From an uncultured Faecalicatena sp. (lineage in GTDB: Bacteria; Bacillota; Clostridia; Lachnospirales; Lachnospiraceae), in assembly GCA_948468385.1 (NCBI GenBank), contig CAOKHZ010000003.1, positions 62,001 to 126,000 of the forward strand: a DNA stretch of 64,000 nucleotides, written 5' to 3'. The position numbers were made by a program, and so were the translations under genes. This document shows positions 1-64,000 of the stretch, piece after piece (position 1 is the stretch's first letter; every line of letters begins with the position of its first letter). The notes under the pieces are model-generated. The model was not told where the DNA came from. It saw only the letters and a list, made by a program, of their open reading frames with translations, and ran no database searches.

Positions 1-405
1 AGGTTTCTCACCTTCAATTCGGACAATATCGTTTTTGGAATAAGCACAAACAATGTAATTGAAATCATTACCAGTTACATGATTTGCACCCTCCCCATGG
101 TGCCGGAATACATCAAGGGAATCATAAACCTCCGGGGCAACGTCATCCCCGTCATTGACATCCGTCTTCGCATGGGCAAGATGCCGTGTGATGACGAGGA
201 CGGCACTTGCATCATCATTCTAAGCATTAACGACACGGAGATTGGCATCATCGTCGATTCTGTGCGGCAGGTTCTTGACATTGACAAGGAGAACATTTCT
301 CCGATTCCGGTTCAAAACCGCCAGGTGTTGACTTCCTCCATGACTTCGCTGGAGGACGGAACCGTCGTTCTGTTCCTGGACTGCGAAGAACTGCTTCGAC
401 AATAA
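1..405 (+). CDS. cheW: Chemotaxis adaptor CheW, 5' end cut by window
   Basis: CheW is the cytoplasmic scaffold that couples methyl-accepting receptors to the CheA kinase. The reading frame is open from base 1 (RFLTFNSDNIVFGI), so the start lies outside the window; the first ATG at 79 is internal. About 134 residues are visible, including the family core VPEYIKGIINLRGNVIPVID and the later segment IGIIVDSVRQVL, followed by the usual C-terminal VVLFLDCEELL. It lies 122 bp upstream of cheR on the same strand, so it probably belongs to one chemotaxis transcription unit. Family call is seen directly; which CheW paralogue it is cannot be told. Confidence 0.93.
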   Translation, partial: RFLTFNSDNIVFGISTNNVIEIITSYMICTLPMVPEYIKGIINLRGNVIPVIDIRLRMGKMPCDDEDGTCIIILSINDTEIGIIVDSVRQVLDIDKENISPIPVQNRQVLTSSMTSLEDGTVVLFLDCEELLRQ

Positions 406-422
406 CAATACACCAGACATAT

Positions 423-470
423 AAATTCATACATATATCCAGTAAACCTTTCGGATATATGTATGAATTT
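423..470. repeat. 18-bp perfect inverted repeat between cheW and cheR
   Basis: Two perfectly complementary 18-base arms (423-440 and 453-470, arm begins AAATTCATACATATATCC) surround a 12-base loop. The stem is A/T rich and is not followed by a T tract, so it is not a classic terminator. It could be an mRNA processing or stability hairpin separating cheW from cheR, or a partial terminator. Confidence 0.7.
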
Positions 471-527
471 GTACATATTATTAGAGCGACACATACAAGT
501 AACGTATACAAGGAGCAATGATTCACT

Positions 528-1340
528 ATGTTAGATTTGCAGGAAAAAGACTTTCAACGTCTTATTACATTTGTAAAAAACAACTATGGAATTAATCTTT
601 CACAGAAACGGCAGCTCATCATTGGCCGGCTTTCCAACTCCGTCGTTTCCATGGGATTTTCTACCTTTACAGAATACATCGACCATATCCTGAACGACAA
701 GAATCCGCAGGATATCGAGCTCATGTTGAACAAGTTGACCACCAACTATACGTTTTTCCTAAGGGAGTCCGCCCATTTCGACTATTTTAACCAAACCGTT
801 CTCCCATATCTGGAAAAAACAAAAAAGAACCATGTCCTTAGCATTTGGAGCGCGGGTTGCTCCTCCGGCCAGGAACCTTACACGCTTTCCATGTACTTAA
901 AGGAATATTTTGACCACAAACCTGGCAACTGGGACACGCGGATACTTGCAACCGATATTTCGCAGAACGCTTTAAAGGCCGCCTCACAAGGAATTTATGA
1001 TGAAGAGTCCTTAAAGGCACTTCCGCCGGAGTGGAAACGCAAGTATTTCAAAAAAACTACCGAGGCCGGCGTATACCAAGTGTCCGAAGCCCTTCGAAGC
1101 AACGTCATATATAGGACTTTCAATTTGATGGATCCCATTCGTTTCAAGTTGAAGTTTGACGTCATCTTCTGCAGAAACGTAATGATTTATTTTGACCAAG
1201 ACACCAAGGACGCGCTCGTACAACGCTTTTTTGACGCGACCGTTCCGGGCGGCTACCTTTTCATCGGCCATTCCGAAAGTTTGAACAAGGCAACCACGCC
1301 ATATCAGTACCTTATGCCGTCAGCTTACCGCAAGCAGTGA
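528..1340 (+). CDS. cheR: Chemotaxis protein methyltransferase CheR
   Basis: CheR methylates glutamates of chemoreceptors using S-adenosylmethionine, the adaptation arm opposed by CheB. The 270-residue length is typical. The N-terminal helical domain (about 1-75) is followed by the methyltransferase domain with the SAM loop WSAGCSSGQEPYTLS near residue 103 and the DVIFCRNVMIYFD motif near residue 206. The nearest ribosome site (AAGGAG, about 510-515) is 12 bases from the ATG, a little long. An alternative ATG closer to it is in another frame. It sits between cheW and cheB in the expected order. Confidence 0.96.
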   Translation: MLDLQEKDFQRLITFVKNNYGINLSQKRQLIIGRLSNSVVSMGFSTFTEYIDHILNDKNPQDIELMLNKLTTNYTFFLRESAHFDYFNQTVLPYLEKTKKNHVLSIWSAGCSSGQEPYTLSMYLKEYFDHKPGNWDTRILATDISQNALKAASQGIYDEESLKALPPEWKRKYFKKTTEAGVYQVSEALRSNVIYRTFNLMDPIRFKLKFDVIFCRNVMIYFDQDTKDALVQRFFDATVPGGYLFIGHSESLNKATTPYQYLMPSAYRKQ

Positions 1341-1467
1341 ACTCCCCCGCGGCAGGCTACGGGGCATCATAGCTTGAATGCACAGCAAGCTGCGGGGTAT
1401 TACACCCTCGCGGCAATCGCCAAATATGCATGCAAGCATGCCCGCCTGGCTTGTTGCTCGCGGGAGT
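1341..1467. repeat. Large structured palindromic intergenic element
   Basis: This 127-bp spacer between cheR and cheB is GC-rich and unlike the flanking AT-rich spacers. Outer arms ACTCCC.CGCG and CGCGGGAGT pair. Inside them CAGGC...GGGCAT pairs with ATGCCCGCCTG, and the core holds AGCTTG/CAAGCT and GCATGC/GCATGC hairpins. It starts directly after the cheR stop. A further small hairpin (GCCTTTCGGC type) lies just downstream. I infer a dispersed palindromic repeat or structured RNA element rather than a gene; both strands are open in several frames only because of composition. Confidence 0.6.
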
Positions 1468-1566
1468 AAAACGACTTGCCAAAACGCCTTTCGGCATTTC
1501 ATATTCAACGCGTCTTGCATAAACAAGGCAAAGCGTCAACCAAAAATAAAGAGGTGTTAATATATA

Positions 1567-2796
1567 ATGACTGCAAAAAAAATCAGAGTACTGATTGTCG
1601 ACGATTCGGCCGTGTTCGTTAACTTCCTATCAAAAGAGTTACCCCAAGCCAACGCCCGCATTGAAATCGTGGGCTATGCCATGAGCGCCGCGGAAGCGAT
1701 GCGCAAGATTCCTGACGTGAGACCCGACGTCATAACTCTGGACGTGGAGATGCCAAGAATGAACGGAATAGACTTTTTAAAGGAACTGCTTCCAAAGCAC
1801 CTCATTCCCGTAATTTTGGTATCCTCCCTAAACGTCAGCGTATTTGACGCACTGTCCAATGGTGCCGTGGACTTTGTAAAGAAACCGGACATGAGCAAAA
1901 ATTACAGTACCAGGGCCTTTGCCCAGAGTCTTGCGACCAAGATTTTAATCGCATCCAACGCGACCGTAAAGCTTCCGCGCGTATTCCGTGGAAGTTCGAT
2001 TCTGAAAAAGGACAACGATACCTCGACCGGAATCGGCACGATTGGCAACATGGGAACAAGCGGAATTGGAACGATGGGAAACATAGGAACAAGTACCGGG
2101 ACGCTTGGTAACATCGGAAATCCAAACTCAGCTTCCGGCACAATTGGAAATGGCATCCAAAAGCCCGTTTTGGCCCCACTCATGCCATCCAAGCTACATA
2201 ACAATAACAGCTTGAAACTGAACAACCTGATTATCGCGTTGGGTGCTTCGACCGGTGGAACGGAAGCCACGCTTCAAGTATTGGAACGACTTCCGGCGGA
2301 CATTCCTGGCATGGTCATTACCCAACATATGCCGGAAGGCTTCACGGACATGTATGCCCAACGGCTGAACCGTTTGTGCAAAATGGAAGTCAAGGAGGCG
2401 GTAAACGGCGATGTCGTAAAAAGAGGACGCGTTCTCATTGCCCCGGGCGGTGATTGCCACATGAAAGTAGTCCGCCTCGGCGGGCATTATACCGTGCGCA
2501 TTTTCCCGGCGGAAAAAGTGAACGGACACCGTCCTTCCGTGGACGTGCTGTTCAAATCCGTAGCACAAACCGCCAAGTCCGAAGCGGTCGGCATCATTCT
2601 TACCGGAATGGGGCAAGACGGCGCGTACGGTCTGCTTGACATGCACAATGCCGGAGCCTATACCATCGGGCAGGATAAAGAGTCCTGCGTCGTTTATGGA
2701 ATGCCGATGGTGGCACAAAACATCGGTGCCGTCTCCATCCAAGCCTCCTGCGTGAACATCCCCGCAGTGCTGATTAATTATCTGAATAAACTGTGA
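1567..2796 (+). CDS. cheB: Chemotaxis response regulator methylesterase CheB
   Basis: CheB removes receptor methyl groups and deamidates receptor glutamines when phosphorylated by CheA. The receiver domain (1-125) has the acidic pair D12/D13 and phosphoacceptor D59 in VITLDVEMPRMNG. The catalytic domain (about 218-409) has the Ser-His-Asp triad in GASTGG, TQHMPEG and GMGQDGA. Between them is an unusual Gly/Thr/Ile/Asn linker (about 150-200) built from repeated GTIGNMGTS / GTMGNIGTS / GTLGNIG units. At 409 residues it is longer than usual because of that linker. GAGGTG precedes the ATG. Confidence 0.96.
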   Translation: MTAKKIRVLIVDDSAVFVNFLSKELPQANARIEIVGYAMSAAEAMRKIPDVRPDVITLDVEMPRMNGIDFLKELLPKHLIPVILVSSLNVSVFDALSNGAVDFVKKPDMSKNYSTRAFAQSLATKILIASNATVKLPRVFRGSSILKKDNDTSTGIGTIGNMGTSGIGTMGNIGTSTGTLGNIGNPNSASGTIGNGIQKPVLAPLMPSKLHNNNSLKLNNLIIALGASTGGTEATLQVLERLPADIPGMVITQHMPEGFTDMYAQRLNRLCKMEVKEAVNGDVVKRGRVLIAPGGDCHMKVVRLGGHYTVRIFPAEKVNGHRPSVDVLFKSVAQTAKSEAVGIILTGMGQDGAYGLLDMHNAGAYTIGQDKESCVVYGMPMVAQNIGAVSIQASCVNIPAVLINYLNKL

Positions 2797-2903
2797 TATC
2801 AGGTTTTTAATGGTGTTTGGCGCACCAATTGAAAAGATATTTATTTTTAATTGACACGCACTTGGTTTTGATAAGAGAAATATATATTTTTAATGATTAC
2901 GTT

Positions 2904-2931
2904 TTAACTTTTCTCTCAAACTTGACGATAT
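2904..2931 (+). promoter_or_regulatory. Candidate sigma-D (flagellar) promoter
   Basis: TTAACT (2904-2909), a 16-base spacer and CGATAT (2926-2931) resemble the flagellar sigma factor consensus TAAA-N15-GCCGATAA. The same TTAACT and CGATAA pair occurs upstream of flagellin 1 (49823-49851). It would drive the gene starting at 2977. Confidence 0.4.
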
Positions 2932-2976
2932 ACATTATAAGTAATGTATATGCACGGTCAAGGAGGGATGCATCAG

Positions 2977-4116
2977 ATGAGCAAAATAACGAACATGGTC
3001 ACGTTGCCCCGGGTGGAGCAGACGTTTCCGTCTATGCGGGAGGCAAATCCGGCCGTCTTGAAAGCGACGGACTCCAAGGAAATCACGAAAGACCGCCTGA
3101 CCTTGTCTGACGGCACCCTTAGCCCGTCGGACATGGAGAAGGCCATCTTCGAAGAATTGAAGACACTGGAAAAGGATTTTCCCCAAGTCCGGATTCTGAT
3201 TGGCACCGGCTTAAACGCCAATCAGTTAAAGCATGTCGCGGCCAGCCTTGGCGAGGGAAAGCACCTCATCCTCTCAAGCGACTGGCTACAACAGATCACC
3301 AGTTCGCCGGAAGCTTTCGAGCAGGGAAAGCAGGTTCTCCGGCAGGTCATTTCCGGCATTTCCAAAGGGGAAGAAGACTTCTCCGCGTTGGGAGCCTACA
3401 TCGACACGGAGGGCGTGCGCGTCTGGCACGCAAAGTCCTCCTCCGAGGAGCCCTCCCCATTGGAACAACTCCAGAAAGAATATGAAAACATGACGAAAAT
3501 GCTGGAGAAAATGAAAGAAGAGACAAAAAAGGCCAACGACCCGGACAATAAGCCTTTCAAGGTAAAAGTGTCAAATTCGGCATATTCCGTGTCCAACGTC
3601 TATAGCCGCCTGGCAAGCGCCAAGTCCAAGTCACAAGTACAGTCGGCCATGAGCGAGGCAAGACGTAACATCGGCACGCTGCGAGTCGTCGCCAGCATGG
3701 GAACCACCCAGGAGAAAAACAAGGCGCGAGCCGCCATGAGTTCTCTCCAAAAAGTCCTACTTCGAGGCAGCCGCAAAATCCGTCGTCTCAACGAAGAGGA
3801 TTTGACACGGATACGCAAAAAACGAGCCGAGAAAAAAGAACAAGAGCTTCGTCTACGTATCGAACTCCAAAAAAAGAAAAACGCCCGTAGAACCGCGGAC
3901 AGCGCAATCGCGATGGAAGGACACTTAGAAGACGTGAACAATGCGTTCCGTTTCCGAAAGTTGCACAAAGATGATGACTGGAAGGAAGGTTCCATCTATA
4001 GTGCCTATCCTTCCACACCGACAGCGGCTCCCGCCGCTTCACCGGCACCCATAAGCCCTCCCGCCGGCGCAATCGCCGTGACGGACATTTCCGTATCCGA
4101 GGTGATGGCATTTTAA
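2977..4116 (+). CDS. Unrecognised coiled-coil/basic protein next to chemotaxis genes
   Basis: Function unknown. The start at 2977 is chosen because AAGGAGG lies at 2960-2966; the ATG at 2968 is too close to it and the ATG at 2944 has no site. The 379-residue protein has a globular N-terminal half (segments VRILIGTGLNANQLKHV and GAYIDTEGVRVW), then a coiled coil of Glu/Lys repeats, a central VYSRLASAKSKSQVQ helix, a very basic Arg/Lys/Glu helix around 275-310, and an Ala/Pro-rich tail before the end. No signal peptide is seen. It resembles uncharacterised Lachnospiraceae proteins found near motility genes (possibly DUF6033-like, from memory). A sigma-D-like promoter suggests co-expression with flagella. 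Confidence 0.75.
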   Translation: MSKITNMVTLPRVEQTFPSMREANPAVLKATDSKEITKDRLTLSDGTLSPSDMEKAIFEELKTLEKDFPQVRILIGTGLNANQLKHVAASLGEGKHLILSSDWLQQITSSPEAFEQGKQVLRQVISGISKGEEDFSALGAYIDTEGVRVWHAKSSSEEPSPLEQLQKEYENMTKMLEKMKEETKKANDPDNKPFKVKVSNSAYSVSNVYSRLASAKSKSQVQSAMSEARRNIGTLRVVASMGTTQEKNKARAAMSSLQKVLLRGSRKIRRLNEEDLTRIRKKRAEKKEQELRLRIELQKKKNARRTADSAIAMEGHLEDVNNAFRFRKLHKDDDWKEGSIYSAYPSTPTAAPAASPAPISPPAGAIAVTDISVSEVMAF

Positions 4117-4127
4117 AAGATTTAAAA

Positions 4128-4165
4128 AAGGCATGGCAAACTCTCCCCTGAGTTTGCCATGCCTT
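4128..4165. terminator. Bidirectional rho-independent terminator
   Basis: Perfect 16-bp stem (AAGGCATGGCAAACTC at 4128-4143 with its complement at 4150-4165) and a 6-base loop between two convergent genes. On the minus strand the stem is followed by a run of T, so it is best suited to end the Uma2 gene. It may also act for the upstream plus-strand gene. Confidence 0.88.
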
Positions 4166-4175
4166 AATTACAATC

Positions 4176-4685
4176 TTAATCCACGCCGTCAAACAACTGT
4201 TGAAAATCAATCCTTATATGTGGAAAATGAAGCAGATGCAAATTGTCACTATTCTCGTCCTTAATCGTATCAATCAAAAAATACTTTGGCCTCTGATTCT
4301 CGTAATCCAAATCATAGATTTCAATCGCTCGTTTCAAAACATCGACAATCCAATATTCAGGAATCTCCTCGCTCCGATAGATTTCCATTTTCTCCGTTCT
4401 ATCATACTTCGCAGTGGAAGGTGACAAAACCTCTAAAACAAATTGCGGCGCATTGATAAAACAATTTCCCTTCTTACTTTTTATCTGGCAATTTATTGAG
4501 ACGTCCGGAATCACTATTTTCTCACTGTCATCACTCAATTTCCATCTATACTGCACGTTATCTGGAAAAACCCTGCACATGCTGTCCTTCAACTGGTTAT
4601 AGACCATGTTCACAAAATTCGTAATCACGATAGAATGCTCCGGCATGGCTTCCGCCGTATCCGTTATTTGCAATTCCAGACTCAC
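4176..4685 (-). CDS. Uma2 family (DUF820) PD-(D/E)XK endonuclease-like protein
   Basis: Small protein of the Uma2/DUF820 family, a predicted restriction-endonuclease-fold group of unknown biological role. The family core IPDVSINC, FVLEVLSPSTAKYDRTEKM and YWIVDVLKRAIEIY is clear, with the Asp and Glu expected for the PD-(D/E)XK site. The start is a GTG at 4685 preceded by GGAGGTGAT, a near-perfect anti-Shine-Dalgarno match; the ATG inside that site is out of frame. It follows the PelD-like gene by 39 bp on the same strand and may share its transcript. Confidence 0.85.
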   Translation of the reverse strand: MSLELQITDTAEAMPEHSIVITNFVNMVYNQLKDSMCRVFPDNVQYRWKLSDDSEKIVIPDVSINCQIKSKKGNCFINAPQFVLEVLSPSTAKYDRTEKMEIYRSEEIPEYWIVDVLKRAIEIYDLDYENQRPKYFLIDTIKDENSDNLHLLHFPHIRIDFQQLFDGVD

Positions 4686-4724
4686 ACCTCATCACCTCCG
4701 CATCAGTTATCTGAAAACTCAAAC

Positions 4725-5696
4725 TTACCTTATCGCTTCCACGTCTTTCAATTCAGTCCAATACCCTTGTTCCTTCAGACGCGCCTGAACCACTTTCGCG
4801 TTTTCTCCGTCCGTGTTCGGAAGCAACACGTAAAACCTTCCGTCCTTCATCATTCCCATGTAATCCGTCTGACGTATGTTGCAAGCCACCGCCGCAGCAA
4901 CCTCCTCATAATCCTGATACCCCGTCTTGACCTCCATCAAGGAACACTCCGTCAGCCCCTTGTCCCTGGCCGCATAAAACGCGCCGACCAAAACCATAAA
5001 TGGCTCCTCCTGCAGCACGTTGGTTCCCTCCAAACGGTTTCGGCTCCGAAAACTGGACATATGTTGGTTCGCGCGCAAGACCTCCCTCTGAATCAAAAGG
5101 CCTATTACGGTCAGACGATTCGCCCTTACCGTGGTCAATTTCTCACCCGGAATTCCCCAAATCATCAAAATCGTGCGGATTTCCTCCCCTGCATAAATGG
5201 CGCTGGCCATGAGCGGGCGATCCGCCACCATGTCCCGGTTCATATAAACCCGTCCAGCCTTCAACGCGTCATACATGTCCTCCATCGCCTTATACTCAAT
5301 GGAATTCCCCAACTTTCGCGCTTCCATGGATGTCGCGGAAAACAACCTGGCATAACCTCTGTTCGCCACGTTATATATCGCCACGTCCTTGGTATCCATC
5401 AGTTCTGCCAACACTTGTGCGGCATAAAACAACACTTCCTCGATGCCATAATTCTCCAGACGGGAAACGACCTCGTAAACCTTCTCCAAACTGTCCTCGC
5501 ACTCACGCCCCGTTAAGCTATCTCCGTCGAACGCCCCTTGCTCTAGCGAACTTTGTTCACCCGTCAGAGCCGAAGCCCCCAGACGTTCCCTCAGCCTTTC
5601 AATCTCCTCGTCTTTCTCTTGCAAAAGCCTTGACTGCCTCTCAATCTCGCCTTGCAATTCCTCCATCTTCTGCCGCAGAGCGCCCTCGTCTGCCAT
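4725..5696 (-). CDS. PelD-like protein: coiled coil, GAF-like and degenerate GGDEF domains
   Basis: Likely a cyclic-di-GMP receptor, by analogy with PelD. An N-terminal coiled coil (first 45 residues, Glu/Arg/Leu heptads) is followed by a GAF-like domain (about 80-225, with DVAIYNVANRGYARLF) and a GGDEF-like domain. Its I-site-type RxxD is present as NIRQTDYMG. The catalytic GGDEF position reads MKDGRF, so cyclase activity is not expected. No transmembrane segment is visible, unlike Gram-negative PelD, and no other pel gene is nearby. A TTG at 5717 with AAGGGGCG is an alternative start; the ATG chosen has GAAGGA in front. Transcribed from the promoter at 5793-5821. Confidence 0.68.
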   Translation of the reverse strand: MADEGALRQKMEELQGEIERQSRLLQEKDEEIERLRERLGASALTGEQSSLEQGAFDGDSLTGRECEDSLEKVYEVVSRLENYGIEEVLFYAAQVLAELMDTKDVAIYNVANRGYARLFSATSMEARKLGNSIEYKAMEDMYDALKAGRVYMNRDMVADRPLMASAIYAGEEIRTILMIWGIPGEKLTTVRANRLTVIGLLIQREVLRANQHMSSFRSRNRLEGTNVLQEEPFMVLVGAFYAARDKGLTECSLMEVKTGYQDYEEVAAAVACNIRQTDYMGMMKDGRFYVLLPNTDGENAKVVQARLKEQGYWTELKDVEAIR

Positions 5697-5792
5697 TTGC
5701 AATCCTTCAAATTCCAATTTACTCGCCCCTTTGTATCTCTGTCATAAGTAATCCACGCCAACGTACAAAGTCCGCACACTAACGCTTCCTTT

Positions 5793-5821
5793 ATTATATT
5801 TCATTTTGCCCGCATTGTAAA
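5793..5821 (-). promoter_or_regulatory. Sigma-A promoter of the PelD-like gene
   Basis: On the minus strand TTTACA, a 17-base spacer and a perfect TATAAT lie about 75-95 bases upstream of the start codon of the PelD-like gene. Confidence 0.75.
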
Positions 5822-5904
5822 CAATTTTTATAATTCAAATTACCATTGCCACCCTTCAAACAAAAAAGGATTCCACCCAAGACACTTCCTTTTACAAAAT
5901 GCCT

Positions 5905-6264
5905 TCAAGCAGAACCCTTGATAAATTCTTCCATCAATTCCATGACCAATTTGCGTTTCGCCTTATCCAACCTTCCATATAGCTCACACAACTTGTAGTT
6001 TTCCTCCACCGTCTCATTGAAATTGACCGCCAACTCATACGTCCTTCGCTGATCGGAAAGGCACAAAATATAATCAACCGAAACCCTGAAAAACCTTGAC
6101 AAATCCGCCAGGATTTCCGGCGCAAGAGAGTTCCCTCCCTTTTCAATGCGGCTAATCGTCTGCTGGGACACGTTCAGCTTCCCTGCTAGCTCTTCCTGCC
6201 TCAATCCATATTCTTTTCGGAGTTCCCTCACTCGATTCTGCACATGCGGCCACCTCACAAACAT
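5905..6264 (-). CDS. XRE-family helix-turn-helix regulator
   Basis: A 119-residue DNA-binding protein. Residues 8-66 form a Cro/C1-type HTH (VRELRKEYGLRQEELAGKL, NVSQQTISRIEKGG) with the usual DLSRFFRVSVDYIL ending. The C-terminal 45 residues form a helical tail rich in Glu/Lys/Leu, probably for dimerisation. It is monocistronic, separated from its neighbours by 150-190 bp. Targets unknown; the adjacent PelD-like and pyruvate-kinase-like genes are candidates by position only. Confidence 0.9.
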   Translation of the reverse strand: MFVRWPHVQNRVRELRKEYGLRQEELAGKLNVSQQTISRIEKGGNSLAPEILADLSRFFRVSVDYILCLSDQRRTYELAVNFNETVEENYKLCELYGRLDKAKRKLVMELMEEFIKGSA

Positions 6265-6359
6265 TCTCTTTCTATTTTATAGAAATTTCCGTTTTGTGCT
6301 ATCCAAATATTGTGTATGGCCGTATCCATTTTCTGGATATTTATAACAAAAGCATTGAG

Positions 6360-6390
6360 CGGCATACGCGCACCAAGGTGTCGTATGCCG
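6360..6390. terminator. Stem-loop downstream of the pyruvate-kinase-like gene
   Basis: CGGCATACG (6360-6368) pairs with CGTATGCCG (6382-6390), with an inner CACC/GGTG extension. It lies 25 bp beyond the stop of the minus-strand gene at 6415. The minus-strand tail contains only a broken T run (CTTTTGTT), so termination is likely but not certain. Confidence 0.6.
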
Positions 6391-6414
6391 GACAGACTGC
6401 CCCATATACGTTGC

Positions 6415-7377
6415 TTATAAACTTATTCCCTCGCCCTTCACCTCCACTTCCATCTCCCGAAGCACCTTCACGCAATTTGCGACATACCGCCCCACCGCCG
6501 TCTCCTCCGACATCTGCACGCCATAGACCCCCGACTTGTAAATGTCATACAACGCCTCGATTTCCCCTATCGTGGGAATCGGCTTCGTCTCCATGCTCTT
6601 TAACACCTGCGTGGCGAGGAATATTTTCACGTCGAAGAACAACGCCTTGTCAATGATATATTTCTGGAACCTCGGAATCCGCTCCACCCCGACATCCGTA
6701 GATAAGTCGCCCCTATCGACCAAGATATAATTTGTCAGCGGCAAAATGTCATTTATACGATTGACCGCGTCCAACGTCTCAATCTTCGTAATCAAGTCCG
6801 TCTTTCCACCGACGAGGGAACGCACTTCCTTTACATTTTCCGGTTTCCTGACAAACGATAGCCCCACGAAAGACAACGCCCACTTATTTGCCAGTTCAAT
6901 CAGCTGACGATCTTTCTCAAACAAAAACGGAATGTCGTCGTGAATGCCCCTTACATGGACTCCCTTGTTATTAATCAGCACGCCGTCTGATTTTGACAAA
7001 AACACGATTTTCTCACTATCCGCCGACACCACTTCGAACTCAAAAATGCTGTCGTTCGCCCATGCCGTCATCCCCGGCTTCAAATGCTTGTAAAACTCCG
7101 TATAATTGAACCACTGGCTGGACATTTCAAACGTCTTTCCACTTTCCACCTCAATCCCGCCATTCGGCAAGTCCTTCGTCCGCACCTTGTTTCCCGGCAA
7201 ATCCATCAGAATGTCCGCATCCGGAACTTGCTCCCGAATCTTCAAAATATACTTTTCCACGTCCTCGATACCGCCGTGCGCCCCGTTAATGCGGTAAATG
7301 TTCCTCTCATCATGCACCTCCGTCAATGGCACCTCGTTCAATAACGCTGGTCCTACCGTTAAAATAAATCGCTTCAT
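6415..7377 (-). CDS. Pyruvate-kinase-like barrel protein lacking the C-terminal domain
   Basis: The 320-residue protein aligns by eye with the catalytic barrel of pyruvate kinase: IYRINGAHGG (for RLNFSHG), DLPGNKVRTK, TKIETLDAVNRI (catalytic Lys and Mg-binding Glu region), YILVDRGDLS (for MVARGDLG), ATQVLKSM and MSEETAVG. The regulatory C-terminal domain of ordinary pyruvate kinases (about 470 residues) is absent and the B domain is short. It may phosphorylate or dephosphorylate another enol/keto acid or supply pyruvyl chemistry; the true substrate is unknown. There is no strong ribosome site at the ATG, suggesting coupling to the antiporter gene 91 bp upstream. Confidence 0.75.
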   Translation of the reverse strand: MKRFILTVGPALLNEVPLTEVHDERNIYRINGAHGGIEDVEKYILKIREQVPDADILMDLPGNKVRTKDLPNGGIEVESGKTFEMSSQWFNYTEFYKHLKPGMTAWANDSIFEFEVVSADSEKIVFLSKSDGVLINNKGVHVRGIHDDIPFLFEKDRQLIELANKWALSFVGLSFVRKPENVKEVRSLVGGKTDLITKIETLDAVNRINDILPLTNYILVDRGDLSTDVGVERIPRFQKYIIDKALFFDVKIFLATQVLKSMETKPIPTIGEIEALYDIYKSGVYGVQMSEETAVGRYVANCVKVLREMEVEVKGEGISL

Positions 7378-7468
7378 CGCTTTATTCGCGCGTTCCTTTT
7401 GACGTCATCGGCGGCCAAAAGCCTCACATGATCACCACGTCCGCGCTTTCCTCCTTATTTTTATATAA

Positions 7469-8734
7469 TTACTTTGTCAATTCCATAAATATATTTGCAT
7501 TTATTTTCTGCTGCCTGCGAAGCCAGTATCCGGCAATCAGCGAGGACAACATCGTTGTCAAAATCAGTACCGTGAAAAATTCCACGCTGATAATCTTGTA
7601 AGAATACGCCACCGTCGCCAGCACGATGCCGGGACCCCCGCGGGCATTCATCGTAACCGCAAAATTGATTTTCGTCGCCCGGTTCAAATCCGTAAACTGT
7701 AAAAGGATTAGCGTTCCAATCGCCTCCAGGCCAAACGCGATGGCGAAAAACACGGAAAACCTGACTGCTGAAAAATCATGGATGATGTTTAGCTGAATAC
7801 CCACCAGCGCAAAATAAATCGGAATAAAGAACGAGAACATAAAGTTCCCTAAAGATTCCATTCTGTTTTTCGTCTCATCGTCCACGCCCGCGACCGCTTT
7901 CACAATATATCCGACAAGGAACGACGAATACATGATATTGATTCCCAACTTGTACAACAGTGCCGCGACCAGAAGTAGCGCCGCAAAACTAATGGTGTAA
8001 AAGTCAATCGGCCTAAACTTTCTCTTCCATGTATGTACATGATCCGAAACAAGCTTCACGACCACGAACAAGCCCAGCGTCACGACCACGACCGCCAGCA
8101 TCTCCAAAAGCCTGATTTCCCCCGTCGTCGCAATCCGGGTGGCAGCATTTAGCAGAATCCACAAGCACAAATCCTGAAACGTGGAAACTGTCAGCACGGT
8201 ATCCGAAAACTTGGTATTCATAATTCCCATGTCAAAGAAAATCTTGGAAATCACGGGGATTGACGTAATCGCCACCCCTATGGCAAATACCAGGCCGAAA
8301 GACACCTCGTTTCCCAACTCCCCGATAAAATATTTCTGAAACATGGAAATAAATGGAATCGCGCCCGCCATCGGCAAAACCGTCGCTCCGACAAAGACGC
8401 AGCCAATCGTCCTCACATTTTTCTTGTCAAACTCAATCTTCGTGTTATAGCCGGATAAAAACATCAGGAAAATAAGCCCCAGCTGATAAAAAATATTCAG
8501 CACCTTTCCCTCCTGCTCATACGCCATAAATACCTTTCCCATAATGTCGGGCGCAAAGAAATACAAACAGCTCCCGCCCCAAAGCATTCCCCCGATAATC
8601 TCCCCAACCACTCTCGGTGCCTTTATTTTCTCAAACAAGCTTCCGAAGACATATGCCCCGGACAACAAAAGCGCCAGCGCTATCAGGGTAATAATAATCT
8701 CTTGTTCCGATAACGTTTCCAAATGCATTTTCAT
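7469..8734 (-). CDS. CPA2-type cation/proton antiporter, membrane protein
   Basis: Predicted Na+(K+)/H+ exchanger with about 12 hydrophobic segments starting at IIITLIALALLLSGAYVFG. Family features include GEIIGGMLWGG near the second helix, GLIFLMFLSGYNTKIE, an AIGVAITSIPVISKIFFDMG segment followed by STFQDL (the conserved acidic residue of the transport path), and MNARGGPGIVLATVAY late in the protein. There is no cytoplasmic TrkA-N domain, so it is the short form. The start at ATG 8734 is preferred over the upstream TTG because GAGGGAAAGG precedes it. Its own promoter is at 8837-8865. Why it accompanies glycan genes is unclear. Confidence 0.88.
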   Translation of the reverse strand: MKMHLETLSEQEIIITLIALALLLSGAYVFGSLFEKIKAPRVVGEIIGGMLWGGSCLYFFAPDIMGKVFMAYEQEGKVLNIFYQLGLIFLMFLSGYNTKIEFDKKNVRTIGCVFVGATVLPMAGAIPFISMFQKYFIGELGNEVSFGLVFAIGVAITSIPVISKIFFDMGIMNTKFSDTVLTVSTFQDLCLWILLNAATRIATTGEIRLLEMLAVVVVTLGLFVVVKLVSDHVHTWKRKFRPIDFYTISFAALLLVAALLYKLGINIMYSSFLVGYIVKAVAGVDDETKNRMESLGNFMFSFFIPIYFALVGIQLNIIHDFSAVRFSVFFAIAFGLEAIGTLILLQFTDLNRATKINFAVTMNARGGPGIVLATVAYSYKIISVEFFTVLILTTMLSSLIAGYWLRRQQKINANIFMELTK

Positions 8735-8836
8735 CCCAACCTTTCCCTCAGACAATTCAAACCGTCATACGGTCATGCTTGCCAACGACTATGCCTGCCC
8801 CGCCGTTTCGTTCAGACCGTGTGCCGATGCTAAAAA

Positions 8837-8865
8837 AGTATAGAAAAAAAATACCGCAAATTCAA
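8837..8865 (-). promoter_or_regulatory. Sigma-A promoter of the antiporter gene
   Basis: Minus strand TTGAAT, a 17-base spacer and TATACT, about 100-130 bp before the antiporter start. Confidence 0.7.
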
Positions 8866-8887
8866 GTAATTTTTACCTTATTTAGCC

Positions 8888-8939
8888 GTTCTCTTAGAAA
8901 GTGGATAAAATTATAATTTGGGCGTTTTCTTAGAAAACG
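8888..8939. promoter_or_regulatory. Two TTCTTAGAA-type palindromic boxes, possible operator
   Basis: GTTCTCTTAGAAAG (8888-8901) and CGTTTTCTTAGAAAACG (8923-8939) repeat the core TCTTAGAAA about 34 bp apart, upstream of the -35 of the antiporter promoter. The second is a near-perfect palindrome. It may be a regulator site, or the second box may form a weak hairpin after the gene ending at 8946. Confidence 0.4.
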
Positions 8940-8945
8940 AAAAAA

Positions 8946-9911
8946 TCACTGCACCGCCTCTCCCAGATATCGTCCAATCCGGGCGATGAACCGCAGCACG
9001 TCCTCCTTCATTTCATCAGGAAAAGCCGCCAATACCGGTGCCGTCTCAAAACTTAGCACCTTGTCAAACTTGATATTCGCAAGCCCCCGCCGAAACCCCT
9101 CCCAATCAGTGGACGGCATGTTCTCCCTTGTCCTCGTAAATGTAAACGGTATCTGGTGCAAGTCGCCTATTCCGTCATTATCATGAACGTGAAACACTTT
9201 CAGCCGATAATCCAACGTGGTCATAAACTTTTCAAAATCAATCCCCACCAGATTGGCATGCCCCGTATCGAAACAAAATCCAAGCACTTGTGCATGGTAC
9301 TTCTCATTGACACGGTCAATTCTCTCCGCCGCCTTTTTCGCGTCACAGCACGGCCCCTCGACCAAGCGTCCTCCTACGGACTCATACAAGTTTTCCATGC
9401 ATATCGTAATCCCCAGTTCCTTTGCCAACGGCGCGATTGCATCTATAAACGTCTGCGTACGCTCCCACTCGGCCTCCTCCGCCCCAAGACGGCGGGCAAG
9501 CTTGAAACCATGAATCACGATGTACGGGCATTCCAAGAAATGACAAACATGCAAACTTTTTGGCGCGACCTCGTTCCATAAATACGCATTCCATTTTGCA
9601 TCCCCTCTGGGAACATAAACCGGATATGGCATGTGCATTTGGTGGATCATAATGCCTGCCGCCCGCGCGCCCCGTTTATGCGGCGCGAAAAAACGCTCCA
9701 ACTCTGGAACGGATTGCGAAAAAAACGCGTGCTCATGCCCCGCCGGGGCATATGTTAAGGAACGCCCCTGGTTATATATCGTCGTATTATTCAAATACGA
9801 GTTCAAACTAAAGTCCGCACAAGAAAAGCCTGCGGACGCAAGCAATGCAAATCCTTCTTCAGGACAATCATCATATATGACATTCTTTGTCTGCACTCCA
9901 ATATCAAGCAT
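8946..9911 (-). CDS. TIM-barrel sugar isomerase/epimerase family protein
   Basis: Member of the xylose-isomerase-like (AP endonuclease 2) barrel family that acts on sugars or polyols with divalent metal. Expected ligand motifs are present: CMENLYE, CFDTGHAN, FHVHDNDG and FETAPV. The start is taken at ATG 9911, four bases after GGAGGG; upstream ATGs in frame (9938, 9935, 9923) lack good ribosome sites. Product about 321 residues. The next gene upstream (9975-11258) is a degenerate paralogue, so the two probably arose by duplication. Substrate unknown; a role in making a glycan precursor is inferred only from location. Confidence 0.8.
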   Translation of the reverse strand: MLDIGVQTKNVIYDDCPEEGFALLASAGFSCADFSLNSYLNNTTIYNQGRSLTYAPAGHEHAFFSQSVPELERFFAPHKRGARAAGIMIHQMHMPYPVYVPRGDAKWNAYLWNEVAPKSLHVCHFLECPYIVIHGFKLARRLGAEEAEWERTQTFIDAIAPLAKELGITICMENLYESVGGRLVEGPCCDAKKAAERIDRVNEKYHAQVLGFCFDTGHANLVGIDFEKFMTTLDYRLKVFHVHDNDGIGDLHQIPFTFTRTRENMPSTDWEGFRRGLANIKFDKVLSFETAPVLAAFPDEMKEDVLRFIARIGRYLGEAVQ

Positions 9912-9974
9912 CATTCCCTCCATCTCCCTACGCATCATAACGATTCACGGACTACAAAACCAAACTTCCCCTCG

Positions 9975-11258
9975 TCAATCCCTTCCGAACGGCAAATACT
10001 CATCATTAAAATATTCTATAGGGTTCTCAAGCCCCATGTCCCGTAACTGTTCCGCAATTTCACCATAATAAATATTACATATAAAAATGGCACAATCCCT
10101 CGGCAATTTCTTCAACTCCTCCGGGTTTTTCACCACAAGCCCCTCAAACTCCGTATCCCACAGTCTCTTATTATTATCACACGTAAAGAGCGGCGGAAAC
10201 TCGCCACCATAATATTTCATATAATTGCGACACATGTTTCCCGCACCAAAAAGTACGCGGCTTTCATACTTCGCCAGAACTCGCCTCTGCCCAACCTGCC
10301 ACTTAAAATAGTCTCCCATGGACTTCGCGAAATCCAAATATTTCGTGCGCAGCACTCCCGGCATCACGCAAAACGAATCGGAAAAACTCAAAATGACCAT
10401 CCCGTCAAAGTCAATGTCCCGAAGCCCGCATATCAGCCCCCGCCAATCCGTTCGCGACCCAAACGCGCCCGCGTTTGCAAAAGGTAAAAGCGAAGCCTCC
10501 GCACGACCGTCATTATCTCGAAGAACCACCGCTTTCAGACGGCTGCCAAGCGCTTGGACAAACTCGTACATATTTTGCCCGCAAATATTACAAACACCCA
10601 CGTCTAGGCAAAACCCAAACGTCAGCAAGTCCGTTTTCGCGCCCCTCGATTGCCCCGTCTTCCCGCCTTGTTCCGACATTGTCCGCTGCATTTTCGCGCC
10701 TCCCGATTGCCCCGCCTTCCCGTCTTGTCGCTGCACTGCCGGTGTCGCCCCCGCCCCCGCGTTCAACATGTCAAGAAGTTCCGCGGCCTCTTTCGCATCG
10801 CAGAACGTTCCACGCACCAGATGGCCGTTCACGTCCTTGCATTCATTTTTCAAAAGCAACGTGATGCCATTTTCTCTAGCGACGGCCGCCAACCTTTGAT
10901 ATCCTGCCGCCTGAACTGCCGAATCCCCGTTACTTGTCACTTTTATGGGAAATGCGGGAATAATCAGACCTGGACAACCTATCTTTCCACATGTCCGGAT
11001 ACACTTTTCCGTCAATCGCAACAAAAATTCATTCGAACACGCACGCCCTTCGTTCGCCCACATGTCAGGCGCAATCGCACCCGAAACGCACATGCCATTT
11101 TTATCAAATTCTGCACATACACGGTCTAATATCTGGTCGTCCCACCACGTCGAAAAATCCATCACGATATTCTCAACCCCGGCACGCGCCATAACAGACG
11201 CCCCACGTCCTGGACTGTCAATATTTACAATGCCCTTTGACGAATACACAACATTCAT
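9975..11258 (-). CDS. Degenerate TIM-barrel paralogue with C-terminal Rossmann module
   Basis: The first ~320 residues follow the same barrel as the neighbouring gene. The metal ligands are altered: DTGHAN is DVGVCN, HVHDN is VVLRDN and FETA is SFSD, so isomerase activity is doubtful. Residues about 185-215 are an inserted low-complexity loop made by a 57-bp-period duplication. The C-terminal ~95 residues (VLFGAGNMCRNYMKYY, CDNNKRLWD) are the Rossmann-like module shared by many proteins in this window. The start is ATG 11258 after AAAGGA; a TTG three codons upstream is possible. Transcribed from the divergent region 11259-11636. Confidence 0.72.
   Translation of the reverse strand: MNVVYSSKGIVNIDSPGRGASVMARAGVENIVMDFSTWWDDQILDRVCAEFDKNGMCVSGAIAPDMWANEGRACSNEFLLRLTEKCIRTCGKIGCPGLIIPAFPIKVTSNGDSAVQAAGYQRLAAVARENGITLLLKNECKDVNGHLVRGTFCDAKEAAELLDMLNAGAGATPAVQRQDGKAGQSGGAKMQRTMSEQGGKTGQSRGAKTDLLTFGFCLDVGVCNICGQNMYEFVQALGSRLKAVVLRDNDGRAEASLLPFANAGAFGSRTDWRGLICGLRDIDFDGMVILSFSDSFCVMPGVLRTKYLDFAKSMGDYFKWQVGQRRVLAKYESRVLFGAGNMCRNYMKYYGGEFPPLFTCDNNKRLWDTEFEGLVVKNPEELKKLPRDCAIFICNIYYGEIAEQLRDMGLENPIEYFNDEYLPFGRD
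10634..10728. repeat. Two 38-bp near-identical direct repeats inside a CDS
   Basis: Copies at 10634-10671 and 10691-10728 start TTTTCGCGCC and differ at a handful of bases. The 57-bp period keeps the frame and encodes GQSGGAK / GQSRGAK units in the barrel insertion. Confidence 0.8.
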
Positions 11259-11316
11259 GTTTTCCAATTCCTTTCCTAAAAATAAAAAGATATTTCGAGC
11301 GCACTCCGCTTCTTCT

Positions 11317-11382
11317 GTTTATTGAATTTAAGCATTATGTTTATTGAACTTATGCATTGTGTTTATTGAATTCATGCATTAA
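11317..11382. repeat. Three tandem 22-bp direct repeats
   Basis: Units at 11317-11338, 11339-11360 and 11361-11382 share GTTTATTGAAyTyATGCATT with one to three differences each. They lie in the 378-bp divergent spacer between the degenerate TIM-barrel gene (-) and the GDP-fucose synthase gene (+), upstream of the latter's promoter. A binding array for a regulator is possible. Confidence 0.8.
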
Positions 11383-11394
11383 AACTTCCAATTT

Positions 11395-11439
11395 CATTCG
11401 GGCATTTTCATTGTTACTTTTCATTCCGGCATTTTCATT
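11395..11439. repeat. Pair of 18-bp direct repeats in the same spacer
   Basis: CATTCGGGCATTTTCATT (11395-11412) and CATTCCGGCATTTTCATT (11422-11439) differ at one base and are 27 bp apart, directly after the 22-bp repeats. Confidence 0.75.
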
Positions 11440-11456
11440 CGGTTTTCAAAAACGTA

Positions 11457-11485
11457 TTGCTAATTGTTATATGATATCATATAAT
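11457..11485 (+). promoter_or_regulatory. Promoter of fcl with palindrome over the -10 box
   Basis: TTGCTA (11457-11462), a 17-base spacer and TATAAT (11480-11485). An 18-bp perfect palindrome TTATATGATATCATATAA (11467-11484) overlaps the -10 box, a good position for a repressor site. The leader to the start codon is about 145 bases and shows no convincing gene. Confidence 0.55.
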
Positions 11486-11636
11486 AAAAAAATGGGTTCC
11501 CGCACGTCGGATTCCATGATTGTTGCCGAATTCGACTCCATAATGAAAAGCGGGACAAGACACTGGGCAAAACGGAGTTTGCCTTTGCCATGGAACGCCA
11601 CATGTTTTATGGCAAATATCAAGGAGGAAAATCACA

Positions 11637-12578
11637 ATGGAAAAAAATGCAAAAATTTACGTTTCCGGCCATTGCGGCATGGTGGGTTCCGCCATCGTCC
11701 GTGAGTTAAAACGCCAAGGTTACACCAATATCCTCACCCGTACCCACAAGGAATTGGATCTCTGCCGCCAAGATGACGTGGAAAATTTCTTCGCAACCGA
11801 GAAACCCGACTACGTATTTCTCGCCGCCGGAAAGGTGGGCGGCATCGTGGCCAACCAAAACGCCTTGGCCGACTTCATGTACGACAACATGATTTTGGAA
11901 ATGAACGTGATTCACTCCGCCTGGCAAAATGGATGTAAAAAGCTGGAATTCCTTGGTTCCTCGTGCATTTATCCCCGCATGGCACCCCAACCGATGAAGG
12001 AAGGCTGCCTATTGACCTCGGAATTGGAAAAAACAAACGAAGCATATGCGCTGGCAAAAATCTCCGGCCTAAAATACTGCGAGTTCCTAAACAAGCAATA
12101 TGGCACGGATTACATTTCCGTCATGCCAACCAACCTTTACGGCCCGAACGACAACTATCATCCTACGCATAGCCACGTCCTTCCATCATTTATCCGCCGT
12201 TTTCACGAGGCGAAAATAAACGGTTTGGCGGAAGTGACTTGCTGGGGTAACGGTTCGCCGCTTCGCGAATTTTTGTATGTGGACGACCTTGCCAACCTTT
12301 GCGTGTTCCTGATGAATAACTATTCTGGAGACGAAACGGTCAACGCGGGCACCGGGAAAGAATTGTCCATCAAGGAACTTTCCGAACTGATTGCCAAAGT
12401 TGTCGGTTATAAAGGAACCATTAAGTGGGACGTCTCGAAGCCCAATGGCACTCCCCGGAAACTGCTTGACGTAAGCAAGGCCACGCGTCTTGGCTGGACT
12501 TACAAGACCGAACTGGAAGACGGAATCCGCCTTGCCTATAAAGATTTCTTAAATAACCCGACTCGTACGGAGCGCTGA
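11637..12578 (+). CDS. fcl: GDP-L-fucose synthase (GDP-4-keto-6-deoxymannose epimerase/reductase)
   Basis: Short-chain dehydrogenase that converts GDP-4-keto-6-deoxy-D-mannose to GDP-L-fucose with NADPH. GHCGMVGSAIVREL is the dinucleotide loop; the catalytic set is S (GSSCIYP), Y and K in YALAKISGLKYCE. SSCIYPRMAPQPMKE and PTNLYGPNDNY are characteristic of this subfamily. Length (313 residues) is normal. AAGGAGG lies 8 bases before the ATG. No GDP-mannose 4,6-dehydratase is in the window, so the substrate must come from elsewhere. It stands alone on the plus strand, with its own promoter and terminator. Confidence 0.95.
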   Translation: MEKNAKIYVSGHCGMVGSAIVRELKRQGYTNILTRTHKELDLCRQDDVENFFATEKPDYVFLAAGKVGGIVANQNALADFMYDNMILEMNVIHSAWQNGCKKLEFLGSSCIYPRMAPQPMKEGCLLTSELEKTNEAYALAKISGLKYCEFLNKQYGTDYISVMPTNLYGPNDNYHPTHSHVLPSFIRRFHEAKINGLAEVTCWGNGSPLREFLYVDDLANLCVFLMNNYSGDETVNAGTGKELSIKELSELIAKVVGYKGTIKWDVSKPNGTPRKLLDVSKATRLGWTYKTELEDGIRLAYKDFLNNPTRTER

Positions 12579-12599
12579 CATCGACAAAAGGCGACGAAC

Positions 12600-12630
12600 T
12601 GGCGATTTGGGCTTATCTGCCAAATCGCCA
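12600..12630 (+). terminator. Stem-loop terminator after fcl
   Basis: Perfect 11-bp stem TGGCGATTTGG / CCAAATCGCCA with a 9-base loop, 21 bp after the stop codon. The downstream sequence AAAGATATTTT gives only a short T run. Confidence 0.7.
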
Positions 12631-12657
12631 AAAGATATTTTGGACAACACTTACTAT

Positions 12658-13436
12658 TCACTTTTCTATTCCGTATTGCTTATATAATTTCTGACGATAG
12701 CCTTCGTCATCTGCCGCACGAGATAAGATTTCCACTTGTCCGTCCTTAAGTAAAATCTGCGTAAGCCGGGCAAACAAAAGCTCCCCCTCTCTTCGTCCTT
12801 CTGCAATCATATCCGTAATCGCCTTGCACATATTCACTTTCCCACCTTTCTTATCCTGGTATTTTTTCTTGATCTCTTTTAATTCGCCGGATTTTGACAT
12901 GCAACTTATCATGTCATATGCCTGCTCATTCAAATCTGAAAACGCGCTCTTATTTGCTTGTACATATTCTGCCAGCTTTTTCTTATCTGTTGCATATTTC
13001 AAAAACTCAAATACTTGCCGTATGTCCGTACGAAACCGTTCCGTATCCGGATAATCTCTGACCTCCAGCAATTCCATCGGATAATCCGCTATCTTGTTTT
13101 TCAAACATTCTGGAACATCTGACAATTCCATCATGTCCTTCAAACTTCTCGGTCCATCCCATGGTTTTGTTCCAAAATATAAGACGAGTGTCAATGATGG
13201 AATCAATTTATCTGTTTTTGCAAATCCCGATAAAAATTCTGCACCACATCCCGAATTACAAACCCGCCCTCCAACCTCTGGCCATTACGTCTCGTCTGCG
13301 CAATGACTCGATTTCTTTCCTGCACGTTTTCGGGTTTTACCACCTGCTCTCCACCAAACAAATAGCCATTCAGCAAATCCGCGAACCGCTCAGGTTCTTC
13401 AAAATACTCGATGGATACTACATCTTTTTCCTGCAT
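12658..13436 (-). pseudogene. Rpn-family (PD-(D/E)XK transposase-like nuclease) remnant
   Basis: The intact N-terminal start (MQEKDVVSIEYFEEPERFADLL, ATG at 13436 after AGGAGG) runs to RDVVQNFYRDLQK and then hits a stop at 13203. The next frame carries the C-terminal half (DKLIPSLTLVLYFG to ILSRAADDEGYRQKLYKQYG). Restoring one A in the A5 tract just before 13207 joins the frames. Compared with the family as I know it, about 60 residues between RDVV and FYRD, which should hold the catalytic IENQ motif, are also missing. Frameshift plus deletion indicates a dead gene. Related C-terminal sequence recurs at 53885-54120. Confidence 0.8.
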
Positions 13437-13539
13437 ACGTCCTCCTTTTTGAGGAAACTTCCTCGCCGGAAATGCAACTTCGGCCATCCTTTAGGCGAAC
13501 GTAAGACAATGCCCTTTTGCTTTCCTGCCAACCTCGAAA

Positions 13540-13790
13540 TTCCCTCTGCTTTTTTCTGTTGATTGATTTTAAGCATTGAAATTTCCAAGATTGCAGTGTT
13601 GCAAGTTGCATGAATGTCATGGATCATACCGTTCATACCCCAACATCTCACGAGGTAATCTGCCTCCCCCGCCCAGTCCATGACATCATGACATAAGAAA
13701 CGCAAAAACGATTTCAGATATCCAGAAAAGTAATGCTTACAAAAACTATACCATTCTTCATAAGCATTGTAAAGTCCATATTTCACATGA
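13540..13790 (-). repeat. Dispersed repeat, copy A
   Basis: Reverse strand of this segment matches 53640-53885 (+) closely, e.g. TTTTCTGGATATCTGAAATC and ATGACATTCATGCAACTTGC in both. Copy A contains an open frame reading MKYGLYNAYEEWYSFCKHYF; copy B has a stop early in that frame. Both copies abut an Rpn-family C-terminal fragment, so this is probably part of a mobile or recombining unit rather than a gene. Confidence 0.7.
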
Positions 13791-13837
13791 AATCATGAAC
13801 ATTGTTGTTACAATCCAACCCGCTCCCGCCACTCCCT

Positions 13838-14086
13838 TCATACCTTATTCTGCACAATCTTATATACCCTCGATATACTCAGCTCATACTTTTTCGCTAG
13901 GTCGCTTATCTCATAATTTCCACTATAAAAGTCCGCCTTCAATAAGGCGTTTCTGGCTTCCTTGTCCTGCCACGCGTGATTTTCTGGGAAATATACCGTC
14001 GCCCCCGCCAATTCGCCGACAACCAACGTGTAACTTTCTTCCCCAATTAATTCCCTTAAACGTTCCAACGCTTCTTTTGAATTCAT
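13838..14086 (-). CDS. Small Mor-like helix-turn-helix protein
   Basis: An 82-residue protein. The N-terminal half (IGEESYTLVVGELAGATVYFPE) and C-terminal HTH (EISDLAKKYELSISRVYKIV) resemble the Mor transcription-activator family, a common small regulator in Firmicutes. GGAAGGAAATGAA places the start at 14086. It follows the ATP sulfurylase gene by 12 bp, so it is probably co-transcribed with it, which would put a regulator at the end of the sulfation cluster. Confidence 0.7.
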   Translation of the reverse strand: MNSKEALERLRELIGEESYTLVVGELAGATVYFPENHAWQDKEARNALLKADFYSGNYEISDLAKKYELSISRVYKIVQNKV

Positions 14087-14098
14087 TTCCTTCCAATC

Positions 14099-15157
14099 CT
14101 ATTCGATAAACACCTTTCCACATTTCAGAATGGCGTCAAAAATCTCCTGCCGCATCATGATTTCATCCGGAATCCTGCCGTCTCCTATGTATTTGCGAAT
14201 AATCGTCCCGCTGATTTCAACCCGGTTCGTCTCATAATGCCCGCACGTATTGTCCGTCACGATTTGCTTGCATTTCGTGCAATAATACGGCTCCCGGGTC
14301 AATAGTAATTCAATCCCAAGGTCGTGTTCTTCAGAGAGCTTCCTTGCCAACGCGTGCGCGTCATAAGCCCCATAATAACCGCCAACCCCCGCATGATCGC
14401 GCCCGATGATAAAATGCGTGCAACCTAGATTCCGCCGAATGATGGCATGAAATACGGCCTCGCGCGGTCCGGCGTAACGCATCTGCGTTTTAAGCCCCGC
14501 CATGTACACCTTGTCCGAAGGGTAAAATTCCTTTATCATTGCCTCATAAGCGGCAATCACCGCCTCCTCGGTAAAGTCACCCTTTTTCTTCCAGCCGGTA
14601 ATCGGGTTGATGAACAACCCGTCACAGACCTCCAGCCCCAGCCGCTGAATGTGCTCATGCGCCTTGTGAACCGGATTCCTCGTCTGGAAGCCCACAACGG
14701 TTTTCCACCCTTTCTCTCTAAAAATCCGTTTCGTCTCTTCCGGCTTTAAGGCTCCGTCAAGCAACTCACGTTTAAGCAACTTCGTTTTTCCCCCGACACG
14801 ATATGGACTTCTCTCGTGCTCCTTTCTCACGCCCGGATGCGCGTCCTCCAAAGTGCCAAATACCTTCTCGATATCCGCGTCCGTCATCTCATACTTGTCC
14901 TCCACGTCAATGGAAGCCACCGCCTCGCCGCCAAACAGCAACTCCAGCGTTTGGCAAGGTTCTGCGTCATATACCTCCTTGGGCACGTCCAGCGTCACCG
15001 GTATCGTGAACACCTCCCTGTTTGCCATCGTGCAATGCTCGATGACGGAACGAAAATCCCGCGTCCGCATAAAGCCGTCAAGCGGGTACAAAAGCCCCGT
15101 TTCTATGTTGATAATGTCTTGTAACGCCTCCTCGTTAATTTCCACTTGTAAGTTCAT
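14099..15157 (-). CDS. sat: Sulfate adenylyltransferase (ATP sulfurylase, Sat type)
   Basis: Makes adenosine 5'-phosphosulfate from ATP and sulfate. The 352-residue protein has the family motifs QTRNPVHKAHE (ATP site), IIGRDHAGVG and EISGTIIRKYIGDGRIPDE, and a CTKC...TCGH metal-binding segment as in homodimeric bacterial/archaeal enzymes. The start is ATG 15157, seven bases after GAGGAGG; further in-frame codons upstream lack a site. It is the last large gene of the long minus-strand glycan run, 70 bp after the CitC-like fusion and near cysC. No APS/PAPS reductase or sulfite reductase is in the window, so PAPS supply for sulfotransferases is the better explanation than assimilation. Confidence 0.95.
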   Translation of the reverse strand: MNLQVEINEEALQDIINIETGLLYPLDGFMRTRDFRSVIEHCTMANREVFTIPVTLDVPKEVYDAEPCQTLELLFGGEAVASIDVEDKYEMTDADIEKVFGTLEDAHPGVRKEHERSPYRVGGKTKLLKRELLDGALKPEETKRIFREKGWKTVVGFQTRNPVHKAHEHIQRLGLEVCDGLFINPITGWKKKGDFTEEAVIAAYEAMIKEFYPSDKVYMAGLKTQMRYAGPREAVFHAIIRRNLGCTHFIIGRDHAGVGGYYGAYDAHALARKLSEEHDLGIELLLTREPYYCTKCKQIVTDNTCGHYETNRVEISGTIIRKYIGDGRIPDEIMMRQEIFDAILKCGKVFIE

Positions 15158-15227
15158 GTATAGCCTCCTCGTTCTGCCATTCAAAAAACCACCTTGCACG
15201 CTTAAAGCACCTCAAATCCACTCATTT

Positions 15228-17432
15228 TCAAGGAAGTTCTTTCTGGTATTCTTCCGTTAAATATGAAAATGTCGTGTCAGGAACCAGTTCCCGTATCAAT
15301 TCCCAATTTTTATCTTCCAGCAAACGCCTTACCCGGCTGGCCGAAATTACGTTTCCGTCTTTCTCAAGCCTTGGTATTTCCTCAAAACCGATTCCATGCC
15401 GTGAAAGAATGGCCTCCAACGTCCGATTGTACTGGTTTGTCACGGTATCAAGCGGCTCCGTCCCCACGAACCGCACCCTAATGTTTGCCGCCGGTGCAAT
15501 CTCATTGGCAAAAAGCGTGACATCCTCCGAGCTGTCCACGACTCGATCTTGCAGCTCAGATTTATTGAAATATTCCGAAAACGTCAATGACGAAAGGACA
15601 AATTTCCCGCTCCCGACCACACAGACATTCTCCAAATCGCCGCATCCCTCTTTTACAAGGCGAATCCGGTCTTCAAACGGAAAAAACGACTTGTCCTCCT
15701 GCACCACGAACACAATTAACATGTCACACTTTCCTGCACATGTTTCAATCAAATAACGATGTCCCAAGGTAAATGGGTTGCAATTCATGACAATGGCGCC
15801 GACCATGTCTTTCGCCCCGGAATAATCAGAATAAATCTCGGCCAGTTCCCGCTTATACTCTTCCAACTCTGACAATTGTTCCTCCGATAAATGATAATCC
15901 CCCTTGGCAACCTGATAGGACGGCTGTTTTTCCAACAAGCTGTCCCTGAAAAAATCATTCGCCCTAAGGGTGTCCAACAACCCTTGCGCCACAAGTCCGT
16001 GCGCCGTCTCCGTCACATGCATGTCATCAAAAAACAACTCACCATGCTTGTAGGGGCGCACTTCCAATTCCTTATTGTAGGAAACAATCTTACCACCCGC
16101 CCCAATCACGATGTCACCGGATTTCAATGGTAATGCTTTTAAAATAGCCAACACTTCTTTCTGCCAGTCCATGCCATCCAAAGCAAACCCATAATTTTCT
16201 ACGAGAAATGACTCTTCGGGAGCATAAATATTCAACAGTTTCTGCAACTGGGAAGCCAGCGTTCCCTCATCTCTCACACCGATACCAAGAATTGAACATC
16301 CACCCACAATATATGCTACTCGTTTAAAGTCTTTTGGTTGCCAGAATGTCCTCCGATGCCCATTCACAGTATTTAAATATTTTCCTTTATAATCTTCAAA
16401 ATGTCTGGCTCCGTCTACTCCCACATAAGACTTCGGCAAAGTCAGCACCTCTAAAATACCCGCTGGCTCTTTTATGTGTTTTGTCAGAGATGGGGATAAC
16501 AACGGATTCTGATAAAATGTGGTATAATGGATTTGTTCTTTTAAAATCCATTTTTCCCCCTCCGATAAATTTTTTTCTGGGAATAACGGATATCGCACAT
16601 TCACAAAAGTCACTCCTGAAATACTCGCCATGAATTCCTGCAAATCCGTCTGTATTCCAGCACGATAAACAAGCAAACTTTCTGAATATGTATCAAAATT
16701 CACAGAATCAACTACATTTCCACTCTCCTTATCATAAATAACAAAAAACAACCCTCTATGCCCAACTCGCCTTTCTCTCCCGTCAATCATCACACTGCAC
16801 ATACGCGGTGAATCCACCTTCTGCATTCCCGCACTTTTAACAAAAATCTCCGTATTCTTTAACGTGCATCTAATACTAACGGAATGTGTATCGGAAATTT
16901 TTTCATCCACTTTGTATCCATCATCTATCACAGCGCAATAAGATGCTCTCCATTTATTCCAAAGATTAACACTCAACCCTAATAACTGAAGCCGTTCTCC
17001 TAACTCCTCAGTAAATCTGCGACTCCCACATGGCGTATCCCTTGACGTAATAATAATCGTATACCCGTCTTCCGCCGCCTGAAGAAGCAAATCAAGATAC
17101 CGCGAGAATTTTGTCTCCGCACGAAACTCTTCCGAAGATGTACGTTCTATCTCGACTCTCTCCAATATTTCCCTGATAGCCTCGATTTGCCCCAACGTGT
17201 CCTCGCTCCCGAACGCTGAGGACAACATGCCACCCAGCCCCTTGAACCGCGCTGCAAGTTGACTTGTATCCCCGATTTCTTCCACATACCCCGCAACCTC
17301 GTTGGCAAAAAACGCCATGTCCAAAGCCAGCTTTTCCCTCGCTTCACCCGCTCCCATGCCTGATAATATCTCCGCCGCCTCCTGCAACGTATGAAACAAT
17401 TCACATAGTTTCTCGTACTGTAGCTTTCTCAT
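15228..17432 (-). CDS. Three-part protein: ILEI-like, SGNH-like and CitC-like nucleotidyltransferase
   Basis: About 734 residues. Helical N-terminus (1-110), then an ILEI/FAM3-like lectin-fold domain (about 115-270; IDGRERRVGHRGLFFVIYD and VNFDTYSES), a SGNH/GDSL-hydrolase-like domain (about 370-510; GGCSILGIG with candidate Ser, closing DDMHVTETAHG with the Asp/His pair) and a C-terminal domain closely like citrate-lyase ligase CitC (about 545-730; AIVMNCNPFTLGHRYLIE with the nucleotidyltransferase HxxH-type site, ISASRVRRLL). The order suggests an activated-acyl or adenylyl transfer to a glycan. The start is ATG 17432 after AAGGAAGGGG. It sits between sat and cysC. Domain calls are by eye. 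Confidence 0.7.
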   Translation of the reverse strand: MRKLQYEKLCELFHTLQEAAEILSGMGAGEAREKLALDMAFFANEVAGYVEEIGDTSQLAARFKGLGGMLSSAFGSEDTLGQIEAIREILERVEIERTSSEEFRAETKFSRYLDLLLQAAEDGYTIIITSRDTPCGSRRFTEELGERLQLLGLSVNLWNKWRASYCAVIDDGYKVDEKISDTHSVSIRCTLKNTEIFVKSAGMQKVDSPRMCSVMIDGRERRVGHRGLFFVIYDKESGNVVDSVNFDTYSESLLVYRAGIQTDLQEFMASISGVTFVNVRYPLFPEKNLSEGEKWILKEQIHYTTFYQNPLLSPSLTKHIKEPAGILEVLTLPKSYVGVDGARHFEDYKGKYLNTVNGHRRTFWQPKDFKRVAYIVGGCSILGIGVRDEGTLASQLQKLLNIYAPEESFLVENYGFALDGMDWQKEVLAILKALPLKSGDIVIGAGGKIVSYNKELEVRPYKHGELFFDDMHVTETAHGLVAQGLLDTLRANDFFRDSLLEKQPSYQVAKGDYHLSEEQLSELEEYKRELAEIYSDYSGAKDMVGAIVMNCNPFTLGHRYLIETCAGKCDMLIVFVVQEDKSFFPFEDRIRLVKEGCGDLENVCVVGSGKFVLSSLTFSEYFNKSELQDRVVDSSEDVTLFANEIAPAANIRVRFVGTEPLDTVTNQYNRTLEAILSRHGIGFEEIPRLEKDGNVISASRVRRLLEDKNWELIRELVPDTTFSYLTEEYQKELP

Positions 17433-17556
17433 CACATGCCCCTTCCTTGTCCAATGCGCACCCATCCCTTACCTATCACGCAGCCATCACACTTCTGTCA
17501 TGTAGCCATCATGCACTTATCGCGCACCTATCCTCCATTATCACTCACCGCAACAT

Positions 17557-18075
17557 CTATCCCACATATTCCTCGCCATACTTCTTTGCAACATAATCCA
17601 CAACCGCCTGATACGTCTCCTCAACCGTCATCTTGTCCACTTCCAATACCAAGTCCGGGCTCTGTGGCTCGTCAAACGTCGCGTCGATTCCAACGATCTG
17701 CGTCTTTCCAACGTTCTTTTGATACATGCCCTTGACATCATTTTTCATGCTAACCTGCAAGTCCTTCTTCAAATAAATCTCATTGTACCCAGCTATCTTT
17801 CTCCTCGCGAGCTGCCGTAAATGCTCCAACGGCCCGATATTACAAATGATTCCGATAATGTCATTCCGATCCAAAAGATACGCCCCGAGGATAATCCGCT
17901 TGATATTCGCCTCCCGGTCGGCATCCGTGTAGCCGAGGTCACGGTCAAACAAGTCCCGCACCTCGTCGCCGTCCAGCAAATAGCATTTTTTTCCCAACTC
18001 ATTAAAATGTGATTCCAATTTTCTCCCGATGGTAGTCTTGCCCGCACCGGAAATTCCGATTAACCAAAGTATCAT
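17557..18075 (-). CDS. cysC: Adenylylsulfate (APS) kinase
   Basis: Phosphorylates APS to PAPS, the donor for sulfotransferases. Walker A GISGAGKTT, the LDGDEVRDLF...LGYTDADREANIKRI block and MKNDVKGMYQK are characteristic. It is slightly short at 172 residues. The usual ISP(F/Y)RxxR segment reads CNIGPLEHLRQLARR, a divergence near the acceptor lid, so kinetics may be unusual. It lies 124 bp after a CitC-like gene in the plus-coordinate direction and 46 bp downstream of the sulfotransferase-like giant (18122-20815), forming a sulfation cluster with sat. The 17433-17556 spacer holds only CATCA-rich short repeats. Confidence 0.9.
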   Translation of the reverse strand: MILWLIGISGAGKTTIGRKLESHFNELGKKCYLLDGDEVRDLFDRDLGYTDADREANIKRIILGAYLLDRNDIIGIICNIGPLEHLRQLARRKIAGYNEIYLKKDLQVSMKNDVKGMYQKNVGKTQIVGIDATFDEPQSPDLVLEVDKMTVEETYQAVVDYVAKKYGEEYVG

Positions 18076-18121
18076 TACCGCTTCGCCTCCTACTCATAAA
18101 TAACTAAACATAAAATTTTTC

Positions 18122-20815
18122 TCAAAACCCCACCTCGTTATAAAACACCCGCTCCGGCAAAATCCCCATGTTTTTGAACTCCCTCTCTATGCTCCAGCCA
18201 TATTGGCTTGATGTTACCAAAATGTAATAATCTTTATATGTATTGCAAAGTTCCTCCGGCGAAACCACATCTTTCCCTTCGAAAACATAAGGGTGCATCG
18301 TTGCTTTCTTGTCACTATACAAAAACCGTCGCTTCAAATCCTCATCCGCCAATACCAACAAGCCCTTGCAGTCATTACCCGTACCATACAAAATCAGCTT
18401 GTCATGACTTTTTATATACTCCATCATCTTTGCAATTTTCTCTTCATTAAATTTTTTTATACGTTCCTTTGCCGTCTGCTTTAATTCAAACCGCTCAAAC
18501 TCTGAATGTATATCGTCTAATACCATATGCTTTCTAACATTCCATAACTGCCAGCCTATCCACTCACGCATATTTAAATCTTCGGACTCATCCTTTCCAA
18601 AGACCTTCTTCTCATCAAAGCGAAACGGCTTGAGAAACAATTCCTGCAACTCCCTGCGGGAGAATTTCAAACAATTTTCATAGACAAAGCCATACCTTTT
18701 TTGATAAGGACTACTTGCGATGGAAATCCGAAAACGATCAAATTCCGAGAGAAAATCCTCATAATCATTAAACACTGCCTTCAAATCAAAGTCCACGCTG
18801 CCTCGATATGCCAATGGCTTACCCACGCTTGTAGTTTGCAGCATCGTATCCGACCACTTTATGCCAAGCTTCTCACAAACCTCCTTCAATTTTTCTTTCG
18901 GGTTGACTTTGAGGTCTTCAAAACGCATCTTAAACTCTTCCCAATGATGATACAAAAAACTGCCCTCACCCAATCCCGACAAATCTAAAAACATCACTTG
19001 GTACGCCGATGGCGGGTTCCATTTATCCAGCCTCCTTGCGCATGCCGAACCGGTTCTGACTATATTATTTCTTCGCAATATAATGGTATGTCCATCCACT
19101 TTCTCATCTTCCAGCCATAATGCAAAGAAAGGAAACTCCTCCCTTGATACAAAATGAGGCTCCCAATAAATAACCAATTTGGAAATATCCTCAAGCCGTT
19201 TTCCGCTCAGCATTTCTGCATAAGCAACATGGAAAAGCACGAACAACTCCTGGGAAGTAAAACTTTTCTTAAGCCCTACCAATCGTCTTACACTTTCTTC
19301 AAACATATCCACCCTTTTAAAATAATTATCCTTGCTCCCCGCTTCCTCATCATACATTTCCCAAAATCTTGATAATATCTCGTCTGAATCCATGTATGCC
19401 AGTCGTATACAGTAATAAAATAGGTTTTCATTTAAATCAGAATATGGAATAATCAAGATTTCCGAATGACCATCCATGATTCCCCGGAAGAAAACATTAC
19501 CGCTCCATCCAGGGATATCTCCCAAAAGCATTCCCTTGGGTAACAAATCCAAAATCCCATACTTTTCTTTATCTTGATTCAAATATAAATCTATCAAGGC
19601 AAAGCAACGGCTACTTACAAAATACTCTGTATAATTTGTAAATTCCATCTCCACAAGCTGACGCTTTAGTTCCTTTCTATTTGTTTCCCCGACCTCCTTC
19701 AAACGATTATGATAGTCTGGAACCACCAAGCATAAAATGTCATCCTTTTCCACCGATACCTTTTGTCCCAACTCTATATATTTTATCGTTACTTCCTCAT
19801 TTTCCACGGCCTTCAAATAGTCCGCCAGTAATTGACAAAGCCGTCCGTCACCAGTCAGCCAGACCTTCTTTTTGCGCAGTACATGAACCAGATTATTGGC
19901 AGGGATATCCGTGTAATCCTTAAGCAGGAAATATTGCCGATTTCTTTCATACCCACAATAATCAAAGTACTCTGTCAGTTCTTCTCCGAGTGCCCCATGC
20001 TTATCCTTGCAATTTATAAATATTGGTGACGAAAGACATTGTATGGCATCCAAAATGCTCATTACGGCCTTTCCCAACAACCTTTTCTTCTCCCGACATT
20101 CTTTTACAGCAAAACCACATATATCTATTCCTTTTTCCATAAGCACATCATATGCATCCTGAGCCTCTCGATCCATGCCCAGAATAACAATTTCGCACTT
20201 GTCTTTCAGATATCGTACCAATTCATCAAAATCGCCAATCGTATCCTTTATCTTTCCATTTAAAACATTTGCCTCGTAGATTTTATCAATACACTCGAAT
20301 GCTGAAGACGCACTTCTTTTCACAAGTTGAAACAAGCTTCCATTTTGAAACACGGCACTTTCCGCATATATGATAAGCTTTCCATTCCCGTTCAACTCCA
20401 TTTCGTAATTACTTATGTACCCAAAATATTTCCAATATTTTCCTATTACAGACACACGCACACCGCAATCCGTCAAATACTTTGCGAAAGAAACCGCAAG
20501 TTCGCTACAACCACAAATAACCACTTCTTTGTACTCCGGGAAAACATCCGTAAACTGCAACGCGCCCTTGTTACCCCGCACTTCTTTCAACATGCGGAGT
20601 TCTCTGTTCGCCTCGCGATCCTGGTAACCATAGGCAAGCAGCGTTCCTTCCTCATCCCTGACAAGCGTTAAGTATATCATGCCCTCCTGCCGCCAACCAG
20701 AGTTTTTAAATATAGTTCTGCCATCTTTCCAAATGTTATTTTCCATAACAAGCGACATCTCATCTAGTCTGGCACCTTTCCCGATATTATAATTAAAATC
20801 AAAAAACCTAAGCAT
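18122..20815 (-). CDS. Large sulfotransferase-like protein with several Rossmann-like modules
   Basis: About 897 residues. The central part (about 420-720) resembles sulfotransferases: LGDIPGWSGNVFFRGIMDGH corresponds to the 5'-phosphosulfate loop, and MRFEDLKVNPKEKLKEVCEK to the typical C-terminal RxEDL helix. The C-terminal ~95 residues are the shared Rossmann module (LILYGTGNDCKGLLVL). Up to three more such units precede the sulfotransferase part: EVVICGCSELAVSFAKYL, EIVILGMDREAQDAYDVL and VWLTGDGRLCQLLADYL. ATG 20815 follows GGGGAAGAG; an in-frame GTG at 20842 is possible. It lies directly upstream of cysC on the transcript. The sulfotransferase call is moderate; it is more divergent than 61181-62563. 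Confidence 0.65.
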   Translation of the reverse strand: MLRFFDFNYNIGKGARLDEMSLVMENNIWKDGRTIFKNSGWRQEGMIYLTLVRDEEGTLLAYGYQDREANRELRMLKEVRGNKGALQFTDVFPEYKEVVICGCSELAVSFAKYLTDCGVRVSVIGKYWKYFGYISNYEMELNGNGKLIIYAESAVFQNGSLFQLVKRSASSAFECIDKIYEANVLNGKIKDTIGDFDELVRYLKDKCEIVILGMDREAQDAYDVLMEKGIDICGFAVKECREKKRLLGKAVMSILDAIQCLSSPIFINCKDKHGALGEELTEYFDYCGYERNRQYFLLKDYTDIPANNLVHVLRKKKVWLTGDGRLCQLLADYLKAVENEEVTIKYIELGQKVSVEKDDILCLVVPDYHNRLKEVGETNRKELKRQLVEMEFTNYTEYFVSSRCFALIDLYLNQDKEKYGILDLLPKGMLLGDIPGWSGNVFFRGIMDGHSEILIIPYSDLNENLFYYCIRLAYMDSDEILSRFWEMYDEEAGSKDNYFKRVDMFEESVRRLVGLKKSFTSQELFVLFHVAYAEMLSGKRLEDISKLVIYWEPHFVSREEFPFFALWLEDEKVDGHTIILRRNNIVRTGSACARRLDKWNPPSAYQVMFLDLSGLGEGSFLYHHWEEFKMRFEDLKVNPKEKLKEVCEKLGIKWSDTMLQTTSVGKPLAYRGSVDFDLKAVFNDYEDFLSEFDRFRISIASSPYQKRYGFVYENCLKFSRRELQELFLKPFRFDEKKVFGKDESEDLNMREWIGWQLWNVRKHMVLDDIHSEFERFELKQTAKERIKKFNEEKIAKMMEYIKSHDKLILYGTGNDCKGLLVLADEDLKRRFLYSDKKATMHPYVFEGKDVVSPEELCNTYKDYYILVTSSQYGWSIEREFKNMGILPERVFYNEVGF

Positions 20816-20915
20816 CCTTCTCTTCCCCCGATATCGCCGCACCTATCTATCAAGCCTATATAAGGATCTGTCATAAAATAACTATTCACAGCCACTTCAC
20901 ACACATGCACAGTTT

Positions 20916-23132
20916 CTAATCCACTAGAAATCCAACATCATAGTCCGCATCCACGCCAAAATAAAACTCTCTCGAAAAATGATATCCAACCCGCTCCCAA
21001 CACTGGTACATGTCTATAACCTCCAAATCGCCATATAACTTATCCGCCTCTTTTCTCAAATCCTCCAAATATATTTGAGATGACAACAAGACCGCCTTTA
21101 TCGTATCTGGAAGACTCTCACCCGGTTTAAAAATCGGAACGCCCATTTTATTACAGACGCACTGTCCGCTCCTATCAATAATAGCACCTATTTTCTTTTT
21201 ATTCGCTTCCGTCAACGATTCATACAACCGATACGAATGCTCGCCACCCATCCGCAATGCAATACTCCCATCCACATATTCGCTAAATTTTTCATTCGTC
21301 ACTTTGGCAACGGCGCGAAACGTATTTTTCACATTTTCATATGCCTTATACGTGTATGCCGCATATTGGAACTTAGAATCCGAATCCAATTCGTTCGGAA
21401 ATCCGCCTACCAGCTCCCTCCATTCCCGAAAACTCGTTAATTGTTTTTTCACCAATCCCCCAAAAACAGTCCTCTTCAATAGATTTTTTGATTCCCTATA
21501 AAACAATTCGTCCCCTGTCTTGAATCGAAGATAGATATCACCTTTTTTTACACATCCTTTATATGCAATGTAATCATTCAACTCAATTCTCTCTTTTTTT
21601 TCAAAAATCACATTTAAGTCTTTCTTATTATAGTGATCCACATCCTGAATCGGAACAATCCCACGCTCCCATGTATCGTCATTTATTTCTTGTTTTTCCA
21701 GCAAGCAATGTATAATTTTTCCAAAATCCAGATAACAAAATAGCTCTTGTATATCCCGGCCTTTCCATGAAGCATGATACACCTGAAAATGGACATGAAA
21801 TCTTTTCCAAAAATTCCCATATCCATGATCGCTCATGTAAATTCGGTAAAACCCATCGCCCAGCAAGCCGTCATAAAAACACAATTGTTCATCCAATTCT
21901 TTTTTCTGCGCTTCGCGTGCCTCTCTGCTGTATTGTTTTTCCAAGTGCTTTCTTCGTACACTTAATTCAGGTGGGTGTAACTCCACAAAGGCATGTGCCA
22001 AATATACTGTTTTTTGTTTGTTTTGCAACATCTCCCCAAGCAGGTTCCAAAACATTTCAGAACACGGCGTTCTCTTTGTAATCTCGGCACAAGGGCTATA
22101 TTCCATCGGAAAAAGCGAACGCAGATAATCGCTTATCAGTTCAAACCGCCATCCCCTTCCTTCCAATTCTCTCAACAACGGACTATTCTTCCTCTCTATC
22201 CGCTTTACACGATATCCCAAATCGTCCACCTGCAAAATTTTACAAAACATATTTTTACAAGTCGGATGCGTACACGGTGTCACCGTATACGCATTATGGA
22301 AATACACGGAATGCTCCCGACGGCTTTGAAGATATTCAAAGCCCTTCGCCTCCTCATAGGATAGTGCATCCAGCCAATAAACAATGATATTATCTTGCTG
22401 AACCAATGACACGGCTTTCCTTATTTTTGAAAATAGACTTTGAATTTCCTCCCAGCATTGTCCCAACTCGGTCTTGTCCGTCATTCTGTCCAAAACCTTC
22501 TCCACCTCCAAAAAATTCCGCATACATATCGCAAGAAAAAATAACTTTTCAGCAATCCTTTGTTTATCCCTTTCATGTAACGCATGACGAAGCCTTTGCT
22601 TTTGGTAATAATACTCATACAAAACAAGTGCAGAACCATCTACCGATTTTTCTTCTCTCTGCTCGTCCAACCCAAGCTCTGGGTTCATTTTCAATGGGAC
22701 AAAAAAACGATAAAACTCCATCTGCAAATATATCTGCTCATTTTCCAATATGTCATACACGGATTCCGCCTGAAACCCATGCCGCCAAATCCAATGCAAT
22801 ATTTCTATCGTTCTACTATAAGAAACGACATATATTTTATCCGCGTTTTCCAGTCGTCCAAAGCCTCCCCTGGTATTGTTTTCAAGCTCCTCGACAGTAC
22901 TTATGAACAGAATATCGACATTATCCGCCTGCGCCCAATTGGAAATCAGTCTCAATGCATGCTCATCCATGCCCACAAATAAAAATTTCTCTTCTTCGTT
23001 TGCAAGCCGTTTTACCCATTTTTGTATAAAGTCACACGCCCATCTTGACGTTCTGTATGCGGGATAATGTCTATCCAGATTATATGTTTCAATTATGCTT
23101 TCAAGTTCCTTATCAATATCCAAACAAACCAT
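20916..23132 (-). CDS. Alkaline-phosphatase/sulfatase-superfamily protein with N-terminal Rossmann-like part
   Basis: About 738 residues. Residues 45-145 (FLFVGMDEHALRLISNWA, KIYVVSYSRTIEIL) look like the shared Rossmann module. The following domain has the metal and nucleophile pattern of the superfamily: IIVYWLDALSYEEAKG (metal Asp), TVTPCTHPTCKNMF (nucleophile position) and RIYMSDHGYGNFW (metal Asp-His). The nucleophile appears to be Thr rather than the Cys/Ser-x-Pro-x-Arg of formylglycine sulfatases, so a phospho- or phosphoglycerol-transferase or hydrolase is more likely than a sulfatase. The last 250 residues are unassigned. No membrane helices are seen. Start overlaps the preceding gene by 20 bases, with AAGGAG nearby. 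Confidence 0.6.
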   Translation of the reverse strand: MVCLDIDKELESIIETYNLDRHYPAYRTSRWACDFIQKWVKRLANEEEKFLFVGMDEHALRLISNWAQADNVDILFISTVEELENNTRGGFGRLENADKIYVVSYSRTIEILHWIWRHGFQAESVYDILENEQIYLQMEFYRFFVPLKMNPELGLDEQREEKSVDGSALVLYEYYYQKQRLRHALHERDKQRIAEKLFFLAICMRNFLEVEKVLDRMTDKTELGQCWEEIQSLFSKIRKAVSLVQQDNIIVYWLDALSYEEAKGFEYLQSRREHSVYFHNAYTVTPCTHPTCKNMFCKILQVDDLGYRVKRIERKNSPLLRELEGRGWRFELISDYLRSLFPMEYSPCAEITKRTPCSEMFWNLLGEMLQNKQKTVYLAHAFVELHPPELSVRRKHLEKQYSREAREAQKKELDEQLCFYDGLLGDGFYRIYMSDHGYGNFWKRFHVHFQVYHASWKGRDIQELFCYLDFGKIIHCLLEKQEINDDTWERGIVPIQDVDHYNKKDLNVIFEKKERIELNDYIAYKGCVKKGDIYLRFKTGDELFYRESKNLLKRTVFGGLVKKQLTSFREWRELVGGFPNELDSDSKFQYAAYTYKAYENVKNTFRAVAKVTNEKFSEYVDGSIALRMGGEHSYRLYESLTEANKKKIGAIIDRSGQCVCNKMGVPIFKPGESLPDTIKAVLLSSQIYLEDLRKEADKLYGDLEVIDMYQCWERVGYHFSREFYFGVDADYDVGFLVD

Positions 23133-25485
23133 CACTTCCTACTCCTTCACTTTCCTCTCCTTGTATCTGCGCCTTTATCTTCGACGAGCTAATCCTCTCC
23201 GTGTATGGAAAAAACACCAAATCCGCTCCGCGCTGCTGCAAATATATCTTTTCCGCAATCCAGTCTGGGTCGTTCTCATAATCGCTACCAGAAAACTGGA
23301 CATCAAAATGATACCGCCGATATGCCTCCTCCGTTCCCGAAGTTTCAATTGGTATTTTTACCGCTTCATCCACATATCTGCATGCGCCCACGATTTCCAA
23401 ACGTTCCTCAAACGATATATACGGTCTTGTCTTCTTATTTCTTATAACCTGCTCGTCAGAGACGACCCCGACAATCAGATAATCGCACAATTCCTTCGCC
23501 CTTCTAAGCAAATTCAAATGTCCAACATGGAACAAGTCAAACACGCCCGCGACATAACCTATATGATATTTTTTAGGTTCTTTCTTTTCCTCCACACATG
23601 CCTGCTTCAAAGGTCTGTCATATTCCAGATTCGGGTTGTACACCACAAAGTCTTTTATTCCCATGTCTTTCAGTTGTTCCATGACGGTGTCAAAATACTT
23701 GATGCAAATGAACACCCGAAATGGCATTTTAATTTCCTGCAGCTTTTTGGGTGAACTTATCTTTAAATCCCTTGCGTTTCCGACATCTTCCATGGCAGAA
23801 AACGTCTTCCCCCACTTATTCTCGTCATTATCCACGATGCCGGCGATTTCATAATACGCTGAAAACTGCGAAATAAACTGTTCCGCAAATCTTCCCGAAC
23901 CAAACAAATAAATCGCCTTGTCCTCCACGTCTTTAAAAATGTTTGTGAATAACCTTCCGTATTCCTCCTGCGTGTAATCCATCCTATGACGGTTAAACTC
24001 TGTCGTGCGCCAATCACGCCTACACAGCTTGTGATAACCGGCAAGCGCGTCCTCGCTTCGGAGCTTCCGAATAAACACTTCCGTAAACTTCCGCCATGTC
24101 GATTGATGCTCCCATAACCTAAAATATCTCAACAACTCTTCTCTAGGCAATATCGCCTCCAAATCCGCGCGTCCCTCGTATATCAAATCTATCGTTCGGA
24201 TAAAAATCACGTTTGCAGGCAAATTTTCGACATAAAATTCCTGGTCGAAAAACAAAAAGCCAGCTTCTGTGTAAAAACAATTCAAAGAAACTAGGTCAAT
24301 GTATCCTCTTTTTAAAATGATTCCGATATCAGCCCGTTCCTCCAAACTTCCAAACGCAAGTCTCTCCCACTTGTCCATATTGGGATCGTCAGATTTCCTT
24401 TTTTCCCAACCCGGTTCAAACTGCCGCCAATTTATCTCATCATAAGAAACCGTCTCCGATGAACACAAAATAATGTCCCTGAAACGCTCCAATTCCGCGA
24501 CAAACTCGTCCTTGTCCTTCCTTAGAGTTTTCCTAAAATACAAGGTGGCAATTTCTCCCTCAACATAAGGCATCATAAAAGAATCTCCCGACACTTTTGC
24601 TTCTATCATTGGTATCCCTTGTTTCACTAAATATTTGGTATTGTCCAACAACTCCGATATCCGCTTTCGCCCTTCCTCATACAACGCCCTCTTACAGATG
24701 TCTTTTCCACTTCTTATAATCGTCGCAAGCGCGTTTTCACGCCCCCGATCTCCCGACACCGTGATTTGATCCGCATCCGTCAACCGTCCGTCCATGGAAC
24801 ACTCTATCAGAAACCCATTTGCCATAGAATGAAACATCCCGTTTTTTAACAAATCATCATATAACCGTTCCTCTTCCAAAAACACGGTCTGTGGGCAATG
24901 ATACTGGGGAAATACCCGAACATCCAACGCCTCATTTGGAACGTACGTGTCCGCCAGTATCACCTGCGGTCTTGAAATCGCCGGTACTACGGAATAAAAT
25001 TTTTGCCACTTAAACCCCGCTTCCAAAAACAGCTCCTGCAGTTCCGCTTTCGAATACGCCCTTCCCCGCATCTTCTTCCATCTTTCGGGTCTTACCCTTG
25101 CATAATTCTCGATGCCGTCCAAAACATGTCCCGTATACTCGTCCCTATCGCCACAAAAATACCGAATTGCCAGCCTATTATCCGCAGCGGCAAGTAACCT
25201 TCCATCAGTCGCCAAAAGGCTTTTCACCTTTTTCAACAAAACATGCGGCCGCCTGCTCCTTTCAATCGCTCCAACCAGCATAACATAGTCGAACCGTTCC
25301 CCGCATCCATAAACCTCGTCCTCGCGACATTTCAAAACATTCAACCCTAGTCTGGAAAAAGTACCAAGCAACTCGTCCCTTTCCTCGCTGCCATCAGTAA
25401 CCAGAAGCAAATCCGACCGCCTTTTGAACGGATACCATGCGACAAGGGTTCCCGGAAGTTCTTTTTCCACCTCCTTATTCTGCAT
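23113..25485 (-). CDS. Multidomain protein: methyltransferase-like, kinase-like, Rossmann module, cytidylyltransferase
   Basis: About 790 residues. N-terminal SAM-methyltransferase-like fold (about 20-165, FDYVMLVGAIERSRRPHVLL), a middle region with phosphotransferase-like features (FMMPYVEGE; LVSLNCFYTEAGFLFFDQEF), a shared Rossmann module (about 535-635; AIYLFGSGRFAEQFIS, VDNDENKWG) and a C-terminal TagD/RfaE-type cytidylyltransferase (about 645-785; GVFDLFHVGHLNLLRRA with the HxGH site, ISFEERLEIV). The last domain probably makes a CDP-polyol or NDP-activated unit. ATG 25485 overlaps the end of the upstream glycosyltransferase gene by 11 bases. The kinase-like call is tentative. Confidence 0.7.
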   Translation of the reverse strand: MQNKEVEKELPGTLVAWYPFKRRSDLLLVTDGSEERDELLGTFSRLGLNVLKCREDEVYGCGERFDYVMLVGAIERSRRPHVLLKKVKSLLATDGRLLAAADNRLAIRYFCGDRDEYTGHVLDGIENYARVRPERWKKMRGRAYSKAELQELFLEAGFKWQKFYSVVPAISRPQVILADTYVPNEALDVRVFPQYHCPQTVFLEEERLYDDLLKNGMFHSMANGFLIECSMDGRLTDADQITVSGDRGRENALATIIRSGKDICKRALYEEGRKRISELLDNTKYLVKQGIPMIEAKVSGDSFMMPYVEGEIATLYFRKTLRKDKDEFVAELERFRDIILCSSETVSYDEINWRQFEPGWEKRKSDDPNMDKWERLAFGSLEERADIGIILKRGYIDLVSLNCFYTEAGFLFFDQEFYVENLPANVIFIRTIDLIYEGRADLEAILPREELLRYFRLWEHQSTWRKFTEVFIRKLRSEDALAGYHKLCRRDWRTTEFNRHRMDYTQEEYGRLFTNIFKDVEDKAIYLFGSGRFAEQFISQFSAYYEIAGIVDNDENKWGKTFSAMEDVGNARDLKISSPKKLQEIKMPFRVFICIKYFDTVMEQLKDMGIKDFVVYNPNLEYDRPLKQACVEEKKEPKKYHIGYVAGVFDLFHVGHLNLLRRAKELCDYLIVGVVSDEQVIRNKKTRPYISFEERLEIVGACRYVDEAVKIPIETSGTEEAYRRYHFDVQFSGSDYENDPDWIAEKIYLQQRGADLVFFPYTERISSSKIKAQIQGEESEGVGSDGLFGY

Positions 25486-26854
25486 AAAACCGTCTCTCCC
25501 TTTTCTCATAACCTTTAACAACATCATAAATTACTCCTACATCATTTGACGCAAAATATTTCCCATATAAATAAATTCTCTTCGCATCCACTCCCAATTC
25601 AAGAAGCTGCTCCTTTAACGTCTCCCCGTGTTTTTTATTTGCCACGATAAAATAAGAATCTTTATTTTTTCTCGCCGCTTCTTCCACGCCGAACACTTCC
25701 CGTCCGTCAAACTCCGCTCGCTTTCCCCTGATTACGTTGTCACAAATAAAAACTTCCCCGTCGCACTCCGATGCCTTCATCAGGCGATATGCCGACAAGC
25801 CATATACACCCGCACATACTATGACGATAGACTTGTGTTCATGAAATATCCGCAACGCCTCACAACACTCCTTCGCGCATTGCATTTGCCTTTGTTTTTC
25901 CTCTTCTCTGGCTTGGATATCACCGTCCAATACCTTCAGCATCGTTTCCTTATTCGGTATTTCATACCCCAATATTTTTTCATCAAAATCCGCCGCAGAT
26001 TCCCTCACATAATCCAATGCCACGAATTTATCACGGTACTCTTCCGAAAGCCTGGAATAATTCCAATAAAAAGAAAACAATCGGATGGTTTTAAAAAATG
26101 CACTGTCTACTTCGCTGATGCATCCTAATTCGTTCATCCGCTCTCTTAGCCAGATAAATTCATCCACGATGCATTTATATTTTTTTTCTGATTTTACGGA
26201 AGAAGCGTTGTTATCTCCACGGTATTTATAATAGCATTCCTTTAAGAAATAAGCCCTTTCCGACAACAACGTCACCAACGCGGCAAAGCTTGTATCCTGA
26301 TACGAAGCGCCCTCCGACTCATTAAATCGAATTCTTTTATCTTTTAAAAATTGCAAACGATAAATTCCAGACCATATGTTAATACCCACAAGGGGCATAA
26401 GCCTCGTTTCCTCACGTAAATTGATGATGCGATTGTAGTCCTCATCTTTCATCCTATTAGCCATGCCAAATAGTCTGCCGTTTCGTGTATCTATGTACCT
26501 TTCAAAATCCGCCTTAACAAAATCCGCACCAACGCCTTTTGCGGTTCGATACAACTCCTCCATCATGTTTTTCGCAATATAATCGTCTGACTCCACGATG
26601 GCCATATACTCACCCTCCGCAAGCCGCATTCCCATGTTTAATTTGTATCCGTAGCTTGCATTCGCATCCTCGACCAACCGTATTCTACTGTCACCTTTTT
26701 GATATTGACGCATCATCTCCGTAGTCCCATCCGTACTGCTGTCTACGCATATGATTTCAATATCCTTCTCTGTCTGATGCAGGATACTTTCTATACATTC
26801 CCGCAAATATTTTTTTGAATTGTGTAATGGCACGATTACCGAAACCGAACACAT
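25475..26854 (-). CDS. GT2 glycosyltransferase with C-terminal Rossmann module
   Basis: 459 residues. Residues 1-230 form a GT-A fold: VSVIVPLHNSKKYLRECIES, ICVDSSTDGT, and the acidic ESDDY site at about 89-93. The C-terminal part (about 345-445) is the shared module: SIVIVCAGVYGLSAYRLM, ICDNVIRGKR, and the closing LLELGVDAKRIYLYG. It transfers a sugar from an NDP donor in glycan assembly; donor and acceptor unknown. It is cytoplasmic or peripheral, with no membrane helices. Its end overlaps the next gene. Confidence 0.88.
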   Translation of the reverse strand: MCSVSVIVPLHNSKKYLRECIESILHQTEKDIEIICVDSSTDGTTEMMRQYQKGDSRIRLVEDANASYGYKLNMGMRLAEGEYMAIVESDDYIAKNMMEELYRTAKGVGADFVKADFERYIDTRNGRLFGMANRMKDEDYNRIINLREETRLMPLVGINIWSGIYRLQFLKDKRIRFNESEGASYQDTSFAALVTLLSERAYFLKECYYKYRGDNNASSVKSEKKYKCIVDEFIWLRERMNELGCISEVDSAFFKTIRLFSFYWNYSRLSEEYRDKFVALDYVRESAADFDEKILGYEIPNKETMLKVLDGDIQAREEEKQRQMQCAKECCEALRIFHEHKSIVIVCAGVYGLSAYRLMKASECDGEVFICDNVIRGKRAEFDGREVFGVEEAARKNKDSYFIVANKKHGETLKEQLLELGVDAKRIYLYGKYFASNDVGVIYDVVKGYEKRERRFYAE

Positions 26855-26883
26855 GTTATCTTTCCTCTCTCTCTATTTTTTCT

Positions 26884-28104
26884 TTATATTTCCTCCAACA
26901 ATCTTAAAAAATGATATTCTACATAACATACATTCTTAAATTGTAGTGTTTCAAGATTTTTCAAAATTTCTTTCGCATATCGCACTCCCGCCGCAACTAT
27001 CACAAGATTCTCTCTATCATAGTCATCTATCACCCTTACCCTATACCCATCGACAAAATCAATTTTATATTTTTCACTCACTGCAAATCCTGCTATATGT
27101 CTGCATTCATGCCCATAATGATTTAAGAAAAACCTCCCCGCCTCTCCCGCGCCATAAATCACCACGGTTTCCGCGTCCTGACACTTCTCTATCATATGAT
27201 TTTTCTTTTCTTTTAATTTTGCAACATACTCCTCAATACTTTTCTTGTCTTTAAATATGTTTGCCGTTTCCCCCGTCCATTCCTCGCTAACCTCATTAAT
27301 TTCATCAATTAGCTGCCAAATCTCACGTCGATTCGCATACGAATAAATAATTTGAAAACGTTTTGTCAACTCATTTTTTAGATGTTCTTCGTATACCTTA
27401 ATCAAATCATTTTCTTTTCCCAACCTAAAACACTCACGTATTCCTTTTAACATATCAACTGCCATATCAAAGGAATACTTTGTCTTTTTATGTCCCACCC
27501 TATAACTATATACTACCTCTTCAACCGCATAAAACCATTTTGCACATATCATTATTTTCATAAGAAACGGAGGATCCTCATATTGTCTATATTGAGGAAA
27601 TTTAATAGCGTTATCCCGAAGCAATTTCAATCGGAATATAAACCTTGTATAATAATAAACGGTCGCATACTTCGTACTTGGAAACTTGCCTTCCTTATAA
27701 AACGAACACTTACATTCTTCTCGCTTCCCATTTTCATAACACACTTTCAAATTGCCGCCGCACACAGACGCGTCATTTTTCTCCGCATTTACATATAAAC
27801 ATTCTAACGCTCTCTCTTGCGCATAATAATCATCCGCGTCCATAAAACATACATATCCTCCTCTCGCATGTTCCATCCCCTTGTTTCTTGCCGCTCCTGC
27901 GCCTTGGTTATCTTGATGCAATACAATGACATTTTTATATTTTTTTTCATAATCCATAAGAATGGCAAGTGAACCATCTACAGAGCCATCATCAACACAG
28001 ATAATTTCTATTTCCTTTAAAGTCTGGAACAATACACTGTCCATACATTGCCTTATATAATTTTCTGCGTTATAAACCGGAATTATCACACTGACTTTTA
28101 TCAT
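26884..28104 (-). CDS. GT2 glycosyltransferase with C-terminal Rossmann module
   Basis: 406 residues. VSVIIPVYNAENYIRQCMDS and ICVDDGSVDGS open the GT-A domain; FMDADDYY is the metal site. The C-terminal part (about 310-400) holds VVIYGAGEAGRFFLNHYG. GAGGTG lies 5 bases before the ATG. The 305-bp gap upstream contains the inverted-repeat element at 28302-28413 and may hold a promoter, since all other intergenic gaps in this run are under 125 bp; I could not pick a convincing -35/-10 pair. Confidence 0.9.
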   Translation of the reverse strand: MIKVSVIIPVYNAENYIRQCMDSVLFQTLKEIEIICVDDGSVDGSLAILMDYEKKYKNVIVLHQDNQGAGAARNKGMEHARGGYVCFMDADDYYAQERALECLYVNAEKNDASVCGGNLKVCYENGKREECKCSFYKEGKFPSTKYATVYYYTRFIFRLKLLRDNAIKFPQYRQYEDPPFLMKIMICAKWFYAVEEVVYSYRVGHKKTKYSFDMAVDMLKGIRECFRLGKENDLIKVYEEHLKNELTKRFQIIYSYANRREIWQLIDEINEVSEEWTGETANIFKDKKSIEEYVAKLKEKKNHMIEKCQDAETVVIYGAGEAGRFFLNHYGHECRHIAGFAVSEKYKIDFVDGYRVRVIDDYDRENLVIVAAGVRYAKEILKNLETLQFKNVCYVEYHFLRLLEEI

Positions 28105-28301
28105 TTTTCACCTCGCGCCATAAAGCATAATCATATTCTCTAATGCAAACGCATTCACCCTTCATCTTTCACTATTCGCGCCATATTTTGAGGCAGCACC
28201 TATATTATTTTGTTATTTTCTATGCTATCCCCTATAAACTCACATTCATTTATTCCTCATATTTCAATCAAACCTCCACTACAAATATCAACTCTACTTT
28301 T

Positions 28302-28413
28302 CTAGTGTGCTGACACGATTATATTTAGCTAAATATGTTTTTTTATTTACTTTTTAATTTTGCGAAATACGGATTCGATAGTTATGCTAAATATAAATAT
28401 GTCAGTACACTAG
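28302..28413. mobile_element. MITE-like element with 28-bp terminal inverted repeats
   Basis: Arms 28302-28329 (starting CTAGTGTGCTGACA) and 28386-28413 are inverted complements with 4 mismatches, enclosing a 56-bp AT-rich core with no gene. The right end supplies the TAG stop codon (28410-28412) of the GT8 gene. Structure fits a short non-autonomous transposon. It could also fold as a hairpin at the 3' end of that transcript, but no T tract follows. Confidence 0.65.
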
Positions 28414-29645
28414 TTAATCTTTACCCCATATTTCATCAAAAAAAACTCCTGCCTCTCTTTTTCGTAATATCGCTCATCTAACACTCTATAATAAAAATCC
28501 GACTTATCATAATATTGTATTATATCGTTTTTACTCACGCCCAACCTTAAAATCTGCTTGTCAACTTCCTCTTTTCTTCTTTGAACAGCATTGATGACCA
28601 ACATACTCTTTTCCATCTTTAATTCTTCTGGTGTTTTAATCGGTTTTCCTTCAAAAACATATTTCGTTTTTTTCTTATCACTGTCAATAAATATCACATC
28701 ATTATCAACTCCATTTTCTCGCAAAAAATTCGCAAAACAACAAGCACTTCTCGTATACCCCCAAATATATATATTGCTCCTGCTTTTACATTTACTGATT
28801 ATATTTTGATAATCCCGTTCAAACATATATTGTTCGGAACGTTCAATCGTTTTAACATATAACGAAGTATCTTTAAAAAAATTTGCATACTCCCACCACA
28901 ATGCATCATTTTTTGTTTTTCTATTCTCCCATGGATGAACATCCGGTCCGCCCGAAAAATGTAGAATACAGATATCTTTAGGATACCTGCTTCTTCTGCT
29001 ATAACAATTATATATATGTGAAATCAATTTTATCTTCCCATAACAATATCTATTTAAAATATCTTGATCTTGCATGGAATACCCGATTTCTAATGCTGGG
29101 AAAAAATTATTTTCTACCCCTTCCTGCCTCATAAGTTTTAAATTCATTAACAGCACTCCTGCATTTACATAAGAATGCAAATCTGGAATCTCCAACTCAC
29201 TTCCAACCCTAAAATTTGTTTGTATTTCATCATCCAGCACACCTGCACAAAGATGCCCTTCCAAATCCATCATCCGCAGTTCGCTCAAGTCCCCTAAAAC
29301 TAAAATATCCGTATCAAGATACAAACAATAGTCATACTGTTTTAAAACAGTAGGCAATCCTAAGCGATACATAGTAATAAGCGATGTATGTTTTATCCTC
29401 ATTTTAGCTCGACAAAACTTTGATTTATCAATATACAAAACTTCAATTAAAATATCTGGAAATTTATTCTGAAGTTTTCGAATACAACTCCATCCCCCTT
29501 CTGAATAATGAACATCCGACAAAATATAAACCACATAAGACTCTTTATTTATTGCATTCTTTAACATCGAATATATCGCGACACACGCTGAGAATAAATA
29601 GTTTTCATCTGCCGCAAAGACAATCGGCGTTATAACTTGTTTCAT
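28410..29645 (-). CDS. GT8 glycosyltransferase with C-terminal Rossmann module
   Basis: 411 residues. TPIVFAADENYLFSACVAIY and CLYLDTDILVLGDLSEL (DxD site) are typical of GT8 (LPS galactosyl/glucosyl- and glycogenin-like) enzymes, with YVNAGVLLMNLKLMR and a late LHFSGGPDVHPW motif. Residues about 300-395 are the shared module in a drifted form (IYIWGYTRSACCFANF, IDSDKKKTKY). AAAGGAAG precedes the ATG. The stop codon falls within a MITE-like element, so the last residues may have been altered by insertion. Confidence 0.9.
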   Translation of the reverse strand: MKQVITPIVFAADENYLFSACVAIYSMLKNAINKESYVVYILSDVHYSEGGWSCIRKLQNKFPDILIEVLYIDKSKFCRAKMRIKHTSLITMYRLGLPTVLKQYDYCLYLDTDILVLGDLSELRMMDLEGHLCAGVLDDEIQTNFRVGSELEIPDLHSYVNAGVLLMNLKLMRQEGVENNFFPALEIGYSMQDQDILNRYCYGKIKLISHIYNCYSRRSRYPKDICILHFSGGPDVHPWENRKTKNDALWWEYANFFKDTSLYVKTIERSEQYMFERDYQNIISKCKSRSNIYIWGYTRSACCFANFLRENGVDNDVIFIDSDKKKTKYVFEGKPIKTPEELKMEKSMLVINAVQRRKEEVDKQILRLGVSKNDIIQYYDKSDFYYRVLDERYYEKERQEFFLMKYGVKIN

Positions 29646-29666
29646 TATATCTTCCTTTCGAACACT

Positions 29667-30962
29667 TCAAATCTCTTGATAATATTGCATTTCTACCAAT
29701 AAGTCTTCCAACGATATCAGCATCCCGGAAAATGCCTCTTTTATATTTTTAAGTTCTGACAAACATACCTCTGCCGTTACAATCAAACAATCGGCTTCCA
29801 TGAATTCACCAGCATCCGCATCCACAATCGGAATAGGACTCTTTACATCTTTGTTTCGGTCTATCGCATATAAGACTTTTATATCCGCTTCCGATAACTC
29901 CTTAAATAAAAGCCTTCCCAACTGTCCCATGCCATACATAGCCGCTGTCCGATACCCTCTTCTCATTAAAAACTCAGAAATGGAATACCCTTTTTGAAGA
30001 ACCTCTACCCATTTCATCAATGTTTTTATCTTGTCATTTTCTTTTTTTTCAATTCCCGCAAAAAATCCATACAAATTCCAAAATTCAAATACATTTTTTA
30101 TAATTCTGTCATTTCCACCAGCCGCATTATCGAAACGAAGCGCCACCTTTTGACTTCCCGGCACATACGGATATAAGATTCCTATGCTTGACTGCACGCG
30201 TACAACGTAAGTCCCGCTAAGCGTTTCTGCCGCTTTCAGCCAAATATCATCTTGCTTAAACGCAAGTTTCCGTATCAGTTTTGTATCCAGATACTCCTGC
30301 TTGATACAATGTGGCGGATACAAAACTCCTCCAACTCCTTGAGCCATATATTCCGTTTTCAAATCACTTTCTGCTCTCACGTCCATATCCTCAAAATTAT
30401 TTATTGGATATGGCACTCCATCCTGCGTCATCCTCATTTTCAGCACCCAATGCGCACACACAGCATGCGGATATAACAAGTGTGTCTTCCACAAATTTTC
30501 AATTAATACGGTCGGATACATAATATCATCATCTATCGTCACCACAAAATCTTCCGGATAATACTGCATGGCATATAAATATTTTGTATGGGAACCGACA
30601 TCTTCCACATATTTAACATCTACCCCCGCCGCCGTTAATTCCCTAAGTTCCTTTGAAAGAATTTCATCATTAAACCTATCCTGATCCAACCATAAAATAA
30701 TTTTATCAGCTTTAACTGATTGTATCATCATACTTCTTATGGCATATGTAACACATTTAATTCGTTCAGGAATTGATGTCAGAGATACAATTATTTTTCG
30801 TGAACGCTGTTCACCATTCAAAGGAGGATAAACATCTATGGAATCCAACACTTCCGCAACTCTCTTTCCCAGCGCTTCATCCCTCCACCTCACCTCTCCT
30901 CTTGCCAAATATTCCGCAAACAACCTGTCATACTTTTTTATCCACATATTATCTTTTTCCAT
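29667..30962 (-). CDS. Glycosyltransferase with C-terminal Rossmann module
   Basis: About 431 residues. KIIVSLTSIPERIKCVTYAI, IILWLDQDRF and VVTIDDDIMYP (acidic metal site) identify a GT-A glycosyltransferase of the type found in polysaccharide loci. FKQDDIWLK follows as in related enzymes. Residues about 345-425 carry AAMYGMGQLGRLLFKE, the shared module. ATG 30962 is chosen for GGAGGAG ten bases upstream; the in-frame ATG at 30989 lacks a site. Donor unknown. Confidence 0.83.
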   Translation of the reverse strand: MEKDNMWIKKYDRLFAEYLARGEVRWRDEALGKRVAEVLDSIDVYPPLNGEQRSRKIIVSLTSIPERIKCVTYAIRSMMIQSVKADKIILWLDQDRFNDEILSKELRELTAAGVDVKYVEDVGSHTKYLYAMQYYPEDFVVTIDDDIMYPTVLIENLWKTHLLYPHAVCAHWVLKMRMTQDGVPYPINNFEDMDVRAESDLKTEYMAQGVGGVLYPPHCIKQEYLDTKLIRKLAFKQDDIWLKAAETLSGTYVVRVQSSIGILYPYVPGSQKVALRFDNAAGGNDRIIKNVFEFWNLYGFFAGIEKKENDKIKTLMKWVEVLQKGYSISEFLMRRGYRTAAMYGMGQLGRLLFKELSEADIKVLYAIDRNKDVKSPIPIVDADAGEFMEADCLIVTAEVCLSELKNIKEAFSGMLISLEDLLVEMQYYQEI

Positions 30963-31005
30963 CGCATGTATTCTCCTCCACATATTCATCTATAATCAAA
31001 AATGC

Positions 31006-32250
31006 TCAACGCAAAAAGCGAATATCAATCCATTCATAATTTTCAAACTTCATATCAACCAGCTTTTTTATAATCTCATTCTTCGCCTTAGTATTTGGAG
31101 TTATCAAAACGACAGCCTTTAACTTATACGAATTATAAGTGCTAATATTTCTGACCCTAATCCCCTCCACTTCAAAATCATCCCCTATCAATCCAGACAC
31201 CGCTATCCCCACCACGTTCTCCATCCAATCTTTATAATGAGAAAGTAATCTTCTTGTATTTGCTCCTGCACCATAAATAATTAATGGAATTCCGCTTCTA
31301 AGCAGTTCCTCTAATCTTGATTTTGTTTCCTTCGCGTTTTGCTTATATGCAAGAACACTTTGACAAGTAACCAAATACTTCTCATCATACCATTTTGTGC
31401 CTCTGACCAACTCATTAATGTCTCTTATTACCCCGTCGAACTCCTGCCGCCCGCAAAACGCATAACGTGCAATATCAGGCATACGTTCATTTATGAACTC
31501 CTCATAATTCTTTTCAAACATCAATTGCAAGTCATACTCGCAAATTAATTTCAATGTATCTCTAAATCCCTTTAAAATGTCAATACATATATCAAAATCT
31601 ATCTCTAATCGTTTATGATTAATACGATACTCATATACAGGATAATCCAACTCATATAGCTGCCCCGCCGCCCCTAATGCCTTGATTGTAAACACCTGAT
31701 CTTGATATCTCCGATAATTGGCATATAAAATTTGATTCCATTTAATAAACTCACTTTTAAACAAATATCTTGTATGACCAACCAAATAAAAGTACTCCTT
31801 TACATCTATTACTTGGTTTCGAGAAACACGCTCATCTCCCTCCCCCGCACGATACGCACTTCCTATCACTCCGTTGTCATTTGTCAAGATATTCCCTCCG
31901 CAAATTAACACGTCGTGTTCCTTCGCCGCCAGATACAATTTTTCCAAGCAATCCTCGCAAGGGTACTTGTCATCAGGATCCATAAACACCATGTACTCCC
32001 CTTTGGCAAGTGTCATTCCATAATTTCTGGCATTTCCGACTCCTTGGTTTTCCCAATAACACGTCACAAGATTATCATATTTTCGCTTATATGTCCGTAA
32101 AATGGATTCTGTGTCATCCGTGGAACCATCGTCAATCAGAACCACTTCCATGTCACGCAGTGTCTGGCTAAATACACTGTCCAGACACTCTTCCAAATAA
32201 GCCGCCGTATTATATGTGGCAATAATCACACTAACCTTACATGCACTCAT
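31006..32250 (-). CDS. GT2 glycosyltransferase with C-terminal Rossmann module
   Basis: About 414 residues. VSVIIATYNTAAYLEECLDS, LIDDGSTDDT and FMDPDDKYP define the GT2 domain. Residues about 315-412 are the shared module (LIIYGAGANTRRLLSHY, ending KLVDMKFENYEWIDIRFL). The start at ATG 32250 is supported by AAAGGTAAAATG upstream and conservation of the MSACKVSVII opening; the longer frame from 32319 is unlikely. Overall closest in architecture to 26884-28104. Confidence 0.87.
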   Translation of the reverse strand: MSACKVSVIIATYNTAAYLEECLDSVFSQTLRDMEVVLIDDGSTDDTESILRTYKRKYDNLVTCYWENQGVGNARNYGMTLAKGEYMVFMDPDDKYPCEDCLEKLYLAAKEHDVLICGGNILTNDNGVIGSAYRAGEGDERVSRNQVIDVKEYFYLVGHTRYLFKSEFIKWNQILYANYRRYQDQVFTIKALGAAGQLYELDYPVYEYRINHKRLEIDFDICIDILKGFRDTLKLICEYDLQLMFEKNYEEFINERMPDIARYAFCGRQEFDGVIRDINELVRGTKWYDEKYLVTCQSVLAYKQNAKETKSRLEELLRSGIPLIIYGAGANTRRLLSHYKDWMENVVGIAVSGLIGDDFEVEGIRVRNISTYNSYKLKAVVLITPNTKAKNEIIKKLVDMKFENYEWIDIRFLR

Positions 32251-32297
32251 TTTACATTTTACCTTTCTCAAAAACCTATCATTCACCAATCGCGTCC

Positions 32298-33290
32298 TCA
32301 AAGATTCTCCACATACCACTCCAACGACGCTTTTATCCCCCTCTCAAAGTCCCATTCCGATTCATACCCCAGCATCCTTCTCGCCTTGCTGATGTCCGCA
32401 TTGGAATGCTTGATATCCCCCGCCCGCTCTACTCCAAACCGCGGCTCCGGCCTCTCCCCGTCCTCCGTTTTGATTCCGAGCCCATCCGCAAGGTGATAAT
32501 AAACATCCAACAAACACTTCCGACCACCGCATGCGATATTGAACACTTCTCCGGCGGCTTCACCATCTGCCAGACACGCTTTCAGGTTCGCCTCTATCAC
32601 GTTCTCAATATAGGTAAAGTCCCTGCTTTGATTTCCGTCCCCATGAATCGTCGGTACTTCGCCACTTAGAAGCTGCTTTATAAATTTGGGAATGACCGCC
32701 GCATAAGCCCCGTCGGGATTCTGTCTTCTGCCAAACACGTTAAAATAACGCAAGCCGTATGTATCCAGTCCATAGTGACGCGTGTATTGTTTCGCCCATT
32801 CTTCATCCGCCCGTTTCGACACCGCATAAGGTGACAGTAGATTACCCTCGCGCCCCTCACGCTTGGGAAGCGTTTCTTCATCGCCATAAACAGAGGAACT
32901 GCTCGCGTAAACGAACTTTTTCACGCTATTTTTCCTGGCTGCTTCCAGCATGTTGAGCGTTCCCATGATATTGTTCGCACAGTAAAACAATGGCTGCTGT
33001 ATACTTCTGGGAACGCTCCCCCAAGCCGCCTGGTGCAGAACAAAATCCACGCCCCGGCATGCATCCATACAGACCTGGAGTTTTTTCACGTCCCCTTTCA
33101 CAAATTCATAATTGACATTCGCGGCAAACAAGTCAACATTCTCTTGCTTTCCCGTGGAAAGGTTGTCCAGACACCTCACTCTATATCCCATATGTAAAAT
33201 CGCCTCGCAGAGATTCGAGCCAATAAACCCTGCGCCGCCCGTGACCAAAAACACGCTTTCCTTCGGAAACACACAATTCTCATAACCCAT
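32298..33290 (-). CDS. UDP-N-acetylglucosamine 4-epimerase-like (WbpP/TviC type)
   Basis: Short-chain dehydrogenase epimerase: VFLVTGGAGFIGSNLCEA (NAD loop), ASSSSVYGDE and SPYAVSKRADEEWAKQY (Ser and YxxxK). HQAAWGSVPRSIQQP and RDFTYIENVIEAN are typical of the WbpP/TviC group that interconverts UDP-GlcNAc(A) and UDP-GalNAc(A). The neighbouring dehydrogenase supports a UDP-GalNAcA pathway. The start at 33290 has GGGGA about 8 bases upstream; ATG 33311 is an alternative. Exact substrate is inferred from subgroup resemblance. Confidence 0.88.
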   Translation of the reverse strand: MGYENCVFPKESVFLVTGGAGFIGSNLCEAILHMGYRVRCLDNLSTGKQENVDLFAANVNYEFVKGDVKKLQVCMDACRGVDFVLHQAAWGSVPRSIQQPLFYCANNIMGTLNMLEAARKNSVKKFVYASSSSVYGDEETLPKREGREGNLLSPYAVSKRADEEWAKQYTRHYGLDTYGLRYFNVFGRRQNPDGAYAAVIPKFIKQLLSGEVPTIHGDGNQSRDFTYIENVIEANLKACLADGEAAGEVFNIACGGRKCLLDVYYHLADGLGIKTEDGERPEPRFGVERAGDIKHSNADISKARRMLGYESEWDFERGIKASLEWYVENL

Positions 33291-33364
33291 AATGACAATC
33301 CCCCATGACAAGCTTCACAATCCTGATAGTTAAAACTCCAGATTGATTACATAACCATCCATAA

Positions 33365-34681
33365 TTATAACCTCCAATAACGGTATCCCGCCGCTTCATA
33401 TTCTTTTCTGTCAAGCAAGCCTTTCACGTCCAAAAGAAGCTTCTCACTTTCGCCAAACAACCGATCCACGTCTTCCATTTTCAAAACAGCAAATTCCTCA
33501 TGCGCCACGGTTAAAATCACCACGTCCATTTTTTCGATTTCATCCATTTCCATGAGACGTATTCCATACAGCTTTCGCACTTCCTCCACATCCGCCCTAG
33601 GATCGGTCACAATCGGAGTAATTCCGTATTCCTTTAATTCCTTCACAATATCAATGACCTTCGTATTCCTTGTATCCGGGCAGTTCTCCTTGAACGTGAA
33701 ACCCAGAATGGCCACCCGCGCGTTTTTTACATTTTTGTCGGCCGCGATTAAGAGCTTGACACAATTTTCCGCCACATATTTTCCCATGTCGTCATTAATC
33801 CGCCGTCCCGACAAAATGACCTGGCTGTGATAACCAAGCATCTCCGCCTTATACGTAAGATAATATGGGTCAACGCCAATGCAGTGGCCACCGACCAGCC
33901 CCGGACGAAACTTAAGGAAATTCCACTTTGTTCCCGCCGCCGCAAGCACGGCCCTGGTGTCGATTCCCATTTTGTTAAAAATAATGGAAAGCTCGTTCAT
34001 GAACGCGATGTTGATGTCACGCTGCGCGTTTTCAATTACCTTGGCCGCCTCGGCGACCTTGATGTTTCCTGCCTTGTAAACCCCCGCCTCGACCACGAGT
34101 TCATACACCTTTGCCACACATTCCAACGTCTCCGCGTCCATGCCAGACACAATTTTCTTTATCGTTTCCAGCCTATGTACCTTGTCACCCGGATTGATTC
34201 GCTCTGGACTGTAACCAACTTTAAAGTCTGCACCGCATTTCAGCCCGCTCTCCCGCTCCAATATCGGGACGCAGACCTCTTCCGTCACCCCCGGATACAC
34301 CGTGGACTCATACACGACGACGCTTCCCCTTGAAAGGTTTCGCCCGAGTATCTCCGACGCATTTTGAACCGAAGACAAATCCGGAGTGTGATCGGCATTG
34401 ACCGGAGTAGGAACTGCCACGATGTGAAACCGCGCCGTCCTGAGTCTTGTCTCCTCGGTCGTAAACTCGACCTCGGCACTTCTAATTGCTTCATCGCCCA
34501 CCTCGTTTGTCGGGTCAACACCAGACTTGTACAACGCGACCTTCTGCCCGTTTAAGTCAAATCCAATCACGCGGACTTTTTTGGCAAACGCCACCGCAAT
34601 CGGCATCCCCACATAGCCAAGCCCAATCACAGACAAGGACGCGTCCTTATTCAAAATGTTTTCATATAATTCAACCCACAT
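33365..34681 (-). CDS. UDP-N-acetylhexosamine 6-dehydrogenase (WbpO/TviB type)
   Basis: NAD-dependent enzyme oxidising C6 of a UDP-HexNAc to the uronic acid. SVIGLGYVGMPIAVAF is the NAD loop; VYESTVYPGVTEE, GYSPERINPGD, GLVGGHCIGVDPYYL (catalytic Cys) and FTFKENCPDTRNTKV are diagnostic of the WbpO/TviB branch rather than UDP-glucose dehydrogenases. 438 residues from ATG 34681, seven bases after TAGGAGG. With the epimerase it should make UDP-GalNAcA, and the adjacent AsnB-like gene could amidate it. Confidence 0.93.
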   Translation of the reverse strand: MWVELYENILNKDASLSVIGLGYVGMPIAVAFAKKVRVIGFDLNGQKVALYKSGVDPTNEVGDEAIRSAEVEFTTEETRLRTARFHIVAVPTPVNADHTPDLSSVQNASEILGRNLSRGSVVVYESTVYPGVTEEVCVPILERESGLKCGADFKVGYSPERINPGDKVHRLETIKKIVSGMDAETLECVAKVYELVVEAGVYKAGNIKVAEAAKVIENAQRDINIAFMNELSIIFNKMGIDTRAVLAAAGTKWNFLKFRPGLVGGHCIGVDPYYLTYKAEMLGYHSQVILSGRRINDDMGKYVAENCVKLLIAADKNVKNARVAILGFTFKENCPDTRNTKVIDIVKELKEYGITPIVTDPRADVEEVRKLYGIRLMEMDEIEKMDVVILTVAHEEFAVLKMEDVDRLFGESEKLLLDVKGLLDRKEYEAAGYRYWRL

Positions 34682-34722
34682 CCTACATCCTCCTATAATT
34701 TGTTTAGACAGCACCAACTATA

Positions 34723-36612
34723 TCATCTTGTTTTCATGTATTTGTCATACCATTGTTGAAATATGAAATATGCCCAAACCACTCTAGAGAAATTGTGTCC
34801 CGACCACCTTCCGCCATCACCCGTTTTCATATATCCATTTATAAAGTCACTTGTATAATCTGGATGAAAAATCCCCTGCCTAACCAAATAATCATGATTT
34901 GTCCAATCAAGAATCCGATCCTTCAAGGCCCCCCGCAACCACTTATCCAGCGGAATACAAAATCCCGCCTTCGGCCTATCTAACAATTCTTGTGGTATAT
35001 AATCATATACAATATCTTTTAAAATTTGTTTCTTATTTCCTTGATTCATTTTATACTCCACTGGCAATCTGTACGAATATTCCACCACCTCTTTATCTAA
35101 AATCGGGCATCTGCACTCTAATGCATATTTCATAGTGCCTCTGTCAACCTTAACAAGAATATCGTCGGGCAATAACGTTTCCATGTCCAAAAGCATTCTT
35201 GTGACGTCATACCTATTTTCACAGTACTTTGATTCCATTTCATAATAAAAATTATCTGCTGGTTGAAGTAAGATTTTATTTATCATTTCAAAATAACTAT
35301 TTACCCCGCCCTGTGTTCTTGCCTCAGGATTATTGTCATCCGAAAGAATACGATACACGATAGGGCGTCTCTTCCATAAAGTTGATTTCCTTATTCCTGG
35401 TATCCTCCCTAATTCATATAATATTTTCCCAAGTGTCTTTTTCTTTTGTGCTTGTTGCAAAACCGTATAGATATTATATCCTCCAAACAATTCGTCCCCG
35501 CCATCACCAGAAAGAATAACAGAAACCTTTTCCTTGGCAAGTTTTGACACCAACATTGTTGGAATTTGCGAAGAATCGGCAAATGGTTCATCATAATAAT
35601 CAGGAATGCTTTCCAGCACCTTTAACATATCATATTCATCTACATATAATTCTTCATGTTCTGTCCCCAAAACGTCTGACACTTGCTTTGCGTATACCGC
35701 TTCATTAAATTTATCATCATAAAATCCAATTGAGAACGTCTTGATTGATTTCGAGGCTGACTCTTGTGCCATGGCGCATACAAGAGAAGAGTCATATCCG
35801 CCACTTAAAAATGCCCCGACGGAAACATCTGCAATCATTCGTCTAGAAACCGCTTTTTTTAATAAATCCTTTAGTTCTTCCTTCGCTTGTTCATAATTCT
35901 TTACTTGGTATCTTCTTAATTCATTATATTTAGAGGCTACATCCCAATATTTATACTTACTTACATCTGTCTCCGAAATTTCCATCACGGAACCTGGTTC
36001 CAATTTATATGTGTTCCTATATATGGTATCTGGCGAAACAATACAGCTTCTATACAAAAAACGCCCTATTATCTCTTGATTTATTTCCTTTTTAAACAGT
36101 GTGGATTGTAATACGGCCTTCAATTCAGACGCAAAGACAATATTGGATTCCTCATCCATATAATAATAAAGCGGCTTTTTCCCTATTCTATCCCGAATCA
36201 AATAAACAATATTCTTTTCTCTATCCAGCAACGCGATTGCAAACATGCCGTTCACCCTATGGATAAAATCTATCCCCCATTTCAAATAGGCAGCAATAAG
36301 TACTTCCGTGTCGCTATCCGATGAAAACTCATAATCTCTTAATTCCTTCCGTAACTCTTGATAATTATATATCTCACCATTAAAAATCACCGTAACCTTC
36401 CTATTCATAGAATGCATTGGCTGATGTCCTTTTTCCGACAAATCAATAATGGATAATCTTCTCTGCGCAAAACCGACGTATCTTTTACCTCCTATCTGGT
36501 AGATTTCCTCCCCATGGTCATCCGGGCCTCTATGCGCAAGCATGTTATTCATTTTTACCAATACATCTTTTAATTCTAGCGTTTTAGATATAAACCCACA
36601 TATTCCACACAT
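34723..36612 (-). CDS. asnB: Glutamine-hydrolysing asparagine-synthase-like amidotransferase
   Basis: 629 residues. N-terminal class II glutaminase with Cys2 nucleophile (MCGICGF) and MLAHRGPDDHG; synthetase domain with the ATP loop AFLSGGYDSSLV and VILSGDGGDELFGGYN. In free-standing metabolism it makes asparagine. Inside glycan loci, relatives amidate uronic acids (WbpS of Pseudomonas aeruginosa O6 is the known case). It lies between a glycosyltransferase and the uronic-acid pair, with a 3-bp spacer to the upstream gene, so amidation of GalNAcA is my preferred role. Confidence 0.92.
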   Translation of the reverse strand: MCGICGFISKTLELKDVLVKMNNMLAHRGPDDHGEEIYQIGGKRYVGFAQRRLSIIDLSEKGHQPMHSMNRKVTVIFNGEIYNYQELRKELRDYEFSSDSDTEVLIAAYLKWGIDFIHRVNGMFAIALLDREKNIVYLIRDRIGKKPLYYYMDEESNIVFASELKAVLQSTLFKKEINQEIIGRFLYRSCIVSPDTIYRNTYKLEPGSVMEISETDVSKYKYWDVASKYNELRRYQVKNYEQAKEELKDLLKKAVSRRMIADVSVGAFLSGGYDSSLVCAMAQESASKSIKTFSIGFYDDKFNEAVYAKQVSDVLGTEHEELYVDEYDMLKVLESIPDYYDEPFADSSQIPTMLVSKLAKEKVSVILSGDGGDELFGGYNIYTVLQQAQKKKTLGKILYELGRIPGIRKSTLWKRRPIVYRILSDDNNPEARTQGGVNSYFEMINKILLQPADNFYYEMESKYCENRYDVTRMLLDMETLLPDDILVKVDRGTMKYALECRCPILDKEVVEYSYRLPVEYKMNQGNKKQILKDIVYDYIPQELLDRPKAGFCIPLDKWLRGALKDRILDWTNHDYLVRQGIFHPDYTSDFINGYMKTGDGGRWSGHNFSRVVWAYFIFQQWYDKYMKTR

Positions 36613-36615
36613 ACT

Positions 36616-37731
36616 TTAGTTTTTGACCTGAAACCTCTCTTTTTTATGTTTTTTCTCATATTTCCAATACGGCGTCTCATCCCATGGATCGTACTTATCC
36701 ATTTCACAAAGCACCAGCACGTCTTCCTTTGAAAATCCATTCTTCCATAATACATATGTCAGCGGCGTTTGATCTCTTTTCGCATAAGCGCAAAACTCCT
36801 GCCACCATTCTTCCATCAATTTGACACATGTTGGATTATTATGTTCCCGTACCAATAGCCCGCAAGCAAAAGACCCGCTGTTTTCCGGTAACCCTTGCAA
36901 CCAATAAGACTCCATCTGCCACATTAGCTTTTCCGACCAGTCCGCCCCCATTTTTGCACACCGCAAAGCATATTCATAAATATTATCCGTATAATTTTCC
37001 CCAAGAACGCCCAGTCTTGCTTTTTTCAATTTATTTACATTCTCGGCAATGTCGCCTACGATTGTTATATTTCCATCAACATAAACACTGTAACGATATT
37101 GCGGAAATATTTTATGCGCATTAATCTTACAATAGCGATTTTGATAGATAGGATCTTCAATTCCCTCTGGTAAATATTTTTCAATATCTAACCACTGATA
37201 GATAGACTTATTTTCCGGTGATTTATCTGAAATCAGAAAATAATCACATCTATCAGAAATATATTGTGGCTCTCTTACATCATCATACCCGCCAGTAATG
37301 CATGTATATATCGCCGTATCTTTCCTACTCAAAAATGGTAATTCTCTTTTCATCGTATCAGGCAATGCGAGCAAATCATCATACGTGACAATATTTTTTA
37401 TTCCTTGATTACTCAACTGCTTATATATGGAACCCATTCCCGCATATCCGACAAGGATAAAACATATTGTCTTTTCCCTATTTTCTATTAGTTTGCCTAT
37501 GGGGTTGCAATAAATACCTGGCATTATTTCAACGCCGTTCAACTCTGGCCTGTTATCACAGTAATAATCTATATGTACCCCATATTCTTCCAAAATTTGT
37601 TTTCCAAAACCCGTCCCAATCGTGCCGGCTCCCCATACGCATACTTCCATTTCATGAGAGCGAGCCTTTGCAAGCAATTCTTCCGTTTTTTCATTATTAT
37701 GAATTCCAAGATTCTTTTGAAAATTCTCCAA
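36616..37731 (-). CDS. Rossmann module plus DUF616/TOD1-like glycosyltransferase domain
   Basis: 371 residues, here with the shared module at the N-terminus (about 30-125; VCVWGAGTIGTGFGKQ, CDNRPELNG). Residues 135-365 match the DUF616/TOD1/MUCI70-type glycosyltransferase family: AIYTCITGGYDDVREP, YFLISDKSP, YRYSVYVDGNI (acidic site) and the later WWQEFCAYAKRDQTPLTY. It probably adds a sugar within the glycan. It ends 3 bp before the AsnB gene starts. Presence of the module at the opposite end from most neighbours argues for a mobile domain. Confidence 0.83.
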   Translation of the reverse strand: MENFQKNLGIHNNEKTEELLAKARSHEMEVCVWGAGTIGTGFGKQILEEYGVHIDYYCDNRPELNGVEIMPGIYCNPIGKLIENREKTICFILVGYAGMGSIYKQLSNQGIKNIVTYDDLLALPDTMKRELPFLSRKDTAIYTCITGGYDDVREPQYISDRCDYFLISDKSPENKSIYQWLDIEKYLPEGIEDPIYQNRYCKINAHKIFPQYRYSVYVDGNITIVGDIAENVNKLKKARLGVLGENYTDNIYEYALRCAKMGADWSEKLMWQMESYWLQGLPENSGSFACGLLVREHNNPTCVKLMEEWWQEFCAYAKRDQTPLTYVLWKNGFSKEDVLVLCEMDKYDPWDETPYWKYEKKHKKERFQVKN

Positions 37732-37776
37732 AATCGCCCCTCCTAATCCCTTGCCCTTTACTTCTTCAAACCACCC

Positions 37777-38934
37777 TTAAGCATCCGTCAAGGAGCCATC
37801 CTTATATAACCAATCTTCTAAAGAGGGGTTCGCCTCGACCGACCACGAAATAGATTCTGGCTCCTCTGCACAATATTTGCACATATCTATCGGGTTTAGG
37901 GCATACTCAACAGTCTTCCCATACAAAATGTTTTCATCCTCAAAAACACTTATTCCGCCTTCATGCACTTCATCCAAACCATAATAATTATTGAAGTCAT
38001 TTATCATTCCCTCAAGCGGGCATTTATATAATTTTCCCTTTCTCAAAAACGTACAAGCTGCGGAAGAACATTTTGCATTAGAAAATTTTGGATCATGTGT
38101 ATCCTCCAACGTCATATTTCTTGAAAACCATGATATTTCTTCCCCTTCAAAATGCCATGTAATCTTGTGTTTGTCTAATCGCTCCACAATTTGTTTTTTC
38201 ATTTTCAAAGTGGGCCGATATGGGGATATTGCGATACTTACATCATTCAAATTCATGGCCGACACTATCCTATGACTGATATTCGGTATCAGCAGACCAT
38301 TCGTAACGATCTCAATATCCGTTTTTGGAAAAATCTCTCGTGTAATCATTATATATTCATCCAGATTTTCTAATAAAAAAGGCTCTCCTCCCAATAACCT
38401 AAGCCTGAGAATCTGACCCACTTTTCTCAGTTGAAGCAAGTCTCTTTTATAATCCCTGATTGGATACACGCTGTCATTCTTAAATATGCTAGAAAAATGC
38501 GTACATCCTCTGCATTTTAAATTGCACGCATCTATCAAATTCACTTCTATGCGAGGCAAGAACCTATAAGTGTCCCCCGCAAATTTGCTCCAAATCACGT
38601 TCCCCTCTTTCTGCGATGGATCCACCTTCAAGCCCGAAAAACCAACCTTCGGCTTAACGATTCCAACATTTGCCACCGGGGTTCCATCCAACTGTTCAAG
38701 AATCTGGAATATATTTTTGGCGTTCTTAACCGCAAGCAACACCGTTATTTCCCTTAAATTCTTCCTTTCTTTCAAATCCTCATAGGAGATAACATCCACT
38801 TTGTCTATCACTGTATTTTGCAATTCATGATTATTATCTACAAATGCCAACGGTACGATATCGATATCTTCACACTTCATATTTTTTGCCACATATCGCC
38901 CTAACTCGTTCGCTCCCCAGATGACAACTTCCAT
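37777..38934 (-). CDS. Rossmann module plus radical SAM enzyme
   Basis: About 385 residues. N-terminal shared module (VVIWGANELGRYVAKN, FVDNNHELQ) followed by a radical SAM domain from about 130. DACNLKCRGCTHF gives the Cys-x3-Cys-x2-Cys cluster site, LRLLGGEPFL is the GGE motif, and a C-terminal cysteine set (CSSAACTF, CPLEG, CKYCAE) suggests an auxiliary iron-sulfur cluster. Radical chemistry on a sugar or on a glycan-linked residue is inferred. The ATG at 38934 has only a weak upstream site; a GTG at 38964 would overlap the preceding gene. Confidence 0.85.
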   Translation of the reverse strand: MEVVIWGANELGRYVAKNMKCEDIDIVPLAFVDNNHELQNTVIDKVDVISYEDLKERKNLREITVLLAVKNAKNIFQILEQLDGTPVANVGIVKPKVGFSGLKVDPSQKEGNVIWSKFAGDTYRFLPRIEVNLIDACNLKCRGCTHFSSIFKNDSVYPIRDYKRDLLQLRKVGQILRLRLLGGEPFLLENLDEYIMITREIFPKTDIEIVTNGLLIPNISHRIVSAMNLNDVSIAISPYRPTLKMKKQIVERLDKHKITWHFEGEEISWFSRNMTLEDTHDPKFSNAKCSSAACTFLRKGKLYKCPLEGMINDFNNYYGLDEVHEGGISVFEDENILYGKTVEYALNPIDMCKYCAEEPESISWSVEANPSLEDWLYKDGSLTDA

Positions 38935-38950
38935 ATCCAGCCCACTCTTT

Positions 38951-40153
38951 CTAAAATTCTTCACTTTTTAGCATTTCATCTATGTCTCCAAATGTCAAAT
39001 CATCACAATTGATAGTACTTACCTTTTCCATGGGAATTTTAAACTTTAAAACATTCTTCTTCATATCCTCAATCACACGATAATTCGCCGCAGCTATCAC
39101 TATTTTGTCATATTCCTTCGGTGAAATTTCCCCCAAAACATCTATACCTTTAACCCCTTGGCCGGGAACCGAATCTACCCAGACAATTATATTCATGCCT
39201 ATTTTTTTCATTAGCGGATATAATGCTTTCCCCATTTTCCCCGCCCCATATAGTATGATACAATCTGATTTTTTTAAATCGTCATATGGAACAATATGCT
39301 TCCTTTCATCTATAAGAATTGATTTATCTGTGATTCCAAACAAAATAAGATAATACATATATTTGATTAACTGTCGCTCAAGTAATTCCCTCTGCGCTAC
39401 CGAATCATTTATACACTTTTTCAAATACTCATTGAGCATACCAAGTCTCTGTATCTCATTTTCTTTTTTAATTCCCATGCAGGAATCACTGCGCAAAACA
39501 TAATGATAAAAGCTTTTATGAAGCACAAATATCTTTCTAGCATTTAAATAACAAGGATACACTACTCCAGCATCATCGCCCATTCGAATCTCATCTCTTA
39601 ATACGGACTGATATCGTTTCACCAATTCCGATTTGAATATTTTGTTATAAATATGTACATTAATCCCCGCCTCATAAAAATTTCCAGTATATATCATTCT
39701 GGGAAAAATTATTCTCTCTATATCATTTCTACCATAAAAACCCGGCTCAACATTATCAAACTCTTCTATGGCAGAATCCGCATATTCCCTCTGTAAACCT
39801 GAGCTGACTATTTCAGCATCATATTGAATCGCTTTTTTCATCATTTCAGAATACATTTCCGATTCAATCCAGTCGTCAGAGTCGACATATGTAATATAAT
39901 CGCCTTTTGCAACATTAACCCCTGTCTTCCTTGCCGATACAATTCCGCCGTTTTCTTTATGTATGACCTTGATACGCAAATCTTTTTTTTCATATCTATC
40001 ACATATTCTTCCCGAATCATCCGTTGAACCATCGTCCACTAAAATAATTTCCAAGTTTGAATAACTCTGATTTTGTATGCTACTTATACATTTCACCAAA
40101 TATTGTTCTGTATTATAAATAGGAACAATTACCGATAAGAGTTTTCCTTCCAT
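38951..40153 (-). CDS. GT2 glycosyltransferase with C-terminal Rossmann module
   Basis: 400 residues. LLSVIVPIYNTEQYLVKCIS, LVDDGSTDDSG and YVDSDDWIE mark a canonical GT2 domain. Residues about 285-385 carry CIILYGAGKMGKALYP and VDSVPGQGVKG, the shared module in its most canonical GxGxxG form. Transfer of an NDP-sugar during glycan assembly is expected; specificity unknown. Closely packed between a LicD gene (28 bp) and the radical SAM gene. Confidence 0.92.
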   Translation of the reverse strand: MEGKLLSVIVPIYNTEQYLVKCISSIQNQSYSNLEIILVDDGSTDDSGRICDRYEKKDLRIKVIHKENGGIVSARKTGVNVAKGDYITYVDSDDWIESEMYSEMMKKAIQYDAEIVSSGLQREYADSAIEEFDNVEPGFYGRNDIERIIFPRMIYTGNFYEAGINVHIYNKIFKSELVKRYQSVLRDEIRMGDDAGVVYPCYLNARKIFVLHKSFYHYVLRSDSCMGIKKENEIQRLGMLNEYLKKCINDSVAQRELLERQLIKYMYYLILFGITDKSILIDERKHIVPYDDLKKSDCIILYGAGKMGKALYPLMKKIGMNIIVWVDSVPGQGVKGIDVLGEISPKEYDKIVIAAANYRVIEDMKKNVLKFKIPMEKVSTINCDDLTFGDIDEMLKSEEF

Positions 40154-40181
40154 CTGTCACTACTGCTCCTTATTCCACTTT

Positions 40182-40997
40182 TCACGTATTCAAAAGCTTC
40201 AATTTACTCACCGGATGCACTTTTCGCTCTTCTACTGGTGGTAATTTCATATAGTCTCCAAACTTAAACGTCAAATACGCTTTGTAATCTTGTATTCCTT
40301 GAAATGTTACTTCTTCAAATACGATATCCGCGCTGTTTTCATACCAACTTCTATAATATCCCCACTCAGTGTTTGGTGTCGGAAACATGAGGATGCGCAC
40401 CATTCTGCTTTCTTTCTTATTTGCATTTCTTACCATCAAATGATAATAGTGAAACACCTTTTCTTCTGGTATTCTATCTAATACCTCATATACCTTTCTT
40501 TTGATATAATTCTTTTCAGCAATTTTCCCTACCTTGGCCCACAGAATTTTTCGAATGCAAAAGCATTCAAAATTCTTTATTGCTCTTAAGCAATAATTAT
40601 CCGGAACTCCATCCAATGGGAAAATATCAATGAACACTCCTTGGAAATATGGCATGTGTTCCTGATGTTCCCGCAAAAACAACGTATCTTTTCTTCTTAT
40701 TTTTCCATATCCCCATCTATACCCCTTTGTATTCCTATGGTCCTGAAATTCAAATCTTGACGTGTCTAATTCTTCTTTGCATACTTTTCTAAATTTTTCA
40801 TATTCAATTCTGAGCATCGCGATATCCGCATCGTCATCCCAAGGAATGAATCCCCCGTTTCGAATGGCCCCCAAAAGAGTCCCCGCTATAATGTTATATT
40901 GAATATTACATTTTTTACAAATTCTATCTACTTCAATCAACATCTCCAACTCTATCAACTGCAACTGTCTAAGTTGATCTTTACTTAGCTCTACCAT
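40182..40997 (-). CDS. LicD-family phosphotransferase
   Basis: LicD-type enzymes add phosphocholine or other phospho-polyol groups to surface glycans. The family core AGTLLGAIRNGGFIPWDDDAD is fully present near residue 42, followed by FRFEF-type and GVFIDIFPLDGVPDN. About 271 residues, within family range. GAGGTGG precedes ATG 40997; a GTG two codons upstream is possible. No choline kinase or LicC is in the window; the nearby CDP-polyol-making proteins (41713-43065 and 23113-25485) are the obvious donors. Confidence 0.92.
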   Translation of the reverse strand: MVELSKDQLRQLQLIELEMLIEVDRICKKCNIQYNIIAGTLLGAIRNGGFIPWDDDADIAMLRIEYEKFRKVCKEELDTSRFEFQDHRNTKGYRWGYGKIRRKDTLFLREHQEHMPYFQGVFIDIFPLDGVPDNYCLRAIKNFECFCIRKILWAKVGKIAEKNYIKRKVYEVLDRIPEEKVFHYYHLMVRNANKKESRMVRILMFPTPNTEWGYYRSWYENSADIVFEEVTFQGIQDYKAYLTFKFGDYMKLPPVEERKVHPVSKLKLLNT

Positions 40998-41006
40998 TTC
41001 CACCTC

Positions 41007-41732
41007 TTAATTCACATACACTTCCGGCTCATTTAGTATCACGTCCGTTATCCCTTGGCTTTCCAGCGCCTTCAAATCCAGCCGCGTCCCGGTCGGCTTC
41101 TCCGGGTACAAGTGACCCGAAAGCCACGCCCTCACCGGGTATCCTGCCACCCGCTCCATCGGCAGATCCATCCCTTTCCAGAATGGGTGCAACGCGTCCG
41201 CGCCGACTCCTTTTGCCTTGTACAAGCAATCCGAAACCCGACCGTCCAGAATTCCCACGTCCGCCCCCGCGTCAATTTCTTTGATGCGCTCCATCGACTT
41301 TGCCAAAAAGCTGGAATACACAATCGCATCCCCCACTCCTTTTGCCGCCGCCATATTCAATATCTTTTCTTCCATTCCCGGATAGGGGTACACGCTGTTT
41401 TTCAACTCGATATTCAGCTTCATGCCCGACTTAAGCCTTGGCTTCAATAAATCAAACACTTCTTCCATCGCCGGGATGCTCTGCGTCTCATTTTCCCCCG
41501 CGTAAATGTGGAGTTTCCGAAGCTCTTTCAGTGTAAAATCCCTGACAAAGCCCACGCCTTCCGTTGTCCTGTCGACCCGCTCGTCATGGACGACCACCAA
41601 CTCGCCGTCTTTCGTCAACTGAATATCCAACTCAATTCCAGCAAGTTCTCTTAACTCTATCGCCTTTTCAAATGCCAGCAGCGTGTTCTCGGGATATCGC
41701 TGGCTACAGCCCCTATGCGCCCATATCTTCAT
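41007..41732 (-). CDS. Glycerophosphodiester phosphodiesterase
   Basis: 241 residues with the GDPD signature IWAHRGCSQRYPENTLLAF (catalytic His-Arg), IELDIQLTKDGELVVVHD (metal Glu-Asp and second His) and LNIELKNS (metal Glu). It hydrolyses glycerophosphodiesters to glycerol-3-phosphate and an alcohol. No signal peptide is visible, so it acts in the cytoplasm and may supply glycerol-3-phosphate for CDP-glycerol, or recycle glycerophospho groups. The start at ATG 41732 follows GAAGGGG and overlaps the end of the upstream gene by 20 bases, suggesting translational coupling. Confidence 0.93.
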   Translation of the reverse strand: MKIWAHRGCSQRYPENTLLAFEKAIELRELAGIELDIQLTKDGELVVVHDERVDRTTEGVGFVRDFTLKELRKLHIYAGENETQSIPAMEEVFDLLKPRLKSGMKLNIELKNSVYPYPGMEEKILNMAAAKGVGDAIVYSSFLAKSMERIKEIDAGADVGILDGRVSDCLYKAKGVGADALHPFWKGMDLPMERVAGYPVRAWLSGHLYPEKPTGTRLDLKALESQGITDVILNEPEVYVN

Positions 41733-43065
41733 TCCGATTTTCCCCTTCAAGAAACTTTTCCATGATCTCCGCCATCGCGATGGATTCCGTTCGCGTCAAC
41801 TTGAACTCGTTCTTGGGATTTCCGTTAATCCGGTTCAGCCAGTCGCCAATCTCATAGCGCAAGCCCTCTCCCAGAAACCGCTCCGAATACTTCTCGACTT
41901 TCGACGCGTCCTCAAAATGTACCTCAAAGTACGTCGTCTTCCACCACGGGGCCTCCACCACGATGTATCCTTCCGTCCCGCCGATTAAAAGCCGTCCTTC
42001 GCTTTTGACCCCCAGACCGCAAGTCACCGTTGCCAGGCCTTTGCTGCATTTCAGATTCGCCTTTGTAAAAATGTCCAATCCTTGTTGGTTATAAATACTT
42101 TCAAACTCTATCTTTTCATACTCTTTTCCAAAAAGTTTGATAATCGGAAGCAGACAATAACTACCAAGCTCCAGGAAACTGCCGCCGTATTTTCTATCCG
42201 TAAGTTCCCTGGAATTTTCCGCCTCCAATTTCGTAAAGCACGCGTCAATATACCGAATGTTTCCAATCAGGCCACTGCAGGCAATGTCTATCAGCTTGTT
42301 AAATCCGGGACAATACGCGGTCTTGATTCCCTCAAATAACACAAGTTGATTTTCTCTGGCAATCTGAAACAATTCTTCCGCTTGTTTCTTTTCAAATACA
42401 AACGGCTTCTCGCACAACACATGCTTTTGATGCAATAGGGCATCCTTTACATATTCATAATGCGTCTCATGCGGGGAAGCCACGTAAACCACGTCCGTAT
42501 TTTCGTAGAGTTCTTCTCGTGTTGTATAAAAATCAATTTCATATTTTTCCGCAAATCTTCTGCCGCTGTCCAAATGGGGATTGTACACTCCCTGCGCGCT
42601 CACCCCGCTCACGCTTTTTGACTCCATCAAAAAACGTCCGGCGATTCTCCCGCTGCCAATCATTCCAATTCGCTGAATCTTGAAGCTCTGGTTTCTAAGC
42701 ATCGTACTGGAAACGCCTTTGGTCCGCTCCAAGTACACCACCTTGCAGTATTCGGACATATGGTCAAAATGTCCCACCCAGTCCGAACCGATTGCGAAAA
42801 TGTCAATTTCATATTTTTTAACATCGCTGATTTTCTGGCCAACTGTTTCCTCGATGACAATTTCATCGGCAAATCCCGACTTTCTGACATTCTCAATCCT
42901 CGTCATCAGGGAGTCCACGACGTTTAATTTTCCTCTTGCCCGGTCATAACCCTCCGTCGTCACGCCGACAATCAGGTAATCCCCTAACGCCTTTGCCCGT
43001 TTCAGAAGATTGTAATGTCCCTCATGAAACAAGTCAAAGGTCCCATATGTGATAACTTTTGTCAT
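41713..43065 (-). CDS. Cytidylyltransferase fused to Gfo/Idh/MocA oxidoreductase
   Basis: About 450 residues. Residues 1-125 are a TagD-like glycerol-3-phosphate cytidylyltransferase (YGTFDLFHEGHYNLLKRA with the HxGH site; GVSSTMLR closing loop). Residues 130-445 are a Gfo/Idh/MocA dehydrogenase (RIGMIGSGRIAGRFLM, VYVASPHETHYEYV, LCEKPFV with the catalytic Lys). The pair could reduce a keto-polyol phosphate or sugar and activate the product as a CDP derivative. The ATGA overlap with the upstream gene (43062) and GGAGAAG support the start at 43065. The fusion order is uncommon. Confidence 0.9.
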   Translation of the reverse strand: MTKVITYGTFDLFHEGHYNLLKRAKALGDYLIVGVTTEGYDRARGKLNVVDSLMTRIENVRKSGFADEIVIEETVGQKISDVKKYEIDIFAIGSDWVGHFDHMSEYCKVVYLERTKGVSSTMLRNQSFKIQRIGMIGSGRIAGRFLMESKSVSGVSAQGVYNPHLDSGRRFAEKYEIDFYTTREELYENTDVVYVASPHETHYEYVKDALLHQKHVLCEKPFVFEKKQAEELFQIARENQLVLFEGIKTAYCPGFNKLIDIACSGLIGNIRYIDACFTKLEAENSRELTDRKYGGSFLELGSYCLLPIIKLFGKEYEKIEFESIYNQQGLDIFTKANLKCSKGLATVTCGLGVKSEGRLLIGGTEGYIVVEAPWWKTTYFEVHFEDASKVEKYSERFLGEGLRYEIGDWLNRINGNPKNEFKLTRTESIAMAEIMEKFLEGENRNEDMGA

Positions 43066-45659
43066 TGCATCTTCTCCATTGCTTTCGTCACAAAGCGATA
43101 CACTTCTTTGCCACATGTTCCGTCCACGTTAGCATTAACCTTCTCAAAAGCCGCCAACTGCTTCTCTTGGTCAAACGGATTTCCGGTAATCGTCCCGTCA
43201 ACAAAATCCTTTAACGAATTGAACGCATTTTCCATGCAACAATATGGCATCCACTGTGAATGCTCGGCAAAGCCCGGCTCATGGCGTTTCAACTCATCCA
43301 CGTCAAACACAATATCGACTTCTTTGCAGTCTCCGGTTCTGGTATCCATTTCATAAACCTTGCGATGAATGCTGTCGTTGTACCGGAACACAGAGTCATG
43401 CTCCCGCCAAAGGAAATATCCCGCGCCCGACAACGGATAGTATCCATTCTTCGGCCATATATCTACCTTGATTGGCACTTCCCACTCTTTCGCCTTTCCG
43501 CTCTTTCTATCAATGCGGACAAATTTGTTTCCCCACACGGGCGAAAAAATTATTTGTTCCCCGTCAACCGCTGGCTTGCCGAATGGTCTTTCGTTGCATT
43601 CGCATCCGAACGGTCTCTGAATGCAACGAAAACCTTCCACATGCGCATCATATCTGATTGTCTCGGACGTGTCGGGATTCCAACAAGCCACGGTCGTTCC
43701 CTCATAGGAACTCAGCCACACTTCCCCTTCCTCAGGATAAATTCCCATTATTCCGCCTTCCATGTCCGTATTAACTACTTCCGTCCTTAACGTGTCCGCC
43801 TCAATCTTAAAAATCTGATTACCGTACGGACTGCCAATCCACAAAGCGTTCCTCCATGCGGCGACTCCGCCGAACCGTCTCCCGCCAACGCCATCACTGA
43901 CATAAAAATCATTTGCCCCCGTCAAGTATCGAACCTCCTGCGTCCTCATGTCAAAACGCACGATTGCCGGATATTTGCTCGGAAGAATGAATAAATATGC
44001 GCCGACCTGCACCGTAGTGACAAATGCCCTCGTTTGCTCGAGGCACCGTTTCAGTTCAATCCTTTTCACCACCCATTTACCCGCCTGCCCGTCGGCCGGC
44101 GTTTCCTTCCACTCCACCTCGAGGATGTCCTGTGCATTGCCCGGACAGATATACACCTTGCCCTCAAACTCAACGGCTCTCTGATAATAGCCACCAGCGG
44201 CATATTCTGACAAATCACAAGCATATTCATAGTGATAGTCATCCTTTTTCGAATAATAAAGTTTATTCCCTTGCGTGACATACCAACGGTTCTGTCCGTC
44301 CGCATAAAGTCCTTTGAAAATCTCGCCCCGCCAGTCGTCTTCGGCAGGAAGCGTGTGGATTCGATTGTTCAAAATAAACAGCGGCTTTCCAACCACCCCG
44401 AACAACGACGTGACACTCGTCCCGGAGTCCCCGATATAGGCATCACAAAGCGCTATCGTACTTTCGATATCGGGAGTCAAATCCAATATTCCGACATTCT
44501 CCTCCACAAATCGTTTCTTCAAGTCGTCATAAATCGGCCTAAACGACTTCCTCATGCTGTCAAACGTGGATTCCATGAGCGGATGCGGCCGCCAGATGAG
44601 ACAAGCGTCCTCCCGCCCTTTAAACGTTTCAAACACATACTCCATCTTCTTTAAGAAAGCTTCCGTATTCCCCAACATTCCGCCAATGCTCGTGTTGAAA
44701 AAATATACTTTTTTCCTTCCATCTTTCCCCATCACTTTATCCCGCCAATCGGCAGGAATTTCTGGCGGGTTCTGACATTTATGCATCACGCTGTCAAACT
44801 TCGGCGAACCAAACGCCAAAAATTTTTCATCTGGTATATTCATGTCAAAATATTTTCTATGCCTTTTTGACTGTATCACGATGTAATCCGCGTTTGCATA
44901 TGCAGGACATGAAGCCTGCGCCTCGCTCATACCGCCCGCCGTGGCATAATACGGGATGTACACAAGACAATCCGTATGTTTTTTCAAATTTTCCGAATAA
45001 TAAGCCGGATGTATCGTTGTGACATGATTCGTATAATCATACGGATTGTGAATGAATATCATATCAGGATGATGTGCTTCTAAATCGAACTTGTCATATT
45101 CCGTTATCGGCACGTAATCCGGGTACTGATCCTTTTCATAATACGCTTGTCCCAGGCTCCCGTCTGGATTTTTGTCAAAATACGGGATGGGAAGCACATA
45201 AGCATCACAGTCCGGATCCGCCTCCGCCGACTGCCAGACACTTTCCAGCGAATCCCACATGGATGCCTTATAAGGAAGAAAGACCACTTCCTTCCTTATT
45301 TTAATATCATATTTAACACTGTTTTCTGTTTTAACAATTAATTTGTTTAAGTTCTTAAATACTCTGTTTGGGTTGATATCGGCAATTTGTGCGACACTCT
45401 CGGCATCAATCTGCGATAACCTATCATAAAGCCGGAACACGGCCTCGCAATATTCCTCAAGATAAGACACGGTAATAAAGCCCTCGCCCTCCGAAGACTC
45501 AATCAGATTGCCCAGCTCGATGGCCGTCTGCTGACACCATGTCAACGCGTCCAACACGGGCTGCTGCATGTGATGTTCAAGATTTTTCCTAATTTCAATG
45601 TGGGCGTTTGACATCGCCCGCAGCAATTCCTCTGCCTGATGCTTCCCTGCTTTTCTCAT
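43062..45659 (-). CDS. TagF-like glycerophosphotransferase fused to a beta-propeller-like domain
   Basis: About 865 residues. N-terminal helical region (1-110), then a CDP-glycerol:polyglycerophosphate transferase-like domain (about 115-440: FLPYKASMWDSLESVW, FGSPKFDSV, LIWRPHPLMEST, AYIGDSGTSVTSLFG). From about 450 to 800 come repeated beta-rich blades (e.g. KLYYSKKDDYHYEYA, IIFSPVWGNKFVRIDR), likely a propeller. In the mirrored island the two parts are separate genes (58575-59936 and 60003-61151). ATG 45659 is preferred, nine bases after AAGGGA; a GTG at 45677 is the alternative. Probably adds glycerol-phosphate to the flagellin glycan. Confidence 0.85.
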   Translation of the reverse strand: MRKAGKHQAEELLRAMSNAHIEIRKNLEHHMQQPVLDALTWCQQTAIELGNLIESSEGEGFITVSYLEEYCEAVFRLYDRLSQIDAESVAQIADINPNRVFKNLNKLIVKTENSVKYDIKIRKEVVFLPYKASMWDSLESVWQSAEADPDCDAYVLPIPYFDKNPDGSLGQAYYEKDQYPDYVPITEYDKFDLEAHHPDMIFIHNPYDYTNHVTTIHPAYYSENLKKHTDCLVYIPYYATAGGMSEAQASCPAYANADYIVIQSKRHRKYFDMNIPDEKFLAFGSPKFDSVMHKCQNPPEIPADWRDKVMGKDGRKKVYFFNTSIGGMLGNTEAFLKKMEYVFETFKGREDACLIWRPHPLMESTFDSMRKSFRPIYDDLKKRFVEENVGILDLTPDIESTIALCDAYIGDSGTSVTSLFGVVGKPLFILNNRIHTLPAEDDWRGEIFKGLYADGQNRWYVTQGNKLYYSKKDDYHYEYACDLSEYAAGGYYQRAVEFEGKVYICPGNAQDILEVEWKETPADGQAGKWVVKRIELKRCLEQTRAFVTTVQVGAYLFILPSKYPAIVRFDMRTQEVRYLTGANDFYVSDGVGGRRFGGVAAWRNALWIGSPYGNQIFKIEADTLRTEVVNTDMEGGIMGIYPEEGEVWLSSYEGTTVACWNPDTSETIRYDAHVEGFRCIQRPFGCECNERPFGKPAVDGEQIIFSPVWGNKFVRIDRKSGKAKEWEVPIKVDIWPKNGYYPLSGAGYFLWREHDSVFRYNDSIHRKVYEMDTRTGDCKEVDIVFDVDELKRHEPGFAEHSQWMPYCCMENAFNSLKDFVDGTITGNPFDQEKQLAAFEKVNANVDGTCGKEVYRFVTKAMEKMQ

Positions 45660-45716
45660 AGCCGTGATTCCCTTCACCTGTTTCCCATCAATAAACTATA
45701 GATAAATTTCTCAATT

Positions 45717-47810
45717 TCATACAGCAAACAATACAAGTTGCTGTTTCGTTTCCTGCCCGTAGTGCCGCAGATACAATTGGTATTCCGGATTCCATTCAAG
45801 CAGAAGTTTTGGGATTTCATAGAGCGCGTTTAAATGTCGTTCTATTGGTAAAACCAACTTTGGCCGTTCTTCTTTGATATGTCTCTCACATCCCGCTAGC
45901 AACGAACACAAGCCAACCTCGACATCCAATCGTATAATTCCCAGTTCTTCTGCTACTTCATGGTCCAATCGAAGTGTTTTAAAATCCATCTTGTTAACAA
46001 CTACATCTCTATATTCTAAAGAAAAATCCGTCTCCTTTTCTGAGAAACAAAAAATTTTTCCATATAAGTCACCATAACAATACAAGAACCCCTCCGTGGA
46101 CTGGCGAATCCACTCTCCAATGTTCGCGCAGGACAATCCCTCTGCCACGGGAATCAAATCCCGATCCCAATATGGGACGCACGGCTCCTTTGTATAGGAA
46201 AGAAACCGTTCTTCCTGGTGCAGCCACATTTCCATAATCGCGTGAAACACTTGCTTGGAACGGTAGTCGCCCAATTTCCCATACAACTGCAAAAAGTCTT
46301 CGCGGTGCTCCTTGAGCATCACCGCCGTTTCGACCCCGTATCCTTCTTTTTCAAATTCTTGTAGAGGTCTACAAGCGAGCTCCTCCATCAGATGCAGGAA
46401 GTCAATATCCGTTCGATTCCCAATCAAGATTTCAGGATAATGTTTCTTTAATTCTTTTAAATCCAGCATCCAAGGCCTCTTCTCCTTGGTATGTAACCAA
46501 TTTTGCTGTTCTTCCGACATTCCTTGCCGAATCAATGCGGCCAGTTCTTGATAATCTTTCGCAATTGCCGCTTTCAGGACAAACAACCGCTCCTTCAGCC
46601 CGATTGTCGCATCATCAAATTGATAAATTCCGTTCAAAAATGAATACACCTGCTCCGCGGTGGTATTGGCATCTTCTTTGAATAACCCCAAAAGAATGGT
46701 TAACGCATCGTCCTGATTATGATCCATTCGCAAGGACAATGTCAAATAAGAAACCGCTTGCCGTGTTTGTCCATTCTTCAAATAATACACAGCCAAATAA
46801 TTGCAGCCCCTTTGTATCCCACCGGTCAAGCGAAGCGATGCCCCGTCCTGCCAGTGCTCTAATTTTTCGAACGCCTGCTCGTACATGCGGACGGAATCCT
46901 CTTCCAACCCAACTTGCGCCAGGTAATTGCTCATGGCGAACTCCACGTCCGGATTCAAAATCCCCATGCCCGAAAACTGCGAATAGTATTGATATGCCTT
47001 TCCCGAAAGCGTAAGACGTACATCCGGTGTCTCGTCACCGGCCAACGTCAGCCAAAGAGCATACAACTCGCCTTGCCGTTCCTGCGTAAGTCCTTTCGCC
47101 CCTCCATCTAAAACATGTTCTGCTGCTTGCCTTGCCTGCGTAATTTGTCCCGCCCCGGCCAGAGATTCTGCCAGATATCCCCATGCCGCGTTATTATCCG
47201 GCTCTTGTTCTACCTGCCTTTGTAATAGCGGAAGGTTTCGTTCTCCTTTCTCGCCGATTACCGCACTTTTGTATCCCGTATGCATGATGGAAAGAGATTT
47301 CGTGGCATCCAAAGAAATCAGTTTCCTGCCGCTTGTAGAATATAATTCCTCATGAATCGGATTCTTATATCGAATGTCCTTACAATTGCAAAAGATACGG
47401 TCTTGCTTTGCCACCATAAAGGTTTTGCCTTTATCATCGAGATTTTGCAAGGTGGCACGTATCATGTCCGGCCTTTTTCCGACTGGAAATTTCTCCTGCA
47501 TTTGTTGAAGCATCTCGGGAATCTTCCACGCGGATGCAGGTTCAAAATATTCGTCCGCGTCCAGAAATACAATCCAATCTCCCTTTGCCTGCTCGATGGC
47601 ATAGTTTTTTGCCGCTGAAAAATCATCACGCCAAGGAAAATAAAACACCTTCGCCCCAAGTTCCTTGGCAATTTCCACCGTACTGTCAGACGAACCAGTG
47701 TCAACCACAATCTGTTCCCACACAACGCCCTTTCCCCAGGAAAGGGCACGGCGAATGTTCTCTTCCTCATCCTTCACAATCATGCATTGGGATATTTTTA
47801 GATTTTTCAT
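45717..47810 (-). CDS. Flagellin-linked GT2-TPR glycosyltransferase with FkbM-like tail
   Basis: 697 residues. The GT2 domain (KISQCMIVKDEEENIRRALS, VVDTGSSDSTVEIA, VFLDADEYF) is followed by TPR-like helices (about 200-400) as in SunS-type peptide glycosyltransferases that modify proteins. The last ~150 residues resemble FkbM methyltransferases (LRLDHEVAEELGIIRLDVEV, LLAGCERHI, YQLYLRHYG), with the usual DvEG glycine altered. It follows flagellin 1 and is the best candidate for attaching the first sugar to flagellin. The paralogue at 57106-58407 lacks the FkbM part. AAGGAG lies ten bases before the ATG. Confidence 0.88.
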   Translation of the reverse strand: MKNLKISQCMIVKDEEENIRRALSWGKGVVWEQIVVDTGSSDSTVEIAKELGAKVFYFPWRDDFSAAKNYAIEQAKGDWIVFLDADEYFEPASAWKIPEMLQQMQEKFPVGKRPDMIRATLQNLDDKGKTFMVAKQDRIFCNCKDIRYKNPIHEELYSTSGRKLISLDATKSLSIMHTGYKSAVIGEKGERNLPLLQRQVEQEPDNNAAWGYLAESLAGAGQITQARQAAEHVLDGGAKGLTQERQGELYALWLTLAGDETPDVRLTLSGKAYQYYSQFSGMGILNPDVEFAMSNYLAQVGLEEDSVRMYEQAFEKLEHWQDGASLRLTGGIQRGCNYLAVYYLKNGQTRQAVSYLTLSLRMDHNQDDALTILLGLFKEDANTTAEQVYSFLNGIYQFDDATIGLKERLFVLKAAIAKDYQELAALIRQGMSEEQQNWLHTKEKRPWMLDLKELKKHYPEILIGNRTDIDFLHLMEELACRPLQEFEKEGYGVETAVMLKEHREDFLQLYGKLGDYRSKQVFHAIMEMWLHQEERFLSYTKEPCVPYWDRDLIPVAEGLSCANIGEWIRQSTEGFLYCYGDLYGKIFCFSEKETDFSLEYRDVVVNKMDFKTLRLDHEVAEELGIIRLDVEVGLCSLLAGCERHIKEERPKLVLPIERHLNALYEIPKLLLEWNPEYQLYLRHYGQETKQQLVLFAV

Positions 47811-47869
47811 GTTCCCCGGGTCTCCTTCTGTCTTCCTTTTTCCATACCAGTTTCTTCATATTATCAAAG

Positions 47870-47889
47870 AAAGGAGTGCCCACTCCTTT
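47870..47889. terminator. Hairpin between flagellin 1 and its glycosyltransferase gene
   Basis: AAAGGAGT / ACTCCTTT with a 4-base loop, flanked by short T runs on both strands. It may be a partial terminator leaving flagellin mRNA more abundant than downstream genes. Confidence 0.6.
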
Positions 47890-47954
47890 TTAAAAGCAGA
47901 CACTCCATTCCAAAACTCAATTGTTCGTTTTGGTGGTTGCTAAATCTTTTTACA

Positions 47955-49622
47955 TTACTGAAGCAGTTGCAACACGCCCTGCGGAATCTGATTAGCCTGC
48001 GCGAGCATAGCCTGAGAAGCCTGAACCAGGATGTTGTTCTTGGTGTAAGCCATCATTTCCTCAGCCATGTCAACGTCGCGGATACGGCTCTCAGCAGCGG
48101 TCATGTTCTCGGTCGTCACACTCAGGTTGTTGATGGTGTGCTCCAGACGGTTCTGGATGGCACCCAAATCACCACGAGTGGAGGATACGTAGTTGATAGC
48201 AGCCTTAATCTTGTCAACCGCATCCGAAGCACCCTGCTGCGTGCTGATATCGATGTCGTTAATTCCCATTGCCTTGGTGTGCATGTCGCTTACGGACACA
48301 CGCATCTTGTTGAAGGCATCAGACGTGTCACCAATCTGAAGAATCAAGCCGCCGCTCTCTTTGCCACGGCTCAAGCGGATACCATCGCCAGGTGCAACAC
48401 CCGTAGGTGTCGTTTCATTCACGGCATCTGTTACTGTCAAACCGGTCACTTCTGCGATTTTGGCAATATTCTGTTCCCAGTTCGCGTCGGCTTTATTAAT
48501 ACCCTTGTTTGTACCATCAGAAACCAAAATCGTGACATCCGATCCCAGACCCAAGGCCGCATTCATCGCAGTACCACTTTCGCCCAACGTGTCTGCGTCC
48601 ATGTCGCCTACCATGACCACGAATTTATGACCGTTAATTGAAAACACTGCATCCTCATAATTTTTGCCATTGTACAGTGTAATCTGATCTTTGCTAATTT
48701 CGCGTCCCACATCCAACGGCTTTGTCGACTTAACACCTATTTCGACCTCCTGAAGCGTTCCGCCCACGGTCCATTCCGCGTCCATCGCTTGAACGGTCGG
48801 CGTGTCTGTTCCTTCCTCAAGAGCATCCAATTTAATGATACCATCCGACTTTATCGAGATATTGTAGTCCTTGCTCAAGGATGTTTGGTTCAACTCGGAA
48901 AGAACGGCCGCATCAATTTCCTTCACCGTTGCCGCACCAGAAGTAACTGCATATACCTGGCCACTATTTCCAACCAGCTTGGTAACATTACCATTGTTGT
49001 CCTTTTGAGCAGTTAATGTAACCGTATGGGATTCGCCGTTTTCCAATGCCACCGTGTACTTAAACGTGTCATTTTCTTTGAACGCAACGGCTGCATTCCC
49101 CCAGGCCGTACCAGCCTCATAAGAGCCTTTTAATCCAGCAGATTTGGAACTGCCGATACCATTGACTACGATGTTCGAAGCGGACGTTCCCTTGCTCGAC
49201 AAAGATCCATCCAACAGATTGATTCCGTTGAAGTTCGTGCTGTCAGCGATACGGTTGATCTCGTCTTTCAGGGATGCAACTTCCTTCTGCAGGTTCTCAC
49301 GGTCTACTTCGTCAGCGTAGGTTCCGTTCGCGGACTGGTCAGCCAACTCTACCATACGATTCAGCATGGAGTGGATTTCCGTCATGGCACCCTCGGCCGT
49401 CTGTACCAAAGAAATACCGTCGTTGGCATTCTTCTGGGCGGTCTTCAGACCGGTAATCTGGGCACGCATCTTTTCGGAAATGGCCAATCCGGCGGCATCG
49501 TCGCCTGCACGGTTGATTCTGTAACCGGAAGAAAGCTTCTCAAGGTTCTTGGAAACCGCGCTGTTGTTCACTGTTAAATTACGATAGGAATTTAATGCAG
49601 CAATGTTGTGTTGAATTCTCAT
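47955..49622 (-). CDS. Flagellin 1
   Basis: Filament subunit, 555 residues. N-terminal D0/D1 ([40 protein letters not shown]) and C-terminal D1/D0 (VRDVD-type [32 protein letters not shown]) are intact. The Ser/Thr-rich middle (about 140-440) is the surface-exposed D2/D3 region and the likely site of O-glycans. It is divergent from flagellin 2 (55254-56948), while the first ~140 residues are identical and encoded by nearly identical DNA. GGAGG seven bases before the ATG lies in a CsrA-type site (see leader). No type III signal peptide is expected. Confidence 0.97.
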
Positions 49623-49836
49623 AATAATACCTCCATGTTTTTAGTCGGAGACCTCCATGTCTCCCCTATTTTTGGCTTTGAGCACACTGGCTCGTGTCTT
49701 GCGTAATTGTTTGATAACTCCCCGCCCCTTCACCAAGTACGGGCCCTATGCTGGTGGAACGAGCCGGGATTTACAAGCGTTTTTGGCGGGTGCTTTGCCC
49801 GCGTTTTTGACGCTTATGTACCTATTATCGAACATT
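49207..49836 (-). repeat. 630-bp inverted arm, flagellin 1 copy
   Basis: Base-by-base reading shows this stretch (promoter -10, leader, first ~415 bp of the gene) matches 55040-55669 in opposite orientation with only two substitutions. Beyond either edge the sequences diverge sharply. Confidence 0.9.
49629..49664 (-). promoter_or_regulatory. CsrA-type double site in flagellin 1 leader
   Basis: Two exact ACATGGAGGT copies. One (49629-49638) contains the ribosome site; the other (49651-49660) places GGA in the loop of a GGAGAC/GTCTCC hairpin (49647-49664). This matches the two-site arrangement of CsrA on the Bacillus hag leader. Confidence 0.7.
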
Positions 49837-49851
49837 CCCCAAAAAAGTTAA
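49823..49851 (-). promoter_or_regulatory. Sigma-D-like promoter of flagellin 1
   Basis: Minus strand TTAACT (49846-49851), 15-base spacer, CGATAATA (49823-49830), about 200 bp before the ATG. It fits the flagellar sigma consensus. Confidence 0.65.
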
Positions 49852-49958
49852 GCCCTATTTCAAAAAAATTTCCCAAAAAAATTCCGGCTGTGCGCTTGGA
49901 TGCGCTAAAGAAGCCTCCAAGGCAAACTCAAAATTTGATGTTGACGATGTACGCCATT

Positions 49959-50553
49959 TTAACCTTTTAAATATGTCCGGGCTTCTTCTGGTGTCAATTG
50001 GTATTTCTCTTGAACCTTGGACAAGATTTCCTGCAATGGGACGCGTAATTCCTCCAACGCGGAAACCATGTTGCGAATTCCTTCCGCGCGTCCTTCTGCG
50101 AGTCCCTCCTCTTTTCCATCATCGTATATCATCTTTTCCCGTTCAAATATTTTCATATATTCAATCGTCACCTCCTTATCGCATCGCACTTTTGTTACCA
50201 TCTCGTGAATGTCCTCGAGCATTTCGTTGCAAACATTCTCTTTTGTGGATTCTTCCATGTAACGTAGTAATTCTTGGAGCTTTCGGGTTGGATGCCCTTT
50301 TTGCCCTTTCGTGTACAAAAATATCGTCTTGGCACCATCGTCATATGGCATATCAGGTACTTCTTCACAATGATTTTTTATCGTGTACACTATATGGTCG
50401 TATCCGAACGGATCATACGGCATCATAAGAATGACAATCACCCGCTTGAGTGTGGCATAGTCCTTCCCCTATTCCCGGATAAGTGACCATCTTTCCAAAT
50501 AGGAAGTCATCTAATAGGTTCATCTCTTGTAATGTTTTCTTTACCATAGGCAT
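49959..50553 (-). pseudogene. Rpn-family transposase-like remnant with internal deletion
   Basis: The start (MPMVKKTLQEMNLLDDFLFG, ATG at 50553 after AAGGAG) continues to MVTYPGIGEGL, then leaves frame. The second frame resumes at VIVILMMPYDPFGYDHIVYT and runs to the normal C-terminus with the repeated EEGLAEGRAEG helix. Full-length members, as I know them, have about 80 residues between these points, including the catalytic PD-(D/E)XK core; they are missing. Dead gene, unrelated in sequence to the remnant at 12658 except at family level. Confidence 0.78.
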
Positions 50554-51063
50554 CTTCTCCTTTCATTGTAGGGAATTGCCGGAAAAAATCAAGAGGATTT
50601 TTGTGGAAAACGAAATGTTTTCCAACCACACGGCTGGAATATTTTTGAAAAATCGTGGCAATCCCCGTTTCACTGTTGTTAACAAGTAACTTGTTGCTAC
50701 AAAAAATCACTGCAGGATGCAGCATTTGCGCCTATACACTGACGCACTGGTTCATACTGGGATTGTTTGAAATATCTGGAAATCAATTGCCGCCAAATGA
50801 TTGATTCAGAATCTTTATGCGAAGCCTGAACGGCTCCGTCTCCCGGATATGTATTTGAATTATAGCACGGGAGGCATGGCACGTCAATTCGGAACTGTTG
50901 TTTGTAGTATGTGTTTGATAAAAAGGGATACTTTTCACGAGGTGACCCCGTGAAAAGTATCGAAAAAGGAAAAGATGATTTTTTGTCTTTTTTCTAATCC
51001 TCTCGCCCTTAATGGACGGGCTGCTTCGTGTGCGCACGCGCTTGTCCCACCTAAGTGTTTTAA
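50554..51063. other. 510-bp region without a supported gene
   Basis: Short open frames on the minus strand show no recognisable family, no ribosome sites and no continuity. Contains the palindrome AACAAGTAACTTGTT near 50680 and a terminator-like hairpin (50927-50961). Probably decayed mobile DNA. Confidence 0.5.
50927..50961 (-). terminator. Terminator-like hairpin after the ATPase gene
   Basis: Perfect 13-bp stem (GATACTTTTCACG and complement) with a 9-base loop. On the minus strand it is followed by CCTTTTT, about 100 bp beyond the ATPase stop codon. Confidence 0.7.
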
Positions 51064-52458
51064 TTAGCGCAGAAGCCTTTTCAAATCTACTAAGACGACA
51101 TGGTCATCCCTCTTTGCCTCTTCCAGAACGGCACTCGTAAAACTCGTCCTTGAAAACAGATAGTACCAGGTCTCGCGCCGATTTTTGTTGAATACGTCTG
51201 CTCGTTGCCGCAGCTTGTTTAGTACGGACAATTCTAAGGGTGCGTTTCGCCATTTGCACTCACAGATGAGATAATCATTTCCATCGTTCGCAATCAGGTC
51301 AATTTCAACTTGTTGGCGGGTTGCCGGATCCGTTCCCCACCATCGGCCAATGGAGGTAAAAAGAATTGGCAGCTCGCCGGCACTATTTTCCCGAAGCAAA
51401 TAGTCACGACACACTTTTTCGAACACAAGTCCCATATAATTGTTATAATCAGGTTCTATGCGCTTTTTCCATACTGATTCTTGCGCGCCCGTTTCAATCA
51501 GCGTTCGATTGCCAAATACGTACCGATACCAGAAACGGAACATGAAATCAGAAATACCATATAATGTCTTTCGGGAGGAATCTTTTTCGCCAAACGGAGT
51601 TTCCTTATATAAAATGCCAAGATTGCAAAGCGTTTTGATATATTTTATACATTTTGCTTGTTCCTCGCCCGTTTTGGCGGCAATTTCAGAGGCTTTTGAC
51701 GCGCCTGCAGCAATAGCTTCGATAATTGCGCTATATACTCCGGGTTCTTGAACTTCTTGCCGTAAAAGTAGCAAGGGTTCCTCGTAAAGATATGCCGTTA
51801 CCCGCAAAAACGCGTCTTTTATATTTTCCTCAAAACTCTTTTTACTTTCCACCTGCTGCAAATAAAGTGCCGTCCCACCAAATGCGCCGTAAAGCTTCAT
51901 TTTTTCTTCGTCAGGAAAAGGCTCCAGAAAATGCATGCTATCCTTGTAATCAAAAGATTTCATGTGCAGTTGTCCCGTCCGTCTTCCAAAAATGGGACTT
52001 TTCGAGCCGAGAACATCCTTTTCCATAAATCCCATATAACTACCGCAAAGGACGATGAACAAGCACCCCTGCTGCAAAGTATGGTCAATCAAATGTTGTA
52101 AAACGGAAAGTATTGCCATATTCCGTCTTGCCAAATAAGGAAACTCATCAAACACGAGAACGAGCCGTTTTTCTTGTTGGCGATTATGGATATAAAGCAA
52201 TGCATTTTCCCATGAAGAAAACGGCTCAAGAGTCATTTCTCCATAAAATTCAAAAACATGAGCCGAAAATTTTTCGAGGTTTAGCTTGTCATTGCTCTGT
52301 TCCGCAGAATAGAATATCGCGTCTTTCCCCTTGCAAAATTCGTTTAGCAATGTAGTCTTGCCGACACGGCGACGACCATAAAGCACGAAAAGTTGGAATT
52401 TGTCTTGGTCGTACATTGCATTCAAATCCGCAAGTTCTCTTTCGCGCCCAATAAACAT
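51064..52458 (-). CDS. AAA-type ATPase with DUF234-like C-terminal domain
   Basis: 464 residues of the archaeal-ATPase/DUF234 group common in accessory regions. Walker A YGRRRVGKTTLLN, Walker B LVLVFDEFPYL, sensor-like IVLCGSYMG, then a winged-helix linker and a C-terminal nuclease-like part (QQVEIDLIANDGNDYLICECKW; E-x-K of a PD-(D/E)XK fold). Function is unestablished. The start at ATG 52458 follows AAAGGGGAG; the longer frame from 52500 is less likely. Located in the accessory insert between the two flagellin arms. Confidence 0.85.
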   Translation of the reverse strand: MFIGRERELADLNAMYDQDKFQLFVLYGRRRVGKTTLLNEFCKGKDAIFYSAEQSNDKLNLEKFSAHVFEFYGEMTLEPFSSWENALLYIHNRQQEKRLVLVFDEFPYLARRNMAILSVLQHLIDHTLQQGCLFIVLCGSYMGFMEKDVLGSKSPIFGRRTGQLHMKSFDYKDSMHFLEPFPDEEKMKLYGAFGGTALYLQQVESKKSFEENIKDAFLRVTAYLYEEPLLLLRQEVQEPGVYSAIIEAIAAGASKASEIAAKTGEEQAKCIKYIKTLCNLGILYKETPFGEKDSSRKTLYGISDFMFRFWYRYVFGNRTLIETGAQESVWKKRIEPDYNNYMGLVFEKVCRDYLLRENSAGELPILFTSIGRWWGTDPATRQQVEIDLIANDGNDYLICECKWRNAPLELSVLNKLRQRADVFNKNRRETWYYLFSRTSFTSAVLEEAKRDDHVVLVDLKRLLR

Positions 52459-52647
52459 AAAAAACTCCCCTTTCTTTTCCCGCATGATACTTCGCTGCAA
52501 GCCGAGAAACTTCGTAAGTCGGATAATGTATCTTCATACAAGTTGTTTCAAAATTATTAACTTTCAAGTAAATTATATGGCATGAGTTGGTGTCTGTCAA
52601 GGCTGACAAGCGTTAATACTTTCTGTTAAAACGATATTTGGACATAA

Positions 52648-53559
52648 TCATTCCGTTACCAATTCTGCAATATTCATTTTATTGCGCGGATGCATGCTCC
52701 GTAGAATTTCCGCCTGCATTTTTGAGGCGACATGAACATAAATCTGCGTCGTCTTGATGGAGGTGTGTCCTAAGAGCGGAGACACGCAGCTGATGTCCGC
52801 CCCTGCCTCCACCAGGTATGTGGCAAACGAATGGCGGAACATGTGCGGGGTGATATTTCGCTCAATTCCGGCTAGGCGGCAATATTTTTTAATCATTAGA
52901 CGAACGGATTGTTCGGTGTAACGCTTTCCATCCCTGTTCACGAAAAAATACCCGCTGTCGCGAATCGCGGCTTCGTTTGCTTTGTAATATTTTCTCAAAA
53001 GCCTTAGGACGGGACGTTGCACGATTTGCACGTACCGTTCCCGCCCGCCTTTTCCCATGATTCGAATCAGGCCGCCGTTCAAATCTACGCATTCTTTTTG
53101 AATGTTGGAAATTTCATACACCCTGGCTCCAGTTGCAAACAATGTTTCCACGATGGCAATGTCCCTCTGCCAGAATTTGTCGGCCGATTGTTTGTGCGTG
53201 TACATGTAATTAAGAAGTATTTCAATTTCTTTCCGAGGAATAATCCGTGGGAGAACCAGTGTTTCTTTGAAACGAATCCTGATTTTTCGAAAGGGGTTGT
53301 CGGAAATGATTTCTTCCTCTTCCAGAAATGCATAAAACGCCTTGACGCTTGCCGTCTTTCGTTTTACGGTCTTTTGTTTGTATTCTTTATGTAAATGCGT
53401 GATGTAGGCTTCGATTTTGGGCTTGTCCGGTGCCCGAGAGCCGACAAAGTCAAAAAATTGTTTTAGGTCAATCTCATAGGCGGTAATGGTCTTTGGGTTT
53501 AGTTCCTTACGGAATTGGCAGTATTCCAGGTACGTTTTTATCTCTTTTTGTAAGTTCAT
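52648..53559 (-). CDS. Tyrosine recombinase (XerC/D-like integrase)
   Basis: 303 residues. N-terminal SAM-like core-binding domain (EIKTYLEYCQFRKELNPKTI) and catalytic domain with the R-H-x-x-R-H-Y set: ATGARVYEIS, HMFRHSFATYL, LLGHTSIKTTQIYVHV. Single-domain organisation like Xer proteins or the recombinases of small elements. It lies within the 49.8-55.0 kb segment bounded by inverted flagellin arms. It may act on that segment or have come with an element; no att-like core was recognised. No good ribosome site beyond GGGGGTAAG before the ATG. Confidence 0.93.
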   Translation of the reverse strand: MNLQKEIKTYLEYCQFRKELNPKTITAYEIDLKQFFDFVGSRAPDKPKIEAYITHLHKEYKQKTVKRKTASVKAFYAFLEEEEIISDNPFRKIRIRFKETLVLPRIIPRKEIEILLNYMYTHKQSADKFWQRDIAIVETLFATGARVYEISNIQKECVDLNGGLIRIMGKGGRERYVQIVQRPVLRLLRKYYKANEAAIRDSGYFFVNRDGKRYTEQSVRLMIKKYCRLAGIERNITPHMFRHSFATYLVEAGADISCVSPLLGHTSIKTTQIYVHVASKMQAEILRSMHPRNKMNIAELVTE

Positions 53560-53639
53560 TTATACTTACCCCCTTATTTTTTTCTAAGTGTACCATAAAT
53601 TGAAGCGTTATATAAGCCGAAGAGAGGAAAAAAGACGGG

Positions 53640-53885
53640 AACACAAAAAATTTCATGTAAAATATAGACTTTACAACGCTGTATGAAGAGTGATATATTC
53701 TTTGTAAGCATTATTTTTCTGGATATCTGAAATCGTTTTTACGATTCTTATGCAATGATGTCGAGGATGGGCCGTTTGATCTGGTTGCTTTATGTGACGT
53801 TGATTCATGGATAGCCGTTTGACATGACATTCATGCAACTTGCAGCACTGCAATCTTGGAAATTTCAATGCTTATATTCAATCAA
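53640..53885 (+). repeat. Dispersed repeat, copy B
   Basis: Closely matches the reverse complement of 13540-13790 (copy A). The last ~60 bp (53825-53885) differ at only about three positions; earlier parts contain more changes. Together with the following fragment it explains the plus-strand open frame here. Confidence 0.7.
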
Positions 53886-54120
53886 GAAAAAATGTCAAGA
53901 CAAGAATGGTGGAAAGGTAAATATGTGCAAGGCGATTACGGACATGATAGCGGACGGAAGAAAAGAAGGAAAACAAGAAGGAATACGTGAAGGGGAACTT
54001 TTATTTGCCCGGCTTACGCAAATTTTACTGAAAGATGGGAAAGTAGAAATTTTATCCCGTGCGGCGGATGATGAAGGGTATCGTAAGGAATTGTATAGGC
54101 GGTATGGAATCGAACGGTAA
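53885..54120 (+). pseudogene. Rpn-family C-terminal fragment
   Basis: Encodes only the end of the family seen at 12658-13436: QDKNGGKVNMCKAITDMIAD, EGELLFARLTQILLKDGKVE, AADDEGYRKELYRRYG. No N-terminal or catalytic part is present; it joins directly to dispersed repeat copy B. A deletion product of a once complete copy is likely. Confidence 0.75.
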
Positions 54121-54155
54121 CTTTGGCCAGTACTTATATAGGATAAATCAAACAA

Positions 54156-54178
54156 GAGACGGTGATTCGCCGTCTCTC
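54156..54178 (+). terminator. Terminator after the Rpn fragment
   Basis: AGAGACGG / CCGTCTCT stem, 7-base loop, followed by CATTTTT. Confidence 0.85.
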
Positions 54179-54278
54179 ATTTTTGAGGCAAAATTTAATA
54201 AAATGGAGGGGCAAATAAAGTAAAAAAATATAAAATGACGCATTGTAATACAAATGCACTAATACATATATAAAGTGC

Positions 54279-54307
54279 TTGCATATATATTAAAAATATG
54301 GTAGATT
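54279..54307 (+). promoter_or_regulatory. Candidate promoter of the toxin-antitoxin pair
   Basis: TTGCAT, 17-base spacer, TAGATT, 25 bp before the antitoxin start. The imperfect palindrome GCATTGTAATACAAATGC (54240-54257) just upstream could be the antitoxin operator. Confidence 0.4.
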
Positions 54308-54331
54308 ATATTTAAAAAGGAGATGTATATT

Positions 54332-54604
54332 ATGACAACAATTAGTTTGCGAATAGATGATGACATGAAAAGGGAGCTGGATGAGATGTGTGAATCGATG
54401 GGAATGAATCTTTCAACATTTTATATGATATATACGAAAAAGGCGTTAAGAGAGCGTAAAATACCATTCGATATTGAAGCACCAATTGACCCGTTTTATT
54501 CCAAGAGCAACATGGCACAGATTGCACGTTCCGCCAAACAAGTCGCAGAAGGCAAGGTCGTGATTAAGACTATGGAAGAACTGGAGGCAATGGAGGGTGA
54601 GTAA
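54332..54604 (+). CDS. relB: RelB/DinJ-family antitoxin
   Basis: 90 residues. The ribbon-helix-helix N-terminus TISLRIDDDMKRELDEMCES, MGMNLSTFYMIYTKKAL is typical of RelB/DinJ; the C-terminal half wraps the toxin. ATG 54332 is chosen over 54323 because AAGGAG abuts the latter. It overlaps the toxin start by 8 bases, and by family knowledge represses the shared promoter. Confidence 0.93.
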   Translation: MTTISLRIDDDMKRELDEMCESMGMNLSTFYMIYTKKALRERKIPFDIEAPIDPFYSKSNMAQIARSAKQVAEGKVVIKTMEELEAMEGE

Positions 54605-54863
54605 TATTACATTTTCAGAGGACGCTTGGGATGAATATCTTTATTGGCAATCTCAAGACAAACGAACACTCAAAAAAATCAACGAATTGTTAAAAGAAAT
54701 CCAACGGACTCCATTTACGGGAAAAGGAGAACCTGAAAAACTACGTGGAGATTTGAGTGGGAAATGGAGTCGGCGAATCAATCAAAAAGACCGACTTCTT
54801 TATGAAATTTCGAATGATATGATAGTTATAACGCAGTGCAAAGGACATTATAGTGACCGATAA
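54597..54863 (+). CDS. yoeB: YoeB/Txe-family mRNA-interferase toxin
   Basis: 88 residues. Family core YLYWQSQDKRTLKKINELLK, KLRGDLSGKWSRRINQKDRL and the invariant end CKGHYSD with the catalytic His. YoeB toxins cleave mRNA in the ribosomal A site. The start is GTG 54597 inside the antitoxin gene, with GGAGG-like sequence immediately upstream. Forms an addiction pair in the accessory segment. Confidence 0.95.
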   Translation: MSNITFSEDAWDEYLYWQSQDKRTLKKINELLKEIQRTPFTGKGEPEKLRGDLSGKWSRRINQKDRLLYEISNDMIVITQCKGHYSDR

Positions 54864-54882
54864 AAACAAAAAATGAATGCCA

Positions 54883-54909
54883 AAGGGTTTCCGACAAATC
54901 GGAACCCTT
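54883..54909 (+). terminator. Terminator after yoeB
   Basis: AAGGGTTTCCGA / TCGGAACCCTT stem with one bulge and a short loop, followed by TTTTT. Confidence 0.85.
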
Positions 54910-55039
54910 TTTCCATGTTCTCGAAAAATCTACTTCCGATGGCTGTTTTATTTTTTACATTCCTTTATAAACGTAAAATTCCTCTTATTTTTTGGTTTCA
55001 AATTCCCTATTTCCCTTGTAAATACTGGCTCCCGGCCAA

Positions 55040-55669
55040 AATGTTTGATAATAGGTACATAAGCGTCAAAAACGCGGGCAAAGCACCCGCCAAGAACGCT
55101 TGTAAATCCCGGCTCGTTCCACCAGCATAGGGCCCGTACTTGGTGAAGGGGCGGGGAGTTATCAAACAATTACGCAAGACACGAGCCAGTGTGCTCAAAG
55201 CCAAAAATAGGGGAGACATGGAGGTCTCCGACTAAAAACATGGAGGTATTATTATGAGAATTCAACACAACATTGCTGCATTAAATTCCTATCGTAATTT
55301 AACAGTGAACAACAGCGCGGTTTCCAAGAACCTTGAGAAGCTTTCTTCCGGTTACAGAATCAACCGTGCAGGCGACGATGCCGCCGGATTGGCCATTTCC
55401 GAAAAGATGCGTGCCCAGATTACCGGTCTGAAGACCGCCCAGAAGAATGCCAACGACGGTATTTCTTTGGTACAGACGGCCGAGGGTGCCATGACGGAAA
55501 TCCACTCCATGCTGAATCGTATGGTAGAGTTGGCTGACCAGTCCGCGAACGGAACCTACGCTGACGAAGTAGACCGTGAGAACCTGCAGAAGGAAGTTGC
55601 ATCCCTGAAAGACGAGATCAACCGTATCGCTGACAGCACGAACTTCAACGGAATCAATCTGTTGGATGG
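55040..55669 (+). repeat. 630-bp inverted arm, flagellin 2 copy
   Basis: Counterpart of 49207-49836 with two substitutions (in the -10 region near 55046 and at about 55094 in the leader). The match begins inside the promoter: the -10 TTGATAAT is kept, but the TTAACT -35 of flagellin 1 is absent here. At the 5' end of the expected transcript a stem-loop (AAGCGT...ACGCTT enclosing GCGGG/CCCGC, 55061-55101) is conserved. Confidence 0.9.
55212..55247 (+). promoter_or_regulatory. CsrA-type double site in flagellin 2 leader
   Basis: ACATGGAGGT at 55216-55225, with GGA displayed in the loop of hairpin GGAGAC/GTCTCC (55212-55229), and again at 55238-55247 covering the ribosome site GGAGG seven bases before the ATG. 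Confidence 0.7.
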
Positions 55670-56948
55670 TTCTTTGTCTGCAAAGAGCGGTACCGACAAG
55701 GTCGTCATCAGCGGCGGCGGTGTAAGCAACAGCAAGTCTGCCGGTGCCAAGGGCGTATACGAAGCTGGCGCGGCATATGCAAGTGGTAATCTTGCATTGG
55801 AAGAAAATGATACGTTTGAATATACGGTGTCATTGGAAGATGGAACTTCCCATACTATCAAATTGACGGCCGCAAAGGATAATGCGGGCAATGTATCCAA
55901 ATTGGTTGGTAGCAATGGCAGGGAATATGCCATCACGTCAGCAGGTTCTTCCGCATCAGCCGCTACGGTTGCAGAGATTGATGCAGCCATCAAACAGGAA
56001 TTGGACAACACGTCCCTGGGTAAGGATTATAATATCACGGTTACTGGCGGCAAAGTGAAACTTGAAGCCATGAGCGAAGGTACGGATACCCCGAGGGTTT
56101 CCGCGATGGATGCGACATGGACGATAGCTGGTGCGAGAGCGACTAAAGTGGACATTGGTGTTGACGTTACCGAACCGTTGGATGCGGGACGTGAAATCAA
56201 GGCGGATTCCATTACTTTGTACAATGGTAAAAACTATGACGACGCAGTATTTACCATTAACGGACATAAGTTCGTTGTTATGCAGGATACGGCAGGTGTC
56301 AGCTTGGGAGAGAATGGTACGGATATGAACGCGACGTCCGGACTTGGTTCCGATGTTACCATTTTGATTTCCGACGGAACAAATCACGGTTTGGACTCGG
56401 CTGATGCAAACTTTAAACAAAACATTGCGAAGATTGCAGAGGTTACTGGATTGACCGTAACAGACGCGATTAGTGAAACGCCGACCACCAGCGACAATGG
56501 TATTGATGCTGGTGCTGGTATCCGTTTGAGTCGTGGTAAGGGTGACAATGGTGGACTGACCCTTCAGATTGGCGACACGTCCGATTCCTTCAACCAGATG
56601 AAGGTATCCGTAAGTGACATGCACACGAAGGCCATGGGCATTAGCGATATTGATATCAGCACGCAGGTTGGCGCACAGAGTGCCGTTGCCAAGATTAAGA
56701 ACGCCATTAACTACGTATCCTCCACTCGTGGTGACTTGGGTGCCATCCAGAACCGTCTGGAGCACACCATCAACAACCTGAGCGTGACGACCGAGAACAT
56801 GACCGCTGCCGAGAGCCGCATCCGCGACGTTGACATGGCAGAGGAAATGATGGCTTACACGAAGAACAACATTCTGGTTCAGGCTTCTCAGGCTATGCTT
56901 GCGCAGGCTAACCAGATCCCGCAGGGCGTATTGCAGTTGCTTCAGTAA
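55254..56948 (+). CDS. Flagellin 2
   Basis: 564 residues, with the same conserved ends as flagellin 1 ([32 protein letters not shown]). The central region (about 140-450) differs, with many Ser, Thr, Ala and Gly and motifs such as [14 protein letters not shown]. The C-terminal third is near-identical in protein but has more silent changes than the 5' end. It starts the plus-strand glycan island, followed by its own GT2-TPR gene. A weaker -35 region (see arm) suggests different expression from flagellin 1. Confidence 0.97.
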
Positions 56949-56985
56949 GTCAGCGGTAACGTAATAAGATAATCACATAAAATTC

Positions 56986-57014
56986 AAAGGGGCGTACCTA
57001 ACGTATGCCCCTTT
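56986..57014 (+). terminator. Hairpin after flagellin 2
   Basis: AAAGGGGC / GCCCCTTT arms with an inner TAC/GTA pair, 38 bp after the stop codon. T run is short, so read-through to the glycosyltransferase gene is plausible. Confidence 0.7.
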
Positions 57015-57105
57015 ATCCAGTAAAGCGTTATCTACATAGGCGGGGAATTTCGTCTCCGCGCTTTTACGAGATAAGTAACCTATTCGACAAATCAGGAGAA
57101 TTTGA

Positions 57106-58407
57106 ATGGCGAGGAAAGCAAGGATATCGCAGTGCATGATTGTAAAGGACGAGGAGGCGAACATCCGCCGCGCCTTGTCTTGGGGTAAAGGAATCGCCTG
57201 GGAACAAATCGTGGTAGATACGGGTTCCACAGATAAGACCGTAGAAATCGCAAAGGAAATGGGAGCAAAGGTGTTCCATTTCGAATGGTGCGACGACTTC
57301 TCGGCGGCAAAGAATTATGCGATTGAACAGGCGACCGGTGAATGGATTGCTTTTTTGGACGCGGACGAGTATTTCTCCAAGACGGACGCGCGCAAGATTC
57401 CCGAGATGATTAAAAAAGCTGAAACAGCTACCCAAAAAGGCGGCATCATCCATGCCCTTTGCACGGAGATGTTTCATTTGAATGATAAAGGGGAAGTGTT
57501 TTCTGTGGGGCAGCATTACCGCATATTCCGCAACATCAAAGAGTTGCGTTATTGTAACCGCATTCATGAAGCACTGCAGATGACAAACGGGACACAGATG
57601 CGTTGCGTAATGGTGAAAAATTTGCCTATCATGCACACGGGATACCAACAGTCTATTCGTGGCAAAAAAGGGGAACGAAACATTCCGCTTTTGAAAAAAG
57701 AATTAGAAGAAAATCCCGCGAATTATAATGCGTGGTCCTACTTAGGCGAGTCTTTTGCCGGAAGCGGGCAGACGCAAGAAGCATTGTCTTGCATGGGACG
57801 CGTCATCGAGCACGGGACGAGGCAGGCCATGGAGGATCGGGTAAACGCCGCCTTCGCGGTATGGTTTTCCGAAGCGTCTTTCTTGCCAGACGAGGAAATC
57901 GCATCCTACGAAGAGCGAGCCTGGAAATACTACGAACTCTTTTCGCGGACGGGGATCACATTCCCCGACGTGGAATTTTACATGGGCCGCTTTTTGTTGC
58001 GTATGGGAAAGGAAGAAGACGGGGTTCGTTTCTTTGAGCTCACCTTGGAAAAGCTGGAGCGTTATAAGGGAAGCTCCTCGTTGAAGGTACCAAGCCAGTT
58101 GGGTCTTATTTATAACGTCCTCCAGACTTGGTACAAGGAACATGGCGACGCTTCCAAGTCCGTATACTATGGCACGCTGTCCTTACGTTTCAACTGCCAT
58201 CAGGATGAGACGCTGTCCACACTTTTATCAATGTTTCGAGACGACCCAAATACGACGTCGGAACAAGTCTTCGGCTTTTTAGCGGGACTGTATCATTTTG
58301 AAAACTTGAAAGATAAGCTGTTTGTTCTAAAAGCGGCTATGAAGATAGAATATAAGGAATTGGAAGAACAAGTCAGAAGCAACTTGTCCGAAGAAGAAAA
58401 CACATAA
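57106..58407 (+). CDS. Flagellin-linked GT2-TPR glycosyltransferase
   Basis: 433 residues. The N-terminus (ISQCMIVKDEEANIRRALSW, VVDTGSTDKTVEIAKEMGAK, AFLDADEYF) is nearly the same as in 45717-47810; TPR-like helices follow to the end. It lacks the FkbM-like tail of that paralogue. SunS-like enzymes of this type glycosylate protein side chains, and the position right after flagellin 2 makes flagellin the likely acceptor. AGGAG lies 8 bases before the ATG. Confidence 0.9.
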   Translation: MARKARISQCMIVKDEEANIRRALSWGKGIAWEQIVVDTGSTDKTVEIAKEMGAKVFHFEWCDDFSAAKNYAIEQATGEWIAFLDADEYFSKTDARKIPEMIKKAETATQKGGIIHALCTEMFHLNDKGEVFSVGQHYRIFRNIKELRYCNRIHEALQMTNGTQMRCVMVKNLPIMHTGYQQSIRGKKGERNIPLLKKELEENPANYNAWSYLGESFAGSGQTQEALSCMGRVIEHGTRQAMEDRVNAAFAVWFSEASFLPDEEIASYEERAWKYYELFSRTGITFPDVEFYMGRFLLRMGKEEDGVRFFELTLEKLERYKGSSSLKVPSQLGLIYNVLQTWYKEHGDASKSVYYGTLSLRFNCHQDETLSTLLSMFRDDPNTTSEQVFGFLAGLYHFENLKDKLFVLKAAMKIEYKELEEQVRSNLSEEENT

Positions 58408-58459
58408 CCATTTCGTAACATAACAAAATTTTATTTTTTACAACTGAAAATGCTAGTAA

Positions 58460-58492
58460 AGAGAAGGCTTTTAAAAATTAAAAGCCTTCTCT
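58460..58492 (+). terminator. Stem-loop after the GT2-TPR gene
   Basis: Perfect 13-bp stem AGAGAAGGCTTTT / complement with a short A/T loop and no T tract after it. Terminator or processing site. Confidence 0.6.
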
Positions 58493-58574
58493 AGTAAGGA
58501 AACAGAAACTTATCAAAAAATACGTATAAGAAAAAATACGTGAAATATGCTTGCTGTCAGGAAATGGAAGTCAT

Positions 58575-59936
58575 ATGAGAGAAAAACAAAAACAAGAGAT
58601 TTTGGAAGTCTTTGAAACGCTTCATGCGGCGCATGAAGCGATAAAAAATGCCGCAGAGAAGGGAAATGTCCGGAAGGCATGCGATATGCTCGCAGAATGT
58701 CAGCAGGCGGCTGTTGCAGTGGGTACAAATATTGAGCAGTCCGAAGGAGAAGGACATGTGGCGGTTTCCTATTTGGAAGAATATTGTGAGGCGGTATTTC
58801 GCGCTTATGAGGAATTGGGAAAAGCCAATTACAGTGGCAACAAGGTATATAGGGGATTACGCAAGCAAATCGTAAAAGCGGAAAACGCGGCAAGAAATAA
58901 TATATGCGTCAGAAAAGAAGTTGTTTTTTTCCCATATAAGGCAAGTATGTGGGATTCGCTAGAAAGCGTGTATCTTGCGGCAAAAGCCGATCCGAAATGC
59001 GATGCTTACTGTGTGCCGATTCCTTACTTTGATCTCAATCCCGACCATAGCTTCGGCACAATGCATTTTGAGGGCGGAGAATATCCAAAAGACATTGAGA
59101 TAATAGACTGGCAGACCTATGACTTTGAAGAGAGAATGCCGGATGAAATATATATTCATAATGCTTATGATGATTGTAACTTTGTCACCAGCGTGCATCC
59201 GCGGTTTTATTCACGCAATCTGAAGAAATATACGGACAAGCTGGTATACATTCCATATTTTGTGCTGGATGAGGTTGAGCCGGATAACCAAAAGGCAACT
59301 GATTTCATAAGGCACTTTGTCTGGCTGCCGGGTGTCATCCTTGCGGATCGGGTTATCGTTCAGTCCGAAAAAATGAAACAGATTTACGTGAATGAATATC
59401 TGAAGGCAGCGAGAGAAAACGGTTTAAAAGGTAGGCATCTTGATAGGAGATATCTGGAACAGAAAATAAGCGGATCCGGTTCTCCAAAACTGGATAGGGT
59501 GCGGAGAATTAAAAAAGAGGATTTGGAGATACCCCGGGATTGGCTTAAGAATATTCAAAAAGTCAATGGCACATATAAAAAGATTATTTTTTACAATACA
59601 AGCATTGGTGCGTTGCTGGAGCATGGAGATAAGATGCTTAAGAAAATGGAACGTACATTTGAAATATTGAAAGAGTATAAGGATGAAGTGGCACTTTTGT
59701 GGCGTCCCCATCCACTGCTGACATCCACAATCCGCGCCATGCGCCCGCATTTATGGGCGGAATATAGCCGGATTGTGGAAAATTTCAAAGAGGAAGGTTG
59801 GGGAATCTATGATGACAGTGCGGATATTGACCGCGCGGTTCTTATAAGTGATGCCTATTATGGCGATAGGAGCAGCGTGGTACAACTTTGTAAAAAAAGA
59901 GAAATGCCTATTATGATACAGAATGTGGATGTATAA
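58575..59936 (+). CDS. TagF-like glycerophosphotransferase (no propeller)
   Basis: About 453 residues, paralogous to the N-terminal half of 43062-45659: same helical start (EQSEGEGHVAVSYLEEYCEA), FFPYKASMWDSLESVY, GSGSPKLDRV, LLWRPHPLLTSTIR and AYYGDRSSVVQLC. It ends where the other continues into blades. CDP-glycerol-type transfer to the glycan is inferred; C. difficile 630 has a similar protein in its flagellin modification locus. ATG 58575 is preceded by GGAAG; an upstream frame start at 58551 is possible. No membrane anchor seen. Confidence 0.85.
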   Translation: MREKQKQEILEVFETLHAAHEAIKNAAEKGNVRKACDMLAECQQAAVAVGTNIEQSEGEGHVAVSYLEEYCEAVFRAYEELGKANYSGNKVYRGLRKQIVKAENAARNNICVRKEVVFFPYKASMWDSLESVYLAAKADPKCDAYCVPIPYFDLNPDHSFGTMHFEGGEYPKDIEIIDWQTYDFEERMPDEIYIHNAYDDCNFVTSVHPRFYSRNLKKYTDKLVYIPYFVLDEVEPDNQKATDFIRHFVWLPGVILADRVIVQSEKMKQIYVNEYLKAARENGLKGRHLDRRYLEQKISGSGSPKLDRVRRIKKEDLEIPRDWLKNIQKVNGTYKKIIFYNTSIGALLEHGDKMLKKMERTFEILKEYKDEVALLWRPHPLLTSTIRAMRPHLWAEYSRIVENFKEEGWGIYDDSADIDRAVLISDAYYGDRSSVVQLCKKREMPIMIQNVDV

Positions 59937-60002
59937 AAAGCTTACATAGAAGCGAAGGCCAGGTTATTCTTTATTATGATAAATAAAAAAGGTAGAAGAC
60001 AA

Positions 60003-61151
60003 ATGCGAGAGAAATCAGATGTTATGTATGTAGAAGGCAACGCAGGGGTTGAATATAACGGAAAGGTTTATTTTTCATCATTTAACCCCACTGGCTGCTT
60101 ATTTTGTTTTGATATAGAAAAAGGGACGACTACATTTATAAAACAGTTTTCGGTAGAAATCAACCAGGGAATGTGTCATATAGATGCTTTTCTTTGCGAA
60201 AACAATGCTTGGTTTATTCCATGGGGTGCACGGAGACTGGTATGTGTAAATTTGGACAATTTTGAAGAGGAGTATTTTGAAATAGAAGGTCATGATTACG
60301 CAAACGAACATGCTTTTGTAGATTACTTGTCTTTTGAAGATGATAAACTCATTCTGATTCCTTGTGGACATAAGCTTGACACAATGGTAATCGTAGATTT
60401 AAAAAAACGTACTATAAAAGAATTCCCCCATGTGATTCCAAAAGGAAAATGCATTGGAGCTTATGTATGGAGAAATAAGCTACACTTTTTGTCGGTATAT
60501 GGTGAAGAGATTTCTTTGTTTGATTTAAAGAAAATGGAAGTTAAACATTTATGTGAGGAAGTTGAGGGAGATGCTTGGAAGTATTCTTCTCTGATTCAAA
60601 ATGGTTCAATTGTATACTTAATTCCCCGTGAAGCAGACAATGTTCAGGTTATTGATCTTTGTACTAATGTACGGAGACCGATTATGCTTCCGTTCTCAGA
60701 AGAGCAATTTTTGAGTGGAATATCGATTAATGGCGGTGTATTGCTGTTTGCGTGTTGCTATGGCGACGAAGTTTCTTTAAATAAGAAAGTAACAGACCGG
60801 GGTATGATTCGATGCTTGAAGATTCATAGCAAAGAGAACCATATGGAGACTTGTAAATTTCCACATGGTCGTTCAACGAAATTTCAATATTATATGAGAA
60901 AAATATATTCAGAGCAAGAGCAGAGCCGCCAGTTAATTATGGTGAGTGATGGGAATTTATTTCAAATTGACGAAAATGGATACATTGTAAATACTTGGGA
61001 TTATAGCATGGAAATTGCTTCGGATTGGTTAAAACCAAAGCTTGACCGTCGGATAGCCATGCAGGATATCCGAAGACATAATCCTGAAGTAATTATGGAA
61101 AGCGAGGGACTTCGCTTAGGGGATTTTATGCAGGCACTTATAAAAGGGTAA
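60003..61151 (+). CDS. Beta-propeller-like protein, partner of the TagF-like gene
   Basis: About 382 residues of repeated beta-strand units (KVYFSSFNPTGCLFCFD, AWFIPWGARRLVCVNL, KLILIPCGHKLDTMVIVDL, LIMVSDGNLFQID), matching in style and position the second half of the fusion 43062-45659. No signal peptide, so cytoplasmic. It probably serves as a scaffold or substrate-binding platform for the transferase 66 bp upstream. The start could be ATG 60003 or 59976; neither ribosome site is strong. Function unknown. Confidence 0.75.
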   Translation: MREKSDVMYVEGNAGVEYNGKVYFSSFNPTGCLFCFDIEKGTTTFIKQFSVEINQGMCHIDAFLCENNAWFIPWGARRLVCVNLDNFEEEYFEIEGHDYANEHAFVDYLSFEDDKLILIPCGHKLDTMVIVDLKKRTIKEFPHVIPKGKCIGAYVWRNKLHFLSVYGEEISLFDLKKMEVKHLCEEVEGDAWKYSSLIQNGSIVYLIPREADNVQVIDLCTNVRRPIMLPFSEEQFLSGISINGGVLLFACCYGDEVSLNKKVTDRGMIRCLKIHSKENHMETCKFPHGRSTKFQYYMRKIYSEQEQSRQLIMVSDGNLFQIDENGYIVNTWDYSMEIASDWLKPKLDRRIAMQDIRRHNPEVIMESEGLRLGDFMQALIKG

Positions 61152-61180
61152 TCGCTAGATGACGCTGGAGGAGAATCAAG

Positions 61181-62563
61181 ATGCATAAAAATACATTGTT
61201 AATACATATAGGCACACCTAAAACCGGAAGTAGCAGCATACAACACTTTTGTTATCAGAATAATGAATTGCTGATGTCTTATGGATGGTGTTATCCACGA
61301 TTTGAGGATTTTTTTAATAAGCAGTATCACGAAATAAACGGAGGCGTATTTTGCTATCCGGATGAGTTTCACCTTATGGATAAAAATCATCCTCGTTGGG
61401 AAGCGATTTGGGACAATATACTTCACTATTTAAAATCATATAGTGTACTTTTATCAAATGAAGTGTTTTGGTATCATGAGAATAGGAAATTATTAAAAGA
61501 AGCTGTAAAGAGATGGGAAAATGTAAAAGTATTAGTATATTTAAGAAGGCAGGATTTGTATTTTGAATCACTCTACATGAACCTTATAAGAGAAGGTGAG
61601 ACAAAGAGTTTTAATGAGTGGATGAATATTTTTCTGAGCGGGAATTATAAAACTCCAGACACGGAGCATATAGAAACCATTAATTATTTGCAAGAGTTGA
61701 GGGATATAGAGGAACTCGTTGGAATTGAAAATATGCATGTCCGAACATTCGACAAAACTCGGTGGAGACATGGAAGTTTAATAGAAGATTTTATGGATGT
61801 GTTAGGAATCAAGGGAATAAACGAAAGGGAAATTACGGAGGATGTCATTGAAAACAGAGCTTTATCGATGGAAAAACTGGAGTTATACCGTGAGCTGAAC
61901 CGAAGCATATCACAAGGAGAACGTAATGCGTGGGGCTTTTTTAGATCATCAGGGACGGCCAAACTGGACGCTTTATTTTATCCAGACATGGATGGAAAGA
62001 AAAAATATCTGTTGATGAACTCGGAACAGAGGAAGGAAATCTGGAAAAGATTTAAAAAGGAGAACGAAGAGATCGCATCCAGGTATCGGGATGGAAAAGA
62101 GTTGTTCGAATACAAGATGCCTGACGGAGTAGTTTGGCAGCCAATGCTTTCGGACATGCAGAGAGAAATGGTAAAATCGGCTTTTAAACTTCATCTGAAG
62201 GAATATGCAGAAATGCACAGATATAGTGTGCTGCTTACGATACGGGCTTTGTGCGGTGACCGGCGGCTGGCTCTTTATGGGATTGGCAAATGCGGGAAGG
62301 AGATTCTTGAAAAATACATTCTTCCGTTTGAGATTGTGATTGATAACGATCCACATAAGGGCACGCAAGTACCGCCGGGATTGGAAGTCATCTCATCGGA
62401 CGAGGTTGAGGACTGGAAGAGTATGTTTTTTGTAATTGCCATACGGGATTCTGATGAAATCGAGATGCAGATGAAAGGGCATCATCTTATAAGAAATAAG
62501 GATTATGTATTAGGTATCGACTTTTTTGAATTGGTAAATTGGGATATGAGTAAGTTTCGCTGA
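61181..62563 (+). CDS. PAPS-dependent sulfotransferase with C-terminal Rossmann module
   Basis: 460 residues. HIGTPKTGSSSIQHFC is a textbook 5'-phosphosulfate loop, and VLVYLRRQDLYFESLYMNLI supplies the Arg/Ser of the 3'-phosphate site. Together they identify a carbohydrate-type sulfotransferase. Residues about 362-450 are the shared module (LALYGIGKCGKEILEK, IDNDPHKGTQ). GGAGGAG lies 7 bases before the ATG. It sits in the flagellin 2 island, while the PAPS-making genes are in the flagellin 1 island, linking the two functionally. Confidence 0.9.
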   Translation: MHKNTLLIHIGTPKTGSSSIQHFCYQNNELLMSYGWCYPRFEDFFNKQYHEINGGVFCYPDEFHLMDKNHPRWEAIWDNILHYLKSYSVLLSNEVFWYHENRKLLKEAVKRWENVKVLVYLRRQDLYFESLYMNLIREGETKSFNEWMNIFLSGNYKTPDTEHIETINYLQELRDIEELVGIENMHVRTFDKTRWRHGSLIEDFMDVLGIKGINEREITEDVIENRALSMEKLELYRELNRSISQGERNAWGFFRSSGTAKLDALFYPDMDGKKKYLLMNSEQRKEIWKRFKKENEEIASRYRDGKELFEYKMPDGVVWQPMLSDMQREMVKSAFKLHLKEYAEMHRYSVLLTIRALCGDRRLALYGIGKCGKEILEKYILPFEIVIDNDPHKGTQVPPGLEVISSDEVEDWKSMFFVIAIRDSDEIEMQMKGHHLIRNKDYVLGIDFFELVNWDMSKFR

Positions 62564-62623
62564 AGATAATTGAAGATGGTTGAAGGAAATAAAAAATAGT
62601 TGAAGATAGAGGAAGGAGTTTTG

Positions 62624-63796
62624 ATGAAGGAAAATACTAAGATAACCGTTGTGATTGCGGTACGTAATATGCCGGAAACTTTGAGCAGGGCGATAGAAAG
62701 TGTATTGAATCAGACTTATCCATATAAGGAATTGATTGTGATGGATGGGGCTTCTACGGATGATACGGTTGACGTTATCAGAAAATATGAAGATCAACTG
62801 GCATATTGGGTGTCCGAACCGGATCGCGGCCCTTCGGATGCAATTTCAAAGGCTTTGCCTCATGCAAGCGGCGAATTGATTGGGTTTTTAGGAGCGGATG
62901 ACTGGTATGAACCATATGCCCTTGAACTTGTGGCGGCAGCATATCAGGAATCACACGCGGATCTATGCTATGGAAATATGATGACGCGCGATGGTGATAT
63001 ATGTGAGCTTAAGAATCTGAAAAAGTTCAGCCCTGACAAACTCTTTATGGAGGGAACGCAGTGGATAGGCGCCGTATGCGCGTTTGTAAAGAAAGAGCTG
63101 CTAGAAGCAAATTACAAAAAGAAAAATGACGTGCTTTTGACAGATTATCTGTTTTTCTTGCGGCTATATGCGGAGGGACGCAAGTTTGCACATATCGGTG
63201 ATGACCGGCACATTACGAACTTTTCCATAGGCGGCAGAACCACGGCCGGCATTTATCGTGCCATTCGTGATACCGAGGTAGTGCGAAAACAGTTTCTCGA
63301 AGAGTATCCCCATATGCGTGAGCAGTATGCGAAATACGCAGAACGTATGGAGAAAGCATATGCCATGGGAATCGCGGATTACTATAGACAAGTTCTAAGC
63401 AAAGAACAGTATAGGGAATATGTGAAAGAACTTCCGTGTTCTAATGAAGATTGTATTTTGTTTGGTTCGGGGAAACAAGGGCAGGCTTGCGCAAGGCTGA
63501 TGAGAATATTCAATATCAAAATGGAATGTTTTGTTGATAATGACAGTTTAAAGTGGGAGCAGGAAGTCGAAGGGCTTCCAATTAGGAGTCCGGAAATTTT
63601 GAAAGAGGCCGCCAACAAATGCGTGGTGGTGACGCCGTCCTGGGATTTTGAGGACCAGATTATGGAACAGCTCTATGCCATGGGAATTGAAAAAAGGTGC
63701 AGCATAATACATTATTCGGATATTGCAATCCAAGTATACCGCGTATTGGGTGAAGATGTGTTGGATGACGCATGGAATAAAGGACTGATATCTTAG
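62624..63796 (+). CDS. GT2 glycosyltransferase with C-terminal Rossmann module
   Basis: About 390 residues. TVVIAVRNMPETLSRAIESV, VMDGASTDDTVDVIRKYE and ISKALPHASGELIGFLGADD (WcaA-like GT2 with GADDWY acidic site). Residues about 270-370 are the shared module (CILFGSGKQGQACARL, FVDNDSLKWE). ATG 62624 follows AGGAAGGAG; the TTG at 62600 is less likely. The short spacer before it has repeated TTGAAGAT-type units, probably slippage-prone. 10 bp before the GHMP kinase. Confidence 0.9.
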   Translation: MKENTKITVVIAVRNMPETLSRAIESVLNQTYPYKELIVMDGASTDDTVDVIRKYEDQLAYWVSEPDRGPSDAISKALPHASGELIGFLGADDWYEPYALELVAAAYQESHADLCYGNMMTRDGDICELKNLKKFSPDKLFMEGTQWIGAVCAFVKKELLEANYKKKNDVLLTDYLFFLRLYAEGRKFAHIGDDRHITNFSIGGRTTAGIYRAIRDTEVVRKQFLEEYPHMREQYAKYAERMEKAYAMGIADYYRQVLSKEQYREYVKELPCSNEDCILFGSGKQGQACARLMRIFNIKMECFVDNDSLKWEQEVEGLPIRSPEILKEAANKCVVVTPSWDFEDQIMEQLYAMGIEKRCSIIHYSDIAIQVYRVLGEDVLDDAWNKGLIS

Positions 63797-63806
63797 GAGA
63801 GAGATG

Positions 63807-64000
63807 ATGATTATTACAAGAACACCATTACGTATATCTTTCTTCGGTGGCGGTACGGATCTTCCTGGTTATTATTTAAAACATGAAGGTGAAGTTCTGT
63901 CAACGACGATAGATAAATATTTATATATCACTTGCAGGCATATGCCGCCTTTTTGGGATTACAAGCATAGATTCGTGTATGGTTCGAAAACAGAATGCGT
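63807..64000 (+). CDS. GHMP-family sugar kinase, 3' end cut by window
   Basis: The first 64 residues are visible. IITRTPLRISFFGGGTDLPG and VLSTTIDKYLYI are the typical opening of heptose-7-phosphate kinase (HddA)/fucokinase-like GHMP kinases. A second ATG one codon upstream (63804) is equally in frame; GGAG at 63796-63799 favours 63807. A role in making an NDP-heptose or similar sugar is suggested. Catalytic loops lie outside the window. Confidence 0.88.
   Translation, partial: MIITRTPLRISFFGGGTDLPGYYLKHEGEVLSTTIDKYLYITCRHMPPFWDYKHRFVYGSKTEC

Follow-up and report, generated by a model that had tools for sequence, protein, structure and literature searches.

Gene clusters that join CysDN and CysC (or CysNC) to a sulfotransferase make sulfated surface glycans or Nod factors, as in the NodPQ-NodH type. 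The locus described here resembles these clusters in that sulfate activation genes are grouped with a sulfotransferase and with glycan genes; it differs from them in that its sulfurylase is of the Sat type, its kinase small and divergent and its sulfotransferase-like partner divergent too, and in that it includes a barrel-only pyruvate kinase and an antiporter. According to PMC11980604 and PMC6591318, respectively, glycoproteins of Halobacterium salinarum carry a sulfated N-linked tetrasaccharide and its archaellins are N-glycosylated. Sulfotransferases act there on glycans of surface proteins, as they may do here, although that system is archaeal and N-linked and involves no bacterial flagellin. 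PMC9885120 describes in vitro generation of PAPS in which the PAPS peak is practically missing when the pyruvate kinase regeneration module is left out. The logic outlined there is shared with our locus (sulfurylase and APS kinase activities, with pyruvate kinase removing ADP), but that system is engineered from human PAPSS1 with added pyrophosphatase, whereas the cassette is one natural gene cluster. The dead-end complex of APS kinase with ADP and APS is treated in the review PMC3734648. The listed titles and abstract openings of open-licence PMC papers yielded neither sulfated bacterial flagellin nor sulfotransferase clusters in Lachnospiraceae, in agreement with an earlier note on this DNA, which knew of no description of sulfated flagellin.

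The window (the whole stretch of 64,000 nucleotides that was analysed) encodes the following proteins in and beside the sulfate activation cassette:

6415..7377, minus strand: pyruvate-kinase-like protein of the barrel-only type, 320 aa, terminal gene of the cassette (PF00224, 1.4e-46)
7469..8755, minus strand: CPA2-type cation/proton antiporter, 428 aa (PF00999, 2.6e-39)
14099..15199, minus strand: Sat-type ATP sulfurylase, 366 aa (PF01747, 9.2e-80; PF14306, 6.2e-30)
15228..17465, minus strand: 745-aa protein with ILEI and citrate-lyase-ligase-type nucleotidyltransferase domains (PF08218, 2.6e-63; PF15711, 6.9e-08)
17557..18075, minus strand: APS-kinase-like protein, 172 aa (PF01583, 2.6e-35, above the Pfam cut-off)
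18122..20842, minus strand: ST906, 906-aa sulfotransferase-like protein (GTG start; sulfotransferase-like region at about residues 437-720)
20916..23135, minus strand: 739-aa protein related to sulfatase/alkaline-phosphatase-superfamily proteins by other cassettes

The ATP sulfurylase, APS-kinase-like protein and sulfotransferase-like protein lie in one run (14099-15199, 17557-18075 and 18122-20842), as the earlier note had read them; the end it gave for ST906, 20815, matches a start at residue 10. Beyond that note, the kinase and sat are members of a conserved cassette, present at 17 loci, by record title mostly of Lachnospiraceae and Oscillospiraceae, and neighboured by flagellin or glycan genes. 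Its bearers include two named strains, Pseudobutyrivibrio ruminis CF1b and Anaerosacchariphilus polymeriproducens MCWD5. Across loci the order is kinase, sat, antiporter, barrel-only pyruvate kinase: sat comes after the kinase at all 15 assessable loci, the pyruvate kinase is present at 14 of these and the antiporter at 13. A sulfotransferase-like gene, either ST906 or the 664-aa ST664, lies directly upstream of the kinase at 10/17 loci. The sat of one locus (L061) is a broken copy, recovered as two tblastn pieces with a frame change. L054 and L055 duplicate the contigs L058 and L069, each of which was counted once, and L071 (Flavobacteriaceae, 38% kinase, no adjoining Sat) was excluded from the counts; a clear Sulfotransfer_3 gene lies 1.9 kb downstream of the L071 kinase. 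A survey of 397 genomes from the family turned up the window-type kinase in three, and at E 1e-60 the single genome of the class with the pyruvate-kinase-like protein, among 391, is the window's own.

The sulfurylase scores above the NCBIfam PRK04149 cut-off (408.2 versus 387 bits) and is of the Sat type, with PUA_2 and ATP-sulfurylase domains and an intact QxRNPxHxxHE motif, which we take to have its customary functional role. The motifs QTRNPxHKAHE and QMRY are kept in all 15 rows that cover them, out of 16 altogether. Between sat and the kinase sits the 745-aa gene, an accessory gene that the earlier note did not name; full-length matches elsewhere occur only at L057 and L072, and partial ones at L062 and L068. 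At L072 a protein of this type and Sat form a single open frame of 1113 aa. The 739-aa protein on the other side of ST906 has no Pfam match at 0.01, but its relative at L054:1235-3466 matches PF00884 at 3.5e-08; by tblastn it is 24-29% identical to copies at L058, L062, L069 and L070 and 62% to that at L072, and it matches L057 in two pieces. It is possibly a glycan-modifying partner.

The cassette pyruvate-kinase-like protein aligns to solved pyruvate kinases and lacks the PK_C domain; a separate PK_C-bearing protein is present in 15/17 cassette genomes. Except at position 60, the presumed active-site residues that we checked do not vary among the rows that cover them (13 or 14/14). The antiporter matches TIGR00932 at 2.2e-27, below the cut-off.

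Three further genes of the window bear on what might be sulfated:

47955..49622, minus strand: flagellin gene 1, identified from its translation
55254..56948, plus strand: flagellin gene 2, identified from its translation
61181..62563, plus strand: ST460, 460-aa sulfotransferase-like protein (PKTGSSSIQ and RRQDLYFES motifs, conserved in its family)

Used as a query, flagellin gene 1 recovers flagellin genes in other cassette loci. At the four ST664 loci with a readable upstream side (L060, L061, L064 and L073), fliC lies just upstream of ST664, with one gene separating the two at L073; in the window, 27 kb separate ST906 from the nearer flagellin gene. Flagellin tyrosines, listed with tyrosine sulfation in mind, showed nothing decisive.

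We consider it roughly 60% probable that the cassette is a PAPS supply with its own ADP recycling, serving sulfation of flagellin or of a surface glycan. That it often adjoins a sulfotransferase-like gene, and at some loci flagellin, suggests that sulfate is placed on flagella or surface sugars. What the sequences show is which genes are present, that the cassette is conserved, how it is arranged next to fliC in relatives and that CysH was not found; the catalytic activities, the ADP recycling and the acceptor we infer as follows. Sat would form APS from sulfate and ATP, the small APS kinase would convert APS to PAPS, and the sulfotransferase-like protein encoded directly upstream would transfer sulfate from PAPS to a surface acceptor, which may be flagellin itself or a glycan carried by flagellin or by the cell surface. 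The barrel-only pyruvate kinase, using PEP, would return the ADP released by APS kinase to ATP, and this removal of ADP would relieve the dead-end complex of APS kinase, ADP and APS; the CPA2 antiporter may contribute to ion or sulfate balance. The fuller proposal, that in gut Clostridia a new sulfotransferase family sulfates flagellin or its glycan with PAPS from a self-contained operon that includes its own pyruvate-kinase enzyme for ATP recycling, we advance tentatively, at somewhat under even odds.

The weak points of this proposal concern the transferase. In PAPS-dependent sulfotransferases the 5'-PSB loop is K/R-S-G-T, and the 3'-PB comprises an Arg and a Ser eight residues apart. ST906 has no Pfam match at E 0.1; a genome-wide search with PF13469 (Sulfotransfer_3) hit one place, the C-terminal tail of ST906, at E 0.048, below the cut-off, and phmmer aligned ST906 with protein-tyrosine sulfotransferase 2 at E 0.004. 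An HMM of the ST906 domain, searched against a small set, matches L053:2200-3816 at 3.8e-24, and that protein exceeds the PF13469 cut-off (30.4 versus 27 bits), whereas ST906 itself is below the gathering cut-off. ST906 shares with the protein-tyrosine sulfotransferase/Sulfotransfer_3 family a weak sequence match in its C-terminal region and the R-x7-S spacing, which is kept in 7/7 ST906 rows covering the site and also in L053; ST906 and ST664 differ from that family in a degenerate 5'-PSB and large extra regions. Judged from the alignment, ST906 has lost the usual 5'-phosphosulfate loop residues: the Thr is absent in 7/7 rows, all of which read S-G-N (IPGWSGNV in the window), and the basic residue is absent in 6/7, with Arg only in L065:8525-9970. 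In ST664 the corresponding place reads HNGGD in 4/4 rows covering the site, the R-x7-S spacing was not seen in the family, and a PDB sequence search with the ST664 alignment returned nothing at E 1. An AlphaFold model of ST906 from 5 sequences has a mean pLDDT of 48.8 and is mostly low in the sulfotransferase-like region; that of ST664 averages 42.8 and is confident only in an N-terminal helical stretch, a repeat that looks TPR-like by eye and has no Pfam TPR match. Both models are of too low quality for interpretation.

The degenerate 5'-PSB fits a reading in which the cassette makes PAPS but ST906 and ST664 are not PAPS sulfotransferases, their function having lapsed or their donor having changed; we regard this as unlikely, though deserving of weight, and judge equally so its corollary that the PAPS is used by ST460 or by some transferase not yet recognised. 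In its favor, 7/17 cassette loci lack either gene beside the kinase. No A3 match was present in the genomes of four of these seven, and a PF13469 search at E 0.05 found nothing at five. In addition, APS kinase was detected in neither of two genomes that carry ST906 homologues (G315, 39%; G251, 27%, this genome being 79% complete). Its opponents are the R-x7-S spacing, the basic residue kept in one row and gene position: the sulfotransferase-like gene is retained directly upstream of the kinase at the 10 loci counted above, and at four ST664 loci the kinase start is no more than 33 nt from the ST664 stop. At L065, the ST906 adjoining the kinase is split into two frames; like the broken sat of L061 and the 27 kb between ST906 and flagellin in the window, this counts against the main reading.

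ST460 is the better-supported sulfotransferase compared with ST906, and it fits the genome's second PAPS set, not that of the cassette. It matches no Pfam family at E 0.1 and no PDB sequence at E 1; even so, the family-conserved motifs uphold the earlier reading of 61181-62563 as the clearer sulfotransferase, situated in the second flagellin island. Among 24 unique family rows, the K-T of the 5'-PSB is kept in 20/20 and the R...S of the 3'-PB in 21/21 with residues there. APS kinase (counted at E 1e-18 or better) is present in 14/14 other genomes bearing the family, within about 2.4 kb of the ST460-family gene in 10 of them (P about 2e-14 for the co-occurrence, assuming that the 299 genomes searched are the first 299 of the 397 in the kinase survey). 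This statistic leaves out the window genome and also G252 and G283, which match only in the C-terminal domain. The second PAPS set, a canonical one (cysD, cysNC, cysQ and a sulfate ABC transporter; G000:C3:139625-143177), is located 13.6 kb beyond the end of the window, is of the NodPQ-NodH kind and most likely serves the ST460 of the second flagellin island.

A different reading concerns the kinase itself. Cj1415 of Campylobacter jejuni is an APS-kinase-like protein, and the cassette kinase could likewise be a nucleotide kinase that serves a different activated group, as in the O-methyl phosphoramidate pathway. Passages of PMC3907429 report that cj1415-cj1418 are required for O-methyl phosphoramidate synthesis, and the enzyme name cytidine diphosphoramidate kinase occurs in the literature. 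The cassette kinase is below all NCBIfam cut-offs, missing TIGR00455 by 2 bits (136.8 versus 138.7), and nucleotidyltransferase-like domains are encoded nearby. The Arg of RDxKG (position 112) is Asn in 15/16 cassette kinases and Lys in 1/16, compared with Arg in 28/28 canonical-type APS kinases, and position 127 is Ile or Val where 26/28 have Phe. Against this, the substrate site is mostly intact relative to the 28 canonical-type kinases: G7, S9, G10, G12, K13, T15, D35, G36, D37, R40, R54, N57 and K115 are kept in 16/16 cassette kinases, among them residues of the P-loop, the DGD and the substrate-site R, R, N and K, to which we assign their presumed roles. Among the matches listed, each of the 24 solved relatives is an APS kinase or an enzyme of PAPS synthesis, and in the best two (7yq0 and 8a8h) the residue corresponding to Ile127 is Leu rather than Phe. 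Because a Sat whose motifs are intact lies after the kinase wherever the locus is readable, we consider this reading improbable.

Searches with PF01507 and PF01077 also bear on cysteine assimilation. The earlier note had seen no assimilatory reductase; this stands genome-wide for CysH, which was not found in the window genome (94% complete; the single PF01507 match is CysD), but not for reductases in general, since a NIR_SIR (sulfite/nitrite-reductase-family) protein is encoded at G000:C27:29009-29461. Such a protein, which would favour assimilation, occurs in 11/17 cassette genomes, the window's included. PF01507 proteins are absent from 5/17 cassette genomes, and in two others they score 108-116 bits and are of ambiguous kind; at the nearest relative, L057, PALP (cysteine-synthase-like) and Rrf2 genes adjoin the cassette, the one such case in 17 loci. 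With the required PAPS reductase not found in the window genome and flagellin and glycan genes as neighbours, it is very improbable that the cassette supplies sulfate assimilation to cysteine. The interpretation in the earlier note is partly supported: PAPS supply to sulfation has the backing of the Sat motifs, the kinase residues, the CysH result and the 17 loci near flagellin or glycan genes, but the cassette is one of two PAPS sets in the genome, the better-supported ST460 fits the other and ST906 has lost its 5'-loop residues.

Gut Lachnospiraceae flagellins are major host-recognised antigens. Engineered PAPS systems depend on pyruvate kinase, and in the cassette they have a parallel in nature; the order of fliC, sulfotransferase-like gene and kinase gives a direct, testable prediction. 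If flagellin or its glycan is indeed sulfated, this surface chemistry would be new for gut Lachnospiraceae, and it could affect mucus binding as well as recognition by TLR5 or antibodies.

The run of minus-strand glycan genes beginning at 47810 ends in four genes that lie together and encode a Sat-type ATP sulfurylase, a 745-aa ILEI/citrate-lyase-ligase-type protein, an APS-kinase-like protein and a 906-aa sulfotransferase-like protein (ST906). The sulfurylase, kinase and sulfotransferase-like genes are packed with glycan genes in one run, as the earlier note had it. Its complete PAPS supply stands insofar as Sat and an APS-kinase-like protein, which together would make PAPS, are present, but these are only half of a larger conserved cassette. 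The genes discussed here are as follows.

6415-7377, minus strand, barrel-only pyruvate-kinase-like protein
7469-8755, minus strand, antiporter
14099-15199, minus strand, Sat-type ATP sulfurylase
17557-18075, minus strand, APS-kinase-like protein
18122-20842, minus strand, ST906
61181-62563, plus strand, 460-aa sulfotransferase-like protein (ST460)

One scan of named genomes used three aligned kinases as the query. This returned 17 loci (L-numbers; genomes carry G-numbers); leaving out a Flavobacteriaceae outlier (L071, kinase 38%) and adding the window gave the 17 loci counted here. The kinase is scarce (3/397 genomes of the family), and the two closest to the window copy (98% and 91%) are from loci titled Lachnospiraceae. 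The downstream side is readable in 15 of the 17 loci, L062 and L073 stopping at the kinase. In all 15, sat follows the kinase, either as the next gene or behind the 745-aa gene (window, L057, and L072, where a single 1113-aa open frame joins the 745-aa protein to Sat); in L061 sat is in two pieces with a frame change between them. A pyruvate-kinase-barrel protein is present in 14/15 (missing from L063) and a CPA2-type antiporter in 13/15 (missing from L063 and L069). The window copies of these two genes lie 5.3 kb beyond sat, separated from it by an opposite-strand GDP-fucose-synthase-like gene and two TIM-barrel genes. On the outlying contig L071, the kinase (10001-10522, 38% identical) has no adjoining Sat, and a clear Sulfotransfer_3 gene lies at 12456-13535 (5.2e-25).

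Immediately upstream of the kinase, 10/17 loci carry a sulfotransferase-like gene. Five encode ST906 relatives (window, L057, L065, L066, and L072; the adjoining L065 copy is split into two frames, with another copy further upstream), and five encode members of a second family, ST664, whose proteins are about 670 aa long (L060, L061, L063, L064, and L073; the L063 copy is cut off by the contig end). The families are related by profile comparison (probability 92%, E 7e-07), and HMM searches concur. In L060, L061, L064, and L073 (by title two Oscillospiraceae, one Neglecta, one Peptostreptococcaceae), ST664 is closely preceded by a flagellin gene, with one gene of a borderline CxxCxxCC family between the two in L073 and with FlgK and FliW genes before them in L064. 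The kinase start is at most 33 nt from the ST664 stop in all four. The genome of L069 encodes a Maf-type flagellin glycosyltransferase after the pyruvate kinase (L055:5335-7101, same contig).

The other seven loci have neither family next to the kinase. In their genomes, the ST906 alignment is unmatched in four and matched only by its N-terminal part in two; the seventh, G408, has two long matches on a different contig, one with two stops. PF13469 at E 0.05 has no match in five of these seven genomes, and exceeds its cut-off in 2/17 cassette genomes (G408 and G411).

In the window, 27 kb separate ST906 from the nearer flagellin gene. Two divergent flagellin genes have their upstream and 5' portions within a perfect 639-nt inverted repeat (49198-49836 and 55040-55678), and a tyrosine recombinase (52648-53559; PF00589, 1.2e-39) is encoded between the arms of the repeat; this region is possibly invertible.

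Weak signals suggest that ST906 is sulfotransferase-like: phmmer matches it to human protein-tyrosine sulfotransferase 2 (E 0.004), its tail matches Sulfotransfer_3 (E 0.048), and a homologue (L053:2200-3816) exceeds the Pfam cut-off. Active sulfotransferases carry a K/R-S-G-T motif. At this place ST906 has S-G-N in 7/7 rows, the basic residue missing in 6/7, and ST664 has HNGGD in 4/4; the 3'-phosphate-site R-x7-S of ST906 is not seen at that spacing in ST664 rows. Two ST906 relatives occur in genomes where APS kinase was undetected, and the fold predictions for both families were too poor to read. The altered motifs, the undetected APS kinase and the poor models count against the sulfation reading, as do an acceptor that is putative and, in the window, the 27-kb distance to the nearer flagellin gene. 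In seven further genomes of the family, otherwise unrelated proteins match the C-terminal ~100 residues of ST906 (window 18122-20842), which seem to form a small domain common to glycan-locus proteins.

ST460, which the earlier note called a clear sulfotransferase, has clear motifs but no Pfam match; its family keeps the 5'-phosphosulfate-loop Lys-Thr and the 3'-phosphate-site Arg...Ser in every row with residues there. From 13.6 kb beyond the end of the window, this contig carries cysD (about 15 kb from ST460), cysNC, a CysQ-type PAP phosphatase gene, and a sulfate ABC transporter; CysD, CysNC, CysQ, and the transporter binding and membrane parts pass curated cut-offs, the ATP-binding part falling just below. 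Counting as members only proteins with the sulfotransferase part, over 299 genomes of the family, we found the ST460 family in 14 others, all with an APS kinase (14/14; P about 2e-14 versus 37/298), the two matches lying within about 2.4 kb in 10 and on separate contigs in four. ST460 therefore fits this second PAPS set. Heptose-pathway-like genes precede that set in L008 (HddA-like, 53-799, truncated where the locus begins; nucleotidyltransferase/GmhB-like fusion, 8167-9519; GmhA-like, 9574-10224), scoring below the cut-offs of heptose-specific NCBIfam models.

The cassette probably supplies PAPS for sulfation; that it instead feeds sulfate assimilation to cysteine is very improbable. A NIR_SIR protein is encoded in 11/17 cassette genomes, so sulfite reduction as such may occur, and in L057 genes for a cysteine-synthase-like and an Rrf2 protein adjoin the cassette. 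Against this, CysH was not found in the window genome (4.25 Mb, 94% complete), since its single PF01507 protein is CysD, and 5/17 cassette genomes, of unstated completeness, have no PF01507 protein. The rest have PF01507 proteins of CysD size (303-365 aa, scoring 190-200 bits) or weak matches, and two have larger ones (108-116 bits). The claim that an assimilatory reductase is absent agrees with the CysH search; the window genome does encode a NIR_SIR protein, of the sulfite/nitrite reductase family.

The solved relatives of the cassette kinase are APS kinases; the RDxKG Arg is Asn or Lys in 16/16 cassette kinases compared, and other substrate residues are retained. The C-terminal domain is missing from the pyruvate-kinase-like protein, whose copies keep the checked residues wherever residues are present, except at position 60; a separate PK_C-domain protein occurs in 15/17 cassette genomes. 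APS kinases are hampered when ADP and APS bind them in a dead-end complex (PMC3734648), and an engineered cascade needed its pyruvate kinase module to yield PAPS (PMC9885120). The cassette pyruvate kinase is therefore most simply read as an enzyme that would remove ADP. None of the genes annotated here is named as a pyrophosphatase.

We found no description of this arrangement in the open-licence PMC literature searched. The arrangement is real and conserved: a PAPS-making cassette that has a pyruvate kinase of its own adjoins genes for divergent sulfotransferase-like proteins and, in relatives, lies directly beside flagellin.
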